Positions 1-64,000 of a stretch of 64,000 bases of DNA are shown one piece after another. Below the pieces are notes generated by a model. It searched no databases and had not been told where the DNA came from. It was given only the letters and a program-made list of their open reading frames with translations. Positions within the stretch are counted from its first letter, which is position 1, and every line of letters starts with the position of its first letter. The DNA comes from an uncultured Isosphaeraceae bacterium (lineage in GTDB: Bacteria > Planctomycetota > Planctomycetia > Isosphaerales > Isosphaeraceae). The stretch spans positions 296,197 through 360,196 of the forward strand of contig CAMFLR010000002.1 of NCBI GenBank assembly GCA_945957605.1, read 5' to 3'. Made by a program: the position numbers and the translations under genes.

Positions 1-318
1 GAGTCGGGCGGAGATAATCTCACGGCCGTCTTTTCACGAGAGCTGGCCGATAGCTTCATCTTTGTCATCGACGTGGCCGAGGGGGACAAGATCCCCCGCA
101 AAGGGGGGCCGGGCATTTGCAACAGCGACCTGCTACTCATCAACAAGACCGACCTGGCACCCCACGTCGGAGCCGACCTGGAAGTGATGAGACGAGACAG
201 CCTGAGGATGCGGGGAGAACGGCCATTTCTGATGACAAGCCTGCGGCAAAAGGAAGGCATCGACAAGGTAGTTTCCTGGGTTCGAAGCCAGCTCGCATCT
301 TACGCGACGAGCTCCTGA
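1..318 (+). CDS. ureG: Urease accessory GTPase UreG, C-terminal part (5' truncated by window edge)
   Basis: UreG is the SIMIBI-class GTPase that drives GTP-dependent nickel delivery to apo-urease with UreD, UreF and UreE. The frame is open from base 1 and begins inside the family signature ESGGDNL. It continues with [18 protein letters not shown] and the guanine-specificity motif NKTD ([17 protein letters not shown]), all typical of UreG. About 105 residues are visible; the Walker A part must lie upstream of the window. The TGA stop at 316-318 overlaps the proposed CTG start of ureD, as expected for a translationally coupled urease operon. Confidence 0.93.
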
Positions 319-1196
319 ATCCGCCTGAATTCCACGACTTGCTCTCGGCCAACCACCCTGCGGCCCGCGTCGGCGGTGCGCGCGTTGAGCTGGAACTCGC
401 GGGAGAGGAAACACGGCTGGGCGCTGGTTACCAGCAAGTCCCCGTGCGCTTCCTCCCGCCGTTCGCGCTGCCGAACGAGCCTGCGTGTCTGCTCTACCTG
501 ATCAACCTCACCGCCGGTCTCCTCGATGGCGATGGCCATCTCATCGAGGTTCTGGCGAGAGAGGGAACGCGCGCCCTTGTCACTGGGCAGTCGGCTACTC
601 GGGTTCACCCGGCCGTCAAGGGTTTCTCGACCCAGCAGTGGGACGTCGAAGTCGAAAGCGATGCTTGTCTCGTGGTATTACCCGGGCCGGTTATCCCTTA
701 CAAGGAGAGCCGTTATTACCAGCGGGGACGGGTGAGGCTGGCTCCGCGCGCCCGGATGATCTGGGGCGATATCTGGCTTCCAGGCCGCTACGAGCGAGCC
801 GAACTTTCCGAGTTGTTTCAGTTCGAGAGAATTGTCCAGGACTTCGAGGTTCATCGCGAAGGCCGGCTTGTCTATCGCGATCGGTTCGTCTGGAACGGCC
901 CCTGGACGTCCGAGGAAATCGAATGGCATTTCGGACGTCAACTCGCGGCGGCGAGTCTTTTCGTGACCGGCGCAATCGCCGAATCGCTGCCAGCCCCTCC
1001 GCCTGGTTTGGTTCGCTCTGTTTTCCCGCTTGAATCGGGAGACACCTGTCTCCGTTGGTGCGGTGAACCGAGTGCCGTCACGACCGACCTGGTCCAGGTT
1101 GCCCTGAGCCAGGCTGGTCAATGGACGGGAGGAAGCAATGCTCCGCCCTGGCTCGTCGCCTCGGGCAATCTGGCACCAAATCACTGGTTCTTCTGA
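315..1196 (+). CDS. ureD: Urease accessory protein UreD (UreH)
   Basis: UreD is the scaffold that binds apo-urease and recruits UreF and UreG for nickel insertion. Family features in the reading frame include [55 protein letters not shown] and WGDIWLPGR. The start is uncertain. The frame is open far upstream into ureG but has no ATG in the plausible zone. I chose CTG at 315, which overlaps the ureG stop in a CTGA arrangement; TTG at 339 is the alternative. The gene lies directly behind ureG and ends 11 bp before a convergent porin gene. Confidence 0.88.
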
Positions 1197-1212
1197 ATTC
1201 GGAGATTCAGAA
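1191..1212. terminator. Hairpin shared by convergent ureD and porin 3' ends
   Basis: A perfect 8-bp inverted repeat, TTCTGAAT at 1191-1198 and ATTCAGAA at 1205-1212, covers both stop codons (ureD TGA at 1194; porin stop at 1207-1209 on the minus strand). Its position between convergent genes suggests a bidirectional terminator. There is no strong U-tract, so this is inferred from position and symmetry. Confidence 0.5.
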
Positions 1213-2529
1213 CTTCATCAGAGTGCTAATTCCGCCGGTCAACTGGCTGAAATGCGTGTGCGCTCCATTGAGGCCATATGCGGGAGCACTCGCGAAGTCG
1301 CCTCGAATCTCGGGACGAAATTCAAGCCATTTGAGTGGGTGCCAGTTGAGGCCGAGAGTGACCTCAGAGTAGTTCGCTCGAACTCCCGTACGAGTTCCGA
1401 ACGCATCGTCGAACCACTCTCCGCGCACGTTGGTATCGAGTTGGGGCGTCAGGTGGAACAGGCCGATCGTGTAAATGCCGTAATAGCCACCATTACCCGA
1501 TGGCGAATTCGCATCCCAGCCCATGTTCGACTGGACGATCTGCGTAAACCTTTCGGTCCAGTTTTGCTGGATGCGGAGCTCAACCATCGTCATGAAAGTC
1601 CCAGCCTGCCCGGGCGCGGCGAAGATCGCGTTTGGTCCTGCGTAGACTGAGCCTGTAAGTCTGGTCTTCTTCTCGTCGGTTAGCCAGTAGTTGACCTGAC
1701 CGATGTAGCAATAAGAGTTATGGCTTCGCAGGGTGAAGAACGTGTTAGCACCAAGAGTCATGCCGTTCCAGATTTCGAGACGATTGGTGGCGTGGAGATT
1801 CGTCAGAAAGCCTGTAAAGGCGCCGTCTTGCGCGTAGAAGAACTGGTAATCGCTGGAATAAAACGGGCGATAGGGGGACAAAAACCCGTTGTAGCCAATG
1901 ATCGAGTTCATGCGGCCAAACTTCACATCCATGCCACCTTCCGTGAGAACAGGAAGGTGTGCCGAGATATACAGGTCGCGAAAATCTTGACCGAAATGCG
2001 TGTTGCCCACCGGGTAACCAATCCCTCCCTTGGGCTGGCCAAGCGCAGCATCTGCACCTGCGAAATACCGGACGTTAAAACCAATATCAAACTGATCCTG
2101 CCGAAGCGGCTTCTGAAAAGTGAAGCCAATCTGGTTGAGCAGGAACTGGTCGCCATAGCGGTTTTGCCTGGGCTGGACAGACAGAGGACCATTACCGCTC
2201 GAGGAGCCGGAATAGCCGCCTTCAACCCAGCCGAAGGACCGAATGTTACTGTCGCCGGTGAGAGATCTCAGGCCTAGTCGATCCATGAGGATATTTACGT
2301 CAGATACCGGCGTGGGACCCAAACGAAAAGCTGGAGCGGTCAGAGAGTCGTCTTCGATGAGCTCGCCCGGGAGAGATTCCGCTTCTAAACCTGTATTTGT
2401 CGGCGCTGGCTGTGGAGCCGCTGCCTCTGGCGGAAGCGGTGGTAAGGGGGCTGCCGCTTCCTGAGCCAGTGTCCTTGCACCTCCGGCACATAGCACCAGC
2501 ATTAGGGCTGCAAAATACATCCATCTCAT
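1207..2529 (-). CDS. Outer-membrane beta-barrel porin, BBP2 (OmpL-like) type
   Basis: A 440-residue protein with an N-terminal signal peptide (hydrophobic run FAALMLVLCAGGARTLAQ), a proline/alanine-rich linker at about residues 24-45, and then alternating aromatic/polar segments typical of a beta-barrel (FGWVEGGYSG, FDIGFNVRYFAGADAA, WLEFRPEIRGDF). It ends in phenylalanine, as outer-membrane barrels often do. The pattern fits the BBP2 family of predicted porins. AGGAGAGGG precedes the ATG. It converges on the urease accessory genes, so uptake of urea or another small nitrogen compound is a plausible inference, but the substrate is not visible in the sequence. Confidence 0.75.
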   Translation of the reverse strand: MRWMYFAALMLVLCAGGARTLAQEAAAPLPPLPPEAAAPQPAPTNTGLEAESLPGELIEDDSLTAPAFRLGPTPVSDVNILMDRLGLRSLTGDSNIRSFGWVEGGYSGSSSGNGPLSVQPRQNRYGDQFLLNQIGFTFQKPLRQDQFDIGFNVRYFAGADAALGQPKGGIGYPVGNTHFGQDFRDLYISAHLPVLTEGGMDVKFGRMNSIIGYNGFLSPYRPFYSSDYQFFYAQDGAFTGFLTNLHATNRLEIWNGMTLGANTFFTLRSHNSYCYIGQVNYWLTDEKKTRLTGSVYAGPNAIFAAPGQAGTFMTMVELRIQQNWTERFTQIVQSNMGWDANSPSGNGGYYGIYTIGLFHLTPQLDTNVRGEWFDDAFGTRTGVRANYSEVTLGLNWHPLKWLEFRPEIRGDFASAPAYGLNGAHTHFSQLTGGISTLMKF

Positions 2530-3081
2530 GGATGTCCCTCTCCTAATATGTAATCAAGAAAGCTTCATGCTTTCTGAACAATCGAAACTTGCAAATGCCG
2601 ATAAACGACACGATCGCTACGAAAGCACCCTTCGGACCATCGTCTTCATCGGCTAGCACCGATCGTTTGCTTAAAAAGCTTCAGAAACCGACATTGCGAA
2701 TAATGAACTTTGGTTCAGAATCGTGTACACAATGGGTATCAGGCTGCAAGAAATCGCTTCGAACGTCCCATCTATGATCGCTCAATTGTATCACTACGAA
2801 AGCGAGCGATGGATTCGCTGACCCAACGTCTTGAATTGAAGATTCTTGTCTGCAATGATCTTAAAGGAAACTTTAGCAATTCTGCTCTTTTCGTCCGCGA
2901 CGCGTCGTAAGTTCTTTCACGCGCAAAGGACAATGCGTCTTCCGCAATTCGATTCGGGAGACTGAGTCAGGTCGGACAACGGCTCCCCTCGTTGTGCCAA
3001 CTGTTCTGTTCGTGCCGAATTAGGCGGGTTGGGATCGTGCCGCCATTCGGCAGGTCGAACAAAATCCCATGAGAGTGACAA
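2530..3081. other. Intergenic region, no gene recognised
   Basis: About 550 bases between the porin and the small secreted protein. Short open frames exist on both strands, but none has a family signature, a good ribosome-binding site or a plausible composition. It presumably carries the divergent promoters of its neighbours; I could not identify -35/-10 boxes with confidence. Confidence 0.5.
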
Positions 3082-3366
3082 ATGACAACACGTTCGAGGC
3101 AGATGGGCAAACGAAGCATCGGAATCGCCATCCTCGCTGGGCTCGCAAGCTTTTCGTTCATCGCGACCTTGAACCACCCGGCGACTGCCGCGCAACAAGC
3201 TGCGGCTCCCCGGTACGTTTATGCGTCGGGTGCACAAGGCGTGCGGTATTACCCCGCTCCAGCAGCTCAAGCCGCGCCTCGCCCTCGCACCGTAGGACCG
3301 GGCGTCCGAAACTGGGCGACGGGCCAGAAGCTGGGGATGCACAAACCGTGGCTACAGGCCCGGTAA
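3082..3366 (+). CDS. Small secreted protein of unknown function
   Basis: A 94-residue protein with a basic N-terminus (TTRSRQMGKRS), a hydrophobic stretch IGIAILAGLASFSFIATL and a likely signal-peptidase site after ATAA (residues about 34-37). The mature part is about 57 residues, rich in Ala, Pro, Tyr and Arg (YYPAPAAQAAPRPR), and probably extended. No enzyme motif is visible. ATG at 3082 is chosen; an in-frame ATG at 3103 is possible. It sits 80 bp upstream of a secreted TPR protein in the same orientation, so the two may be co-transcribed. The function is unknown. Confidence 0.6.
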   Translation: MTTRSRQMGKRSIGIAILAGLASFSFIATLNHPATAAQQAAAPRYVYASGAQGVRYYPAPAAQAAPRPRTVGPGVRNWATGQKLGMHKPWLQAR

Positions 3367-3445
3367 GCCGGCTTTTCCATTGACCAGGACAGCATAACCA
3401 GGGGATAGAATTGTCCGGCTCGAATTGCCGGGGAAGAGGATATCG

Positions 3446-4321
3446 ATGATTCTCAAAGCGAAAGCTTGGTTGGTAGCGACAGCGATGGGGGCTTCCGCCC
3501 TGTTCGGCAGTTCGGCGTTCGCGGAAGACTGGAAAACCCACCACGACGCCGGCTGGAAGGCTTACTCCGAAGGGCAACTCGAGGACGCCGAAAAGGAACT
3601 CAAAGAAGCCCTCGAAGAGGCGAAGAAGTTCGGCGAAGCCGACCCGCGGCTCGCCACGACACTTGATCACCTCGCATGGGTCTACATCTCTGAAGGAAAC
3701 GCCGAAGCCGCAGTTCCGCACGCCAAGTCGGCGTTGGCAATCCGCGAAAAGGCCGCCGGCGAAGCAAGCGCCGATCTCCTGTCCGGCTTGAACACGCTGG
3801 CAAGCGCGTACGACGCCGCCGGCAATTCCGCGGAAGCGAAGGCGTTCTATACGAAAGCTCTGGCCGTCGCCGAGAAGGTCCACGGCGCCGATCACGCACG
3901 CGTGGCCGAAGTTCTCGATAATCTCGCGACCGTCGATCATCTGCTCGGCAACGGCGCAGAGGCTGAAGCATCGTACAAACGAGCGTTAGCAATCCGCGAA
4001 AAGTCCCCCGGCGCGAAGGCCGTCGACCTCGAAGCGACGCTACACAACCTGGGCCTGTTTTACATCGACCAGAAGAAGTACGACGAAGCCGAGCCGTTGC
4101 TGAAGCGTGCTCTCGCGATCGACGAGAAAGAACTTGGTGCAGACCATCCCGAGGTTGCATCGAATCTCGAAGCACTCGGCTGGCTCAAGGTGCTCCAAGA
4201 AAAGCCAGCCGAAGGTGAGGCGCTACTCAAAAAAGCTCTGGCCTTGTACGAGCTTGACCTTGGTAAGGATCATGCTCACACCAAGCGTTGCGCTGAAAAA
4301 CTGAACCAGATCGGCAAGTAA
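3446..4321 (+). CDS. Secreted/periplasmic tetratricopeptide-repeat protein
   Basis: A 291-residue protein. The start is ATG 3446, preceded by GAAGAGGA; an upstream in-frame TTG is less likely. It has an N-terminal signal peptide (AWLVATAMGASALFGSSAFA) and then about six TPR units of the kinesin-light-chain type: EGNAEAAVPHAKSALAIREK, NSAEAKAFYTKALAVAEKV, NGAEAEASYKRALAIREK and KYDEAEPLLKRALAIDEK. HP or ADHAR/ADHPEV turns sit between helices. Such proteins are protein-interaction scaffolds, here outside the cytoplasm. The partner is unknown. It is followed by a hairpin that may end the transcript. Confidence 0.82.
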   Translation: MILKAKAWLVATAMGASALFGSSAFAEDWKTHHDAGWKAYSEGQLEDAEKELKEALEEAKKFGEADPRLATTLDHLAWVYISEGNAEAAVPHAKSALAIREKAAGEASADLLSGLNTLASAYDAAGNSAEAKAFYTKALAVAEKVHGADHARVAEVLDNLATVDHLLGNGAEAEASYKRALAIREKSPGAKAVDLEATLHNLGLFYIDQKKYDEAEPLLKRALAIDEKELGADHPEVASNLEALGWLKVLQEKPAEGEALLKKALALYELDLGKDHAHTKRCAEKLNQIGK

Positions 4322-4339
4322 GCAAACCGCCATTTCAAC

Positions 4340-4375
4340 GGCCGCCTGATTGTCGACTACGGCAAGCAGGCGGCC
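4340..4375 (+). terminator. Hairpin after the TPR gene
   Basis: A perfect 9-bp inverted repeat, GGCCGCCTG (4340-4348) and CAGGCGGCC (4367-4375), starts 19 bp after the TPR stop codon. The loop is 18 nt. No continuous U-run follows, so it could be a terminator or an RNA-stabilising hairpin. Confidence 0.45.
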
Positions 4376-4442
4376 ACATTACGTTCTGTTTACATCTGAC
4401 CTGCTCCCCTTTAGCTGGTGAGAGTGGCATCAGGATCAGGGC

Positions 4443-4637
4443 TTACCGCCGTTGATCTTGAACTGGTTTCGGGCTCGAGGGCAGGTTTCGTCGGGTGCAG
4501 TCGAAGGGCTCAATAACAAGGTCAAACTGGTAACAAGAAAATCATACGGATTTCGGACGGCAAAAGGCGCAAAGCTGGCTCTATTGCATAACCTTGGCCA
4601 CCTACCCGATCCAAGACACATCCACATATTCTGCTAA
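4443..4637 (+). pseudogene. ISL3-family transposase, C-terminal remnant
   Basis: The frame reads LPPLILNWFRARGQVSSG, then AVEGLNNKVKLVTRKSYG and FRTAKGAKLALLHNLGHLP. This is the highly conserved C-terminal end of ISL3-type DDE transposases (final catalytic Glu in GAVEGLNNK, then YGFR). Only about 65 residues remain. The upstream catalytic domain and any terminal inverted repeats are not visible, so this is a dead fragment. It lies just outside the left end of the 54-kb island, a zone that has evidently received insertions more than once. Confidence 0.8.
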
Positions 4638-5013
4638 CGAGGCATATTTAATTTCCACGCGCTTCGCTGCTAGTGCACAACACTCGCCGATCCAGCGGGA
4701 CTGAGCCCGCGAGTTACCCAAGCACTCGTACGGCATTCAGCACTCGAATTACCTAGCCGCTACACTCGTCCGAGGTTAGCGGAAATCGACTTCGCTCCGG
4801 GTCTAGTTAGCGGGCCAAAACAGAGCGGTGCATCCGTGTCGTCGTCACTTTCAGACGCGCCCATCAATGAACTCTTTGCCCTTCGATTGCCCGATGGAAG
4901 CGACGGAAACTGGCGATTATCAAAACGACAACACCCGGCAGTCGTCTAGCCGCAAACCCTTACGCGGGACGGCGTTTGACGCTTCCGGGCCGATGCTGTC
5001 GGAACCTGTCGTA
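4638..5013. other. Intergenic region left of the island, no gene recognised
   Basis: About 375 bases between the transposase remnant and the left attachment repeat. Open frames in this stretch lack family signatures. One of them runs through the tRNA fragment and reads GDGTRTHDLR, the usual artefact of translating a tRNA 3' half. Confidence 0.5.
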
Positions 5014-5059
5014 AGTAGCGGGGACGGGACTCGAACCCATGACCTGCGGATTATGAGAC
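5014..5059. repeat. Left attachment repeat (displaced 3' part of tRNA-Met)
   Basis: A 46-bp block identical, base for base, to 59358-59403. On the minus strand it spells the tRNA-Met sequence from the anticodon arm through the T-arm and acceptor 3' strand (T-loop TTCGAGT), but the 5' half of a tRNA is absent to its right. This is the displaced 3' tRNA fragment expected at the distal end of an element that integrated into tRNA-Met. Identity stops inside the anticodon stem (GAGAC, then A here versus C at the right copy), which places the crossover in the anticodon loop region. Confidence 0.92.
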
Positions 5060-5183
5060 AGCCCAAGGAGCCAGAGGAAAGCCACGTAAACCCTAGCTCC
5101 GACAATACTTTAGCGATTTGCGTACGATTTGCAAGTCATCGCGAACTAATGCAAAAAACTGCAGGATTTTGCGGTATTTCGAA

Positions 5184-5209
5184 TCGAAAGCCGGTAGTAA
5201 TCCGGTAGT
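5184..5209. promoter_or_regulatory. Candidate left arm-type integrase-binding sites
   Basis: TCGAAAGCCGGTAGT at 5184-5198 is followed by a second CCGGTAGT at 5202-5209, an 11-bp period, about one helical turn. The same 15-mer is present in inverted orientation at 59273-59287 inside the right end, where a CCGGTAG also lies beside it. Matched motifs just inside both attachment sites are what arm-type sites of tyrosine recombinases look like. This is inferred from symmetry. Confidence 0.65.
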
Positions 5210-5711
5210 GAACACAAGAACAGACCACTCTCTGCGTCACGGCCGAAGCGAACTCAATCATCGAGACGCCGCCAGCCCTGGTCTTTCACGGCCATTGCCG
5301 AATTGAACCAAGCGCGAGATCGACACGCACGAAGTGCACCGGCAAAGTCACAATCGACGTTGCTGATCGCGTAAACGCTCGAGGAGGGCTTTGCAATTCC
5401 TCTATTCGGACAGAAGCACCTTGAGATTACGCTCACAGCTAGTAATCTCGAAACGGGTACCTTAGAAACTTCAGCAGACGCTGGCTTAGCGTGGTGCGCC
5501 ATACTTGGCACCAATGCCTGTTTTTGTTACGTGGCCCTTGAGTTTTTTTGCCCATAGCGGAACTGGGCCGGTGCGGTCGTTCGAGGACCGCGAACGATCT
5601 CAAGCGTTTCTCGGTGAACGTCTCCGTATACGCGAAGATCGCCGAAGACAAAGATCCACGAGCTGCGAAACCATTGGGTGACGCCGGCTCTGGGAGAATA
5701 AGGGGCGGATA
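5210..5711. other. Left-end non-coding region of the island
   Basis: About 500 bases with no convincing gene. Short frames on both strands lack a ribosome-binding site and family features. It presumably holds the promoter of the gene at 5712. Confidence 0.45.
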
Positions 5712-6410
5712 ATGAACCCAATATACAGCGAAGTTCCTCGATTCGTCGCTTTGACGCCGCCAAAGAGATTGGAACCTCTTCGACTTGATGACATCGAATC
5801 TGAGCTTCTACTGCCGCATCCACCAGGAACGGGCGTTATCGACGGCACCAACGATACTTGGGGGGGCATGTACTTTCATACAAAGCAAAACCGATGGATT
5901 CGTGCTTGGATCGATCAGAACGAGAAAGCTGATATTAATACGCTGGTAGAGGTGTCACCGGGTGAAGTAGCGGAAGCATTTGGCAAGTATTATAACCGGC
6001 AAAGACGACAGGGCTGGCCGATCGAGATTGCACTCAACCTTTTCCCCCATGCACTTCGCGAGTTGCTCGCTGGCAAGCCTCTCTTCGCAGAGCTTTACAG
6101 TGCTCTCACGAATTCAACTCCAGCGAATGCCGACGCTCCTGTCCTCCCCAGACCGAACTGGAATTCGAACGCGCGACCTCGCTTATTGACTTATGGTGAT
6201 GCAGTTTGTCGGGAATACCGTCGGCCAGCCCCAAATCAGTTCAAGGTCCTTGATGCGCTTCACTCGAAGAATTGGGAAGAGTGGGCTCAGGTTAGCTTGC
6301 GCGCGGAGCAATTGAGCCAGACAGTCCGCGACATGAATGAAGAATTAGTGCGGAATTGCCCGATCCGATTCAAATCCAATGATAAGAATGCCGGCTGGGG
6401 AACGATCTGA
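5712..6410 (+). CDS. Hypothetical protein, first gene of the island
   Basis: A 232-residue protein with no family I can name. The start is ATG with AAGGGG about 8 bases upstream. The N-terminal half is mixed alpha/beta with aromatic clusters (GVIDGTNDTWGGMYFH, NRWIRAWIDQNE). The middle has LVEVSPGEVAEAFGKYYNRQ and IEIALNLFPHALRELLAG. The C-terminal 60 residues are charged and probably helical (WEEWAQVSLRAEQLSQTV). There is no signal peptide or membrane segment. It is the first plus-strand gene inside the left end, 430 bp before the DUF1580 gene. The stretch near 6150-6180 resembles a tRNA T-arm read on the minus strand, but it is inside this open frame. Function unknown. Confidence 0.6.
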   Translation: MNPIYSEVPRFVALTPPKRLEPLRLDDIESELLLPHPPGTGVIDGTNDTWGGMYFHTKQNRWIRAWIDQNEKADINTLVEVSPGEVAEAFGKYYNRQRRQGWPIEIALNLFPHALRELLAGKPLFAELYSALTNSTPANADAPVLPRPNWNSNARPRLLTYGDAVCREYRRPAPNQFKVLDALHSKNWEEWAQVSLRAEQLSQTVRDMNEELVRNCPIRFKSNDKNAGWGTI

Positions 6411-6533
6411 GAATAGCGATCTCCCAAACTCCCGAGATCTCCCGCGAACTCCTCGTTCTAACTCCCGTCTGTTCTTGTTCTGATGTCTTTCGGTGCCGAA
6501 CACTTCAGTTCTAACCGAGTGACTCGTCTAATG

Positions 6534-6866
6534 ATCGATGCTTCGACCGAATCTCTTCTGACCTTGGCCCAAGCGGCCGACGAACTCCCGCGACGCAGGC
6601 GGGGACGAAAGGCTTCGTGCTCCACGCTCTACCGCTGGTCGTCAGCGGGATGCCGAGGCGTGCTGCTCGAAACGATCCAGATTGGCGGGAGCCGCTGCAC
6701 TTCCCGCGAAGCGCTCCAACGGTTCTTTGAGCGTCTTACATCGCCGACGCAGGCTGGCACGACGTGCGTTCCAACTCGCGCAACGGTTTCGACGGTCCGG
6801 ACGACGACACAGCGGCAACGCGCTGCAGCGGAAGCCGCCCGAAAACTCGCGGCCGCGGGCGCGTGA
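6534..6866 (+). CDS. DUF1580 protein, predicted small DNA-binding/excisionase-like protein
   Basis: A 110-residue protein starting MIDASTESLLTLAQAADELP. It continues with RRRRGRKASCSTLYRWSSAG and ETIQIGGSRCTSREALQRFF. This is the pattern of the planctomycete DUF1580 family, built like a MerR/excisionase winged helix: helix-turn-helix around AQAADELP...STLYRW, then a wing and a final helix. The C-terminal 40 residues are Thr/Ala/Arg-rich. An in-frame ATG at 6483 would add 17 residues, but the family normally begins at the MID motif. DUF1580 genes often accompany planctomycete integrases, so a role as recombination directionality factor or repressor of the island is plausible but not shown. Confidence 0.72.
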   Translation: MDASTESLLTLAQAADELPRRRRGRKASCSTLYRWSSAGCRGVLLETIQIGGSRCTSREALQRFFERLTSPTQAGTTCVPTRATVSTVRTTTQRQRAAAEAARKLAAAGA

Positions 6867-7170
6867 GCGCCTTCCCTGTACGGCGGCAGCCCACCGGCGC
6901 GCTGATCTCCCGTTCGACCAGAAGCCGCTTTCCAGCAAAACGGCACGGTGCAGCGCGAGGCCATCCCGCAGTCCGTTCGGTGACACGTCGCGCAGCAAAA
7001 ACTCGCGCGTCGTCAGTCGAACAATATCCGAACGCAGGAAGCTTCGGATAAAGGCAGATTTAGGGTCCCCCGGCTGAATTGGATCGAGCCAGGGGTAAAG
7101 AGAGGCTGACGGAGTAGAAGTCCGCCAGCCTCACGAGCATTCACCAAGTTTTACATCAGGTGATCTTCCA
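6867..7170. other. Intergenic region with a strong hairpin (7102-7132)
   Basis: About 300 bases without a supported gene. Near its end, GAGGCTG-A-CGGA (7102-7113) pairs with TCCG-C-CAGCCTC (7121-7132) around a 7-nt loop, an 11-bp stem with one mismatch. There is no U-tract. It lies 39 bp before the ATG of the next gene, so it may be a 5'-UTR regulatory hairpin or a protein-binding site. Confidence 0.45.
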
Positions 7171-8304
7171 ATGTCTGAGGCTACCCAAGCTTTTGATGGC
7201 GGTCAACAACGTGATCTCGGCGACCAGTCTCCGATCCAGGACGCAAGTAATTCGCCCGTCCCGCTCCTGGGCGATTCCAGCGCAGTTGCAGCGTCGAGCG
7301 CGGCTGACTCCGCGAAAGAATCAAGCATCGTGCCGGCTTCGACGGCAACGAACGAAAGCCAATCCCCTCCCCCGACGCGATCCTCACGCGCCCAGGAGAA
7401 CGACACTAGATTGACCCACGCTCAGCGACTCGCTGCTGCACGAGCCCGTATGAAGGCAGACAACAATTCCTCGTCAACCGAAGCACGTCCATCAACGGAC
7501 TCGACCGTGGCGCCGTCAGCCCAGCAGGATCTGCGGTTTGACAACGAGCACCCGTCGCAGAGCCAATTGCACGCAGGTCAAAATCCCACCACGCGTGAGC
7601 CCGGAGCCGCTTCCGAGACCCCAGCGCTCAACTTGCCGCCAGTGACGAATTCGATCCGCCTGCATGGAATGAGCGGCCGAGATCCACGCACCACCTCGGC
7701 TGCGCCGGCCGCAGATATTAGAACGATTTTCGGCGGTCCGTCTTCCGAGAGCTCGCCCGACCAAGTCTGCCCACCGATTTTCCGTCTCAGCCAAGACTCA
7801 AGGCTTGCAGTTGTTTTCACAATCCAAGCGCTGCCGGTTTCGCTTCACTATCTGACGAAGCCCGGGGGGACTGGAACGGAAGGCGAGTACATCCACTGCA
7901 ACGGCGAGCAGTGCCTGCTCTGTCAGCTCGGCCGACCGGCGAATCGATTTGCGCTCCTGCCGATCGTGAGCCTGATGGAGCGCCGGATCGCTACTCTTCC
8001 GATCAGGATCAGCTACGATTCGACCTCCCTTTACGCCATGCTCCAGGAGACTCTGGACATGGTTGCTGACGGTGTTCTCAGGCTGGTTGACCTGAGAAAG
8101 GTCGGCAGATACGACTTCCAAGTTTCGAGCCGTGAGCTTCCGCCACGCGCGTGGCAACCTCACAGGCTGATCGCCGATTTCACGCGACGCTTCGAGCAAG
8201 GTCACATCGAACTGGGTCGAATCTATCGCCAGGTTGAGAACTCTGCGCTCGCCACGCTCCCCCAGATCGCTGAAGAAATGGGCTACCGGGGGATCACACT
8301 CTGA
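7171..8304 (+). CDS. Candidate zinc-binding single-stranded-DNA-binding protein
   Basis: A 377-residue protein. Residues 1-190 are low-complexity, rich in Ser, Ala, Pro, Gln and Thr, and probably disordered. Residues 195-377 form a folded domain with a beta-rich start (RLAVVFTIQALPVSLHYL). A His-Cys-x4-Cys-x2-Cys cluster follows (HCNGEQCLLC, residues 242-251), then NRFALLPIVSL. A Cys cluster inside a beta-rich domain ahead of LLP recalls phage gp32-type ssDNA-binding proteins, but this is an analogy, not a confirmed family match. It precedes and overlaps by 1 nt (TGATG) a helicase gene and lies two genes before a DNA polymerase, which supports a replication role. AGGTG precedes the ATG. Confidence 0.5.
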   Translation: MSEATQAFDGGQQRDLGDQSPIQDASNSPVPLLGDSSAVAASSAADSAKESSIVPASTATNESQSPPPTRSSRAQENDTRLTHAQRLAAARARMKADNNSSSTEARPSTDSTVAPSAQQDLRFDNEHPSQSQLHAGQNPTTREPGAASETPALNLPPVTNSIRLHGMSGRDPRTTSAAPAADIRTIFGGPSSESSPDQVCPPIFRLSQDSRLAVVFTIQALPVSLHYLTKPGGTGTEGEYIHCNGEQCLLCQLGRPANRFALLPIVSLMERRIATLPIRISYDSTSLYAMLQETLDMVADGVLRLVDLRKVGRYDFQVSSRELPPRAWQPHRLIADFTRRFEQGHIELGRIYRQVENSALATLPQIAEEMGYRGITL

Positions 8305-10163
8305 TGACTGCGTCCGGCACTCATTTCGTGTCCGGCCCGCAGGCCCTGGCGGATTTCCGCCAGGGCCTGACTGGCCAATACGCCATGCGCTTACTTGAAG
8401 AGGCGAACGGCCGCGTCCTGATCACGCTGCCCGTCGGCGTGGGCAAGACGCGATTCATGCTGAGTATCATTCGCCAAGTACGCGCCGGCGGCTCGCCCTA
8501 CGACCTGGTGATCGTCCTGGTTCCTCGGCGCGATCTTCTCCGGGAGATCGATTCGCAACTTCGACTTTCTCCCAGCAAACTCGTCCTTCATCCCAGACCG
8601 CAGAGGTCATGCGGTCCTTTGAACGATCAATGGCTCGAATTCGAGCGCAACGACTGCGGCGCCCTGGCGCGAGCCGAGCTCTGTTCGGTTTGCAGGCATC
8701 GCGCCGTGTGTCAATGGCTGACGCGATACACGCCGGAGAGGATGGCGCGAACCCGGCTTATTCTCGCCACTCAGCAGCACCTGGTAAACGATCCGAACTT
8801 CATCGCCAGAGTGCAGCAGCTCGCGGGAGCCCGACGGCCGCTTGTGTTGCTCGACGAGTCGGACTTGCTGATCCGCCCCAGTCGACGCGTGCTCAGTCAC
8901 ACGGCTCTTACGCAGTTTATCGAGGCACAGGAACTGACCCTGGCTGAGACCGCACGGCCGACACCGGCTCAGGAACGCTGGCTTGAACTCTCACGACAAA
9001 TCGCGACGGCCGACACCCCAGCACTGCAGACCTGTGACCTCACGTCCCCTGCGGTGACCAACGTTTGGGCGCGTCAGGTTCAAACCGTAGGCCGCAGACT
9101 CTTTGGCGGCGCGTTTCGTTTCGCTGCTTATGACCTGATCAGCCTGAGCCGATCGCACGTCCTCAGCCGCGAAAAAACGATGAGCGGCGACATCGAGTGC
9201 GCCAATCCGCCGCAGCTCGGCGATGCGTTCATCGTCTTTTCCGGTACGGTTGCTCGCGGACTCGCGCGTTTTCGTTTGGACCCCAATGACAGCGCGTCCG
9301 CGTTGCTGTCGCCGTTTCAGCACCATTCCTTTGAGCATCCTGGCACGCGATGGTTCAACATTCGATCTTTCGCTGCGTCTCACAACAACTGGCCAGGAAA
9401 CCGCACCGTGATTCTCGACTTCTTTGCCGAGAAGATCGCGCGGAACATCCGGGCGGGCCGGCGGACGCTGCTCGTCGCGAAAAAGCGCTTTGTCGCCGAC
9501 TGCGCGAACTACCTGAACAGCAGGTTGCTGCAGTTGGGCGTCGAAGACGTGCATTTCGTTACGAGCGACTGGCGTCGGGCAAATCTGCGCGACCCTGGGA
9601 CGTTGCCGATCGTCAACTACGGCATTTCCGGCGTCAACCTCTTCGAGGACTTCGACTGCGTTTATTGCCTGACCGGTTATTACGTCCCGGCGGCCGTGAT
9701 TTCTGACGCCGTGCAGGACCTCGTGCCCTCGAATCACCGGGTATCGCTCGACATCGAGATTCAATCCGAGCCCACGCGGCGAATTGTCAGAGTCGATTCG
9801 CCTGATGCAGTCGATACGCGGCTTCCTCAACTCGCGAACTGGGTCCTGGAACAAAAGGAAGCCGACGTCGTGATCCAAGCGGTAGGACGCGTGCGGCCGT
9901 TCACGCGGCCCCGCGAGGTGATCACTTTCCACTACGGCTGCTTGCCAAACGTACGGTACACGCTTGAGTTCGAGACCCTTCGACAGGCGCGAAGCCACTT
10001 CGGCATCGCCACACGTCGCGTCACCGATTTTGAACTGAGGGCCCGTGAAATTAAACGACTGAAGCAGCGCGCCCTCACGAACGAAGTAATCGCTCGGCTG
10101 ATGGGCGTGAGCGTGAGGACGGTGCGCAGGCATCTCCGCAAGGCACGTGGTCAAAGAGATTAG
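8304..10163 (+). CDS. Superfamily 2 helicase, XPD/DinG-like, with Cys cluster and C-terminal HTH
   Basis: A 619-residue ATPase/helicase. Walker A is TLPVGVGKTR (residues about 41-50) and motif Ia is VLVPRRDLL. Walker B/DEAH-type is LVLLDESD (about 180-187) and motif VI is QAVGRVRPF near the C-terminal third. Between motifs Ia and II a cysteine cluster, C118-x8-C127-x2-C130-x5-C136, sits where XPD/DinG helicases carry a 4Fe-4S cluster. The last 35 residues (LTNEVIARLMGVSVRTVRRH) form a helix-turn-helix, an unusual fusion. It overlaps the upstream gene by 1 nt and is followed by an iteron-like region and a DNA polymerase. Its likely role is duplex unwinding during replication of the element; the FeS cluster is inferred from Cys spacing. 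Confidence 0.78.
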   Translation: MTASGTHFVSGPQALADFRQGLTGQYAMRLLEEANGRVLITLPVGVGKTRFMLSIIRQVRAGGSPYDLVIVLVPRRDLLREIDSQLRLSPSKLVLHPRPQRSCGPLNDQWLEFERNDCGALARAELCSVCRHRAVCQWLTRYTPERMARTRLILATQQHLVNDPNFIARVQQLAGARRPLVLLDESDLLIRPSRRVLSHTALTQFIEAQELTLAETARPTPAQERWLELSRQIATADTPALQTCDLTSPAVTNVWARQVQTVGRRLFGGAFRFAAYDLISLSRSHVLSREKTMSGDIECANPPQLGDAFIVFSGTVARGLARFRLDPNDSASALLSPFQHHSFEHPGTRWFNIRSFAASHNNWPGNRTVILDFFAEKIARNIRAGRRTLLVAKKRFVADCANYLNSRLLQLGVEDVHFVTSDWRRANLRDPGTLPIVNYGISGVNLFEDFDCVYCLTGYYVPAAVISDAVQDLVPSNHRVSLDIEIQSEPTRRIVRVDSPDAVDTRLPQLANWVLEQKEADVVIQAVGRVRPFTRPREVITFHYGCLPNVRYTLEFETLRQARSHFGIATRRVTDFELRAREIKRLKQRALTNEVIARLMGVSVRTVRRHLRKARGQRD

Positions 10164-10173
10164 CCACTACAGA

Positions 10174-10237
10174 GCGGACACGACGTAAGCGGACACGACG
10201 TATTTAAGAAGATACTTCTTATATGTTTCGTGTCCGC
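10174..10237. repeat. Iteron-like repeats and palindrome upstream of the DNA polymerase gene
   Basis: Two direct copies of GCGGACACGACGTA (10174-10187 and 10189-10202) are spaced at 15 bp. A palindrome follows (TAAGAAG at 10205-10211, spacer ATA, CTTCTTA at 10215-10221). An inverted copy, TCGTGTCCGC (10228-10237), closes the array. The block starts 11 bp after the helicase stop codon and ends 136 bp before the polymerase ATG. It could be a replication origin, an operator autoregulating the polymerase, or a structured leader. Confidence 0.7.
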
Positions 10238-10373
10238 CTCTCATCAGCCAATTTCAGTGCGGTGGGCGGCCCGCTGCGCCCGGACTGCCCCTGCGCTCAC
10301 CTGCACGCGGGATTTCCATGATCCGGCCTGCTCAACCTCAATCCGCGCAATCAAGCCAATCGTGGAGTCGCTT

Positions 10374-12392
10374 ATGATCCTACCCTACGACCTCGCCCAG
10401 TACGCGCAGCGGGTAACAACGATCGATGACGAAGATTCCGCCTTTCATTTGGTCGACATCGCCGCCCAGATGGAATTGAGCTGCGTGGGGGTCGCGGTCA
10501 TTTATCAAACCAGTCGGCCCGCAGTGGCAACGACTGGCGGCCGAACGTGGAGCGACCCACGCTCGATCAGGCCGCTGTTCATGGTGCTGTCGCTCGACCC
10601 TGGCAGCTGCGGCGACGTCTCCGAGGTCTGCACGTTTGTCGTGGACTTGAACAACGCCGATGTCCGCACGTTGCTAGCGGATGTCTTGCGGCAGCCTGTG
10701 CCGTTCGTTGGGCACGACCTCAAGCAGACGTTTTTCTGTCTCTGGGCCCTCGGGCTCCCTGTTCCCAGGATTGTCTGGGATACATGGACTGCGGAACGCG
10801 CCTTTAGCCTCGGCAAGCACCATGCGCGCTATATCGACAAGCAAACCGACGATCACCGTCGTCAGGCCCAGAACAGGAACCGAGTCGAGTTCGAGATCGA
10901 CCGTGAATGCAGCCTCCCCCAAACGTGCGAGCGCTACGACACGCCAGTTCCTGGACAAGCGGTTCGAGCCCTGCTCGCCGGAAAGCTGGCAGACCGGGGC
11001 AACGGCTTTTGGGGTAGCCGCGACCAGCTCGCCGCGGCGGTCGCGCGTGCAGAGATTGCCGCCAAACTGTACCCGCTCGAAGTCGTGAAAGCGCTCGAGC
11101 TCAATGCCCTCGACCATTTGAAAGCCGTGGAGATGCCCTGGACGATCACAAACGCGGAGTTCACCTGGACCGGAGTGCGTGTCGACGCCGAGTTATGCCG
11201 CAGCGTGCATGCCGCATGCGCACGCCACACGCGAACTTTGGATTCAAGGCTTCGTGAACGCGGCATTTCGAATGTCGACGGCGGTCCCCAATTGGCGAAC
11301 TTCTTCCGTTCGATCGGGCTGCTGGATTCCTTTCCCGATCGAAGCAATCAAAGCTTCGACGACGCCTTTCTCGACCAGAACGAGCATCACGACCCGGCGC
11401 TCGCCGATATACGCGAACTGCGCCGAGTGAGACGGCTGCGCTCAGACAAACTGTTGAGCGGCGAGCTTGTCGGGGCGGATGGACGTGTCCATCCTGACCA
11501 TCGTCAATTTGGCGCAGAGTCGGGACGCAACTCGATGCGCGACCCCAATATCGGTGGGATCGGCCGAATGCTTCGCCCCCTCGTGGTACCAGAAGACCCC
11601 GCCCTCTTCGCGATCGGCGAAGTCGATCTGTGCCAGATCGAAGTTCTGGTTGCTGCAGGGGAAACCGGCGATCCCGAACTGGTGCGGATGGTAAATGCAG
11701 GCGACGTCTATACCGCGATGGCCCGGACGTATTATCGCGAGCGACTCAGCGTGGAGGATCTCGCACTGACCGATGACGATTTCAAACGACGGTATCGGGG
11801 AGATCGCGAACGCATGAAAGTGTTTACACTTTCGATCATCTACAACGTCACGGCCAGTACGCTGGCGAGTCAGTTATCGATCTCGGTCCACCAAGCGGAG
11901 CGCGAGCGTCTGGCATTTTTGGGGATGTTTCCGACCCTGGCCACGACCCTGCATGAGTTTTCAGAGTTCGGCGCGATTCGCGGGTACGCGCAGATTTGCA
12001 CCGGCTTGCGCCGGTATCGCGGGGCGAGCGGCGAGTTGTCGCAATGGGAAAAGAACTGGATGCGAAACACACCGATCCAGGGCTCGGCCTGCGCACTTTT
12101 CAAGATCGCCGGCAATCGGTTGCGTGAGCGGTACCGACCTTACGGCGCGAAGCTGATCATTCCCCTGCACGATGCTTACGTTTTCGAGTGTCCCCTGACC
12201 TCGCTCGAAGAAGTCGCGAGGGTCACGAGCGAAGTCATGACAGGCGTTGTGGGGGAGTACTATCCCGCATTGACGCCACGCGTCGATGTCAACATCAGCC
12301 ACCCGCACTGCTGGAACAAAGATCACAAGATCGAGCCGCTCACGCGCTGGATTGACGACCCAAGGCACGCTCGCGCATACATGCGATCCTGA
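10374..12392 (+). CDS. Family-A DNA polymerase (element-encoded) with DnaQ-like exonuclease region
   Basis: A 672-residue protein from ATG 10374 (GGAG 8 bases upstream); an in-frame GTG at 10230 would add 48 residues. The N-terminal part resembles a 3'-5' exonuclease domain: ExoII-like VPFVGHDLKQTFF and DTWTAERAF. ExoI reads VDIAAQ rather than the usual DxE, so proofreading may be weak or lost. The polymerase core has motif A GEVDLCQIEVL (Asp about 418), motif B RERMKVFTLSIIYN (Lys about 482, Tyr about 490) and motif C IPLHDAYVFEC (His-Asp about 599-600). Motif C has Ala where Pol I has Glu. It lacks a 5' nuclease domain. A replicative polymerase of the island is the likely role. Confidence 0.88.
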   Translation: MILPYDLAQYAQRVTTIDDEDSAFHLVDIAAQMELSCVGVAVIYQTSRPAVATTGGRTWSDPRSIRPLFMVLSLDPGSCGDVSEVCTFVVDLNNADVRTLLADVLRQPVPFVGHDLKQTFFCLWALGLPVPRIVWDTWTAERAFSLGKHHARYIDKQTDDHRRQAQNRNRVEFEIDRECSLPQTCERYDTPVPGQAVRALLAGKLADRGNGFWGSRDQLAAAVARAEIAAKLYPLEVVKALELNALDHLKAVEMPWTITNAEFTWTGVRVDAELCRSVHAACARHTRTLDSRLRERGISNVDGGPQLANFFRSIGLLDSFPDRSNQSFDDAFLDQNEHHDPALADIRELRRVRRLRSDKLLSGELVGADGRVHPDHRQFGAESGRNSMRDPNIGGIGRMLRPLVVPEDPALFAIGEVDLCQIEVLVAAGETGDPELVRMVNAGDVYTAMARTYYRERLSVEDLALTDDDFKRRYRGDRERMKVFTLSIIYNVTASTLASQLSISVHQAERERLAFLGMFPTLATTLHEFSEFGAIRGYAQICTGLRRYRGASGELSQWEKNWMRNTPIQGSACALFKIAGNRLRERYRPYGAKLIIPLHDAYVFECPLTSLEEVARVTSEVMTGVVGEYYPALTPRVDVNISHPHCWNKDHKIEPLTRWIDDPRHARAYMRS

Positions 12393-12589
12393 AGCCGGTT
12401 CGTGACGCTATGGGGAAGCGAGACAAGCGAACGAGCAGCCGATTCTTGCTTTGGCTTTTGAAATTCGTAGGATTCGCGTCAATTACTTGAGTGACACTCT
12501 GTCTCTTACAGAATCTGGCGAGAGAAAAACACAAGGTGTTTTCGTGGCGGGCCGAGTCTGAAGAATTATCGATCATTGCCTCTGCATGA

Positions 12590-12760
12590 CTATACATTAT
12601 AGCTTATTTACTTTTATTTGGAACATGGGCAAGAAATAACAGCGTTAATCTCGTCAAAAGAGCTGATACCGCTTGCCATGCAGCTAAATAAAACGCGTAA
12701 ACGCGCCATATACCAATGGGTCCATGTGATAGCTCTCGGTTTTGAGCCGAGGGCTTTTTT
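12590..12760 (+). ncRNA. Possible small RNA ending in an intrinsic terminator
   Basis: The 390-bp space after the polymerase (12393-12784) has no supported gene but ends in a good intrinsic terminator, AGCTCTCGG (12731-12739), loop TTTTGAG, CCGAGGGCT (12747-12755), then a T-run. The polymerase stop is 340 bp upstream and the next gene starts 25 bp downstream, so the terminator either ends a long 3' UTR or closes an independent short transcript. The 5' limit given is a guess near an AT-rich stretch (TATACATTATAG). No known RNA family was recognised. Confidence 0.28.
12731..12760 (+). terminator. Intrinsic terminator
   Basis: A 9-bp stem with one G-U pair (AGCTCTCGG / CCGAGGGCT), a 7-nt loop TTTTGAG, and a run of six T from the end of the stem. 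It lies just before the DUF1257 gene, so it probably separates the polymerase transcript, or a small RNA, from the DUF1257-DUF2997-AAA operon. Confidence 0.75.
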
Positions 12761-12784
12761 GTTTCATGCAAGAGGAGGTCGACG

Positions 12785-13153
12785 ATGTCGCACATCGTCC
12801 AGATCAGGACTGAGATTCGCGACGAGATCGCGGTTCAGGCCGCTTGTCGGCGGCTTGAACTGCCCCCACCCAGAAATGGATCGGTCAGACTGTTTCAGGA
12901 AGAGGCGTCAGGGATCTTGGTCGAATTACCCGACTGGCTTTATCCCGTCGTGGTCGACCTCGCGAGCGGAGGCATGAAGTATGACAACTACGAGGGACGC
13001 TGGGGCGATCCCAAACAGATCGGCCGGTTTCTCCAGGCTTATGCGCTCGAGAAGGCAACCATCGAGGCGTGCAAACGTGGTCACGTCGTTCGAGAGCAGT
13101 CGCTTGCTGACGGAAAGATCAAACTCGTGATCGGCGTTGGAGGTGTCGCATGA
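12785..13153 (+). CDS. DUF1257 (Ycf35-like) protein
   Basis: A 122-residue protein starting MSHIVQIRTEIRDEIAVQAA, with PDWLYPVVVDLASGGMKYDN and YEGRWGDPKQIGRFLQAYAL. This is the characteristic DUF1257 pattern, the family of plastid/cyanobacterial Ycf35. AAGAGGAGG lies upstream of the ATG. The last 4 bases overlap the DUF2997 start (ATGA), and a Ycf46-like AAA ATPase follows. The same trio is known in cyanobacteria and planctomycetes, though its biochemical role is not established. Co-occurrence here with replication genes suggests a DNA- or stress-related role on the element, which is inference. Confidence 0.85.
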   Translation: MSHIVQIRTEIRDEIAVQAACRRLELPPPRNGSVRLFQEEASGILVELPDWLYPVVVDLASGGMKYDNYEGRWGDPKQIGRFLQAYALEKATIEACKRGHVVREQSLADGKIKLVIGVGGVA

Positions 13154-13341
13154 AGATCATCGAGATCATCGTTGATCGTGACGGCCACACCACGGTCGAG
13201 ACCAAGGGCTTCACCGGCTCTGAGTGTCGTCAGGCCAGTCGGTTCGTTGAAGAGGCGCTCGGCGTCATCACCAGCGATCGTGCCACGGCCGAAGCATTTC
13301 AGCTCGAGAACACGCCCAACAGGATCGACCAGCGCGGTTGA
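13150..13341 (+). CDS. DUF2997 small protein
   Basis: A 63-residue protein, MKIIEIIVDRDGHTTVETKG, followed by FTGSECRQASRFVEEALG. The basic pattern (short beta-hairpin, G-F-x-G-x-x-C, helix) is that of DUF2997 proteins that accompany DUF1257. Its start overlaps the DUF1257 stop by 4 nt, so the two are translationally coupled. The conserved Cys after FTGSE may bind metal or react; no function is known. The AAA ATPase gene begins 49 bp downstream. Confidence 0.82.
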   Translation: MKIIEIIVDRDGHTTVETKGFTGSECRQASRFVEEALGVITSDRATAEAFQLENTPNRIDQRG

Positions 13342-13390
13342 TTTTCACCCCTCGCCACTCTCCTTTTCCCTATCACGATCGGAGTCATCA

Positions 13391-14878
13391 ATGACGCTCG
13401 CCGAGCGTTTGGCGGAGTACGTCCGCGCCTGTTTTACCGGGCTCTGGATTCATTCGATCGAGCCCGACGATGCGGTTGCCGAAATTGCGGCTCTCTGCCG
13501 CAGCGAGCACTGGGCACTGGCCACCTGGGATATCGAACGTGGTCTGGGTCTCGTGGGCTCCGAAGCGGCAATTGTGCCTGGTGCCCCTGATCCGCTTGCC
13601 GCGATTCATGCGCTGGACGCGCTCGCGACGCCCGATGGAACATCATTGCTCGTATTGCGTAACTTTCATCGCTTTCTCGGCTCGGCAGAGATCGTTCAGG
13701 CGGTCGAGGCCCGCGTTGCACAGGGACGCAACGATCGCACATTTGTGGTCGTGCTTGCGCCTCTGGTGCAACTACCGGTCGAGCTCGAACGTCACTTCGC
13801 GGTGATCGAGCACGAACTGCCCACACGTCACGACCTTGCTCGCATTGCGCATGGCGTGGCGACTGAACCGGGTGAGCTGCCCGGTGAGCCCGAACTGGGT
13901 GCTGTGCTCGACGCCTCGGCGGGTCTCACTCGCATTGAGGCGGAAAATGCGTTCAGCCTGGCGCTCGTTCGTCACGGCAAGCTTCAGCCCGACGTGATCT
14001 GGGAACTCAAGGGGCAAGCACTCAAGGCATCAGGGCTGTTGACGCTTCATCGCGGAACGGAGCGGTTTGCCGATCTCGGCGGGCTTGCGGCTCTGCAGCA
14101 ATTTTGTACGCAGGCGCTTCGGCCTGGTCGTGCCGCAAACGTGCGGGCTCGTGGAGTGCTTCTGCTCGGTGTGCCCGGCACAGGCAAGAGCGCATTCGCC
14201 AAGGCGCTTGGGAATGAAACCGGGCGACCTACTCTCATTCTCGATATCGGCTCGCTCCTGGGTTCACTCGTGGGCGAGACCGAGCGGCGTGTACGCGACG
14301 CCTTGCGGACCCTCGATGCGATGGCGCCGTGCATCGTGTTCGTCGATGAACTCGAAAAGGCACTTGGAGGAGCGGCCAGTGGGTCGAATGGTGATTCGGG
14401 TGTTGGCACCCGGCTGTTTGGCACGCTGCTGTCGTGGCTCAACGATCACGAGTCTGACGTGTTCTTCGTGGGCACATCAAATGACGTGAGCAAGCTGCCC
14501 CCTGAGTTTGTTCGCGCCGAGCGGTTCGACGGAACGTTCTTTCTCGACCTTCCAGGTCAGCCTGAGAAAGAGTTGATCTGGCAGATCTATCTCGATCGCT
14601 TCGAGCTCAATCGTCAGCAAGCTCGGCCCGGTGATCGCGACTGGACCGGCGCAGAGATTCGCGCGTGCTGCCGGCTTGCTGCACTTCTGGGTGTGTCGCT
14701 GATCGATGCAGCCCAGCATGTGGTTCCTGTTGCAGTCACAGCCGGTGAATCGGTGGAACGATTGCGGCAGTGGGCGTCGGGACGTTGCCTCGACGCCAAT
14801 CGCACTGGTCTTTACTGCCGAAACACCAGCAGTGACAAACCGGGCCGCGAGGTTCATCGCGACCCATCCACCAATTAA
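13391..14878 (+). CDS. AAA-family ATPase, Ycf46-like
   Basis: A 495-residue protein from ATG 13391; an upstream in-frame extension overlaps DUF2997 and is rejected. Residues 1-220 form an N-terminal domain like that of Ycf46 (TWDIERGLGLVG, then LLVLRNFHRFL and a RHDLARIAHG region). The AAA module has Walker A GVPGTGKS (about 260-267), Walker B CIVFVDELEK (about 314-323), sensor 1 VGTSND (about 360-365) and an arginine-finger region RAERFD (about 375-380). Ycf46-like ATPases are hexameric-type AAA proteins whose partner is often Ycf35/DUF1257, encoded just upstream here. The likely role is an ATP-driven remodelling factor; the substrate is unknown. Confidence 0.85.
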   Translation: MTLAERLAEYVRACFTGLWIHSIEPDDAVAEIAALCRSEHWALATWDIERGLGLVGSEAAIVPGAPDPLAAIHALDALATPDGTSLLVLRNFHRFLGSAEIVQAVEARVAQGRNDRTFVVVLAPLVQLPVELERHFAVIEHELPTRHDLARIAHGVATEPGELPGEPELGAVLDASAGLTRIEAENAFSLALVRHGKLQPDVIWELKGQALKASGLLTLHRGTERFADLGGLAALQQFCTQALRPGRAANVRARGVLLLGVPGTGKSAFAKALGNETGRPTLILDIGSLLGSLVGETERRVRDALRTLDAMAPCIVFVDELEKALGGAASGSNGDSGVGTRLFGTLLSWLNDHESDVFFVGTSNDVSKLPPEFVRAERFDGTFFLDLPGQPEKELIWQIYLDRFELNRQQARPGDRDWTGAEIRACCRLAALLGVSLIDAAQHVVPVAVTAGESVERLRQWASGRCLDANRTGLYCRNTSSDKPGREVHRDPSTN

Positions 14879-14942
14879 TCACTCCCTCTCTTATACGCGG
14901 CCGACACTCAACTCGATTCCGTCATCACCTTGAGGCACCACC

Positions 14943-15902
14943 ATGAGCACCACCCTGCTCGATCCGGTCGAACATCACACCACATCCACCACACCAGCCA
15001 CGCGATTGCGCACCACCATGGCCGCCTGCCGCGTGTCGTTCACGTGGTTCGGCACTCAGAAAACCCTCACCCGCGAGCAGAAAGAGCGGGCCGCTGAAGC
15101 GTTCGATGCTGAAGGTACATCGCTCTCCGCGGGCAAGAAGCTCCTCGACACGACCCACCCGGCCTATCGCGTCGTCACCGCTATCCGAGGGAAGATCGAC
15201 ACCTTCTGGCGCTCGCTCACACTCCCCTTCCCTGAAGCCGGTGTCCGGCTCATTCGCCATGATCAGGTTCAGGATTTCGCGGCGACCATGGGCGATTTTC
15301 GGGTCGAGCTCGAAGAGGCGGTGGCTCAGCTTGATGCTCACTACGATGAGCTGAAACGAGCGGCGGCTCAGCGACTGGGCTCGCTCTACAATCGCGGCGA
15401 TTATCCCGAGACCCTTGTCGGACTGTTCGGTGTTGCCTGGGATTTCCCCAACGTCGAGCCGCCCGATTATCTCGTGCAGCTCTCCCCTGCCCTTTACGAG
15501 CAGGAACAGGCGCGTGTGGCGGCCCGGTTCGAGGAGGCGGTTCAGCTCGCTGAATCAACCTTCCTCGAAGAATTCGCCAAGCTGGTTTCGCACCTCTGCG
15601 AGCGGATTTCGGGTGAGGGTGCAGAGAACAAGATCTTCCGCGACTCGGCTGTGGGCAATCTCACCGAGTTCTTCGAGCGGTTCCGGTCGCTCAACGTGCG
15701 GTCGAATGCGCAGCTCGATTCGCTGGTTGCTCAGGCACAGCGAGCCGTGCGAGGTGTGGCACCTCAGGAGTTACGTGACAGCCAATCATTGCGTCAGAAC
15801 GTGGCAAGCGAACTGGCCCACGTTCAATCGTCGCTCGACGCTCTGATCGTCGACCGGCCGCGTCGCCGTATTTTGCGTCAAAGCCCTGGCGGAGCCACGT
15901 GA
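14943..15902 (+). CDS. Conserved-looking hypothetical protein, mainly alpha-helical
   Basis: A 319-residue protein with no membrane segment. After a Thr-rich leader (residues 1-25) it has CRVSFTWFGTQKTLTREQKE and later AVAQLDAHYDELKRAAAQRL, WDFPNVEPPDYLVQLSP and long helices through residue 300. The arrangement recalls DUF3150-type proteins found near AAA ATPases (CobS/MoxR-like) on phages and plasmids, but I cannot confirm that assignment. It lies 65 bp behind the Ycf46-like ATPase and overlaps the next gene by 1 nt (TGATG). A partner or substrate role for the ATPase is a reasonable guess. Confidence 0.65.
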   Translation: MSTTLLDPVEHHTTSTTPATRLRTTMAACRVSFTWFGTQKTLTREQKERAAEAFDAEGTSLSAGKKLLDTTHPAYRVVTAIRGKIDTFWRSLTLPFPEAGVRLIRHDQVQDFAATMGDFRVELEEAVAQLDAHYDELKRAAAQRLGSLYNRGDYPETLVGLFGVAWDFPNVEPPDYLVQLSPALYEQEQARVAARFEEAVQLAESTFLEEFAKLVSHLCERISGEGAENKIFRDSAVGNLTEFFERFRSLNVRSNAQLDSLVAQAQRAVRGVAPQELRDSQSLRQNVASELAHVQSSLDALIVDRPRRRILRQSPGGAT

Positions 15903-16150
15903 TGGAACTCGTCATTGGCAACGATGGGAGCATCAAGGCGATATACGACGAGGTCATCGATCTCCGATTACTCGGCGCGATTTCCTTGACCCGCGCAAGT
16001 CACGTCGAACCGGACGACTCAGGCAACTGGACCGCGGATTTGAGCCCGGTCGGTGGACCAACGCTCGGTCCTTTTACCCAGCGAAGTGAAGCCCTTTGGG
16101 CCGAGCTGCGCTGGCTCGAACTAAACTGGCTACCGCGCAACAGACCGTAA
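15902..16150 (+). CDS. Small hypothetical protein translationally coupled to the upstream gene
   Basis: An 82-residue protein from ATG 15902, whose first base is the last base of the preceding stop codon; GTG 15899 is also in frame. The sequence MELVIGNDGSIKAIYDEVID is followed by RASHVEPDDSGNWTADLSPV and a C-terminal aromatic helix, LWAELRWLELNWLPRN. It is soluble, acidic and compact. It looks like a recurrent small planctomycete protein, but I know no function for it. A strong hairpin follows. Confidence 0.65.
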   Translation: MELVIGNDGSIKAIYDEVIDLRLLGAISLTRASHVEPDDSGNWTADLSPVGGPTLGPFTQRSEALWAELRWLELNWLPRNRP

Positions 16151-16176
16151 CAAAATCGCAACCGTTGCGAATTCGA

Positions 16177-16215
16177 CGCCGCCGATTGAGGAGCCCATCT
16201 CCTCGCTCGGCGGCG
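16177..16215 (+). terminator. Two-part strong hairpin after the coupled gene pair
   Basis: The outer stem is CGCCGCCGA (16177-16185) with TCGGCGGCG (16207-16215). The inner stem is GAGGAG (16188-16193) with CTCCTC (16199-16204) around a 5-nt loop. TTTCTCGTTT follows. It starts 26 bp after a stop codon, as expected for a terminator. Confidence 0.6.
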
Positions 16216-16298
16216 TTTCTCGTTTCAGGAGAAACACCCTTGAATAGCCTTCTCCAGTCCCAGCGGATCGCAGCCATTTTGAAGCCACGCCCGCCGCG

Positions 16299-16418
16299 GT
16301 GTGTCCCCATTGTGGCGCTGCTGTGAATCACCCCGGCCGGACGCGCGAAGGCGAGGTCATTCTCGCCGAGTGCGTTCGCTGCGACGTCTATTTCGATCCT
16401 CGCCACGACACGCGATAA
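16299..16418 (+). CDS. Tiny zinc-ribbon protein
   Basis: A 39-codon frame starting at GTG 16299. It reads VCPHCGAAVNHPGRTREG, then EVILAECVRCDVYFDPRH, and stops at TAA 16416. Two CxxC knuckles (CPHC and CVRC) separated by 19 residues form a typical treble-clef/zinc-ribbon micro-domain. The frame is open upstream only to a stop at 16245, with no ATG, so the exact start is uncertain. A diverged second copy of the same DNA lies at about 16720-16850 (see 16663-16899). Role unknown; such ribbons often bind nucleic acid. Confidence 0.45.
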   Translation: MCPHCGAAVNHPGRTREGEVILAECVRCDVYFDPRHDTR

Positions 16419-16662
16419 GCGTGACCGAGATGATCGTAGTAGACTCGCCGCCTTTGTGACTGAAATGGTCACACAGGGCCGGTCGGTGTCAGTCAAGCAA
16501 CGTAAAACGGCTGTTAGTGATTCAGGCACACACGCGAGGGTTATGTCTTGTATTGTGATTACCCCAATACACGCCCAAGCGGGGATTGAGCCACGCACGG
16601 GCTAGTGTGGTGATTTCCACCACAGTAGACGTCAGCGGCAACCATAGACGAAATGTCCATGG

Positions 16663-16899
16663 TTGGGAGAGTCGCGCCCGAGCTTCCGCTGGGAAAATTT
16701 GGGCAATCTTTCGTCGCGGCCACTTGAAGCGGAATCTGCTGTTGTGTGTTCCCATCGCGACGACGCCTTGAACAACTCCGGCCAGACGCGCGAAAGCGAG
16801 ACCATTCTCGCCACAGCGTGCCCCAACCGCACAAGTAGCGGATTGCCGTCCTCTCCTTTGCCGCATTTTTCGGCCCCGCGGCCTGAATCCGCCAGTTAA
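16663..16899 (+). pseudogene. Decayed duplicate of the zinc-ribbon gene
   Basis: Around 16748-16850 this frame reads CSHRDDALNNSGQTRE, then SETILATACPNRTSSG. It aligns with CPHCGAAVNHPGRTRE and GEVILAECVRCDVYFD of the gene at 16299-16418. The flanking DNA is also similar (compare 16265-16370 with 16708-16810). Three of the four zinc-ligand cysteines are lost or displaced, so the copy is probably non-functional. It is evidence of a tandem duplication of about 440 bp spacing. Confidence 0.5.
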
Positions 16900-16930
16900 C
16901 GATTCCGTTAATGACAAGTCCCCGCGCCGG

Positions 16931-16996
16931 CGGCACTTTGCCGACGGGCGCTCTTCAACCTTCGCCTCACGGCACCTTGCCGAGCGGCGCGTTCTC
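16931..16996. repeat. Imperfect direct repeat upstream of the clamp-like gene
   Basis: CGGCACTTTGCCGACGGGCG (16931-16950) recurs as CGGCACCTTGCCGAGCGGCG (16970-16989), and both continue into a CTCTTC/GTTCTC end. The two copies are 39 bp apart and end about 40 bp before the clamp-like gene's start codon. Each also has internal symmetry (CGGCA...TGCCG), so each unit can form a small hairpin or bind a dimeric protein. Confidence 0.55.
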
Positions 16997-17037
16997 TCCA
17001 ATTACTTCAACCCGATCTCAACTCAGGAGCGCACCTC

Positions 17038-18459
17038 ATGATTTGCATCACACGCCGACAGATTCGCAGTCTTCGTCCCTTGTTTCGCCGAACCGTGCTT
17101 GGTGTCTCGAGTCGTACCGATGTCCCTACGGTTGTGTTCCACGCCGATGAGCACGGGCTCGTGGTTCGTGTCACAGGTGCGCACGTTTCAATCGAATGCG
17201 TCATCCACAAACAGTCAGCGGCTGCTGAGGAGGCAGTGGTACCTCTCGACGCGTTGGCCGATCTCGAAGGCCGCGACGATACGGCGATCTCGATTGATCC
17301 CGCCATTGGCCGTCGCGTCAGTGCTTCATGGAGCGATGAAGGAATTCCCGTCACCCGTTCGTACGATCTTCCTGCCGACCGGAAATCGACAACGTTTCCA
17401 GAGTTCCCAGCTCAATTCGTGCCTTGCAAAGCTGAAGCCATCGAAGCACTCGCGGCGGTCAACGAGATCACAGGCGACGATTCACCACGCTACGCGCTCG
17501 ACTCAATCGAACTCCGCGGCGCGACCGGCGAAGTTGCCGCCACCGACGGCCATCAGCTCTTGATTCGCTCGGGTCTGAGCTGGCCCTGGGACGAAACTTT
17601 GCTGATCCACTGCTCGCCCATCTTTGCCACCAAGGGCTGGCTTGTGGGTGAAGATTTGAGCGTGGGACGAACCGAGACTCATGTGGTTTTTCGGTGCGGC
17701 CCCTGGACGGCTGCGATGGCGATCCGCGTTAACGCGCGGTTCCCCAAACTCGAAGATGTGATTCCCGCATCGTCAAGGATCACTTCGTCGCTCGTGCTTC
17801 ACCCGACCGATGCACAGTTCCTCGTTCACTCGCTCGAGCGCTTGCCCGGCAGTGAAGCGATGAATGCGCCCGTGACGCTCGAACTCAACGGCAAGATCAG
17901 CGTGAGAGCGGCCAGCGAACGTAGTGCGCCGTCGACCGATTTGATCCTGTCGCGGTCGAGCTACACCGGCACACCAACGAAAATTTGCACCAACCGCAAC
18001 TTCCTGGCGTTCGCCGCCAGAGCGGGAGCCGGTGAGATTCATCTCCACGGCACCAACGCCCCGTTCTCGATGTCCGCCGGCAAGACAACCTATGCCTGGC
18101 AACCGCTATCGGACGACGGTGCCATTCCGTCGAGCGAGGACGCGATTTCGATCGCTTCTGATTCGTTCTGTCCCACACCTCCTCCGGCTATCAACAGACC
18201 GTCCCCTGCCCCCAGGATCGTCACCATGAAAGCGACAAAACCAGACATCACGGGTCCGTCTCACGAAGAGTCATCAACATCGACGGGCATCTCGGCGCTG
18301 ATCGCCGAAGCCGAGGCGATTCACGCCACCCTTGCCATCGCCCGCACGCGTTCGAGCCGGCTCGTCGCCGCGCTCAGGAAGCACCGCAAGCAAAACCGCC
18401 TTGTCCAGGAAACGCTGCGTTCGCTCCATCAGCTCAAGCTTCACGACGTGGCGGGCTGA
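17038..18459 (+). CDS. DNA polymerase sliding-clamp (beta/DnaN)-like protein with a C-terminal tail
   Basis: A 473-residue protein, ATG 17038 with AGGAG 8 bases upstream. Two short signatures of the bacterial beta clamp appear in order and spacing: AATDGHQLLIRS (residues about 167-178, compare ATDGHRLA in DnaN) and VNARFPKLEDVIP (about 231-243, compare FPDYxxVIP). The preceding 160 residues and following 110 fit repeated beta-alpha-beta clamp folds. Beyond residue 390 comes a Pro/Ser/Thr-rich linker and a basic coiled-coil tail (ISALIAEAEAIHATLAIAR), not found in ordinary DnaN. It probably acts as processivity factor for the element's family-A polymerase, which would be an unusual pairing. 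Confidence 0.72.
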   Translation: MICITRRQIRSLRPLFRRTVLGVSSRTDVPTVVFHADEHGLVVRVTGAHVSIECVIHKQSAAAEEAVVPLDALADLEGRDDTAISIDPAIGRRVSASWSDEGIPVTRSYDLPADRKSTTFPEFPAQFVPCKAEAIEALAAVNEITGDDSPRYALDSIELRGATGEVAATDGHQLLIRSGLSWPWDETLLIHCSPIFATKGWLVGEDLSVGRTETHVVFRCGPWTAAMAIRVNARFPKLEDVIPASSRITSSLVLHPTDAQFLVHSLERLPGSEAMNAPVTLELNGKISVRAASERSAPSTDLILSRSSYTGTPTKICTNRNFLAFAARAGAGEIHLHGTNAPFSMSAGKTTYAWQPLSDDGAIPSSEDAISIASDSFCPTPPPAINRPSPAPRIVTMKATKPDITGPSHEESSTSTGISALIAEAEAIHATLAIARTRSSRLVAALRKHRKQNRLVQETLRSLHQLKLHDVAG

Positions 18460-18520
18460 TTACCTGGTTCCACTTGCGAACGATTTCCTCTCGAAAGTCT
18501 CACTAACGATAGGAGACGCG

Positions 18521-18994
18521 ATGGCATTGAAGCTCTCAGTCGTGCTGTCGAAGAAGATTGGCCAGCCCGACTACGGTTCCCTCGGCGCGAGCTGTGGCGT
18601 GGAGTTCGAAATCGACCTCGCCGCCCCGCACAGCGACCCCAAACGTTTGCAGGCGCAGGTCCGCGATGCCTTTGCCGCTTGCCAGCAAGCGGTCGATAAC
18701 GAACTCGAGCGGTTGAGTTCGTCGAACGGAAAACATGCGGAGGCACAGCCGAGTCGCGATTCGGCACCTATTGAGCAGCAAGCCTCCCGTTCCCATTCCA
18801 GCACGGAACAGCGGACTCGCCGACTCGCGACACCCGCCCAGTTGCAGGCACTCGCGCTGCTTGCCCAGCGCCAAGGACTCAATCTCGATCGCTATGTCGC
18901 GAGCCACTCTGCGGTCGCGACGGCTGATCAACTCTCGCTCGTTCAGGCCAGCCGGCTCATCGGCTCGTTGCGATCAATGTCGAAGGCGTCCTGA
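18521..18994 (+). CDS. Hypothetical protein of the island replication block
   Basis: A 157-residue protein from ATG 18521 (AGGAG 5 bases upstream). The N-terminal domain begins MALKLSVVLSKKIGQPDYGS and LGASCGVEFEIDLA, a beta-rich motif. Next come a helix with AACQQAVDNELERL, a polar linker (about 75-110) and a C-terminal helical domain, LATPAQLQALALLAQRQG ending in QASRLIGSL. The last part resembles small helical domains appended to phage recombination or ssDNA-binding proteins, but I cannot name a family. It lies 60 bp behind the clamp-like gene. A DNA-metabolism role is guessed from context. Confidence 0.65.
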   Translation: MALKLSVVLSKKIGQPDYGSLGASCGVEFEIDLAAPHSDPKRLQAQVRDAFAACQQAVDNELERLSSSNGKHAEAQPSRDSAPIEQQASRSHSSTEQRTRRLATPAQLQALALLAQRQGLNLDRYVASHSAVATADQLSLVQASRLIGSLRSMSKAS

Positions 18995-19055
18995 CGAGCT
19001 TCCTTCCCCAACAAGTTCGATCCCAGACCGATTATCACCAGAGGAGCAGCATCTC

Positions 19056-19235
19056 ATGGGAGCGCGACAGAAGCTGAATACCGCTTACTTCAATGGCGGT
19101 TTGATGCTGGCCGCGGTCGTTGGCTTTGCGGCGAATTCGTGGTGGGTGTTTTTTCTAGTCCTGACCTTCACGATGGCGGCGTCGATCTACTCGGGTAACA
19201 TTCGGCCTGCATCTTCGCGGTCACAGCGCCGCTAA
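19056..19235 (+). CDS. Small membrane protein (59 aa)
   Basis: It starts at ATG 19056 with GAGGAG 9 bases upstream. MGARQKLNTAYFNGGLMLAA leads into two hydrophobic segments (about residues 13-28 and 30-45: WWVFFLVLTFTMAASIYSG) separated by a short turn, and it ends in a basic tail, RPASSRSQRR. It is a two-helix inner-membrane micro-protein with no known function. A strong terminator-like hairpin follows, closing the replication block. Confidence 0.65.
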   Translation: MGARQKLNTAYFNGGLMLAAVVGFAANSWWVFFLVLTFTMAASIYSGNIRPASSRSQRR

Positions 19236-19250
19236 TTAGTCACCCAACTG

Positions 19251-19281
19251 AGCCCGGCCATGGTCACTCCGTGGCTGGGCT
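19251..19281 (+). terminator. Strong hairpin at the end of the replication block
   Basis: A 13-bp stem, AGCCCGGCCATGG (19251-19263) pairing with CCGTGGCTGGGCT (19269-19281) with G-U pairs, and a 5-nt loop TCACT. It begins 15 bp after the stop codon and is followed by a T/C-rich stretch (TTCTCCTCTTTT). Confidence 0.7.
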
Positions 19282-19350
19282 TGAGTTCTCCTCTTTTAGC
19301 TATCAGACGCCTCGCCGTGGGAAATCGCGGCTAACTCGCGTGGTCTTGAG

Positions 19351-19404
19351 GATCGTCTATAAGCTCAAACTCAATCAGATCTAATTGAGTTTGGTAAGAC
19401 GATC
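19351..19404. repeat. Nested inverted repeat
   Basis: GATCGTCT (19351-19358) pairs with AGACGATC (19397-19404). Inside it AAACTCAAT (19367-19375) pairs with ATTGAGTTT (19384-19392) around an 8-nt loop. Both stems are perfect and collinear, separated by small internal loops. It could be a structured RNA, a protein-binding cruciform or a remnant of an insertion end. Confidence 0.6.
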
Positions 19405-20060
19405 TCTTCGCGAGTAGACAGCTGTTAGGTGGTGACCAGATCTTTTGCCCGCACTCACGGCTTAATAGGAGATCAAAGCGCCTCAATCGTAAATGGGATT
19501 GTCGTCGCGATTCTCCCCGAAGCTCATGGCCATCCGCTGTGTCAATATGGCCCCTCAACGCCCTTCGGAGTCATTATCGCATTCAAGCGCACGGCGATTT
19601 CAAACCCGTGCCCCCACCCAATTGTTCAGCGTCTTCGATGTCATCCTTGCGGTCAAGAGCCAGACAGGAAGAGGAAAGTCCGCGACTCCTATGATGCTCA
19701 ACGCATTGGGCGACGTAGTCCTGATCACTCGGTTGCGACCTTGACTTGAATTGCTCCATACAACTGCTCACCCCTCTGCTGCGTCACCATCTTGATCATT
19801 TCCGTGCCGAGCGCGGACCCCATTCGCAGTTGATCTGCTCAAACCTCTTTGGCGTCGGTTTCATGTTCACAATTGACGAACCGACTTTGCCATCCCGGAT
19901 CGCTTCTGCTCACCACCTTGCCGCATTGTCGCGGTGTTCACTCGCGGGGCGGCCAAACGACTCGCCGCACCGCCTCGCGGTACGTGTGTCTCAAAGGCTC
20001 CGATGGTTTTGTTACCTCCACCGCCGCTCTGATGGCTTCCGGCTGGAGTGATCAAACTTG

Positions 20061-20110
20061 GCCGGGTGGGAATTGCACCCACTGGGAAATCGTGCCTTAT
20101 CACGGCGCAT
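20061..20110 (-). other. tRNA-like 3' fragment, possibly from tRNA-Ile(GAT)
   Basis: Read on the minus strand, an anticodon-arm-like piece with loop GTGATAA (central GAT) is followed after a short spacer by GTGGG-TGCAATT-CCCAC (20066-20082), a perfect 5-bp T-arm whose loop differs from the canonical TTC start by one base. A GGCC-type acceptor strand follows. No 5' tRNA half is present; AT-rich DNA lies there instead. This is either a decayed tRNA or an old attachment-site remnant. It is not a functional tRNA as it stands. Confidence 0.35.
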
Positions 20111-20666
20111 ACTTAATTAAATTTAATCAAGTTTGCAAACAACGGCGTTTAGCGGGTGGCGAACCATTCGGCGAAGGCTCGATTTTGCGTGGTGAGATAG
20201 CCATTTGACGTTCGACAAGGCAAAAAGGAACATCGGCTAGTCAAGAAAGGCAAGGAAGTAAGTCGTAAGCGGTTACAACAATGAATGCGAATTATTTAAC
20301 TAACCGCAATCTATCTGGAGTGAGCGGAGGTGGAAAACGGAAGACGATTGGAATCACCTGAAAAGATCGCGTAATTGTCGGCGGGGAAAGCGGTTGAAAC
20401 AGCTTCTGCGGGTTCACATCAATGTGGCTGTGGAAAGCTTCCGTCACGTTCGGGGTCTATAAACTCGTTTCCCGTTTTAAATAGGACCACGGCAATGTGG
20501 ATGTTGAAAACGGAATCAATTAATCACACCGGACACCGGCTCTGCCAGCGTCTACGATTGTAGTCGGTGGAACGCCACACGCCACTGGCTGTGCCGATGC
20601 GGTTCGATGCATCCGAACAAACGAAGTGCACAGAGCAAAGCCAGTGGGATATAACGATTTCTTCGT

Positions 20667-22121
20667 TCAAGCAAATGAAGCCGTTTCGCGAGCGATTCGC
20701 GTCGAGAGGCGTTTCGATTTTCGAGGTGCGTTTGTCGCGACGGGTGCCTCGACGCTCGCATCCTCACTCTCCTCGAGAGTAATGTCGAGGCGCATGTCAG
20801 TCCAAGCGTCAACGCCCATTGCAACACGACCCATACCGCAGTAGAAGAAGCCGTGGCGAGCGGCCTGGCTAGCTTCAAGCAGGTTGCGACCATCGAAGAT
20901 CGCGCGACGACGCATCAGGCCAGACATCGCGACGTAATCGGGATGGCGGTAGACACTCCACTCCGTTGCAATTGCGACGGCGTCGGCACCGGCGAGCGCG
21001 TCGTACTGGCCGTCGAAGTATGTAAGTTTGTCACCGTATATTGCACATACGTTCATGATGGCTTCGGGATCGGTCACGCGCACCGAAACGCCGGCGCGAA
21101 GCAAGTCATCGATCAAAACCAATGCCGGCGACTCGCGGATGTCGTCGGTTTCGGCCTTGAACGCGAGCCCCCACACGGCGACCGTCTTCTCGCGAGCTGT
21201 CTCGCCGAAGTATTCGAGAATCGTTCGGCCGAGTACGCGTTTCTGCGCTTCATTGGCAGCATCAACAGCTTCCATCATCCGAGCCGGCTCGCCGATGGCC
21301 TTAGCCATGTGGATTGCGGCGCGAATGTCCTTCGGGAAGCACGAACCACCGTAGCCAACTCCTGGTGACAGGAAGCTGAAACCAATGCGCTTGTCGTAAC
21401 CAATCCCGCGCTGCACGTCGTCGATGACGGCCTCGTATCCGCGGCACAGGTTGGACATTTCGTTGATGAAACTGATCTTGGTAGCCAGCAGGCAATTGGC
21501 GACGTACTTCGTCAGCTCGGCGCTTTCGGGAGTCATCGTCAGGAATGGCCGATCAATACTGATAAAAGGCTGGTAGAGCTCATGAAGCTTCGAGAGAACC
21601 TCGGGACGACGAGCCCCAACTACAACTCGGTCGGGATGGTTGAAGTCGTTGATCGCGCTTCCTTCCTTTAGGAATTCGGGATTGCTTGCAATATCGAATG
21701 GAATGTCGGTGACGCACGCCATACGGTCGGCCAGCCCTGCATTCGTGCCGACTGGTACGGTGCTTTTGATGACGATGATCTTGGGCTCAGTCATGTGAGC
21801 CGCCACTTCGCAGCCGGCGGCCCAAATTCCGTTCAAATCCGCCGCTCCACTGTCGCTTTGCGGAGTACCCACCGCGAGAAAGATCAACTCGGCATCGGCA
21901 ATCCCCTTGGATAGGTCGGATGTGAACCAGAGGCGTCCTACAGACATGTTGCGATGCACCAACTCCGCAAGGCCCGGCTCGTAAATCGGCATCCCTCCGC
22001 GCCGAAGTAACTCGACCTTGGCGCTCACCTTGTCGATGCAGACCACTTCGTTGCCGCTTTCGGCGAGGCATGTACCGGTAACTAGACCGACGTAGCCAGT
22101 TCCGACGACAGCAATTTTCAT
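20667..22121 (-). CDS. ugd: UDP-glucose 6-dehydrogenase (UDP-glucose/GDP-mannose dehydrogenase family)
   Basis: A 484-residue NAD-dependent enzyme expected to oxidise UDP-glucose to UDP-glucuronate, a precursor for acidic polysaccharides. Visible motifs are the Rossmann GTGYVGL (residues 7-13), STVPVGT, NPEFLKEGSAI and the catalytic cysteine in GYGGSCFPKD (Cys261). The C-terminal NAD/UDP domain has GLAFKAETDDIRESP and ends the core at FDGRNL. It is longer than a typical 430-450-residue enzyme because of a 45-residue charged, probably disordered tail (LDITLEESEDASVEAP onward). It is transcribed away from the sigma-54 regulator's glycosyltransferase operon, at the left edge of the polysaccharide locus. 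GDP-mannose specificity is not excluded. Confidence 0.88.
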   Translation of the reverse strand: MKIAVVGTGYVGLVTGTCLAESGNEVVCIDKVSAKVELLRRGGMPIYEPGLAELVHRNMSVGRLWFTSDLSKGIADAELIFLAVGTPQSDSGAADLNGIWAAGCEVAAHMTEPKIIVIKSTVPVGTNAGLADRMACVTDIPFDIASNPEFLKEGSAINDFNHPDRVVVGARRPEVLSKLHELYQPFISIDRPFLTMTPESAELTKYVANCLLATKISFINEMSNLCRGYEAVIDDVQRGIGYDKRIGFSFLSPGVGYGGSCFPKDIRAAIHMAKAIGEPARMMEAVDAANEAQKRVLGRTILEYFGETAREKTVAVWGLAFKAETDDIRESPALVLIDDLLRAGVSVRVTDPEAIMNVCAIYGDKLTYFDGQYDALAGADAVAIATEWSVYRHPDYVAMSGLMRRRAIFDGRNLLEASQAARHGFFYCGMGRVAMGVDAWTDMRLDITLEESEDASVEAPVATNAPRKSKRLSTRIARETASFA

Positions 22122-22363
22122 GAGATGTTCCTTCTCGGTGCAATGAAACTTCGGGTGAATTTCCGCATCCGCGCCACCGTGACGCGGAGAACTTCAAAAC
22201 GCATTGAGATCCACTTCCGATCTCCTTCAGACGGAAGGAAGAAATCCTTTCTTCCATTCATAAATCAGCAATGCAATATGGTTGAGATCGACCGATTCGC
22301 TTCACTGATTAATACTTTTGGCGCGAGCGGACTGAGCTTGGCGCGAACTAAGATAATGTCACG

Positions 22364-23842
22364 TCAGCATGCTCTTGAGACTCGCTGGCGCATTGGACTG
22401 CCGACGGAACTCGGATGGGTTCCCCACCCGTTCCGGGCATCGGCTCGAACCTTGCCCAGCTCGTAACGTTTCATCTTGCGATAAACCGTTGCGTGTCCCA
22501 GACCGAGGCTCTTCGCCGCCACTCGGACGTTGCCGTTGCACGATTCCAGCGCGGCTTTGATCGCATCGATTTCGATCCGTTCGATGAGACGCAGATCCTC
22601 TTCTGGTGCCGATGCGGAGGCGAGCCGGCTGACGGCCGGAGTGGGCTCGACTCTCGTCGACGATTCCCGTGGAAAGAGTTGCCCCCGGACGTCTTCCGCG
22701 CGAATGTCGGCGGTGCGATTCAAGAGCGCCATGCGGTTGACGACGTTTTCCAGCTCACGAACATTTCCGGGCCAGTCGTGCCGCATCAACTCGCCGACGG
22801 CCTCGTCGGTAAACTTCATCGTCCCGCGAGCGTTACGCTCGGTGGCTCTGGCCAGAAACGTTGCGGCAAGCTCGGGAATGTCGTCAAGCCGGTCTCGCAA
22901 CGGGGGAACAACGATGGGAACAACGTTGAGTCGGTAATACAAATCTTCTCGAAGTTGGCCGCGACGGATCTGTTCGAGCGGATCTCGATTAGTAGCGGCG
23001 ACGATTCGCACATCCACAGAAACGAGCTGACTTTGTCCAACTCGCATGAATGAGCGTTCTTGGAGGAATCGCAGCAATTTTGCCTGCAAGCCCACTTCCA
23101 TTTCACCGATTTCATCGAGAAACAGCGTTCCCTTGTCAGCGACCTCACAACAACCAAGCTGCATCCGATCCGCCCCCGTAAAGGCGCCTTTGCCATGCCC
23201 AAACAACGTGCTTTCGACAAGTTCGCGTGGTAGCGCGGCCGCATTGAGCGGTACGAATTTGTTGCTACGTCGCGGGCTTTGCTCATGAATCGCACGAGCG
23301 ATCAGTTCCTTGCCTGTGCCGCTCTCTCCAAGGACGAGGACCGTTGCATCGCTAGCAGCGACTTGCTCGATTAGCGACAGCAAATTCCGGATCGGAGCAG
23401 TTGTGCCGAGTATCGTCCGCAAGTCCCTTTGCGAACTCGTCGCACTCGCTCGCCGGCGTGCGGTCATGGTCCTCTCCCGGGTCTGGTCGATCAGAACGTG
23501 CAAGCGTTGGCGGTCGACTGGCTTCGTCAGATAGTCGACGGCGCCGAATCGCGTGGCTGCGATCGCACCATCGATCGATCCCCGGTCGCTGAGCATGGCC
23601 ACCTTGAGGTCGGAATTATCCGCGACTAACTGCTGAAGAATTTCCAAGCCGTCACGGCCCGCGAGATGCTCGTTCAGGAGTACGAGATTCGGTTGGACGT
23701 GTGATAACCGACGCAAAAGACTTGCCTTATCCGACACGCACTCGATACGCACCTGCAAATTGTCGAGATTTTGCTGAAGGGTCGCCTGGAATTTCGCATC
23801 CGCGTCGGCGACCAGAATGGAAAATCCAGAGAAACTCTTCAT
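22364..23842 (-). CDS. NtrC-type sigma-54 activator with a degenerate receiver (Asn at the phospho-site)
   Basis: A 492-residue protein from ATG 23842; an in-frame TTG at 23872 would add 10 residues. The receiver domain (1-120) keeps Lys in DYLTKPVD but has PNLVLLNEHLAGRDG, so Asn57 replaces the phospho-acceptor Asp. The AAA+ domain has Walker A LGESGTGKE, the sigma-54 contact loop GAFTGA, Walker B GTLFLDEIGEM and sensor/arginine region WPGNVRELENVV. The C-terminus has a Fis-type HTH, GNVRVAAKSLGLGHATVYRK. It should open sigma-54 promoters, but probably not by classical aspartate phosphorylation. It lies between ugd and the glycosyltransferase operon and is their likely regulator. A 25-residue tail after the HTH is atypical. 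Confidence 0.9.
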   Translation of the reverse strand: MKSFSGFSILVADADAKFQATLQQNLDNLQVRIECVSDKASLLRRLSHVQPNLVLLNEHLAGRDGLEILQQLVADNSDLKVAMLSDRGSIDGAIAATRFGAVDYLTKPVDRQRLHVLIDQTRERTMTARRRASATSSQRDLRTILGTTAPIRNLLSLIEQVAASDATVLVLGESGTGKELIARAIHEQSPRRSNKFVPLNAAALPRELVESTLFGHGKGAFTGADRMQLGCCEVADKGTLFLDEIGEMEVGLQAKLLRFLQERSFMRVGQSQLVSVDVRIVAATNRDPLEQIRRGQLREDLYYRLNVVPIVVPPLRDRLDDIPELAATFLARATERNARGTMKFTDEAVGELMRHDWPGNVRELENVVNRMALLNRTADIRAEDVRGQLFPRESSTRVEPTPAVSRLASASAPEEDLRLIERIEIDAIKAALESCNGNVRVAAKSLGLGHATVYRKMKRYELGKVRADARNGWGTHPSSVGSPMRQRVSRAC

Positions 23843-24087
23843 CTGATCGAACACCTTTCTTTGCACGAGCAAACCTGGCAGGGATCGCGTTGGTGCGTTC
23901 GCTACAGCCCCGACGTCGGCCGAAGAAGCTTCAGCCTTCTCCCTAAGGGGATGGAATAGGTTGACTCAGTTTGGGAACAAAATGAGATTCGTGAAATTCT
24001 CTCCAAACGACGTCGAAGTGAGCCTGGCAACCTGCTGGTTTCGCAAATCACATTGAAACGATTCCGGCTGGCGAGCTGCTCGCAAAT

Positions 24088-24157
24088 GTGTCTCAAGATC
24101 GCATCGAGCCGTCTCTTCCTGAGACAAGCAAAGTGCTGTGGTTGTCTCAATTTGAGA
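24088..24157. promoter_or_regulatory. Cluster of TGTCTCA/TGAGACA palindromes, candidate activator-binding sites
   Basis: Sites seen are GTGTCTCAAG (24088-24097), GTCTC-ttcct-GAGAC (24111-24125) and TCTCA-att-TGAGA (24145-24157). A looser TGAGATTCGTGAAATTCTC lies near 23980. They sit in the 560-bp space between the divergent sigma-54 activator and the GT2 gene, 250-320 bp before the GT2 start. That is a usual distance for enhancer sites of NtrC-type proteins. I did not find a convincing -24/-12 promoter, so assignment to the activator is inference. No gene is supported in 23843-24404. Confidence 0.5.
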
Positions 24158-24404
24158 ATGCCGATGACAGGACACATTTCGTTCAGATCGAGATTATTTG
24201 CAATCTGCATTATTTTCACAAACTGACTTAACATCGTGTCGATTCAAGTTTTCCGAATATCGACCCAAGCTCAACGTCTCGCTCAGGATCTCTTTTTCGC
24301 GAGAAATCACCGTGACAGCGCAACGGGATTGGCATGCCGATTCCTTTAGACCAGTGGCATGGCGGATCGAGGGCCGATTCGCGCAATCCCGATGTCCGGA
24401 GCCG

Positions 24405-25526
24405 ATGATGAGGACCGACCTGTTGGAAGCCGCCGTTGAGTTCGATGCTTTCCTCAACGATGGCCTGCAACCCCTGGATTCGTGGGCGCCCGAGGAGTTA
24501 GTGGACGCGGGGAACCACGCGTCTCAAGGCGTCCATGTGCAAAATGTCGAAGTCAGTTTTGTGATCCCTCTTAAGGATGAGTGCGAGACGATCGTCGAAT
24601 TGCATCGGCGAATTTCCGAGCAGTTCGCGAAGGATGCTCGGATTGAATTTCTGTTTATCGACGACGGCAGCGGAGACAGCTCGTGGACGGTGGTGCGGTC
24701 GCTTGCCGCCAAAGATCCAGCTCGCGTGCGCGGGCTCAAGTTCCGGCGCAACTGTGGCAAGGCAGCGGGGCTGACCGCTGGTTTTCGCGCCGCGAAGGGA
24801 AAAGTTATCTTCACACTCGACGCCGACCTTCAAGACGACCCGACCGAGATCCCACGCTTTCTCGCCAAGCTCAATGAAGGGTACGACCTCGTCAGCGGCT
24901 GGAAGAAGGTACGGCACGACCCGTGGCACAAGGTGCTTCCCAGCCGTGTTTTCAATCGCATGCTCAGCCATTTCTCGGGTGTGGCGCTTCATGACCACAA
25001 CTGCGGTTTCAAGTGCTATAGGGCCGAGGTTGCCAAGGCTCTGACGCTCCACGGCGAAATGCACCGGATGGTTCCGGCGTTGTCGGGTATCAACGGTTTC
25101 AAGATCACGGAGATCGTCGTTCAGCACCACCCGCGCGTTCACGGCGTCAGCAAATACGGCGTCGAGCGATTCATTCGCGGCTTCATGGACATGGTGACGA
25201 TCGGTTTCCTTCGCAAGTATCGCGAGCGCCCATCACACTTCATGGGAGCTATTGTCGCCTTCTGTGGATTGCTCGCATTCACGCTCCTGGGCCTCGGCGT
25301 GGTTGTCGCGGCGACGGGGAATTTGGCCGCAGGACTGGCCGCGGTTGTTTCCGGAGTCGTCTTCGCCGGCACGGCCGTTCTGACGTTCGTCTGCGGACTT
25401 CTGGCCGAAGTCGTGATTCGGGGCGGACTTGCCGCGTCCTGGCAACTGCCGATCGTGGAGGACACCGCACAACCGGTCGACGCGCTTCAGCGCACCGATA
25501 TCTCGACGTCGTACCTCGGCCGTTAA
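24405..25526 (+). CDS. Family 2 glycosyltransferase, DPM1/GtrB-like, with C-terminal membrane segments
   Basis: A 373-residue protein starting at ATG 24405 (ATG 24408 also in frame; a longer upstream extension lacks family features). The GT-A domain begins VEVSFVIPLKDECETIVELH, has IEFLFIDDGSGDSSWTV, the acceptor/Mg region LDADLQDDP, and HDHNCGFKCYRAEV and HHPRVHGVSKYG, all typical of polyprenyl-phosphate sugar transferases. Two hydrophobic segments follow (IVAFCGLLAFTLLGLGVVV; VFAGTAVLTFVCGLL), anchoring it in the inner membrane. It probably loads a sugar from a nucleotide donor onto a lipid carrier for the downstream GT39 enzyme. It is the first gene of the plus-strand glycan operon. Confidence 0.87.
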   Translation: MMRTDLLEAAVEFDAFLNDGLQPLDSWAPEELVDAGNHASQGVHVQNVEVSFVIPLKDECETIVELHRRISEQFAKDARIEFLFIDDGSGDSSWTVVRSLAAKDPARVRGLKFRRNCGKAAGLTAGFRAAKGKVIFTLDADLQDDPTEIPRFLAKLNEGYDLVSGWKKVRHDPWHKVLPSRVFNRMLSHFSGVALHDHNCGFKCYRAEVAKALTLHGEMHRMVPALSGINGFKITEIVVQHHPRVHGVSKYGVERFIRGFMDMVTIGFLRKYRERPSHFMGAIVAFCGLLAFTLLGLGVVVAATGNLAAGLAAVVSGVVFAGTAVLTFVCGLLAEVVIRGGLAASWQLPIVEDTAQPVDALQRTDISTSYLGR

Positions 25527-25574
25527 TCGCAACACATTTACATTTTTCGCTCAATCCATCGATGAGGTTCTCCA

Positions 25575-26849
25575 ATGAATTCGGACCTTACCGCTCCCTT
25601 TGCGCGCAAATCTCTTAAGATTTGCGTGATCGGCTCGACTTATCCCCGGCACGAGGGGGACTACGCCGTCCCCTGGCTTCGCGAGTCGGTGCGACGGCTG
25701 ATGCAGCGCGGTCACTCTGTCACCGTGTTGGCCCCCGCGTATCGCGGGCAAGCGTCGCACACGCTTGATGGTGTACCGGTCCATCGGTTTCGCTACGCGC
25801 CCAAAGCCTGGGAATCGCTGACCCACGAGCAGGGCGCGCCGAACAAGCTCGGCAACCCGTTTATGCAACTGTTGGGAATTCCCTATGTTGCATTCGGCGC
25901 GCTCGCCGCGGTCCGGCTTGCGCTTCGCGAACAGTTTGATGTGATTCATTCACACTGGCCGTTTCCGCATGGCGCGATTGCCGCGGCGGCCCGCAAGTTC
26001 GGCGACGCGCCGGTTGTAGCGAACTGCCACGGCGCGGAGTTCGCGCTGGCACGCCGCAAACAATGGATTCGTCCTTTATTAAAAGCGGCGCTCGTCGGCG
26101 CCGACCAGATCATTTGCAACAGCTCGAGCACCGCACGCGACGTCAAAGATCTCTCGGGCTGCGAGTCGTTTGTCATCCCTTACGGAACCACAGTCGAGGC
26201 GAAAGCTTCGGCCGATCCGGCAAAAACAAGCGACGTCAGCCGAATCCTCTTCACCGGGCGGCTGATCCAGCGAAAAGGTGTTGAGTATCTGATCCGGGCG
26301 ATGGTCCCAATTCTCCTTCGCCGCAAGGCCGTTCTCACCATCACCGGCGACGGCGACCAGCGCGCGGGGCTCGAGAAATTGACCGGCGAGCTTGGTCTGA
26401 ACGACTCAGTCCAGTTCTTGGGGTTCGTCGATAACGCAACGCTCGACCGTGCATACTCCGAATGCGATGTTTATGTCAATCCGTCGATCATCGACGATCG
26501 GGGCGATACCGAGGGGCTGGGCGTCGGACCGATCGAAGCGTTTGCACACAGCAAACCGGTGGTGGCTTCCGCAGTCGGCGGAATCCCGGACGTGGTCAAG
26601 CATCGTGAGACAGGCTTGCTGGTTCCCGAAAAATCGGCCGAGCGCCTGGCCGAGTCGATCCTGGAACTGCTCGATAACCCGGAATATGCGCGCGAGCTAA
26701 CGACTAACGCGCTCGTTTATTCGCAGACTCACTTTGATTGGGATCGCGTGACGGATGCGATCGAGGACGTGTATCGGCTCGCGATTGCCACCCGTAACGG
26801 GCGCCCCGTACGCTCTGCCAACCCCGCCGCACAATTCGCGAAGGTGTGA
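25575..26849 (+). CDS. Family 4 glycosyltransferase (GT-B fold)
   Basis: A 424-residue cytoplasmic enzyme. The N-terminal acceptor domain starts with KICVIGSTYPRHEGDYAVPW and has DVIHSHWPFPHGA and VANCHGAEFA. The donor domain has ILFTGRLIQRKGVEYLIRAM, LTITGDGDQRAGLEKL, YVNPSIIDDRGDTEGLG and IEAFAHSKPVVASAVGGIPD, the E-x7-E-like signature of GT4 retaining transferases. It is expected to add a hexose to a lipid-linked intermediate. Its TGA stop lies 5 bp before the next gene's ATG. Confidence 0.9.
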   Translation: MNSDLTAPFARKSLKICVIGSTYPRHEGDYAVPWLRESVRRLMQRGHSVTVLAPAYRGQASHTLDGVPVHRFRYAPKAWESLTHEQGAPNKLGNPFMQLLGIPYVAFGALAAVRLALREQFDVIHSHWPFPHGAIAAAARKFGDAPVVANCHGAEFALARRKQWIRPLLKAALVGADQIICNSSSTARDVKDLSGCESFVIPYGTTVEAKASADPAKTSDVSRILFTGRLIQRKGVEYLIRAMVPILLRRKAVLTITGDGDQRAGLEKLTGELGLNDSVQFLGFVDNATLDRAYSECDVYVNPSIIDDRGDTEGLGVGPIEAFAHSKPVVASAVGGIPDVVKHRETGLLVPEKSAERLAESILELLDNPEYARELTTNALVYSQTHFDWDRVTDAIEDVYRLAIATRNGRPVRSANPAAQFAKV

Positions 26850-26854
26850 ACTCC

Positions 26855-27862
26855 ATGACAATGCCTCACTTATCGCGGCCACACTACCGCCGGATTGCGA
26901 TCATCGTGCTTGCGGTCGCGGCGGCAGTTTCGCTCTGGGTAGCGCTCGGGTCGCAGGCTCGCCAGCTTGCCGACGCCGTTCGGGCGATGGCCGTCGGGCC
27001 AATTCTGATCGCGTTCGTTCTCTGCGTTTTCCACCGGATCGTGAACGCGCATGGGTGGACGATGGTGCTCCGTGGGCAGGGTCAGACGATGTCTACGTCA
27101 CAGGGGGCCAGGATCTGGCTTGCCTCCGAAGCGTGCCGATGGCTGCCGGGGAGCGTCTGGTCCTACGGTTCTCGCGCTGTGCTTGCAACCAAGGCTGGTG
27201 TCCCGCCCGCGATTGCTGCCGCGAGCCTGATGTGGGAACTGATTCTCACAATTCTCGCTTGGATGATTGTGGCCGCCGTAGGCGTCCTCTGCTGGCAAGG
27301 GCCGACCCCTGAAGCATTACTGCGAGGCCTAAATTCGTTCGCCGGCCATCCGTGGCTCTCGACGCTGGTTCTACTCGGTGTTGCACTTGCGCTCGGTGCC
27401 TTCGCTCTAAAATCGGCGAGCCGCCGCATTGCGCGACTTGCAACCGCGCTCAAAAACTTTGGCAGATTCGGGATGCGCATACGCTCATTCCTGTGTGTCC
27501 TAGGTTTCTATCTAACGATGGTGTTGCTGAACGGGGCCACGCTCTTGCAGGTGGTGCACGCTGAACCGGTGGGCTTCCGCTGCCCGTTTTCGGTGGTCGT
27601 CACGGCGAACTCGATCGGCTGGCTCGCGGGCCTATTCGCTCTGTTCGCGCCAGGCGGTCTCGTCGTTCGCGAGGCAAGCATCGTGGTTCTGCTCTCGGGA
27701 TGGCTGCCTACCGAACAGGCGCTCACCGTCGCGCTAGCCTGGCGGGGACTGCAAATAGCGGCCGAAATTACAACCTATCTGGCTATTGGCGTTTTCGAGG
27801 CAGCGCGGTACGGCCGTGGGCGGTCCCGTCCCGGTGTACCTGCGAAAGGGATTGAGGCATGA
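26855..27862 (+). CDS. Flippase-like integral membrane protein (lysylphosphatidylglycerol synthase TM / UPF0104 type)
   Basis: A 335-residue protein from ATG 26855 with AAGGTG upstream; an in-frame GTG at 26846 is possible. It has about eight hydrophobic helices, for example IAIIVLAVAAAVSLWVALG, VGPILIAFVLCVFHRIVNAH and TLVLLGVALALGAFALK. The loop pattern ASEACRWLPGSVWSYGSRAV and the late APGGLVVREAS resemble the AglD2/UPF0104 group, the membrane half of MprF that flips aminoacyl-lipids. In glycan operons such proteins often accompany DPM-like GT2 genes, so lipid-linked sugar transport is a fair inference. Its last 4 bases overlap the HlyD gene start. Confidence 0.8.
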   Translation: MTMPHLSRPHYRRIAIIVLAVAAAVSLWVALGSQARQLADAVRAMAVGPILIAFVLCVFHRIVNAHGWTMVLRGQGQTMSTSQGARIWLASEACRWLPGSVWSYGSRAVLATKAGVPPAIAAASLMWELILTILAWMIVAAVGVLCWQGPTPEALLRGLNSFAGHPWLSTLVLLGVALALGAFALKSASRRIARLATALKNFGRFGMRIRSFLCVLGFYLTMVLLNGATLLQVVHAEPVGFRCPFSVVVTANSIGWLAGLFALFAPGGLVVREASIVVLLSGWLPTEQALTVALAWRGLQIAAEITTYLAIGVFEAARYGRGRSRPGVPAKGIEA

Positions 27863-29343
27863 GTGTGAGTGAGCTCAAGACGTGGTGCGCACCAGGGCCG
27901 ACGCCGAAGGAACGGACCGGACGTCTTGGCCGTTTGCTTCGGCCCCTTCCTGGATACGTGCTGCGTCTTGTGCTTAAGAATTCCTGGATCAGTCTCGCGC
28001 TCGTGGTTACCGCCGTAACGGTAGCCACGCTGGGCATCGTGGTTGTGCTGCCGGGCTACACGTCGCCGTCGAGCCGGCTCTATACGTCGAAATTCGGATA
28101 CGGCACGTTGCAGCGCAAGTTGCGCAGACCATTCGCCGTGACTTCTACACGCCCTGCGCGACGGGTTCTCACCCGGTCATGTCTCGGCGAAGGATTGGTC
28201 CGGAGCGAGCCGCTCGTTGTCTCCATCGTGCCGATGGGCAAGATCAAGAAGCTTCACGTCAAGGATGGCGATTTCGTTACCAAGGGGCAGCTCCTCGCTG
28301 AAATCGATTCGACGAAGGCCGAAATCAAGGCCGACGCGGCCCGTGCCGCTTTGGCGACCGCCAAGGCCGAGCTAGAACGAGTCAGAATTGGCTCGGCTTA
28401 TGTGCTGACATATGAACGTCCCAAACTCGACGCGATCAAGAAGAATGCGGCCGAGAAAGCGTTGGCGATCGAGACCGAACTTCAGCAGATCAACATCGAC
28501 CTCGCAAAAAAGGGATATGGCACGCGTGAAAACTATCTCAGACAGCAACTGGCGCTGATCCAAGCGCAAACCGTAGTGCGGCAAACCCAGTTCGATCTTG
28601 GTATGTCGGAGAAGGGCGTTGCGCAAAGTCTCGTTGTTGCGGAATCGGCCGTTCAGGAAGCAGAGCTCGCACTAAAGCATCGGCTGCACGAACTCTCAGA
28701 ATATCGAGTTCATTCCATTGCCGACGGCCGGCTCGAACGATGCTTGGTCCACGAAGGTGAGTACAATCAAGACCCGGGAAAGCCGGGATTCGTGGTTGCT
28801 TCGGGTGCTTGGTTTGAAGCCAATTTCGACCAGGGGGCAATCCGTCGAGTCAATATCGGCGACGACGCTGAGATCCGCCTCGAAGCCTTTCCCGAGCAAG
28901 CGATCAAGGCGAAAGTTACCTGGGTCAATTCGTTCGTCAATTACGACCTAGGCGGCCCCGAATCAACCAGGCCGATCAGGCCGATGGGAACGGGGGCTCC
29001 GGAGTGGCCCGCGACATTTGCAGTCAAGCTATCACTCGACTCCGGTAAAAACCTTCCCGTCATGCCGGGCATGACTGGGTTTGCCACCATTCGCGCTCGC
29101 GGCGAGGTTCTATGTGTTCCTCGCGAGGCGATCTTCGCGATTACGGCCGGCAAAGGATTGGTGTACCTGATTGAAGGTGACAAATTCGTGCCGCACGAGG
29201 TAACGCTCGGTGTAGTCGACGGCGATTTCATCGAGATTCGCGAGGGACTGGATTTGAACACCGAGATCATTCTCGACGGCCACCAAGTGCTGGAGCCGAA
29301 CGACCGAATTCGCGTCACTCCTCAAGCCGAGCCAAAACGCTGA
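27859..29343 (+). CDS. HlyD-family membrane fusion (periplasmic adaptor) protein
   Basis: A 494-residue protein. A basic cytoplasmic leader is followed by one membrane helix (ISLALVVTAVTVATLGIVVV, residues about 50-69). A lipoyl-type half-motif follows (VSIVPMGKIKKLHVKDGDFV, TKGQLLAEIDS), then a long coiled-coil hairpin (about 155-275), the second lipoyl half and beta-barrel (VHSIADGRLERCLVHEGE), and the membrane-proximal domain. In Gram-negative export such adaptors link an inner-membrane pump or synthase to an outer-membrane channel. No ABC, RND or MFS partner is visible nearby, so it may serve the polysaccharide machinery directly. It overlaps both neighbours (4 nt and 1 nt), so it is part of the same operon. 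Confidence 0.85.
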   Translation: MSVSELKTWCAPGPTPKERTGRLGRLLRPLPGYVLRLVLKNSWISLALVVTAVTVATLGIVVVLPGYTSPSSRLYTSKFGYGTLQRKLRRPFAVTSTRPARRVLTRSCLGEGLVRSEPLVVSIVPMGKIKKLHVKDGDFVTKGQLLAEIDSTKAEIKADAARAALATAKAELERVRIGSAYVLTYERPKLDAIKKNAAEKALAIETELQQINIDLAKKGYGTRENYLRQQLALIQAQTVVRQTQFDLGMSEKGVAQSLVVAESAVQEAELALKHRLHELSEYRVHSIADGRLERCLVHEGEYNQDPGKPGFVVASGAWFEANFDQGAIRRVNIGDDAEIRLEAFPEQAIKAKVTWVNSFVNYDLGGPESTRPIRPMGTGAPEWPATFAVKLSLDSGKNLPVMPGMTGFATIRARGEVLCVPREAIFAITAGKGLVYLIEGDKFVPHEVTLGVVDGDFIEIREGLDLNTEIILDGHQVLEPNDRIRVTPQAEPKR

Positions 29344-30668
29344 TGCATTGCCTCGTCGCGCGAACATTGGCCGTTCTGGGCGGACTCCTGCTCATTGTGG
29401 GCGTGATCAAGCCCTGGATGGAGGTTCCAGAAGGTTTCGTCACCAAACCGGACGGCAAGATCGTTTGCAAAACAGCACAGCCTCGCTCAGCGATTCCATT
29501 TCGCGTGATCTGCGGCGGATTTGCCATCGTTATGGGGTTTGGCCACCTTTGGCATCGCCGAACGAGCGACCGCAAGGCTATGCTCGCGTCGACCATGATC
29601 ACCATCCAGTTCTTCTTTCCCTGCGTCGTGATGGCTTGGGAACCCGAACTATCGGCTCGTGCCAACTGGCTGCACATCCAGCATGAAAACCTCACCTGGC
29701 TCGGCGGCGATCTCTGCACAAATCTAGAGTACAGCCGGAAGTCGTGGAAAGACGCCGTTTATCTCGTAGACACGCCGCGCCAGGTCAATGTCGTTCGCAT
29801 GCCGGCGTCGGGCCTCGCGGCTTTCCAGTTCGGCCGGCTTGCTGTTTGGTTCGAGGCGCTTGGCTATTCAAACCGCTATTGCCAATTCATTCGCCAGGGA
29901 TGGGTCGCGGCACTCATGGGCATGGCGTTCCTCATCATGGGAGAGTGTTTACCTGGAGGCAGACTCAACCGCTGCCGAGTGATTCGCGCCACAGCGGCGG
30001 CCGCTGTGACATTTACAATCGGTGCTCTAGCTGTTTCTGTTCCTATCGTCATCGCGGCCCGCGAGCTCGAACTGGCTCGGACTCATACCGCACGAGGTTC
30101 CTACGACGCAGCCGAAAACCACTTACATCGGGCAGCCAAGGCATTGCCCGCACTTCGCGAAGATACATTCTATGTTGCTCAGACCGGCTTGCTCGACTAC
30201 CGCCTTGGACACATTCAAACCCCGGCAGGCCGACTCTTTCGCGCGAACTTGCTCGAACGACAGGGACGCTATGCCCAGTCGATGGAACTCTACACCGCGC
30301 TTGTCAACGAAAGCTCGAAGGGTGGAGTCGTTCATCGCGAAGCAGTTCGGGCGATTCTTCGCGAGGCAGGCCACGCGCTCAACGGCGGCAAGCAACTCAA
30401 CGCGGCTCTCCTCTTTGAACTGGTGCTTCGTGAAGAGCCGTGCAATCTCAAAGCGAACTACGGCCTGCAACTCGCTTATATGAGAACCGAACGACGTGAC
30501 GAACTCGCGCGCCTTTGCCGTCAGATTGAGGCGATCTACGCCTATTTCCAGATGCCAACCAAGGCGATCGTTTTGGCATTGAGCCACGAGAACGAGATGT
30601 TCGCGTCGTTACGTGCCCATGATGCTCAAGCGACGTTCGCCGACGCGATTCGGACGAAAAAGCCATGA
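29343..30668 (+). CDS. Membrane protein with TPR-like C-terminal domain
   Basis: A 441-residue protein whose ATG overlaps the preceding stop by 1 nt (TGATG). The N-terminal half has about five hydrophobic helices (VARTLAVLGGLLLIVGVI; VICGGFAIVMGFG; AALMGMAFLIMGECL; VTFTIGALAVSVPIVIAA) with a periplasmic loop at about 110-170. The C-terminal 200 residues are TPR-like helix pairs (RGSYDAAENHLHRAAKALPA; ARLFRANLLERQGRYAQSME class). Membrane TPR proteins in polysaccharide operons often act as assembly scaffolds. No catalytic motif is visible. It overlaps the GT39 gene by 4 nt (ATGA). Confidence 0.75.
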   Translation: MHCLVARTLAVLGGLLLIVGVIKPWMEVPEGFVTKPDGKIVCKTAQPRSAIPFRVICGGFAIVMGFGHLWHRRTSDRKAMLASTMITIQFFFPCVVMAWEPELSARANWLHIQHENLTWLGGDLCTNLEYSRKSWKDAVYLVDTPRQVNVVRMPASGLAAFQFGRLAVWFEALGYSNRYCQFIRQGWVAALMGMAFLIMGECLPGGRLNRCRVIRATAAAAVTFTIGALAVSVPIVIAARELELARTHTARGSYDAAENHLHRAAKALPALREDTFYVAQTGLLDYRLGHIQTPAGRLFRANLLERQGRYAQSMELYTALVNESSKGGVVHREAVRAILREAGHALNGGKQLNAALLFELVLREEPCNLKANYGLQLAYMRTERRDELARLCRQIEAIYAYFQMPTKAIVLALSHENEMFASLRAHDAQATFADAIRTKKP

Positions 30669-33600
30669 AGCTGCCTAGTATCGCGAAGATTCGGCGTTGG
30701 TGGTCGCGCGGACGCCACCACATCATCGCGCTGGCGGCTGTAGCTACATCGTTCGGCATTGCGCTGGGACTGGCGCTTGGCCACTGGAAATCGAGCCCTG
30801 GCCCCTATATCCGTTCTTTCACGATGAGGGGAACTTGGATCAAGGCAGCGGGCATGCCCGGCTATGCCGGCTATTTTCGCCGGAAGATCACCATCCCGGG
30901 CCCCGTGAAGCATGCCTGGCTTGCCGTTACGGCGCGCGAGGGTTTTGAAGTCTGCGTAAATAGCAACACGGTTGGACGATTCTACCTGTGGAGACCCACG
31001 CGCCCCTTTCAAACCGGCCTGAGCGAACAGGGGCAAGTCCTTCAACCCAGCCCGGCCGCGCTCGCTCTCAATTTCCCTCGCGAATACCAATGGTCTTCGC
31101 ATCGCAACGATTGGTTGCCCGCGTTCTTCGACGTCACGCCGCAATTCGTTCCTGGGCAGAATGAGATCGCGGTCGAGGTGGAGTCTCGTCGGGCCCCCGC
31201 GGCGTTTCGGCTCGACGGAGAGATCGTCCTTTGGTCGGGCGAACGAATCCGAATCGATAGCGGATCGGATTGGCTGGGCGAGCCGGTGCCGCCGTTCAAT
31301 CGTCTCTACGAATGGACCTCGCTGAAATATCCCGACCACGATTGGCGTTCCGCCATTCCCTTGCCGAGCCCTTCGCGCGACGCGCCCGACAATCACTTCC
31401 AGTCGTTCGACTCCAAAGTTTTGACAACCCCCTTCGAAGGGCAATGGCTCCGCCAACCCAGCGCCCGATCAACTGACGCCATCTGGTATCGCGGCGAGTG
31501 GGACTTGCGCGAAGTTCCGTTCGACGCCTGGATTCGTTTAGCGGTCAATCGTTCGTTCGATCTCTTCATCAATGGCCGCCGGGTCTCGCTCGCGCAAATT
31601 ACCAACCCCGACCTCGACTCCGGCGACTGGATTCTTGGTACGCCACGCGGCGCCGATTTGCCCGCTGCGCCCGAGTTGCTCGATCCCGACGAAGTGGGCT
31701 CGCTCTTCGCCGGCGATCGCTTCGAATCTCCCCGGCACGGCGATCATACCCAACTCGCATTCAAAACGCGGGAAGATACCGAGAATAAAACCCGCGACAA
31801 AGCGCGCGCCACTTCACGTAGCGACCTGCCAGGCACATACGACCCTATCAAGGATGAGGGAGAAGGCGTGATGCCTCATGACCCTCTGCCCAGCGTTCCC
31901 AATCCGCACGAAGCCAAGGCGCTGGGGCGAGACAGGGCCTCTGGTGGACTGCTCGCTTATAACATTCGATCGATGGTTCAGGCGGGGAAGAACACGATCG
32001 AGATTCGACTCATCCCTCCACTGAGCGTGGATGCATTCAGCTGGCAGCCGCAACTCGCGCTCGACGGCGCGGCGTTGTATGACGACGGGACGCGTTTGAC
32101 CACATCAACGAGCCCATCCACTGCATGGTTCTCGCGTGTGGAAAACGCAGACGGCGAATTTGAACCTTACCACGAGTGCGCCGTTCTTGGGCCTGCGCGC
32201 GTGGTTGGTAAGTCCTGGCCCGCTACAGTCTATCGCGGCATCGCACACGATCCGCTCCAATTGCTGTACCAGAAGACGCTCTGGGTCGTTGGCTCGATAG
32301 CGGCGATCTGGCTGTTGAGCGGAGTTTGGGTGACGATCGCCACCCGTAGAGCGCTCGGTCGCGGAGTTCGGCTCAAATTTGCATTCATAGATTCATGCGG
32401 CGTGCTGGCCCGCTGGCTCGTGCCTCCCGTTGCTGTGCTCGCCGCGGCGCTCGTCGTCGAGAACTCCTGGCTCGAACGGCACGAGTTCCTTCTCTTCCGC
32501 CTGCCGAGAGTCTGGCCCAAGATCTTCATCGCCGCCGCGTTCTCACCTCTTCTGCTCTCGCGGCCAGCGCTCGCCGTCGCGTCGAGGATCGTCCATTTGC
32601 CGAAAACCCGGGCCTGGTACGTCATGATTGGGCTTGTGCTCATCCTTTGTGGCGTGCTCCGAGTCTACAAACTCGACTTCCAACCCCTGGATGACGATGA
32701 GTACGCCTCGTGCCAGGCGGTTCTTTCGATTGCGCACGAAGGTACGCCCAAGTTTGTTCCCGATGGCGTCTATTACACGCGCAGCCCGCTTTACCACTAT
32801 CTGATTGGCGGCATCGTTTGGCTCTGCGGCGATCACCTCTGGGCCATGCGTCTACCAACCGCCATGTTCGGCATCGCCACCGCCCTGATGATTTACCGGA
32901 CCGGCGCGAAGTTGATGAAACGCCCGTGGGTCGGATTTGGCGCGATGTGCTTTTTCACGATCCATCCATTTGCGATCTTCTCCGCCCACTTGGTTCGCTT
33001 CTATCAACAACAACAGTTTTTTTCACTCGTCGCTGTCTATTGGTTTTGTGAAGGGTTTCTCGGGCGTCCTTCGCAACGCTATCGCTATCTCACCATCCTC
33101 GCCTTCCTCGCCGCGGTTCTCAGCCAGGAAATCTCGGCCATCATGGTTTTCCAGATCGCCTTGGGGATCTTTCTCCTGGGACGTGAAGCAGGATGGTCGG
33201 CGAACATCAAGCTGATCCTCGTCGGCGTGATGGCGGTGGCGTTGATTGGAATTGACCTCGTCGTATTTCAAACGTGGTGTCTTACCCGAACCGAGGGAGT
33301 TTCACCTAACGTCGAAGCGAGCATCAAGCCGCATTTCTGGGACCCGTATAACCTGATTTCGCTGTTCCTCGGTTATTCCCGTTTGCACGTTGGCCCGAGC
33401 CTCGCGCTTTTGATCTCCGCACCTCTTCTAATGAAACGCGGCGGGCGCGTTGTTTGGGCCCTCGCGTTTTTTATGCTCACGGGGATACTACTTACCAACT
33501 TACTTGTCACCCACGTGAGTTTGCGCTACCAATACTGGATGATTCCACTTTGGTTGCTCCTCGCTCTGCGCGGCCTTGGCCTTCTGGCCATGCGCGTTGC

Positions 33601-34165
33601 TGTTTGGACGCGTCCTGACTGCCCGTCGAACCTTCATCCTACATCAGCCATACTCGCCGCTCCGATCATCCTCGCATTCTTCCTCGCATTCTCGCCGTGG
33701 CGCATTCGCGATTCGTACGACAGCAAGATTCTCAACGACTCCACGGGCGCATTCCGATTTGTAAGGGCTAACCTTCGGCCGGGAGACGCCGTCGCGGCGA
33801 ATGAACCGCATCCTCATGCCGCCTTTCTTGAGGCAGGGCGAGCGACATACGACTTGTCCGTTCCCCTCTTGCAAGACTTCGTCATGCTTCAGAAGGGCCG
33901 CCTCATCGACCGCAACGGCGGCGCTGAGGTCATTGGGTCGATTGACGACCTAATGGAAGCCTGCCGCCGCCACGACCGGCTTTGGGTCGTCGTCAACCGC
34001 GAGAAATTCAGAACACGCGGCAAGAACTTACGATGGGAATATCCTGGGGCGCGACTCGAGCTTTTTCTCCGCGCGAACTTCGAGATATCTCATCGCACCT
34101 ATCTTTGGACCGTGTTTCTGTGGGATAAGTCACGAGGCCAGTACACCGGGTTCCGAGGGCAGTGA
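30665..34165 (+). CDS. GT39-type membrane glycosyltransferase with large N-terminal beta-sandwich ectodomain
   Basis: A 1166-residue protein. One N-terminal membrane helix (about 20-40) is followed by about 500 residues of soluble, probably periplasmic sequence. Two jelly-roll-like segments resemble each other there: AWLAVTAREGFEVCVNSNTV and AWIRLAVNRSFDLFINGRRV, like the carbohydrate-binding N-terminal domains of GH2 enzymes. From about residue 530 the chain becomes a multi-helix GT-C domain with DFQPLDDDEYASC as the catalytic acidic loop, RSPLYHYLIGG and LWAMRLPTAMFG, typical of PMT/ArnT-like GT39. It probably uses the polyprenyl-phosphate sugar made by the operon's GT2 enzyme to modify a glycan, lipid or protein outside the cytoplasm. 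The ectodomain may choose the acceptor. Confidence 0.82.
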   Translation: MKLPSIAKIRRWWSRGRHHIIALAAVATSFGIALGLALGHWKSSPGPYIRSFTMRGTWIKAAGMPGYAGYFRRKITIPGPVKHAWLAVTAREGFEVCVNSNTVGRFYLWRPTRPFQTGLSEQGQVLQPSPAALALNFPREYQWSSHRNDWLPAFFDVTPQFVPGQNEIAVEVESRRAPAAFRLDGEIVLWSGERIRIDSGSDWLGEPVPPFNRLYEWTSLKYPDHDWRSAIPLPSPSRDAPDNHFQSFDSKVLTTPFEGQWLRQPSARSTDAIWYRGEWDLREVPFDAWIRLAVNRSFDLFINGRRVSLAQITNPDLDSGDWILGTPRGADLPAAPELLDPDEVGSLFAGDRFESPRHGDHTQLAFKTREDTENKTRDKARATSRSDLPGTYDPIKDEGEGVMPHDPLPSVPNPHEAKALGRDRASGGLLAYNIRSMVQAGKNTIEIRLIPPLSVDAFSWQPQLALDGAALYDDGTRLTTSTSPSTAWFSRVENADGEFEPYHECAVLGPARVVGKSWPATVYRGIAHDPLQLLYQKTLWVVGSIAAIWLLSGVWVTIATRRALGRGVRLKFAFIDSCGVLARWLVPPVAVLAAALVVENSWLERHEFLLFRLPRVWPKIFIAAAFSPLLLSRPALAVASRIVHLPKTRAWYVMIGLVLILCGVLRVYKLDFQPLDDDEYASCQAVLSIAHEGTPKFVPDGVYYTRSPLYHYLIGGIVWLCGDHLWAMRLPTAMFGIATALMIYRTGAKLMKRPWVGFGAMCFFTIHPFAIFSAHLVRFYQQQQFFSLVAVYWFCEGFLGRPSQRYRYLTILAFLAAVLSQEISAIMVFQIALGIFLLGREAGWSANIKLILVGVMAVALIGIDLVVFQTWCLTRTEGVSPNVEASIKPHFWDPYNLISLFLGYSRLHVGPSLALLISAPLLMKRGGRVVWALAFFMLTGILLTNLLVTHVSLRYQYWMIPLWLLLALRGLGLLAMRVAVWTRPDCPSNLHPTSAILAAPIILAFFLAFSPWRIRDSYDSKILNDSTGAFRFVRANLRPGDAVAANEPHPHAAFLEAGRATYDLSVPLLQDFVMLQKGRLIDRNGGAEVIGSIDDLMEACRRHDRLWVVVNREKFRTRGKNLRWEYPGARLELFLRANFEISHRTYLWTVFLWDKSRGQYTGFRGQ

Positions 34166-34352
34166 GCGTCGCAATGCATGAGGAATCTCTCCTCATGGGA
34201 AATCTCCTCGACATTGGTTTTGAACATTTGGCCAATCGAACTATGAAACCCTTTATGAAATCTTTCGACGGCAGTGCGGATGATGTGGCGTCAGCGCTGT
34301 CACGATCTCCCGACACGAATGAGATTACGCTGTGCCTACGATCTCGGCCGTC

Positions 34353-35333
34353 ATGCATCCGCTTCGATTTGAGCCTATTATCAAGCAATTGATTTGGGGT
34401 GGAAAACGCCTTGGCTCACTCTTACACAAACCAATTGGAAACGCACCCTTTTCTGGGGAAAGTTGGGAAGTTTCGGATCATCGGTCCGACGTCTCAGTTG
34501 TGGCCGAAGGCGCTCTTTCAGGAACCACATTGCGAGACCTTATTCATCATCGGAAAGAGGACTTGCTCGGCAAAGCGTTTACACATCTCGAGCAGTTCCC
34601 CCTTCTGGTGAAGTATATCGACGCAAGAGAGACCCTCTCTGTCCAAGTTCATCCCAACGACGAGCAGGGCCATCGCCTTGCCAACGACAATGGAAAGACC
34701 GAAACCTGGATTGTTGTCGATGCGGAGCCGGGAAGCGTAATCTACGTTGGGCTAAACGAGGGGATTACACGTGAGATGTTTATCGACGCGATCGCCACGG
34801 GCGAGGTAGAGCCTCTGTTGCACAAAATTCCCGCTGTAGTGGGAGACTGCATTCTCGTACCCGCCGGGATTGTTCACGCGATCGGCGCCGGTGTGATGGT
34901 GGCGGAGATTCAGCAGATGTCAAATGCGACATTCCGCGTTTTCGACTGGAACCGCCTTGACGCTGACGGAAAGCCACGCGATTTGCACATTTCGCAAGCG
35001 CTCGAATCGATTAACTTCGAGGCAGGCCCCGTAAATCCAATTCGCGGAGTCTCCGAGCCAGTTCCAGGAGGCACGAAGCAGCGTCTATCGCACACAGAGT
35101 ATTTCTCATTGCACCGGTTCGACCTCGACGGAACGATCAAAATTGGCCGAGACGATCGCTTCACCATCGTCATGGCGCTCGATGGCGAAATCGATGTAAG
35201 GTCAGCGGACTATTCGCTGATTCTCCGTCAAGGAGAAACCCTGCTTCTCCCGGCTTGCCTTAATGTCTGCGACGTCAGCCCCGTCGCACGACACGCGAAA
35301 GTTGTTACATGCGTGGTGCCGTCGTTTGTTTGA
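34353..35333 (+). CDS. manA: Phosphomannose isomerase, type I-like (ManA)
   Basis: A 326-residue zinc enzyme interconverting mannose-6-phosphate and fructose-6-phosphate, feeding GDP-mannose synthesis. The start is ATG 34353, with an in-frame GTG at 34332. Motifs are IIKQLIWGGKRLGSLL, GESWEVSDH, the zinc-binding segment LSVQVHPNDE, GKTETWIVVDAEPGS and the second metal/active-site segment VPAGIVHAIGAGVMVAEIQQ. It is the short bacterial form (E. coli ManA is about 390 residues). It lies 190 bp downstream of the GT39 gene and supplies a sugar precursor for the cluster. Confidence 0.87.
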   Translation: MHPLRFEPIIKQLIWGGKRLGSLLHKPIGNAPFSGESWEVSDHRSDVSVVAEGALSGTTLRDLIHHRKEDLLGKAFTHLEQFPLLVKYIDARETLSVQVHPNDEQGHRLANDNGKTETWIVVDAEPGSVIYVGLNEGITREMFIDAIATGEVEPLLHKIPAVVGDCILVPAGIVHAIGAGVMVAEIQQMSNATFRVFDWNRLDADGKPRDLHISQALESINFEAGPVNPIRGVSEPVPGGTKQRLSHTEYFSLHRFDLDGTIKIGRDDRFTIVMALDGEIDVRSADYSLILRQGETLLLPACLNVCDVSPVARHAKVVTCVVPSFV

Positions 35334-35628
35334 TGGGTTAGCAAATCGTTGATGCCGATCTCGGCCCACTGGCCTATTAACTAATATTTCAGTCCATTAA
35401 TATAGTTTTTATAATCGTTAAGTTAACCAATATCATGATTCAATCTTTAATCTAATTCAAAAAACACGAATGCTACTGGCTATGCTAGCTCTCTGACTTC
35501 CGCATATCCATCAGAATTGCAGCCACATAGCCGGTGGCATCCGTGTCTTCAGCCTTGATACAGCACGAGCGACTGGGTTGCTCATGAAGGTAACGTCCTC
35601 GCAATCGATTACCACATCCAGCGAGACT
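35334..35628. other. AT-rich spacer between manA and the sigma-factor gene
   Basis: Bases 35380-35470 are strikingly AT-rich (TTAATATAGTTTTTATAATC and similar), unlike the coding sequence on either side. No gene is supported. The manA and sigma-factor genes converge here, so the stretch may hold terminators, but I see no clear hairpin with a U-tract. Confidence 0.45.
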
Positions 35629-36456
35629 TCAAACCGCCAGTGATCGAATCGCGTTTGCCTCGAGTTGGCGAATTCGCTCGCGGGTGAGGCCGAATTCGAG
35701 CGCGATTTCATGGAGCGACTGTGATTCTTCGCCATAGAGTCCGAAACGCTTCTTGACGATCACAGCTGATCGAGCGTCCAATCCGCCGAGTCGACGTAAA
35801 ACTTGGTCTTGTAGTTCAGTCTGAGACAGCCGGTCTTCTGCAGGAATCTCGCGGGAATCTGTAACCTCGTCCAGCAAGCTCGTCTCGTGCCCTTTATCCT
35901 GGGCTCCAGCATCGCTTCCGTGAATCGTGAGACCCGCAACTAATATGACTTGCCGCATCCTGCGCATCTTGGTGACGCCGAGTTTCAACGCATTTCCGAT
36001 TTCCGCGTCTGTCGGAGTGCGATTCAGGCATTTCGCGAGATGAGCCGCCGTGCGTCGCCACTTCGCAAGCGTGGTAACAGCGTGATGCGGTAGTCGTACG
36101 AACTTGCCTTGCTTGAGTGTCGCCGCGCGGAGCGATTGCTTGATCCAATGTGTTGCATAAACTTCAAACCGAACACCCTTGCCGCTGTCAAACGCTTCGA
36201 CCGCCCTAAGCAGGCCCAAATTTCCCTCGGCGACAAGATCTTCGTACGATACACCGCGCCTCATATACGCCTTCGCTAGCCTTACGACCAGCCGAAGGTT
36301 GGCTCTCGTAAGCTGGTCACGCGCCTCTGCGTCGCCGATGGCAACGCGTTCGGCGAGTTTACGCTCCTCGTCGGCGGACAGACTCGCCACCGAGGATGTG
36401 TATTGAAAATAAAAGTCTGCCTCTTTCGACCGCCGCGCTCGTACTGTCGCATTCAT
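35629..36456 (-). CDS. Sigma-70 family RNA polymerase sigma factor (group 2/3, RpoD-like)
   Basis: About 275 residues. I prefer ATG 36456, with AGGA 8 bases upstream, over ATG 36465. Region 1.2 is VASLSADEERKLAERV. Region 2 reads LRLVVRLAKAYMRRGVSYED and LVAEGNLGLLRAVEAFD, and ends FEVYATHWIKQSLRAA. A reduced region 3 follows, then region 4 with LDARSAVIVKKRFGLYG and the HTH LHEIALEFGLTRERIRQLE. There is no region 1.1, so it is an alternative rather than primary sigma factor. Carried inside the island next to sensor kinases and the glycan locus, it may direct cargo transcription. Confidence 0.92.
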   Translation of the reverse strand: MNATVRARRSKEADFYFQYTSSVASLSADEERKLAERVAIGDAEARDQLTRANLRLVVRLAKAYMRRGVSYEDLVAEGNLGLLRAVEAFDSGKGVRFEVYATHWIKQSLRAATLKQGKFVRLPHHAVTTLAKWRRTAAHLAKCLNRTPTDAEIGNALKLGVTKMRRMRQVILVAGLTIHGSDAGAQDKGHETSLLDEVTDSREIPAEDRLSQTELQDQVLRRLGGLDARSAVIVKKRFGLYGEESQSLHEIALEFGLTRERIRQLEANAIRSLAV

Positions 36457-36528
36457 GATCGGCATCCTGATAGAGCTTGGGTGTCTAAGTTATGGTCGCC
36501 CGGGCAATTGAAGGAACGTGACGTGAAC

Positions 36529-36789
36529 TTATTTTTGATATCCCAGGCCGATCAGAACTTCGAGGATCTCGCTCCACGTCGGAAACATTCGTCCGCTCGT
36601 GGTTTTGTAGGCTTGGATCGCCTGAGCGAATTCGAGTTCGGCAGATTGATCGATTCGAACGCTTGGAGACAAACGGCTGCTTCGTCGCGTGTCGAATTCG
36701 GATTGACGCCAGGCGATAGGAATCGAGCGGTCGCTTGATTTTTTTGCTGTGTACGTGGACACCGCTGGACGGGAGATTGCGAGACTCAT
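36529..36789 (-). CDS. Small protein of the [11 protein letters not shown] family, copy 1
   Basis: An 86-residue protein with AAGGAG 8 bases before its ATG. The first 45 residues are Ser/Arg-rich and variable. The C-terminal 38 are conserved with the gene at 47985-48251: [19 protein letters not shown], then [18 protein letters not shown] here, versus [19 protein letters not shown] and [18 protein letters not shown] there. The motif predicts two helices joined by a Gly-x-x-FPTW turn. I recognise it as a recurring small planctomycete protein without assigned function. Both copies are on the minus strand next to sensor-kinase genes. Confidence 0.7.
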
Positions 36790-37278
36790 CGATGCTGCTC
36801 CTTCTCGGAATGCGAGTAAGTACGCCGCCGCGAGGACGACGTCTCAACGTGTCGCGAGGCAATAGTGGAACTCAGCGTGCTTTGCGCGGGTCGGCATCGA
36901 CCGGAGCGCAATCTGCGCACAGGTTTGTCGCGGTCTCAGACGAGATAAAGCGAACGTAAAGCCGCGCCTGAAAGAGACACGGATTCTGTTCGTGATTGCC
37001 AACCCACACTTCGGTTCGCCATAGTAACTAAGGCGAATACGAACTGGCGAAGTGAGTTAAGATCCGCGGCGTTGCGGAAAATTTCAGCGAGACATTCGTC
37101 TCAGGGCGTTGAACTCAACTTGTTGTTCGACGCCCATAAGAAATATGGTTTACAATTGCAGGCCTGACGATGGGTAAAGCCACCCACACCAGTCTCGGCA
37201 GATTCCCCTGAAAGTTTTCTCCGAGATCCCCCTAGACTGCCTCAGGGAAACGCTGAGAGCGCTGAATCTCAATAAGAA
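36790..37278. other. Intergenic region with a strong hairpin (37104-37135)
   Basis: No gene is supported. GGGCGTTGAAC (37104-37114) pairs with GTTCGACGCCC (37125-37135), an 11-bp stem with one G-U pair and a 10-nt loop. It sits between the end of the kinase gene at 37279 (minus strand) and the start of the small gene at 36789, so it could act as a terminator for the three-gene kinase operon or as a leader element. Confidence 0.45.
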
Positions 37279-39303
37279 TCAGCGTAACTCGAAGGGCAAT
37301 GTTGCCTTAACGACAGTTCCCGCTCCGACGGCAGACTGAATCGAGAGGCTGCCGCCCACGAGTTCGGTACGCTCCCGCATCCCGACGATGCCGAGGCTCG
37401 CGCCGCCTCTTCCCCGTCCGCGAGCCGCCTCGATTCCGAATCCAACGCCGTCGTCGGTGATTTCGATCGTCAAAATATCATCACGTTTTTCGAGCTTAAC
37501 ATGAACCGACGTTGCTTGTGCATGCTTTGTCACGTTGTTTAGCGCTTCCTGGGCGATTCGGTAGCATACTGTTTCGATATCGAAATTGAGTCGCGGAAGC
37601 CCAGAATCGGCAACGAACGTGACACTCACACCGAGTCGTTTCGCAAGCCCCTGACAGTATGTGTCTAAGGCTACGACCAAGCCGAGATCGTCCAGAAGAG
37701 ACGGACGGAGGTCGCGCAAAAGATTGCGGATTTGGGCAATGGTCCGGTCGACCACTTCAAGGCTTTCTTGTAGCCGCTCGATCGATGAGGGTGCGGCGGG
37801 GTGCTTTAAAGCTCCTTGAAGGTTGATTTTTAGGGCCATCAATCCCTGACCGGTCTCGTCGTGCAACTCGCGTGCAAGATGCCGTCGCTCCGTTTCCTGC
37901 GCCCCAAGCAATCGGCGCGACATCTGGCGGATTTGCTCGGCTTGTGCCTCGAGCGCGACCTCGGCTTGTTTACTCGCCGTAATGTCGAGCACGATCCCTT
38001 CCATGCGCAATGGATTACCGGCCGCGTCGTAATACGCACATCCCCGACCCGCGATCCAATGGTACGTGCCATCGAACCAGGGGACGCGATATTCGTGAAC
38101 GTATTCCGACTTGTCAGCGATCGCGTGCTCCAGGGCGAATTGCACGCCTGCGCGGTCATCCGGATGAACGACGTCGGCAAAGAATCCATCAAGCGTCAAG
38201 GTTTCGTGCAGTGCGACCCCATGGATTGCGAGGCAAGCGTCGGACGGCGCGATTTGGTTTGAGCGCAAGTCCCAGTGCCACGTGCCGAGACCGGCGCCGG
38301 TAACTGCCAATCGAAGCTGTTCCTCGCTCAACCGAAGTGACTTCTCGGCCTGCCGCCGATCGATGTCGGCGGCGAGAACGTTGGCGACCGCCTGCAAGAA
38401 ATCACCTTCGTCGCGGATAAACAAACGGCGATCCGCCGTGTAGACTCCAAGGATGCCAAACGGCCGGCACTTGCCTGGGATGACGACGGTCAATCCGCTC
38501 GTCACGCTGTGTTCTCGTAGCAAAGGCGAACCGATGAATCGACTTTCCGTGTGAAAGTCGTCAACGATTACGGGTTCACGGCTATTCAGAGCGAAGGCCG
38601 CTTGCGAGTTCGCATCGATGCGCAGGCTCGCGTGATCAGGAGTTGCGTGAGTCCAGCCAACTCCTGCACGCATACTTAGTGATGCACTATCCGGAAGAAG
38701 CTCCCAGACGAGCGCATACTCTGCGTCCAACGTTCGAGCGCTGACAGAAACGACTTTGTGCATGAGGTCGAAAGACGCATCGGCTCCGAGCGCGAGTAAT
38801 CCCAAATCGGCCACAGCCGCTTGGCGAAGATTGGCGGCTTCGAGCTTGTTCACTTGAGCCGCAAGCTTGTCCGTAAGCAAACGCCTGTGATCGCTCTCAA
38901 ACTCTTCGACTTGCGGGATAATGACTGGTGTTGATTCCGCGCCGAGAATCTCATTTACGACACGAAGAATTTCTTCGGGTTCCGCCGGTTTGGACAAGTG
39001 GTGAGTCACCCCGCCAGCTCGCGCCAGAGCGTGGTCGTCGCGGCTCAAATACTCTGCTGTGTAGAAGACCACCGGCGTGTGGGCGATCGCCGGATCGGCC
39101 CTCAGCCGTCGGAGAAACTCAAAGCCATCCATCTTGGGCATGAGCACATCGGTAATGACAAGTGATGGCTGCTTCTCTTTGACGATCGAAAGCGCTTCCG
39201 CTCCGTCGCCGGCTTCAAAGAGTTCGCATCCGAAATAGCCAAGTATGGAAATCAGCAACTGACGATTTGATGGTCGGTCGTCAACGATGAGGATCGGCGT
39301 CAT
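37279..39303 (-). CDS. Receiver-GAF-PAS-histidine kinase (HisKA_3/NarX-type)
   Basis: About 674 residues from ATG 39303, 12 bp after the preceding gene. The N-terminal receiver (1-125) has ILIVDDRPSN, the phospho-Asp in LVITDVLMPKMDG and Lys in HLSKPAE. A GAF domain (about 165-320), a PAS domain with PAC (about 325-450) and the dimerisation/phosphotransfer helix follow, with RRHLARELHDETGQGL (phospho-His in ELHDE). The ATPase domain has ALNNVTKHAQA, ITDDGVGFG and GIVGMRERTELVGG. It is a soluble kinase whose own receiver may accept phosphate from the operon's upstream kinase, forming a relay. Its target regulator is unknown. Confidence 0.9.
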   Translation of the reverse strand: MTPILIVDDRPSNRQLLISILGYFGCELFEAGDGAEALSIVKEKQPSLVITDVLMPKMDGFEFLRRLRADPAIAHTPVVFYTAEYLSRDDHALARAGGVTHHLSKPAEPEEILRVVNEILGAESTPVIIPQVEEFESDHRRLLTDKLAAQVNKLEAANLRQAAVADLGLLALGADASFDLMHKVVSVSARTLDAEYALVWELLPDSASLSMRAGVGWTHATPDHASLRIDANSQAAFALNSREPVIVDDFHTESRFIGSPLLREHSVTSGLTVVIPGKCRPFGILGVYTADRRLFIRDEGDFLQAVANVLAADIDRRQAEKSLRLSEEQLRLAVTGAGLGTWHWDLRSNQIAPSDACLAIHGVALHETLTLDGFFADVVHPDDRAGVQFALEHAIADKSEYVHEYRVPWFDGTYHWIAGRGCAYYDAAGNPLRMEGIVLDITASKQAEVALEAQAEQIRQMSRRLLGAQETERRHLARELHDETGQGLMALKINLQGALKHPAAPSSIERLQESLEVVDRTIAQIRNLLRDLRPSLLDDLGLVVALDTYCQGLAKRLGVSVTFVADSGLPRLNFDIETVCYRIAQEALNNVTKHAQATSVHVKLEKRDDILTIEITDDGVGFGIEAARGRGRGGASLGIVGMRERTELVGGSLSIQSAVGAGTVVKATLPFELR

Positions 39304-39314
39304 TTTAGCAATCC

Positions 39315-40130
39315 TTACTGTGATACCTGAGATAAGCAATCCTCAACTTCGTTGAGCAAGACTATAGGCTCGATTGGTCGAAAGAGATACTTCGATGCGC
39401 CAAGCGCCAGGCCTTTGAGACGCGACTTCTCGTCGCAAGACGTCGAGGTAATCAAAATGAAGGGCAATTTCGCCAATTTGGGATCCGCGCGAACCGCCTT
39501 AACAAACTCGTAACCGCTTCCCTTCGCCATTTGCACGTCGGACATGATTAAGTCGGGCGGATCGAGGCGAGCCAGTTCGAGTGCCTTGATCATGTCCGAC
39601 GCCGTCGTCACAGCGTAACCCATTGGCTCAAAGATGCTGCACGTCAGTTCAAGGTTGGCGTAATTGTCGTCAACAATCAGGAGTCGGCGCCGACCAGCGG
39701 GAAACGACACAATCGGATTGGCCGAGTCCCCCTGATGAGGCGGCGCTAACTTCTCGCCTCGGCCCGATTCGAGAAAGCGCTCGACTTGGCCGACGAACGA
39801 TTCAGGCTCGATTGGCTTGGCAATATAACCACTGAATCCGCACTCAAGCACCCTATCCCGGTCGCCTACCATTGCGAACGCGGTTACTGCGACGAGGGGT
39901 ACGTGACTGAGTTCGTGGTGGCTTCGAATTTTCCTCGCGACGTCAAAGCCGCTCAGTTTGGGAAGTTGGATGTCGCAGATGATCAGGTCGGGGCGCTCGC
40001 TGATGGCGGCCGCAACGCCGCTCTCACCGTCAGAGGCCGTCAGCGGTTCATAGCCGAACGCCCTGAGAAGATAGGACATCAATTCCAGGTTCGCCTGGTT
40101 GTCCTCGATAATCAGGATCCGGGCAATCAT
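39315..40130 (-). CDS. Tandem double-receiver response regulator
   Basis: A 271-residue protein made of two CheY-like receivers and no output domain. Receiver 1 has [25 protein letters not shown] and YIAKPIE. Receiver 2 has [23 protein letters not shown] and LFRPIEP, where the conserved Lys is replaced by Arg. Phospho-acceptor Asp is present in both. Such DivK-like proteins act as phosphate relays or competitors. The ATG overlaps the stop of the upstream PAS kinase by 4 nt, and the receiver-kinase gene follows after 11 bp. The operon order is thus kinase, double receiver, receiver-kinase. Confidence 0.9.
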
Positions 40131-42409
40131 GAGGACTCCTGCGTCCAGTTCACGCTAAAAGTGCTTCCCTTGCCAACCTCGCTTTGAACGCTGATCGACG
40201 CGCCGATGAGTTCTGCAAGTTTGCGACTGAGGTGCAAGCCGAGGCCGGTTCCTTCCGGTCGCTGACGGATCGAGCTGTCAACCTGAGTAAAGGGTTGAAA
40301 CAGCAGGGCTTGATCCTCGGGTTTGATGCCAACCCCCGAATCGACAATTTGGATCTCGGTAACTTGCAGTTGCTTCACAGTCTCCTGCTTCATTTCAATT
40401 CGGATCTCTCCGAAATCGGTGAATTTGATCGCGTTGTTGACGAGGTTGATCAGAATTTGGCTCAACGCTCGCTGATCGGTTTGGAGAATCAGATCCCGAT
40501 TGAGCCCGACGACCAAAAAGCCCAGCCCTTTGCGCTCGGCGAGCCCTCGGAGGCTCGTCGCCACCTCATCGATCACCTCTTGAAGGACTACGGGCTCAAG
40601 CTTGAGTTCAACCTTGCCGGACTCAATCTTAGCCAAGTCCAGGAGATCGTTGATCAGCGATAAGAGATGCCGAGCGCTCGACTGCACCGTACGAAGCTGC
40701 TTTTCTTGGTCAGCGGTCAGCGGACCAGGAAGACGCATCAACAGTGTGCCTGTAAAGCCAATCACGGCATTGAGCGGTGTGCGGAGCTCGTGGCTCATAC
40801 TAGCGAGAAAGCGGTCCTTGGCCAAGCTGGCGTCAACAAGTTGTTGATTCTTTTCGCGAAGTGCGCGTTCAAAGTTCCTTCGTTCCGTGATATCTCGAAT
40901 CGAACTACTGACGAGCACCCCCTCTTCGATTTCGAGCGGACTCAAGCTGATTTCTACGGGAAACTCAGTCCCGTCTTTGCGCCGACCGTAAAGGTCGCGT
41001 CCTTCTCCCATCGCACGCGGTCGCGGGGCCTTAGTGAAATCGCGGCGTTCTTCGGGATGCGCGGCCCGAAATCGCTCGGGCACCAGAATCTCGACCTCGC
41101 GACCGAGGAGTTCGTCGCGCGAGTACCCAAACAGAGCTTCGGTTTGCCGGTTAACGAGTGTGATTCGACCCGCCTGATCGACGATGACCATGGCGTCCGG
41201 CGCCGACTCGAGAAGTCCCTTGAACTTCTCCTCCGCACGCCAACGCTCGGTAATATCGTTGTTAATCTCCAAAACGGATTGGGGACGACCATCGTCGTCC
41301 TGCTGAACTACCCATCTGCTCGCGACAACGACGCGACGGCCCTGCTGACTCGTGTGGATCAGCACACCTTCCCACTTCCCTTGCTTCAGGAGCGTTTCTT
41401 CGATCTCAGGGAGCGGTGCCTGGAATTCCGTTTGAAGCAATTCATGAGAAACACGGCCTATCGCCTCCGCGCTGGACCAGCCATAGCGGTTTTCCGCCCC
41501 CTGATTCCAATAAGTGATCGTCCCATCCATGTTTCGTACCAGGATTGAATCATGCGTCTCGTCGAGGAGTCGAGCCTGCCGCGCCAGCGTGAAGTCCGCA
41601 TGTTTGCGCGGTGTGATGTCCCGAACCGCGCTAATGACGAATCTTCCTTCCTCAGTCTGGAGAGGGCTCAAGCTGATTTCGACCGGAAACTCGGTTCCGT
41701 CCTTGCGTAGACCGTAGAGTTCCCGCCCCTCGCCCATGGCACGTGTTTGAGGAGCGTCAGTGAAAGTCTGACGATGCTTGTGATGGTCTCCGCGAAATCG
41801 CTCCGGCACGAGAATTTCGACGGGACGACCTAGCAAGGTATGTCTGTCGTACCCAAACAGCCGCTCAGTCTGCGAATTCACAAGAACGATGAACCCCTCT
41901 GGATCGACGACCATCATCGCATCGGGGGCCGATTCCAGCAGCACGCGAAACCTTTGCTCCAGCAGCCTGGGACGAGCGGTGTTCGTGCCCCCTCGCGCTA
42001 TCATCACGTAGCCGTTAGGCTGGCCCAAAGAGTCGCGACGGATCGTGACAACCATAGAGGCCGTGAACGTTCGACCGTCCCTATGCCTCTGCTCGATGAG
42101 CCCTTCCCATGTACCTTTGCTCAGAGTCGTGACGAGGATTTCTCGCAACCCATCGTTCGACGGCTCTTCAGTGCTCCGCAGTATTTCTTGACAGGAGCGC
42201 CCGTTCACATCTCGTGGCTCGTGACCGTAGAGCCGCCGGGCTCCCTCGCTCCAGTAGTCAATTTCGCCACTCAGAGTAAGGCCGACGATCGCGAACTCCG
42301 TTGCTCCCTCGACAAGACTCAAAAGAAGCTCGATGGTTGGTTTAGCGCCGTTATCCCTTGGGTCGGCCGGAGGATGTACGTCCATAAGCTGTTTAACCTT
42401 ACGTGGCAT
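40127..42409 (-). CDS. Multi-PAS sensor histidine kinase (HisKA-type)
   Basis: A 760-residue cytoplasmic kinase; ATG 42409 and 42385 are both possible starts. Four PAS/PAC units fill residues 25-500. Two of them are near-copies ([20 protein letters not shown] and [20 protein letters not shown], each followed by [12 protein letters not shown]-like text). The dimerisation domain has [19 protein letters not shown] with the phospho-His. The ATPase domain has [24 protein letters not shown] and [12 protein letters not shown]. There are no membrane helices. It is the first gene of a three-gene phosphorelay operon, and its nearest partner is the overlapping double-receiver protein. Confidence 0.92.
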
Positions 42410-43058
42410 TTAAGATCTGAAAATGTGGTGAAGCACGGTTCGGAGCCTGCAGCCCTCTTTGGGCTCGAAATAAGGCGTATGGCGGAGGTACACGGCGGCA
42501 CGAGGTGAAAAACAAGTTGCGTGCACGCTTGCTAAATCCTCCCGCATTGACGCCGCCTAATTATCGGTTCCACGTAATTGTCCTGCGCGCGGACAGAGAA
42601 AGGCAATAACTCTTGCCGTGTGCTTTTATTCTTTTGCTTGAACTTAATCATAGAAAAGCGCGACGACTGGAAGAGGCCTGAATACTTGCAATCCGTGGCG
42701 GGATTGCTGAAACTATCTTCGGGTGGCGAGAGTATATGACTCGGGTTCCAATTCCGGAGTTCTCGCGTTAGTGAGTGAGCGACGACGCTCCTTTGCGGTG
42801 GATCGTAATCTGCGCCGAAACGATCCGGATTGCCTCGTTTCTAAAGTGGTAGCCTGCGTTTCGAGCGCGAGTCGCTGAAAACACATCCCCCCAGGCCAAA
42901 TCCATCACAAGTCGGCCGTTTCAGTCGTCATCTCGCCGCGATTGATACGTTCCTATTCAATGAGACCGCGCGCCGACGTTGGAGCGCTGTTACTCGTCGT
43001 TAGCTTGCCTGGCTTTTAAGGTTTTGAAGTGCCAACACTCTTGATGTGAGAGTTTCTG
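42410..43058. other. Divergent promoter region between two sensor-kinase genes
   Basis: About 650 bases with no supported gene, between the minus-strand kinase operon and the plus-strand kinase at 43059. It must hold both promoters. I could not pick -35/-10 elements with confidence. Confidence 0.45.
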
Positions 43059-46000
43059 ATGGCATCCAGGTCTGGTCGACGGCCCCGTATGAGTTGGCGC
43101 GCTGATGCGTACGCCCTGCACCGGCAAGTCCTCAGCTATGTCTTCACGCTAATTCTTGTGTCGATCGTCATAACAGTGGTCCGAGATCAGGCAAGTAGTC
43201 TGCCTGCGCAAACAATTCGCCTTGTCGCTCTATTTACGATCACGCTTAGCGCATGGCTTGGTGGTTTCGGACATGGGCTACTCGCCCTTGGGTTGATCGT
43301 TGTTTCGGTTTGGCAGTTCGATCAACCTCTTTGGGGCTCCCCAAACACACGCCTGCTTTTGTCGGCCGCGATAGGGATGCTCGCGAGCCTGGTGCTAAGT
43401 TCGCTTAGGCAATCCCGTCGTCAAGCCAAAGGGTTCACACAGTCGATACAAGCGATTCTTGATACATCGGTCGATCTCATCTTCATGATCGATGCGAGCG
43501 GCGAGTTAATGCATGTCAGCCAGAGTGCCGTGAACTTGCTTGATTGCGACCGCCAGATCATCGTCGGCAAGACCTGGCGAGACATAGGGCTCATGAATGA
43601 GGGAAGCGAAGAATTCGACAAACTGTGCGAGCAGGTGCTAGAGACCGGTAAACCGGCCAGGGGTAAATTCGTATCTCAAACCTCGAGTTACGGCGCTCGG
43701 GCTTTCGACTGTATTCTAACGCCTGTGATTGACGACAGCAGGGCGGCCGAGAACAAGCTCGTGGTCGTGGCGCGCGACGTCACCGATCAGGAGCGGATTG
43801 ACGAGACCAACGCGCGACTTGCGGCGATCGTCGAAAATTCCGACGACGCAATCGTCGGCAAAGATCCTAATGGAATTGTGACCTCATGGAATCGTGGGGC
43901 GGAGCGACTGTTCGGATACACAGCCGAAGAAATGATCGGCCAGTCCATTGAACGGATCATTCCCGTCGATCGTCGGGGCGAGGAGCCCGAAATCCTCGAA
44001 AAGCTCCGCGCAGGCGAGCGAATCGAGCATTTCGAGTCGGTCCGAATCGCCAAGGACGGTCAATTTGTGGATGTCTCGCTGACGATTTCGCCCATCCGCG
44101 ACGAATCCGGGCGAATCACAGGCGCTTCAAAGATTGTGCACGATATGACCGACCGAAGGCGGGCGGACAGTGCCAACGCTCGCCTGGCGGCAATCGTCGA
44201 GTCGTCGGATGATTCCATCATTAGTGAGGATCTTAATGGACTCATCACGACGTGGAACGCAGGTGCCCAGAAACTGTTTGGATACACCGCTGAAGAAACC
44301 GTTGGCCGGCCGGTGGATTCCATTTTGCTGAGCCCGGACGACCCCAAGGAGGTGAAGGAATTGCTCGCGCAGACACTGCGCGGCGAACCCGTCCGCAACT
44401 TTGATACGCGGCGGTTACGCAAGGCTGGCAGCATCGTCGATGTATCCGTGACGGTTTCGCTGATTCGCGATCCGCACGACAACGTGATTGGAGTGGCGAG
44501 GATCCACCGTGACATAACGCAACGGCTCAAGGCCGAGGCCGCCCGGCGCGAGTCTGACCGGCTCGCACGCTCAGTGCTCGACTCGCTGCCCGACCATATC
44601 GCCGTGCTGGATGAACACGGAGTCATCATCGCCGTCAATCAGGCCTGGCGTGATTTCGCTCTTGCGAACGACGCGCACACGTCAGTGAGTGAGGGTGCTG
44701 ACTATCTCGCGGCCTGCGCGATGGCGCGAGGCGGCGATGTCGCTGGTGCGATCGAATTCGCGTCGGCCATTCGGGAAATGCTTGCTGGAGAGCGAGCCGC
44801 GTTCGAGATCGAGTATCCCTGTCACTCACCAAACGAGCACCGCTGGTTCCTTGGTCGGCTTACTCCATTTCAAGGCGATGGACCTCGTCGCATTGTTGTC
44901 AGCCACCATAACATTACGATTCGTAAACTTGCCGAGAAAAGGCTGCGTGAGCGGGAGCACATGCTGTCCCAGTCGCAAAAAATGGCTCATGTGGGGAGCT
45001 GGGAATTGGAGTTCGGCGACCTCACCAACTTCAACGGAAGCCCACTTCGCTGGTCGGACGAGTGCTACCGAATTTTTGGACACGAACCTAGCGAAGGCGT
45101 TGAATCGAACGACCTGTTTTTTCGGGCTATACCCGAAGAAGACCAAGTCGCCATTCACTCGGCAATCCGGCGTTCCATCAATGAAGGGATGCCGTACGAA
45201 ATTGTACATCGCATTAGACGACCCGATGGAAGCGAACGGATTGTACACGAATGGGGTGAAGTCAACGGGGCTTTCGGGCAAAACGGACACCCCATTAGCA
45301 TGCAGGGCACTTGCCAGGATATCACTGAGCGCAAGCTGGCAGAGGAAGCCCTGCGGCTCAGCGAGGAACGGTTGGCGATGGCAACCCAGGCCGCGGGGAT
45401 CGGCACGTGGGACACGGATGTGGAGTCGATGGTCTGCGAATGGTCGTCATTGGAGGCCGAATTGTTCGGATTCCCCGCGAATCTTTTGAGGGTGACTTAT
45501 CAGGACGTGCTCGAGCGGATCCATCCTGAAGATCGCGAGGTTTTGGAACGCGCCCTCGCGCTGGCTCGAGAAACCGCAGGACCGTACCAGCTCGAATTCC
45601 GAGTGATCCTGCCGGATGGTTCGATTCGCTGGCTCGCGAACTTCGGCCGCTTTCAATACGACCACTCAGGGATAGCCACACGAATCGTCGGAGTTTCACA
45701 GGAAATCACAGCGCGCAAGCATGCGGATGAGGCGCTTCGCTCCTCCGAACGAAACTATGTTCAAATGCTCGAAAGCATCACGGATGGATTCATCGCCCTT
45801 GACGCAGACTGGAGATACAGCTACCTCAATCCCCAGGCGAAGAACATCCTCGGCAGAGATCCAAGCGAACTACTAGGAAGAAGCCTATGGGATGCATACC
45901 CCGACACCGTTGGCTCCGCGTTCGAGCGATGCTTTCGACGGGCCGTTACCGAGCGTGTCGCCGTTTCGTTCGAAGAATATTATCCTGAACCTCTGAATAA

Positions 46001-47270
46001 ATGGTTCAGCGTCCACGCATATCCATCAGCCGACGGGCTTTCCGTTTTTTTTGCCGACGTGACGGATCAGCGTCGCGCTCATGAGGCGGTAAGACTCTAT
46101 GCGAATCGCCTCGAAAACCTTCGGGAGATCGACCTCGCAATTCTTTCGGCACAATCGCCACACGAAATCGCGATGGTGGCGTTACAACACCTTGCCCGAC
46201 TCGTCCCATGCAGCGCCGGCGCCGCCGCGCTGTACTCCGCCGACGAAAATGAACTTGAACTTTTGAGTTCCGTCGGCGCCGGTTCTGACTGCGACGCGCA
46301 AAAGCCGTGGATCTCATGGGCGCCAGTGGACGAAAAAGAGCGACAGCCTCTTCGAGAAGGGCGAGCGGTTGTGGTCGATCGCATTTCCTCAGTACCTTCC
46401 GAACGTGCGTTCGCGGAAGCGTTCATAGGACCGGGATTGCAATCTTATGTGCAAGCTCCGCTCTGGGATCGTGAAGAAATGATTGGCTTGCTCTGCCTCG
46501 GCGCCGATACTCCAGCGGCCTACAGCGGCAGTGCTGTTGAGATCATCCGCGAGGTGGCCGATCACCTTGCGATCGCCATGCGCCAATCCCTCCTGCGCGA
46601 CGAAATCCTTAGCGCCAAAGATCGATTGGAAACGATGTCTCGTCGCCTCATTCTAGCGGAGGAAGCTGAGCGACGGCGGATCGCGCGTGAATTACATGAT
46701 GAGACCGGCCAGGGACTGGTCGCGCTCAAGATCAACCTCAACGCAATTTCGCGGAATCCTGCAGCGCTGACAACGCAACACCGAATCAACGAGTGCCTTG
46801 TCATTGTCGACCGAACAATCGCTCAAGTTCGCAACCTGTCGGTTCATCTGCGACCGACGTTGCTCGACGATTTTGGACTGGTGATTTCCCTGAAGACATA
46901 CTGCGATGGACTCGCTCAACGCCTTGGGATCAACATCGATTTCATCGCCGATCCCTCGATTGGCCGCTGCGACCCTGAGGTGGAGACGGCTTGCTATCGG
47001 ATCGTTCAGGAGGCACTGAACAACATCACGAAGTACGCCAAGGCAAGCGAGGTGCGTGTGCTCCTCGAAAGGCGACGATCCGATCTGATTGTGGAGATCG
47101 GCGACAACGGACTGGGTTTCGACGTCGCCACCGCCCGAGCTCGGGCGACCTGCGGCTCTAGCTTCGGCGTACTGGGAATGGAAGAGCGCGCAACGCTGGT
47201 CGGCGGCAGCCTCACCATTCAATCCGAGGCGGGTCACGGTACACTTGTAAGAGCCGTCTTGCCATTTTAG
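43059..47270 (+). CDS. Membrane-anchored multi-PAS/GAF histidine kinase (HisKA_3), paralogue A
   Basis: A 1403-residue protein. The N-terminal membrane module (about 20-115) has three to four helices (SYVFTLILVSIVITVV; RLVALFTITLSAWLGGFG; LLALGLIVVSVWQ). About seven PAS/PAC repeats follow to residue 1010; units 2 and 3 are close copies (LAAIVENSDDAIVGKDPNG; LAAIVESSDDSIISEDLNG). A GAF domain (about 1035-1180) precedes the kinase core with RRRIARELHDETGQGLVALK (phospho-His), ALNNITKYAKA, GDNGLGFDV and GVLGMEERATLVGG. The neighbouring NarL-type regulator at 47313 is its likely partner. Most of the chain is collinear with the kinase at 52846. Confidence 0.92.
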   Translation: MASRSGRRPRMSWRADAYALHRQVLSYVFTLILVSIVITVVRDQASSLPAQTIRLVALFTITLSAWLGGFGHGLLALGLIVVSVWQFDQPLWGSPNTRLLLSAAIGMLASLVLSSLRQSRRQAKGFTQSIQAILDTSVDLIFMIDASGELMHVSQSAVNLLDCDRQIIVGKTWRDIGLMNEGSEEFDKLCEQVLETGKPARGKFVSQTSSYGARAFDCILTPVIDDSRAAENKLVVVARDVTDQERIDETNARLAAIVENSDDAIVGKDPNGIVTSWNRGAERLFGYTAEEMIGQSIERIIPVDRRGEEPEILEKLRAGERIEHFESVRIAKDGQFVDVSLTISPIRDESGRITGASKIVHDMTDRRRADSANARLAAIVESSDDSIISEDLNGLITTWNAGAQKLFGYTAEETVGRPVDSILLSPDDPKEVKELLAQTLRGEPVRNFDTRRLRKAGSIVDVSVTVSLIRDPHDNVIGVARIHRDITQRLKAEAARRESDRLARSVLDSLPDHIAVLDEHGVIIAVNQAWRDFALANDAHTSVSEGADYLAACAMARGGDVAGAIEFASAIREMLAGERAAFEIEYPCHSPNEHRWFLGRLTPFQGDGPRRIVVSHHNITIRKLAEKRLREREHMLSQSQKMAHVGSWELEFGDLTNFNGSPLRWSDECYRIFGHEPSEGVESNDLFFRAIPEEDQVAIHSAIRRSINEGMPYEIVHRIRRPDGSERIVHEWGEVNGAFGQNGHPISMQGTCQDITERKLAEEALRLSEERLAMATQAAGIGTWDTDVESMVCEWSSLEAELFGFPANLLRVTYQDVLERIHPEDREVLERALALARETAGPYQLEFRVILPDGSIRWLANFGRFQYDHSGIATRIVGVSQEITARKHADEALRSSERNYVQMLESITDGFIALDADWRYSYLNPQAKNILGRDPSELLGRSLWDAYPDTVGSAFERCFRRAVTERVAVSFEEYYPEPLNKWFSVHAYPSADGLSVFFADVTDQRRAHEAVRLYANRLENLREIDLAILSAQSPHEIAMVALQHLARLVPCSAGAAALYSADENELELLSSVGAGSDCDAQKPWISWAPVDEKERQPLREGRAVVVDRISSVPSERAFAEAFIGPGLQSYVQAPLWDREEMIGLLCLGADTPAAYSGSAVEIIREVADHLAIAMRQSLLRDEILSAKDRLETMSRRLILAEEAERRRIARELHDETGQGLVALKINLNAISRNPAALTTQHRINECLVIVDRTIAQVRNLSVHLRPTLLDDFGLVISLKTYCDGLAQRLGINIDFIADPSIGRCDPEVETACYRIVQEALNNITKYAKASEVRVLLERRRSDLIVEIGDNGLGFDVATARARATCGSSFGVLGMEERATLVGGSLTIQSEAGHGTLVRAVLPF

Positions 47271-47312
47271 ACGCAAACTTAATCTAAACCATAAGGAATC
47301 GGGGGTAGTCCG

Positions 47313-47966
47313 ATGGAAAAGATTCGCGTCGTTCTCGCCGATGATCATAGTTTCGTAAGGGCTGGGGTGCGAGCAATTCTCGAGGAGATCGAGGATGTGA
47401 TGGTCGTGGCCGAAGCCGCCGACGGCCAGCAGGCGCTTGCGCTAGTAGAAAGTCATCGTCCCAATGTGCTCGTCACCGATATTTCCATGCCGATTCTGGA
47501 CGGTGTCGAACTGGCGTCTCGGGTTCCGGCGGCTTCTCCCACAACACGCGTGCTGGTGCTTTCCATGCACGCGGATCGACCTTACGCCACAAAGGCAATG
47601 GCCGCGGGCGCTGCGGGATATTTGCTGAAAGATGCTGGGCTCGATGAGCTCGAAAAGGCTCTTCGCGCCGTTGCAAATGGCGAAAGCTACTTGAGTCCAG
47701 CGATCTCGACACATGTTCTGGCCGACTATACTCGGCTCGCGAAGGCTGAGGCAACGCCGACTAGTCCGCTCACTCCTCGTCAACTCGAAGTTTTGCGACT
47801 GGTTGTCGAAGGGCTGCCCACAAAAACAATCGCACGGCGGCTCGAGATTAGCGTGAAGACCGCCGAAACTCATCGCTCACAATTGATGGACCGCCTCGAC
47901 ATTCACGACGTCCCCGGACTCGTTCGGTACGCGATTCGAATGGGGATGATCGCGCCTGACCAATGA
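47313..47966 (+). CDS. NarL/LuxR-type response regulator paired with kinase A
   Basis: A 217-residue protein. The receiver has IRVVLADDHSFVRAGVRAIL, the phospho-Asp in VLVTDISMPILDG and Lys in GYLLKDAG. The C-terminal LuxR-type HTH has LTPRQLEVLRLVVEGLPTKT and RRLEISVKTAETHRSQLMDR. It lies 42 bp after the kinase stop codon and should be its DNA-binding output. A close relative, with the same pairing, is at 56519. The target genes are not evident. Confidence 0.93.
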   Translation: MEKIRVVLADDHSFVRAGVRAILEEIEDVMVVAEAADGQQALALVESHRPNVLVTDISMPILDGVELASRVPAASPTTRVLVLSMHADRPYATKAMAAGAAGYLLKDAGLDELEKALRAVANGESYLSPAISTHVLADYTRLAKAEATPTSPLTPRQLEVLRLVVEGLPTKTIARRLEISVKTAETHRSQLMDRLDIHDVPGLVRYAIRMGMIAPDQ

Positions 47967-47984
47967 CATGAACGGGACCACGGC

Positions 47985-48251
47985 TCAGGCCGATTTCTCG
48001 TATCCCAAACGGACAAGAACCTCGAGCACTTCACCCCACGTGGGAAACGAGTTCCCGCTCGCTAACTTGTACGCCTCGATTGCCGCAAGAAATTCCATTT
48101 CCTGTGCTGAATAATCACGATCGCAAGTTGTCGGATCGATTCGTCGACGCCGCCCACTGACAGCTCGTGCTTGGCCTGCGCGCCGAGCCTGAGCTTCGGA
48201 CTTCGAGGGTGCGGATTCTGACATCGAGAGGCTGGGAGTGATCGTCGCCAT
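47985..48251 (-). CDS. Small protein of the [11 protein letters not shown] family, copy 2
   Basis: An 88-residue protein from ATG 48251 with AAGGAGAG 6 bases upstream; the longer open frame to 48479 lacks support. A basic, Ser/Ala/Arg-rich first half ([19 protein letters not shown]) leads into a conserved C-terminal module, [19 protein letters not shown] and [18 protein letters not shown], shared with 36529-36789. It converges on the response regulator at 47313-47966, 18 bp away. Function unknown; the basic half may bind nucleic acid. Confidence 0.72.
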
Positions 48252-48402
48252 GATGCTCTCCTTGGCCGTGAGGTGTTTGTCAAAGTGAAAAAAATCAAGC
48301 CAACGCCGAAACGGCGTTGGGTTCCGTGCCGAATAGCAACGCACGGGCCTTGCGCTTAACGCGAGCGAGCTAAGCGACTGCAGCTCAATAGCGTTACGTT
48401 GA

Positions 48403-48579
48403 TCAGGAGAGCCGGACCTGCGCCAGATGGGTATTGGTGCCGTGACGATACAGGTAAGCGCAGGTTGACTCAATCGCATTGCGAAGCCTGCAGAACTTTT
48501 CGGTCAGTTGGCTGAATTCGGCAAGAGTTTGGACCACACGGGCGAATTCGTTGGTCCGCTGCGTCGCGGTTGCGGTCAT
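48403..48579 (-). CDS. Possible small helical protein
   Basis: A 58-residue frame from ATG 48579, [20 protein letters not shown], followed by [20 protein letters not shown]. The amphipathic helical composition looks protein-like. The ribosome-binding site is weak and no family is recognised, so this may be a chance frame. It lies upstream of, and in the same orientation as, the small gene at 47985-48251. Confidence 0.3.
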
Positions 48580-49125
48580 GGTGCATTTCCCAGAGAGGTT
48601 GTCATCGCGATCGACCGTCATTGGTCGACTCTCGGATTTTCTGCGTTCGCGTCAATTTCGACGATTGGCAATTCCCCCTACTTCCGAACCAGAAAACTCA
48701 CTGAGACGACTGCTCCGTCAAAACCCGAGCGCGGCGTAGAGGCGCTATATGGCCCGCAGTGGGTTGTAGCAAAGCAAGTAAGCTATCCCCAAATTTTGGC
48801 CCAGAGGTAAGTGGGGTGTGAGCTTCGGAATTGCAGTATCACCTCGACACTACGTGCGCAGCACTTGGCGCGCCAATGCCTTCTCAGGGTAATCCCTAAG
48901 GACGATTTACCGGATCACCTGAGAATTCGAGTCACTTATTGGTCTAGATTTCTCACAGTGATGTGCGTCACCGCAAGCTGAGTTCCATCGCGACGCTTCC
49001 GATAAGAAGGATCTCTGTGCAGAACTGGATGGTGAAGGAAGCAGCGAGACGACTCATTTCCCCCTTGATCGGGGCATCCATAAGAAGCCCCGAAGTCATA
49101 TCTCGCTGAATTCCGGAGGAGATTT
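48580..49125. other. Intergenic region, no gene recognised
   Basis: About 545 bases upstream of the small response regulator. Open frames on both strands lack family features. Only the strong GGAGGAG at about 49115-49121 is clearly functional; it serves the TTG start at 49126. Confidence 0.45.
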
Positions 49126-49569
49126 TTGAATTCCTTTCGCGAAAATCGCTCTGACGAGGTCGTCGGAGACCATTCGAAGTGCCGCGTATTGCTCGTCGAT
49201 GACAGTGCGGTATTTCTCAAGGCCCTCGATCGATTGTGCTCTACCATTCCGGGTGTGGTTGTCGTTGGCCTCGCGGCCTCAGGCGCCGATGCGCTCGAGC
49301 AAGCGGCCCGCATCCATCCCGACCTGGTCCTTACGGATTTTGCAATGCCGTGGATGCACGGGCTCCAGGTTGCCCAGTGCCTTGCGGCTCGCCCCCAACC
49401 GCCGCGTGTCGTTCTGATGACCGCTGACGACGATGTCTCGCAAGCGGCGGTTGGGGTGGATGGGGTCGATGATTGCCTTGCGAAATCCGATTTGACCTCG
49501 GCGTTAGAGAACGTTTTGAAGCGACTCTTCCCCAACCGTCTTGTTGGGGGGTCCGCGACCACCCAGTGA
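49126..49569 (+). CDS. Single-domain response regulator with TTG start
   Basis: A 147-residue receiver without an output domain. The TTG start is supported by GGAGGAG 5-6 bases upstream and by homology beginning soon after: CRVLLVDDSAVFLKALDRLC, phospho-Asp in LVLTDFAMPWMHGL, and a conserved Lys in DDCLAKSDLT. It probably modulates another protein. The GGDEF-EAL gene follows 107 bp downstream, so it may relay a kinase signal to cyclic-di-GMP metabolism. Confidence 0.85.
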   Translation: MNSFRENRSDEVVGDHSKCRVLLVDDSAVFLKALDRLCSTIPGVVVVGLAASGADALEQAARIHPDLVLTDFAMPWMHGLQVAQCLAARPQPPRVVLMTADDDVSQAAVGVDGVDDCLAKSDLTSALENVLKRLFPNRLVGGSATTQ

Positions 49570-49676
49570 GTGGAACGATTGCCACTCTCGCTCGATTTGC
49601 AGAGTGGCACCCCTATCGTGGTGTTGCCGACGACGAAGGCGTTGAGTTTACTCCAACCCGATGAGCACTTATTTCC

Positions 49677-52097
49677 ATGAATGGAATCGATATCAATTCG
49701 TTCGAGGAAGCTATGACTTGCCGTCGCGCTGAGGAATTGTTCGACAACCAACGCCGCGACCTATTCCGCGTCGCAAACCGACTGTTCGCCGGTCTCTTGA
49801 TGTTCGAGTGGCTGGCGGTAGTCGTCACCGTCCTCCTCACTTGGTCCACGTACGCGACCGCCAGCCAGGCTTGGGCAAACCACCTATTGACTGCGATTTA
49901 TTTGGGCGGAGTGATTGTGAGCCTGCCGATCTATTTGGCGCTGACCGCTCCCGAGCGAACATTAACGCGGCACGTTGTGGCGATCGGACAAATGCTCAAC
50001 TGTTCGCTCCTGATTCATTTTATGAACGGGCGAATCGAAGCCCATTTCCAGATATTCGGATCGCTCGCGTTCCTGGCCTTCTATCGCGACTGGCGTGTGC
50101 TCGTATCGGCATCGATCGTGGTCGCTACCGATCACTGGTTGCGAGGCGTCTTCATGCCCATGTCCGTGTTTGGCGTCATGACAGTACAGCCTTGGCGTTG
50201 GCTCGAACACGTCGGTTGGGTCGCGTTCGAGGACATATTCTTGGTCTGGTCTTGCTGTCGCGGAACTCAAGAAATGTGGATCATTGCCACGCGCCAATCT
50301 GACTGGGAAGCCCTCCAAAGCCAAATCGAAACTCGAGTCGCAATCCGCACTGCTAGGCTTCGAGAAAGCGAAGCTCGCAAGGCGATCATCTTCGAATCAG
50401 CGATCGACGCCATCATTACACTCGACGACCAAGGCAGAATAGTCGAAGTCAATTCCGCAGCCGAAACTATGCTGGGGCACCGTAGAGAACTGATTCTGGG
50501 GCGAGTGTTCGATCACTTCATCCTGCCTCGGAAGAATAGCTCGCTGTGCTGCGACAACCTGGATCGAATCATTGCATGGAACGGCGAGCATGCGGTAGGA
50601 CGCCGTCTGGAATTGATTTTGGAACGCGCGGATGGCGCCGTATTCCCCGCCGAGATTTCGATCAACCCAGTGCGACTCGACAATACTACCACCGGATATA
50701 CGGCATTCGTTCGCGACATCAGCGAGCGAAAAGAAACGGAAAACCGGCTCGCCTATCAAGCGACGCACGACAGTCTGACTGGACTTCCCAATCGCGCGCA
50801 GTTTCAGACCGACATGGAACGGTTCCTCGCGGACGGAGCCCCGCTCGCTTTGTTGCTGATCGACCTCGACCGCTTCAAGGAAATCAACGATACGCTCGGC
50901 CATCACGCCGGCGACGTCTTGCTCAGACAGATCGGTCCGCGTATGCGTAACGCACTCAATGGCGCAGGCGTCGTCGCTCGACTCGGCGGGGACGAGTTTG
51001 CGATTCTTCTGCCTGGAGCTGGTCAGGTCGAAGCAATGAAGGTCGCCGAGGCGCTGCTCGAAGTGATCAGACAGCCGCTCGTCGTTGGCACGCATTCGCT
51101 CGATGTAGGTTCGAGCATTGGTATCGCCATGAGCCCCGACCACACGCACGACCCCGTCGGATTACTTCAGTGTGCCGACGTCGCCATGTATTCGGCCAAA
51201 CGTGCCAAAGTCGGTTACCTGCTCTATTCCGCCGACCAGACCGCGCGCACGCCGCGTCGCCTCGAGATGATTGGAGAACTTCGACGTGCCATCGAGCAAG
51301 ATCAACTCCGCCTCCACTACCAGCCCAAGGTCGATCTGAAAACAGGCAGAGTGATCGGCGCGGAAGCCCTCGCACGCTGGCAACATCCCCGGGAGGGCTT
51401 GCTGCCTCCCAGCCAGTTCATAGCCATCGCAGAAGAGACTGGATTGATCAAGCCGCTGACGCTCTGGGCCATTGAAGCCGCATTGACACAGAGCAGAGTG
51501 TGGCGCGAGTGTGGTATCCAACTACCCATCGCCGTCAATCTTGCGGCTGAAACCCTGGCCGCCGCCGACCTGGCGGACGTGATTGCAAGTATCTTCCAAC
51601 ATGTCGAGGCCCGCCCCGAGTGGCTGACTCTCGAGGTAACCGAGGGTGCCATCATGACCAATCCCGCACGAGCAAAGCTCACACTGACGAAGCTACGCGA
51701 GACGGGTGTGAAGATCTCGATCGACGACTTTGGAACAGGCTATTCGTCGCTCGCTTATTTGAGAGACTTACCAGCGGACGAAGTGAAAATCGATCGGCTG
51801 TTCGTTAAAGACATGACTTTCAGCGAAAAAAACGCATGCATTGTTCGTTCGGTGATCGATCTCGGAAGAAACCTTGGTCTTCAGGTTGTCGCTGAAGGTG
51901 CCGAAGACGCCGCCACTGTTGATATGCTCGCGTCGATGGGTTGCAACTCGATTCAGGGCTATTACTTTTCTGCGCCATTACCATCGACACAGTTCGCGGA
52001 ATGGTTTAGTCAGAAGCAAGGGCGGAACTACGAGTTTGCTTCGGCTCGCAACCAACTGAATTCAATGATCACGGCATCCAGTGCATGCAACAACTAG
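49677..52097 (+). CDS. Membrane PAS-GGDEF-EAL protein (cyclic-di-GMP synthesis/breakdown)
   Basis: An 806-residue protein. The N-terminal membrane module (about 30-200) has five or six helices (GLLMFEWLAVVVTVLLTW; GGVIVSLPIYLALTA). A PAS domain (about 235-355) precedes a GGDEF domain (about 365-525) with intact RLGGDEFAIL. The EAL domain (about 545-790) has GAEALARWQHP, LEVTEGAIM and IDDFGTGYSSLAYLRDLPAD. Both active-site motifs look complete, so it could make or degrade c-di-GMP. No RxxD inhibitory site is seen just before GGDEF. Located between two paralogous kinase-regulator pairs and near a polysaccharide locus, it is a candidate regulator of matrix production. Confidence 0.92.
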   Translation: MNGIDINSFEEAMTCRRAEELFDNQRRDLFRVANRLFAGLLMFEWLAVVVTVLLTWSTYATASQAWANHLLTAIYLGGVIVSLPIYLALTAPERTLTRHVVAIGQMLNCSLLIHFMNGRIEAHFQIFGSLAFLAFYRDWRVLVSASIVVATDHWLRGVFMPMSVFGVMTVQPWRWLEHVGWVAFEDIFLVWSCCRGTQEMWIIATRQSDWEALQSQIETRVAIRTARLRESEARKAIIFESAIDAIITLDDQGRIVEVNSAAETMLGHRRELILGRVFDHFILPRKNSSLCCDNLDRIIAWNGEHAVGRRLELILERADGAVFPAEISINPVRLDNTTTGYTAFVRDISERKETENRLAYQATHDSLTGLPNRAQFQTDMERFLADGAPLALLLIDLDRFKEINDTLGHHAGDVLLRQIGPRMRNALNGAGVVARLGGDEFAILLPGAGQVEAMKVAEALLEVIRQPLVVGTHSLDVGSSIGIAMSPDHTHDPVGLLQCADVAMYSAKRAKVGYLLYSADQTARTPRRLEMIGELRRAIEQDQLRLHYQPKVDLKTGRVIGAEALARWQHPREGLLPPSQFIAIAEETGLIKPLTLWAIEAALTQSRVWRECGIQLPIAVNLAAETLAAADLADVIASIFQHVEARPEWLTLEVTEGAIMTNPARAKLTLTKLRETGVKISIDDFGTGYSSLAYLRDLPADEVKIDRLFVKDMTFSEKNACIVRSVIDLGRNLGLQVVAEGAEDAATVDMLASMGCNSIQGYYFSAPLPSTQFAEWFSQKQGRNYEFASARNQLNSMITASSACNN

Positions 52098-52845
52098 CAT
52101 TTGAGCATTTAGATTGCAAATCGCTGTTAATTTCAAACCCACGTGAACCACAACAATTAGACATGATGGGAAATCGATAGCATGGTAATTTTGGCGGAGT
52201 TAGTCTCTTGTAGACTTACTGTGGTTTTCAGGTCGAAGCCCGCGTAAGTGGTGAGTTTTCACACCCTTCAAAAAATCAAAACAACGATCGTCCAGCGCCG
52301 CTTTGAGCTCTTCAAACTAGCGATCCAGTTTGAGACGATCCAAGCCTCCAAGACTCAAACTTATTGCTCGAACTCCTGCTGAATACGCCCACGGCCTTCC
52401 AGATTCTGAGAGAACTCCGCATACTTGTAAATTTCAACATGATTATTATCCAATACGATTACGTCTCGAATTCGTCTGCCCTCATTCAGCTCGATGCGAC
52501 TTCCAGCGTGCTGACAGGTCCAAGTTTCATGGACATTCTTTACTTATGCTCAATACTAAATTAACCTTAATATTAACCAGTCTAATTTGTCAGTACGTTC
52601 TTCGTCCGCTAGACCATGCGATAGTGCATTGAGTAAATCACACTTGCTTGGCTCCTTGATTCCACGTGAATCTCACCCACAATGAGCTGTACTTTATTTT
52701 GTTGCGATGTACTAAGGTCTCTACGATTTGATACCATAGTGTGTGGTCAACCTACGCCGGTTCTAATTGCGCTCGATGAAGAGCTGCGAAACGAGCGCCC
52801 TTCTCCCAGCTGATTCAAGCGTTTAACGCGCGGTCGGGAAACATT
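52098..52845. other. AT-rich intergenic region
   Basis: About 750 bases, markedly AT-rich around 52330-52600, between the GGDEF-EAL gene and kinase B. No frame is convincing. It probably contains the promoter of the 52846 kinase-regulator pair. Its base composition differs from the genes on both sides. Confidence 0.45.
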
Positions 52846-55800
52846 ATGCGCATGCGAGACATGTACCGGACACTGCGTCCGTACCTGCTGTCGGTGCCGG
52901 CGTGGTTTATTGCGTTCGGCATTCGATCAATTCTCCCACAACGGCTGGAAAGCCAAGGCGATTTTTTGGTTTCCGCCGCCTCCGTGGTAGCGGTTGCGAA
53001 CACAGTCGGGCTGGGGCCTGGCATGCTCACGGCGGCGTTGTGTGCTGTATTTTGGAAGGATCCAAGAGCTACGTCGTTTGCCGGAATGACGCAGCATCTT
53101 TCATTCGGCTTCGTCCAATGTGCATTAATCGCTGCCGTTGCGTCCGCTACGACGGGCTTGAGGCGACGATTCATCGAACCAACGTCGCAGCCCGCTCATG
53201 ATAGAGTTCGCTTTCACGAGATTGGCGGCAACAGTCCGTTCGTTGCGTCTCGGCCTTGTTCAGAAATCGATTTCCCTAGATCCGCTAAGAACTGCGTATG
53301 CTTCAACGGCGACAATAATGAACTCGCACGACGCAACTCGATCGACGATCTTAAGGCCCAGCTGGCGGCAATTGTTGAGTCGAGCGACGACGCGATTATT
53401 GGAAAGAACTTCGACGGCACGATAACGTCTTGGAACAGGGGCGCAGAGCGAATTTTCGGCTATTCTGCTGAAGAAGTGATCGGGCGGTCTGTTACGCTGC
53501 TAATGCCGACGGATCGCGTTCACGAGGAATCGACGATCCTGGGACGCCTGCGTCAAGGCGAACGAATCGATCACTTCGAATCAGTCCGTGTTACCAAGGA
53601 CGGGCACACGGTAAACGTCTCATTGACGATTTCACCCATTCGTACGCCGACAGGTGATCTCGTTGGCGTATCGAAGATTGCACGCGACATATCCGAACGC
53701 GTGAGAGCCAACGAGGCGTTCGACCGCGAGAGCGAGTTGCGACAGCGGCTCGGCCTCATCGCCGAGAGTGTTCCGGGAGTCATCTGCTCTTTCCGTCTCA
53801 CGCCGGATGGTCGCCCGACCATGCCCATTGCCACTCCCGCAATCGAGGACCTTTACGGATTTCCCCGGAGCAAACTGGCGGACGATTTCTCGCCAGTCCG
53901 CGCAAACGTTCATCCCGATTACCTTGAGGAATTCGACGAAAGCGTTCGCGTGGCATTTAGCGGTCCTAGTTCCTGGCATTGCAAATTTCGTTACTGTCAC
54001 CCGACGAAGGGAGTACGCTGGATCGAAGGGTGGTCGCGACCAGTCCTTGAGGAGGACGGCAGCGTTCTCTGGCACGGCTTCCTAATGGACGTCACCTCCT
54101 TCGAAGAGGCCCAGGAGAATCGGCGAGAGGCCGAACGCGTCGGGCGTTCAGTGCTCGACTCAATCCCAAGTCACGTTGCGTTGCTCGACGACACCGGAAC
54201 AATCGTATCTGTCAATCACGCGTGGCGCCAATTCGCAAGCATGAATGGCGCGGGCAGCGGAGTCAGCGAAGGCGCAAACTACCTTCAAGTTTGCGACGCG
54301 GTAGCCGACGAGTCTCAAGAGACCGCCGCATCATTTGCCTCAGGAATTCGCGACATTCTCGAAGGTAGCCGAGACTCATTCGCGCTCGAATATGACTGCC
54401 ATTCGAGCACAGAGCGGCGCTGGTTCATCGGCCGGGCGACTCCCCTCCGTGGTGGAGCAGCTCGTGGTGTCGTCGTCTCTCATCAAGACGTGACGCTGCT
54501 GAAACGGACCCAGGAGCAAATTGTCGATCGCGATTGGGTCTTGTCGAAATCGCAGATGATGGCCCAGGTGGGAAGTTGGGAAGTCGATGTGAGTGAGCTC
54601 GCCGATGCTGGCCAAAGCAAGCTGCGTTGTTCCAGCGAGTGCATACGCATATTCGGCTGGGAACCGAGCCCTGGCGAATCGACTTATGCTCTATTTCTCG
54701 AGACCGTACACGCGCAGGATCGAGTCACAGTTGCTCGCGCACTGGAGGATTGCGTGAGTTTGAAACATCGCCGCGAAATTGAACATCGCATCGTCCGTCG
54801 CGACGGGACTGAAAGAATTGTTTACCAGTGGTTCGAGGTCGTTGCTCGCCCCGGTCAGCGATCACTTCGGCTCATCGGCACATGTCAAGATGTCACTGAG
54901 AATCGGCGAATGCAGATCGCACTAAGTGAGAACGAAGAGCGCCTGGAACTCGCCATCGCTTCCGCAGATCTGGGCACATGGGACGCGAATCTCCTCGAAG
55001 GAATGGTCAAATGGTCGCAACGCGTGGAAGAGTTGTTTGGCTATATGCCAGGTGAATTCGATGGAACGATTGAGAGCGTCCGTACCCGCGTGCATCCAGA
55101 TGATCTAGACGACTTCGATAGGGCCATCGCTCTAGCCCGCGTCACACAAAGTCAGTATAGGCACCAGTATCGGATCATCTTAACTGATGGATCAATTCGA
55201 TGGATCGAAGGATGCGGAAGATTTACTTACGATGAGGCGGGAGAGGCAGTGCGAGTTTCTGGCGTCGCCCAAGACATTACGGATCGCAAATTCGCGGAAT
55301 TCGCAGCACGCGAATATTCGACCCGACTGGCCCATCTTCGCGAGATCGATACTGCGATAATCTCCGCTCATTCGACGCGCGAAATCGTGCAGGCCGCGAT
55401 AGAGCACCTCAGCATGCTCGTCCCATGCTGGACGGGCGGAGTCATCCGCGTTGATTTGGACCGAAAATGCGCGATACCCATTGCATCAGTAGGTATTCTA
55501 GATCAATGGTTTCCTGCGGGTGTCGAGTTTACGACTGAGGGATACGATCCAAAACGCGTGCAATCGGTCAAAGAAGGAAAGATCGAATTCGTCGAAGATA
55601 TTGCCTTACTCCCTGAAACGACTCCCCTCATTCGTGCCCTCTACGCTCATGGATTGAGATCCTACGTTCGCGTTCCATTGCTCGATCGAGGTGTGCTCGT
55701 TGGAATGCTACTCATTGGCTCGGAAAATGCTTGCGTATACACGGCAGATCATCTTGAAATTATTCGCGAAGTGACGGAACAGTTGGCCGTCGCGATCCAT

Positions 55801-56505
55801 CAGTCGTTACTCTTCGAGGAAATCGCCGAAGCAAAGCTCCGCCTCGAAGATCTCGCTCGGCGACTGTTGAAAGCGGGAGAGGACGAACGGAGTCGAATTG
55901 CACGGGAGTTGCATGACGAGGTCGGCCAGTGCTTGGTCTGCGCCAAGATGTCGCTCGACCGGCTGGCACGTGACAACCCAGGCGAAAAGCGAATTGTCGA
56001 AGCCGTGGAGTTCGTCGTCCTTGCACTGGAACAGGTTCGGGACCTGTCTCGTTTGTTGCGCCCTATGGTACTTGATGCACTTGGCTTGGCCGACGCTTTG
56101 CGTAGCCTTGTTGAAGACAAAGCAAAACGCGCTGGGTTAGGGGCTAAATTCTGTCTCGACCCTGAATCTGGCCGCGTCTCTCCCGAAATCGAGACGGCAT
56201 GTTTTCGAATCGTTCAGGAAGCGTTGAACAACACTCTCAAGCATGCGCAGGCAAGTCAGATTGAAGTCAGCCTCAAGCGCGATGGAGATACGGTCGAGGT
56301 ACAAGTTAGCGACGATGGAAAGGGCTTTGATGTCCCTACTGCGATGAGCCGATCAGCTCGCGGCGCTAGCCTTGGAATGCTGAGTATTTGCGAACGTGCC
56401 GAGTTGGCAGGCGGGAAGGCGACCATCATTTCCTGGTTGAACCAAGGTACTACAGTACGTGTAGTCTTCCAGAATGCTTCAAAATTATGCGATCGCCACG
56501 TTTGA
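52846..56505 (+). CDS. Membrane-anchored multi-PAS/GAF histidine kinase (HisKA_3), paralogue B
   Basis: A 1219-residue protein with alternative ATGs at 52852 and 52861. The N-terminal membrane module (about 10-105) is like a short DUF4118-type anchor (LLSVPAWFIAFGIRSILP; VVAVANTVGLGPGMLTAALC). About five PAS units follow (LAAIVESSDDAIIGKNFDG; RSVLDSIPSHVALLDDTGTI), then a GAF domain (about 840-985) and a kinase core with RSRIARELHDEVGQCLVCAK (phospho-His), ALNNTLKHAQA, SDDGKGFDV and GMLSICERAELAGG. It matches kinase A domain by domain from the third PAS onward, though with fewer PAS units. Its partner regulator starts 13 bp downstream. Confidence 0.92.
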   Translation: MRMRDMYRTLRPYLLSVPAWFIAFGIRSILPQRLESQGDFLVSAASVVAVANTVGLGPGMLTAALCAVFWKDPRATSFAGMTQHLSFGFVQCALIAAVASATTGLRRRFIEPTSQPAHDRVRFHEIGGNSPFVASRPCSEIDFPRSAKNCVCFNGDNNELARRNSIDDLKAQLAAIVESSDDAIIGKNFDGTITSWNRGAERIFGYSAEEVIGRSVTLLMPTDRVHEESTILGRLRQGERIDHFESVRVTKDGHTVNVSLTISPIRTPTGDLVGVSKIARDISERVRANEAFDRESELRQRLGLIAESVPGVICSFRLTPDGRPTMPIATPAIEDLYGFPRSKLADDFSPVRANVHPDYLEEFDESVRVAFSGPSSWHCKFRYCHPTKGVRWIEGWSRPVLEEDGSVLWHGFLMDVTSFEEAQENRREAERVGRSVLDSIPSHVALLDDTGTIVSVNHAWRQFASMNGAGSGVSEGANYLQVCDAVADESQETAASFASGIRDILEGSRDSFALEYDCHSSTERRWFIGRATPLRGGAARGVVVSHQDVTLLKRTQEQIVDRDWVLSKSQMMAQVGSWEVDVSELADAGQSKLRCSSECIRIFGWEPSPGESTYALFLETVHAQDRVTVARALEDCVSLKHRREIEHRIVRRDGTERIVYQWFEVVARPGQRSLRLIGTCQDVTENRRMQIALSENEERLELAIASADLGTWDANLLEGMVKWSQRVEELFGYMPGEFDGTIESVRTRVHPDDLDDFDRAIALARVTQSQYRHQYRIILTDGSIRWIEGCGRFTYDEAGEAVRVSGVAQDITDRKFAEFAAREYSTRLAHLREIDTAIISAHSTREIVQAAIEHLSMLVPCWTGGVIRVDLDRKCAIPIASVGILDQWFPAGVEFTTEGYDPKRVQSVKEGKIEFVEDIALLPETTPLIRALYAHGLRSYVRVPLLDRGVLVGMLLIGSENACVYTADHLEIIREVTEQLAVAIHQSLLFEEIAEAKLRLEDLARRLLKAGEDERSRIARELHDEVGQCLVCAKMSLDRLARDNPGEKRIVEAVEFVVLALEQVRDLSRLLRPMVLDALGLADALRSLVEDKAKRAGLGAKFCLDPESGRVSPEIETACFRIVQEALNNTLKHAQASQIEVSLKRDGDTVEVQVSDDGKGFDVPTAMSRSARGASLGMLSICERAELAGGKATIISWLNQGTTVRVVFQNASKLCDRHV

Positions 56506-56518
56506 TTGGAGGAATCGC

Positions 56519-57172
56519 ATGCGTAAGATTCGAGTAATTCTGGCAGACGACCACACATTCCTTCGGATCGGCGTTCGCGCGGTACTGTCACAGATCGAAG
56601 ATTTTGAAGTAATTGCCGAAGCTTGCGATGGGAAGGAGGCGATGTCGCTCGTTGAAAAACATCGACCGGACGTCCTCTTGAGCGACATTGCAATGCCCAG
56701 CCCCGACGGACTTGAACTTGCAAGCTGGATCGCGCATGAGTTTCCTAAGACGCGCGTCCTCATCCTTTCAATGCACAAGGAAAAGGAGTTCGCGACGCGG
56801 GCAGTTGCAAATGGCGCGGCTGGATACCTAATAAAGGAGGGGGCGAGTTACGAGCTTGAGACAGCAATCCGCGCCGTCTCACGTGGTGAAGTCTACCTTA
56901 GCGCGACGATCACCGCGCACATCGTCGCCGACTATGTACGGCTCTCAGAGACTCAGCTTTCTGATTCCTCTCCGCTGACCGAACGCCAACATGAGGTACT
57001 GCTGCTGATTACTGAGGGTATGCCCACCAAGTTGATCGCGCGACGGCTCGATATCAGCGTCAAGACAGTCGAGACGCACCGAAGCCAATTGATGGAGCGG
57101 TTAGGCATCCGCGATGTCGCAGGTCTGGTGCGGTATGCAATACGAATGGGGTATATTGCCGTCGAACCTTGA
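56519..57172 (+). CDS. NarL/LuxR-type response regulator paired with kinase B
   Basis: A 217-residue protein from ATG 56519 with GGAGG upstream; an in-frame upstream start inside the kinase gene is rejected. The receiver has IRVILADDHTFLRIGVRAVL, the phospho-Asp in VLLSDIAMPSPDG and Lys in GYLIKEGA. The LuxR HTH has LTERQHEVLLLITEGMPTKL and RRLDISVKTVETHRSQLMER. It is the same length as, and clearly paralogous to, the regulator at 47313. It is the output of kinase B and the last cargo gene before the integrase end. Confidence 0.93.
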   Translation: MRKIRVILADDHTFLRIGVRAVLSQIEDFEVIAEACDGKEAMSLVEKHRPDVLLSDIAMPSPDGLELASWIAHEFPKTRVLILSMHKEKEFATRAVANGAAGYLIKEGASYELETAIRAVSRGEVYLSATITAHIVADYVRLSETQLSDSSPLTERQHEVLLLITEGMPTKLIARRLDISVKTVETHRSQLMERLGIRDVAGLVRYAIRMGYIAVEP

Positions 57173-58073
57173 TATCTTTAGCTAACTACGCGAGCGGTCT
57201 GACCAACGCGTGGCGGCTCTGCAATTCTGATTTGACCGTTCTCAGGTCGAAACACTTCGATGCAACGCGTTCGGCTTTCCGACAGTCTTGGGGCTAGGTT
57301 TTTGTCGTATTTAGTCGTCCCGGCCGGGCGAGCAACTTGAGCGCCGAGGAAAGAGATTAGCCAGGCCGTTACTTATCCGACAGAACTGCCCGGCAAAGAT
57401 CTGGCAGTTCCGCTCAAGCGGGTCGCTACTTTCGGTAGCCGGCGCACCCGTTGGCTCGACATTTGGCGCTCCCGCTTGCGCACGTGGCCTAGACCACAAA
57501 ACCAAGTCGGACTAGCTTAACAGACTCGATGGCACGCCAGACATTATGATGCAAGACAAGCACTGCCTCGTCCACTCTTTTGAACCGCCTTTATCACAAT
57601 TCTATAAATATCTAACGATCATTAAATTTATCGCTTTGGCGCGCGATTGAAAGCCGTCCAGCACAAACCAAGCCGAAGCCTGCCACTCTGTCTGGAGCCG
57701 GATTGCCGACCAATTGTAAGACCAAAAGGCCCTGTCATCAGACTCGATAAGGGCGGATTTGCTTGAATACACTCTAGTCGAGACGCGGAGCAAACTGAGC
57801 CGGCGCGGCTTGGTCCGAGCCCCCTTCTGCATGTGATCGGCACACAGAGACGACGTCGCTTCAGAATATCGTCTGCGTTTGTGCTCTGATGCGAGAAAGA
57901 CCGCGACCCGCCGCGCCGTGTTTTACACCTGGTCGATCTGCACATGACGCCAAGCAGTACTTAAGTCACAATGCCGAATCACGGTGCGGTGCTGAAGTAT
58001 ATGGATCGCGCAACTGCGCGATTGAACGACCATCTCGCGATCGTAAAGGTTTCGCAACGTCGCCTGCATTGCC
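57173..58073. other. Right-hand non-coding region before the integrase gene
   Basis: About 900 bases between the convergent regulator and integrase genes. Several frames exist on the minus strand but have unlikely composition and no family signature. No clear terminator, origin or transfer sequence was recognised. Confidence 0.45.
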
Positions 58074-59255
58074 TCAGCCCATCCTTAACATAGCGACCGT
58101 GGCCTTGCCTCGATCCAATTCAGCATAGATTTCGGCAACGGCGGTCGAGCTTTGGCCGAGCACCGCCCGAATCGTGTCCAAATCGAATTCCTTGCGGAGA
58201 CGCGTGGCCGCGTTGTGGCGCAGTTGGTGAGGGTGCCAGCTTTCCACGCCGGCCTTTTCGCAAGCCCGGGCGATAGCTCGACGGTACGAATCCGTCTCGT
58301 ATCGAACACCTTTGCTTCGTTTTGGGTTCTTTTTCGAGCGGTCGCGTTGCGAAGGTTGAACCGGCGTTTTTCGGTTTTGCCGCAGCGCGCCCTTACGTTC
58401 CGCCTCAGCCTCGGAGGGAGAGAAAAGATATGCGTCGCGGTCGTCGCGAAGCCACGGCGTGAGAACCGCTTGGGCTTGCGGACCAATGTAGACGGCCCGC
58501 GCTTTGCCGTGGTGCTCGGTTTTGTGGTATTCGGGTGTGAAAATCCAGATCTTCCCGCTGGCGTCGACGTCGCGCGACCTCATGACGCAGACCTCGCCTG
58601 GACGCATCCCAGTCAGGTGTTGTAGCTCGATCATGGCCCACACTTGCCTTGAGACGAACGGCCGCACCGCCGCGACCGCGGTCTCGGGAACCGGCTTGAT
58701 CGGTTCGGTCTCGCGGGCTTCACTTCGCCCCCGACGCAGTCCGGCGACGGCCTGCAAGCCTTGATAGATCGCCGGCTCTATCATCTCTTCCGCGACGGCC
58801 CACTTGAATGCTCGAATCACATGGCGGACGCGCTTGTTGACCTCGTTGCGGCAGATGCCTGACTGAATCATCGACTGGCGAACCGCCTTAAGCGCCAGTG
58901 GGCCAAACTGGCAGGCCAGCGTATGCCCGTAAAGTTCGCGGGCAGGACGCAGCGCAAGTCCGATGTTTCTGACTTCAGAGGTCTGGGTTCCGTTCTTGAC
59001 GTAATAGCGGCCCGCGTGCTCGTGATACGCCACGAACAACTCGTTAATCGTGACGTCAGACTGTGGAACCGACGAAACGGCTCGGTGCCGAGAGCTGATC
59101 CATTCGACCAGCAGCCGATCGTACTCGGCGCGGCTCTCGGCGGAACCGTGTCGGCCCAGGTACAGATCGCGACCGTTGATCGTAACGACAGCTTGCCCGG
59201 TCGGTTTGTGAAGCCGGTAAGACGGTGTGCGGGGATGACGCGTATGCACGGCCAA
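58074..59255 (-). CDS. int: Tyrosine recombinase / phage-type integrase of the island
   Basis: A 393-residue site-specific recombinase. The start is TTG 59255 or GTG 59249; the conserved part begins TPSYRLHKPTGQAVVTINGR. The catalytic domain has the first Arg in LTGMRPGEVCVM, the HxxR box in WHPHQLRHNAATRLR and the nucleophilic Tyr in AVAEIYAELDRG. A basic insert (KTPVQPSQRDRSKKNPKR) lies between them. It is encoded 103 bp from the tRNA-Met attachment repeat and reads away from it, and paired arm motifs lie in that gap. It should catalyse integration and excision of the 54-kb element. Confidence 0.95.
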   Translation of the reverse strand: MAVHTRHPRTPSYRLHKPTGQAVVTINGRDLYLGRHGSAESRAEYDRLLVEWISSRHRAVSSVPQSDVTINELFVAYHEHAGRYYVKNGTQTSEVRNIGLALRPARELYGHTLACQFGPLALKAVRQSMIQSGICRNEVNKRVRHVIRAFKWAVAEEMIEPAIYQGLQAVAGLRRGRSEARETEPIKPVPETAVAAVRPFVSRQVWAMIELQHLTGMRPGEVCVMRSRDVDASGKIWIFTPEYHKTEHHGKARAVYIGPQAQAVLTPWLRDDRDAYLFSPSEAEAERKGALRQNRKTPVQPSQRDRSKKNPKRSKGVRYETDSYRRAIARACEKAGVESWHPHQLRHNAATRLRKEFDLDTIRAVLGQSSTAVAEIYAELDRGKATVAMLRMG

Positions 59256-59265
59256 AGCTCCAAAT

Positions 59266-59287
59266 CCGGTAGACTACCGGCTTTCGA
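59266..59287. promoter_or_regulatory. Candidate right arm-type integrase-binding sites
   Basis: CCGGTAG (59266-59272) is followed at once by ACTACCGGCTTTCGA (59273-59287), the exact reverse complement of TCGAAAGCCGGTAGT found at 5184-5198. The pair lies between the integrase start and the right attachment repeat. It may also act as an operator on the integrase promoter. Confidence 0.65.
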
Positions 59288-59357
59288 GGAGTTTTTTGGG
59301 CCGCTTTGCCCCTTGCGGGCAAGTACGCAAGTTCCGCGTTCGGCAGGAGTTATGTCG

Positions 59358-59403
59358 AGTAGCGGGGACGGGACTCGAACCCATGACCTGCGGATTATGA
59401 GAC
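59358..59403. repeat. Right attachment repeat (within tRNA-Met)
   Basis: A 46-bp block identical to 5014-5059. It covers the tRNA-Met 3' part from the anticodon stem to two bases past the discriminator base. Because the element carries this tRNA 3' part at its integrase-proximal end, the tRNA gene stays complete after insertion. Confidence 0.92.
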
Positions 59404-59433
59404 CGCCGCTCTAACCAGCTGAGCTACCCCGCC
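59360..59433 (-). tRNA. tRNA-Met (anticodon CAT)
   Basis: A complete 74-nt cloverleaf on the minus strand. The acceptor stem is GGCGGGG with CCCCGCT (first pair G-U) and discriminator A. The D-arm is GCTC/GAGC, the anticodon loop CTCATAA (CAT at 59397-59399) and the T-arm ATGGG-TTCGAGT-CCCGT. CCA is not encoded. Elongator Met is preferred over Ile2 (lysidine), but the sequence alone cannot fully decide. The gene is the attachment site of the island. Confidence 0.93.
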
Positions 59434-59716
59434 ACGTCGGTTGATATGCCAGTCATGGCCTTCAAACCGCGAGCGTGATACTGTACCACGCCATGACGGT
59501 GAATTCAAGCGTTTGGCGCGAGTTTGCGACAGAACCTTCAATGGTCAAATCACTTGTGACTGACTGCTGCGTTCACGCGACGCTCTTTGAAATGGTTTCT
59601 CGCCCGCTCGGGCTACACGGCGAGGCTGCGATTCGGGATACTTGAATATCGGAGTCGGCGGCCGGTTATGCTGCCTGGTTTTGCACTCGTTTTTCTTGTC
59701 GGGGTCCAGATCGGTT

Positions 59717-61390
<1,674 letters not shown>

Positions 61391-61469
61391 TCGTTCGCAA
61401 GCGAGAATGATTCACGTTTTCATTAGGCACGCATTCTCATGGCGCAACTGCCGTGGGAATGCGTGTTCG

Positions 61470-62801
61470 TCATTTCTGTCGCCTGCCCGCATCGACAAGC
61501 CTCTGCATATTTGGCGGCGCGACGAGCGAGTGAAGAAATGCAAGCAACGCTTGCTGGTCATCGAACCCCAGGCGAGTAAAGCGATCGGTCGTTTGTGCGG
61601 CTTCTCCACCATGGAGGCGAATCGCCTCGGTGAACGTTTTGGCGCGGCCATCGTGGAGATAGGGAGCAGATGAGGCGACACCCCAAAGCGGTGTGGTGCG
61701 CCACTCCGTCGGGCCGGCCTCGCCGGTAGATGGCGTGCTCTCGGCCCGCGGGTCGCTGCGATCGGTAACGCCTATCGGTTTACTTGCCATGCCATAACCA
61801 AGGCCAAAATCCTGGATGCGGTCGCCGAGATCGTGCAGGAGCAAATCGCTGTAGATACCGTCGACCTGTGAAAGCTTGGGCATATGGCATGCGGCGCAGC
61901 CGATCGAATCAAACACCACGCGGCCGCGCATGGGGGTAACTGGATCAATCGCGCGAAAGACCGGAGCCGGCAGCGTTTGGACGAAGCTCGTGAGCTTTTG
62001 TGTTTCGGCGATGTCCATGTCGAGTTTGAGCGTTGATGGGTCGAAATCTTTCGCCGAAGCCAGGCTCACCTGATGACGGCCTGGCACTTCGAGCCCGAGT
62101 TCGTTCGAGCATGCCGCTAGCACGAAATCTCGGAGGCTAGCGGTCTGTCCTTTCCAACCGAACTTCCCAAGCTGACCATTCTTCAAGCGGCTGACTCGCC
62201 CTTTGATTTCAGGAAAGTCGGTGTGCGGGCGTGCTGCGACGTCGCGTAGGGCCTTGTCTGAAATGTGATCGATCTGCCCCGCTCCGAAAAGCGCAGGAGT
62301 ATTGCGCGACGAGTGTTTGATCTCGAACAGCTCATCACGCGTTTGTGCGGCTCTGTACGACCTCATACTGTTGAGACGAGACTGATCCTTTTCCGCGTTC
62401 GCATTTTGGTGGACGACAACGCTTCCGCCGTTGCGTAAACCGGGATGAAGTGTTTCGAGCTCGCCGCGAAAGAGTGTTTCATTGGTAGGACACTGCGAAG
62501 GGGACGCGCCTGGAACAGCGGTGAGAATCTGAACGTCGTGGCTGCTGTCACCCGCACCGCCGACGCCGCCCTGGTTATGACAGCCGACACAGGAACGGTC
62601 GTTGAAGAGTGGACCCAGGCCGTCGCCCGTTGCGCCACGCGACTCTTGCGGCGTCCAGATTTTCTCGAAGAATGCTCGTGCTTCGACGTATTCTCGCGAC
62701 AGTGTTCCCGACGAGCGCGATCGTGGGCCGCCTGCGAATGCACTCGTGGCTGCAACACCGAAAACCAGAGCCCACATCATCGATCGAACTGTGCGACGCA
62801 T
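61470..62801 (-). CDS. Secreted di-heme oxidoreductase / cytochrome-c peroxidase-like (DHOR)
   Basis: A 443-residue protein from ATG 62801 with AGGGG upstream; an in-frame extension to 62873 lacks a signal-peptide context. A signal peptide (MMWALVFGVAATSAFAGG) precedes two c-type heme motifs, SCVGCHNQGG (about residue 70) and GCAACHMPKL (about 310). Between them is TPALFGAGQIDHISDKALRD, typical of the di-heme oxidoreductase ('thiol oxidoreductase') family. Near the C-terminus are the distal segments LLLHDLGDRI, TTPLWGVASSAPYLHDGRA and ALLAFLHSL. It is expected to work in the periplasm in electron transfer or peroxide or thiol oxidation; the substrate is unknown. Confidence 0.88.
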   Translation of the reverse strand: MRRTVRSMMWALVFGVAATSAFAGGPRSRSSGTLSREYVEARAFFEKIWTPQESRGATGDGLGPLFNDRSCVGCHNQGGVGGAGDSSHDVQILTAVPGASPSQCPTNETLFRGELETLHPGLRNGGSVVVHQNANAEKDQSRLNSMRSYRAAQTRDELFEIKHSSRNTPALFGAGQIDHISDKALRDVAARPHTDFPEIKGRVSRLKNGQLGKFGWKGQTASLRDFVLAACSNELGLEVPGRHQVSLASAKDFDPSTLKLDMDIAETQKLTSFVQTLPAPVFRAIDPVTPMRGRVVFDSIGCAACHMPKLSQVDGIYSDLLLHDLGDRIQDFGLGYGMASKPIGVTDRSDPRAESTPSTGEAGPTEWRTTPLWGVASSAPYLHDGRAKTFTEAIRLHGGEAAQTTDRFTRLGFDDQQALLAFLHSLVAPPNMQRLVDAGRRQK

Positions 62802-63087
62802 GAGTTTTCCCCTGGTTTCTGAATTGATAGGCGCGTGGAGACCCGGCGTCTCGGGATGAGACGATTGCTGCACCGAACTCGCGGCGTCGCATCCTGCGCC
62901 GCTCTGCTGTTCATGAGCAATCAGACGTGCGACACAGCCGTTTATTCAGCGAATTCGAAATTCGTGCGATTGGGTTTCGGCGAAAGACCCGATTTTCGCT
63001 CGCATTTTGCTCGCGGTCGAATTACGATCCAGCCTGACATCCCGCCGCACTTTTCCAGCCTCGCGACACTCCGAGGATCGATCCATC

Positions 63088-64000
63088 ATGCCTTGCCATC
63101 CCACGCGCCGCGCATCGGCGGCTTGTTTTGCATTTCTCGCAATCATCAGCTTGCATTCAATTGCGGCTGGCGCTGATAGCCCGCCCAGCACGCTCGTTTT
63201 CACTGCGAGCGAAGTTCCTGGCCTCGCCTCGGGCGTACCACTGCCAAGCGATGGCAAATACACGATTTTCGCCTGGACGCCGTCGGCGCAGGCCTGGTCG
63301 GTGAAGCTCGACGGCTCGCAGATCAAGTTGACGCCGAACACGGTGAAGGGCGATCAGATGCCGAGCTGGCAGGCGATTGGCACGGTCGAACGCACCAGCG
63401 GAAAGAAGATCACACTGGCGATTGTTGCACCCGAGAAGCCGAAGCCTACCGAGAAGGAGAAAGAGAAAGACGCGGCCAAGGCGAAAACTCCTGCCAAAGC
63501 AGCCGCCAAAGAAGAAGCTCCCAAGCCGCTGCCGGTCCCTGTGCTGCTCGCATTTAGCACCGACGCGAAAGCAGACTTGAACGGTTTGGTCGACGTGATT
63601 CGTGCACGCGTTGATACGATCGAGCCAATCGCCGACCCACGCCGGTTGACGGTTCGCACACGTAATGAAGGGGCGAACTTTCAGCCGCCATTGACCAAGC
63701 AAGAATGGCTCGATCGCGCTGCTCATGTGCGCGAGCAAATGTGGATCTCGCTCGGCCTCTGGCCGGCGTTCCCCAAGACTGACATGCATCCGCGCGTGTT
63801 CGGCAAGATCGAGCGCGACGGCTACACGATCGAAAAAGTCGTGCTGGAAACCCTGCCAGGATTCACGCTCAGCGGCAATCTCTACCGGCCGACAGGCAAG
63901 TCGGGCAAGCTGCCGCTCGTGCTTTGCCCGCATGGTCACTGGACCGATGGCCGCGTCAATCCTAGCGTACAGGCCCGTTGCGTTTGGTGGGCCAAGCAAC
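63088..64000 (+). CDS. Secreted alpha/beta-hydrolase-like (acetylxylan-esterase-type) protein, 3' truncated by window edge
   Basis: The frame is open from ATG 63088 (GAGGA 10 bases upstream) to the window end, about 304 residues. A signal peptide (ACFAFLAIISLHSIAAGA) is followed by a beta-rich region (about 30-105). A Lys/Ala/Pro/Glu linker (PKPTEKEKEKDAAKAKTPAK) comes next, then VLLAFSTDAKADLNGLVDVI. From about residue 190 the sequence RAAHVREQMWISLGLWP, VVLETLPGFTLSGNLYRP and LPLVLCPHGHWTDGR resembles the start of planctomycete acetylxylan-esterase/Abhydrolase proteins, with the oxyanion HGH segment. The catalytic Ser lies beyond the edge. A long minus-strand frame opposite is a shadow. Confidence 0.75.
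   Translation, partial: MPCHPTRRASAACFAFLAIISLHSIAAGADSPPSTLVFTASEVPGLASGVPLPSDGKYTIFAWTPSAQAWSVKLDGSQIKLTPNTVKGDQMPSWQAIGTVERTSGKKITLAIVAPEKPKPTEKEKEKDAAKAKTPAKAAAKEEAPKPLPVPVLLAFSTDAKADLNGLVDVIRARVDTIEPIADPRRLTVRTRNEGANFQPPLTKQEWLDRAAHVREQMWISLGLWPAFPKTDMHPRVFGKIERDGYTIEKVVLETLPGFTLSGNLYRPTGKSGKLPLVLCPHGHWTDGRVNPSVQARCVWWAKQ

Follow-up and report, generated by a model that had tools for sequence, protein, structure and literature searches.

Probably separable gp32-like/polymerase, AAA/DUF3150-like and DnaN-like clamp cassettes on a tRNA-Met island of a planctomycete-like genome

Introduction

Do co-oriented genes for a single-stranded DNA-binding protein (SSB), a helicase, a polymerase, AAA ATPases and a sliding clamp, found together on a mobile element, amount to one replication machine? 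The question is raised by a gene block within a 64,000-nucleotide stretch of DNA (the window, whose positions are used throughout), which a preliminary description had read as a self-contained replisome for an excised element. All of the genes named there are present and co-oriented on the + strand, and these components are genuine, most of them without a previous description. We conclude, with a probability of about 0.6, that the block is a composite of separate cassettes, comprising genes C-D-E, F-J and K-L, on a tRNA-Met island, with the roles proposed below.

Results

The block lies on an island of 54.3 kb in a planctomycete-like genome, bounded by 46-bp direct repeats of the tRNA-Met 3' end. 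The distal attachment repeat (5014-5059, + strand), which is the 3' part of tRNA-Met, matches exactly the tRNA-side repeat (59358-59403, + strand) within the tRNA-Met gene (59359-59433, - strand); no such exact 46-bp pair is expected by chance. Adjoining the tRNA-Met gene is a tyrosine integrase gene (58074-59255, - strand; Phage_integrase PF00589, E 1.8e-19). Given these repeats and the integrase, the excisable element that had been assumed for this DNA is real, and it is a tRNA-integrated island. In two other genomes (G005 and G007) the tRNA-Met/ABC linkage is present without the island integrase; the left flank was not located there. Like tRNA-integrated islands such as those of the Islander set (PMC4383910), this one has a tyrosine integrase, a regenerated tRNA and a displaced 3' fragment as its ends; unlike them, it bears DNA-synthesis and clamp cassettes, and no published planctomycete counterpart was found in the literature searched. 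The sole RNA family match is a fragment of a group II intron (19942-20084). No origin was recognised, and a search near C-D-E gave no origin-like iterons.

Gene C (7171-8304, + strand) encodes the Cys-cluster protein previously described as SSB-like. In the AF2 model (pLDDT 78), a folded domain of residues 181-377 follows a long, low-complexity N-terminus. The best structural neighbours of this domain in VIA are T4 and RB69 gp32 (Z 8.6, 151-155 residues, rmsd 3.5-3.7), with the proviso that the model was built on 4 sequences and that a Z near 8 can reflect a shared arrangement. The four highest-scoring VIA entries are all gp32 (Z 6.9-8.6), no unrelated OB fold scoring above 6.0, and by this comparison the model has the gp32 core OB fold. 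Its BFVD matches are phage SSBs; Foldseek against the PDB alone returned no significant match, and a PDB sequence search with C returned nothing useful. The zinc site of gp32 is made of one His and three Cys, and in C residues H226, C243, C248 and C251, putative zinc ligands, are invariant in 5 homologs. The fold and this HCCC set together predict that C is a gp32-like SSB, which differs from gp32 in its low identity (11-12%), its N-terminus and its pairing with a family-A polymerase (PolA) and an SF2 protein.

Gene D (8304-10163, + strand) encodes an SF2 helicase-like protein with a Cys4 insertion and a conserved C-terminal HTH. It matches the Pfam models ResIII (E 7.9e-6) and DEAD (1e-3), and four cysteines (C103, C127, C130 and C136), together with a QAVGRVRP motif, are invariant in 3 homologs. 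The cysteines lie between Walker A (45-49) and the DE of motif II (184-185), the placement seen in XPD/DinG-type enzymes. What stands of the earlier assignment as an XPD/DinG-like FeS helicase is an SF2 protein with four invariant cysteines. Membership of the XPD/DinG family is putative: by sequence, in the PDB search too, XPD/DinG models and structures gave no match at a useful E-value, and only ResIII/DEAD were found. Judged from its sequence, D is a putative Fe-S protein, and its activity as a helicase is likewise putative.

Gene E (10374-12392, + strand) encodes, as had been proposed, a DNA polymerase A without a 5' nuclease domain (PF00476, DNA_pol_A, E 1.6e-33); among solved structures it is closest to the large fragments of Taq-type Pol I (E 5.7e-25). 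It resembles Klenow/Taq-type enzymes in the palm motifs DLCQIE, K..F...IIYN and HDA, which align with Taq and include catalytic motifs A and C. It departs from them in lacking the 5' nuclease and in its degraded 3'-5' exonuclease (proofreading) residues: alignment with the G445, G112 and G008 homologs indicates that these are lost in E and in the G445 copy, while the G112 homolog retains D-x-E. No canonical clamp-binding motif was found in E. Two candidates found with a loose pattern elsewhere, QQDLRF from the disordered region of C and QWLEF from D, were judged to be chance.

The three genes are conserved as a unit. Two other genomes keep C-D-E contiguous and in this order, G445 (31, 43 and 38% identity for C, D and E, respectively) and G112 (E-values 1e-27, 1e-151 and 5e-200). 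The G445 copy lies inside a tRNA-His island with an integrase and 45-bp repeats 49.6 kb apart, so that tRNA islands account for two of the three known loci. The spread is patchy, with D in 2 of 118 relatives and C in 2 of 392 genomes of the phylum. Scans of genome contigs with PolA alone or with the helicase pair gave only chance pattern matches, a narrow pattern method using PolA or the helicase found no C-D-E in viral contigs, and phage records gave no match to helicase D or clamp K.

Between E and the next genes is an intrinsic terminator-like hairpin (12731-12755, + strand; 11 pairs then T6), whose stem is longer than any other that the scan found, although sites of this kind are about as frequent in the region as chance predicts. 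Five genes follow on the + strand: F (12785-13153), a Ycf35/DUF1257-like protein named from its sequence pattern, with no Pfam match; G (13150-13341), a DUF2997 protein (PF11211, E 1.1e-13); H (13391-14878), an AAA ATPase (PF00004, 4.9e-27; phrog_8638, 1.6e-76); I (14943-15902), a DUF3150-like protein with 52-90% identity in 15 loci; and J (15899-16150), a conserved and syntenic 83-aa protein. Thus, of the "AAA trio" described earlier, one AAA ATPase is borne out, and the other two members are instead small partners, the DUF2997 and Ycf35-like proteins. H matches CDC48/PAN-type AAA families, and its clamp-loader match is weak (phrog_168, 0.0028).

The order F-J is fixed in ~26 planctomycete loci and in ~30 virus contigs, several of them near 200 kb, and this PolA is always absent from them. 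In virus contigs the cassette is complete without clamp K; a terminase match was present in 13 of 19 virus contigs with F-J. A tyrosine integrase lies within 10 kb of F-J in 6 of 25 modules, against 0.48 expected. The MoxR-DUF3150-VWA cluster of cyanophage MinM2 likewise places an AAA protein beside a DUF3150 protein (24% identical to I), but its ATPase is annotated as MoxR, it has a VWA gene, and no Ycf35 or DUF2997 protein is annotated there. In the known cyanobacterial DUF2997-ycf35-fed7 cluster (PMC4284462), a DUF2997 protein also adjoins a Ycf35-like protein; here, by contrast, F and G precede the AAA, I and J genes and occur on islands and in viruses.

Gene K (17038-18459, + strand) encodes the protein previously called beta-clamp-like, and fold and profile comparisons agree with that name. 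Its AF2 model (pLDDT 82.8) has the three-domain beta-clamp fold and matches bacterial beta clamps (Foldseek E 2e-21; VIA Z 27.7 over 343 residues). In hhalign it matches chromosomal DnaN at 97.9% (E 5e-13) over residues 31-358; its profile finds chromosomal dnaN, it also matches phrog_947 (E 4.5e-8), and its TDGHQL stretch aligns with the TDS/G-H/R-R-L motif of the DnaN central domain. K differs from DnaN in its 12-19% identity to solved clamps, an extra C-terminal helix (418-472), no match to Pfam DNA_pol3_beta, and a location away from dnaA, on an island, with L and in some cases an exonuclease as neighbours. By its modelled fold K is a genuine DnaN-fold clamp paralog, for which a ring dimer, loading on DNA and polymerase binding are putative properties. 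Gene L (18521-18994, + strand), a conserved 157-aa partner, follows K in most clamp loci. K-L occurs downstream of F-J in 22 other loci, or alone, often alongside a phage-type recombination exonuclease, and this trio recurs in other clamp loci. F-J copies without K are instead adjoined by JAB and ThiF genes.

The polymerase and the clamp are not conserved jointly. No F-L genes (clamp, AAA) were found within ~35-40 kb of C-D-E in G445 and G112, and no PolA or D-kind helicase was found in ~40 loci around K or I. E and K are seen together only on this island; G008, a fragmented genome with E and K homologs on different short contigs, was left out of this verdict. Since the cassettes travel separately in relatives, the block is probably not one self-contained replication machine. 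Its inventory, too, appears incomplete: no primase, initiator, clamp loader or replicative hexameric helicase was recognised among the island ORFs scanned (small ORFs in part). A second copy of F-L in the home genome (C17), for which an att repeat was not found, has two gp32-like genes just upstream, which may mean a closer link between the SSB and clamp cassettes than our split allows.

Discussion

In the composite that we favour, the first cassette (C-D-E) would be a phage-type unit for ssDNA handling and DNA synthesis. C would coat single strands, the helicase-like D with its HTH would open DNA, and E, without proofreading, would fill in. Once the island has been excised or has entered a cell, such a unit may fill gaps in it or replicate it to a limited extent, presumably with primase, initiator and clamp loader borrowed from the host; the unit's likely role is an auxiliary one, helping the island to handle ssDNA and synthesise DNA. 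F-J would be a phage-borne five-gene AAA/DUF3150-like unit, and K-L a diverged DnaN clamp and its partner, in which K might give element proteins a ring to dock on and not be a processivity factor dedicated to E.

A possible, if tentative, reading is that F-J forms the heart of a modular system, not yet described, that large phages (the contigs near 200 kb) share with planctomycete islands. Its arms would be exchangeable (the DnaN paralog, L and exonuclease, or JAB and ThiF proteins), and it would act in DNA processing or in conflicts between phage and host or between elements. C-D-E would then be a minimal synthesis system in its own right, found on islands and made of a gp32-like protein, a helicase and PolA.

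It is doubtful that F-J with its swap-in arms (clamp-L-exonuclease, or JAB/ThiF proteins) serves defence, counter-defence or phage competition, with C-D-E as another such cargo and not a replication unit. F-J or K-L adjoins type I R-M genes (L061, L065), a DrmD-like helicase with a methyltransferase (L059, L060, L063) or PglW/PglX-like genes (L071), the JAB and ThiF neighbours of K-less copies would fit, and by eye what looks like a type I R-M set lies near C-D-E in G112. However, islands collect defence genes generally, no defence gene is evident by eye beside F-J in the large virus contigs L131 and L137, and PADLOC has no match for I, K or D and only a generic IetA-type AAA for H.

Repair proteins include PolA and the XPD/DinG-like Cys4 helicases, and together with the lost proofreading site of E this would suit a host-serving repair or recombination unit (lesion bypass, gap repair) that is on islands by chance; the patchy spread of C and D and the preponderance of tRNA islands make this unlikely.

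It is quite improbable that the entire block encodes a single replisome for the excised island, in which the element's clamp tethers PolA and the AAA protein acts as clamp loader: adjacency, co-orientation and the DnaN fold and motif kept by K speak for it, but in none of the other loci compared are E and K adjacent, F-J occurs in virus contigs without K, the hairpin splits E from F, H is of the CDC48/PAN type, and E has no clamp-binding motif. What survives of the preliminary description is the SSB, polymerase and clamp folds, the mobile element and the C-D-E unit; what does not is their union, the cassettes being probably separable.

No paper describing these cassettes was found in the part of the literature that we covered. 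On bacterial islands a gp32-like SSB is accompanied by a polymerase of its own, and a DnaN-type clamp outside its usual chromosomal place moves with phage-like gene sets. Each cassette is small enough for in vitro work. Large phages and planctomycete islands share the five-gene F-J cassette in conserved form, and it may represent a phage system that is widespread but has no name yet.

The gene block lies in a tRNA-Met island

The genes named in the preliminary description are co-oriented and were found where it had placed them. The block is labelled A (5712), B (6483), C (gp32-like SSB, 7171), D (SF2 helicase-like, 8304), E (Klenow-like family-A polymerase, 10374), F (Ycf35-like, 12785), G (DUF2997, 13150), H (AAA ATPase, 13391), I (DUF3150-like, 14943), J (83-aa protein, 15899), K (DnaN-fold clamp, 17038) and L (partner of K, 18521). 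The J-K gap is unusually long and holds an 89-nt imperfect repeat (73%) at 16279-16367 and 16724-16812. Just past the block is a group II intron fragment, 19942-20084 (minus strand; Rfam RF02003, D1-D4-4, E 1.3e-14), a possible trace of insertion.

The mobile element that had been proposed was borne out. A 46-bp stretch matching the 3' part of tRNA-Met is repeated exactly, with a chance expectation of none, at 5014-5059 and 59358-59403. The two copies bound a 54.3-kb island that carries a Phage_integrase gene (58074-59255) and has the gene block near one end; the intact tRNA-Met is at 59359-59433 (minus strand). In the relatives G005 and G007, tRNA-Met adjoins the same ABC-protein gene without the window's integrase, in keeping with insertion at the tRNA, although a complete unoccupied site was not obtained. 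We conclude that the island containing the block is real. Its cargo includes glycosyltransferases, a membrane-fusion protein, PAS kinases and GGDEF/EAL; very large multi-PAS histidine kinases and a GGDEF/EAL protein occupy 37279-57172. A short ORF just outside the distal repeat (4452-4637) reads as the C-terminal end of a candidate transposase. In a same-genus relative (L228, G001:C272), the ABC gene lies 8.7 kb from a tRNA-Met of opposite orientation, which suggests rearrangement or another insertion.

C-D-E, a putative phage-type synthesis trio

The model of C (residues 181-377, pLDDT 78) agrees with the SSB-like protein predicted earlier, as its four best rows in VIA are T4/RB69 gp32 (Z 8.6, 8.6, 7.4 and 6.9; next OB fold, 6.0). 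Phage SSB models also appear in the BFVD ranking, and one His and three Cys are invariant across five homologs. E carries the family-A polymerase domain alone, in line with the polymerase without 5' nuclease of the preliminary description; the 3'-5' exonuclease D-x-E is kept in the G112 homolog and, by alignment, lost in E and in G445. D had been described as an XPD/DinG-like FeS-type helicase. Its N-terminus gives SF2-type matches, its C-terminus has an HTH in 3/3 homologs, and QAVGRVRP and four Cys between motifs I and II are invariant, with a Cys spacing that resembles that of archaeal XPD. By sequence, no XPD/DinG match was obtained.

F-J and the clamp gene recur in other loci

The five-gene order F-J is identical in about 26 planctomycete loci, and I is found in 29/392 phylum genomes. 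Of the 80 best IMG/VR loci, about 30 contain F-J whole and ordered, often with an extra gene separating J from I, and several of these lie on contigs of close to 200 kb. A terminase match, in some cases weak, was present in 13 of the 19 records tested, and one record had a separate clamp. Loci that lack K-L may have JAB- and ThiF-like genes after J. Clamp-less copies in L097, L107, L108 and L127 have ThiF (E1-like) genes and a conserved 355-378 aa protein instead, with a weak JAB match in L097. L127 is a 69-kb IMG/VR contig on which F-J (I, 57% identity) occurs together with ThiF, several serine recombinases and a match to terminase; it is possibly an integrative element called viral.

For K, the predicted clamp fold (AlphaFold pLDDT 82.8) agrees with the clamp-like protein of the preliminary description: Foldseek against bacterial beta clamps gave E 2e-21, VIA gave Z 27.7 (343 residues, rmsd 3.2), and hhalign scored 97.9% over residues 31-358 against a chromosomal DnaN from the phylum, a protein with the three DNA_pol3_beta domains. 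In complete chromosomes, the K-family profile also picks up dnaN-like genes at around position 1500. K-L follows J in 22 other loci, with L missing or unrecognised in some; K occurs without F-J in eight or nine. A PDDEXK gene follows in eight loci; among phage families, its best match is an exonuclease (phrog_69, 7e-31). A DUF2201 metallopeptidase/VWA-like protein adjoins the clamp homolog in L064 and L070. Clamp homologs of G024, G027, G036, G379 and G368 are interrupted by internal stop codons; these copies are decaying, as would be expected if the genes are mobile.

Well-assembled contigs offered 25 loci with F-J or a clamp. Counting integrases among the matches listed, a tyrosine integrase lies within 10 kb of at least 6 of them (0.48 expected) and within 60 kb of at least 12 (2.7 expected). 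Several F-J copies lie next to, and divergent from, type I R-M genes, a DrmD-like helicase and methyltransferase, or PglW/PglX-like genes; such neighbours may reflect defence-island clustering and are no proof of a defence role.

The block as a probable set of adjacent cassettes

The preliminary description had taken 5712-19235 as one self-contained replication module of an excised element. Comparison with other genomes showed C-D-E contiguous and in the same order in G445 and G112, with no F-L genes there within the ~35-40 kb of available flanking sequence that was searched. In G445, C-D-E lies inside a different tRNA island, with 45-bp repeats at 1633997-1634041 and 1683630-1683674 and an integrase adjoining tRNA-His. 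C-D-E is rare (D in 2/118 relatives, C in 2/392 phylum genomes). A second F-L set in the home genome, on contig C17 (59-92% identity), has two C paralogs upstream and neither D nor E.

A single replisome is not upheld. Among the loci compared, E and K are adjacent only in the window, a terminator-like hairpin separates them, and no priming, initiation or clamp-loading genes were recognised on the island. We therefore interpret the block as independent cassettes lying side by side, not one machine: a putative phage-type synthesis trio (C-D-E), a phage-borne AAA/DUF3150-like unit (F-J) and a clamp unit (K-L). C-D-E would replicate or repair the island, and K may serve as a docking ring.
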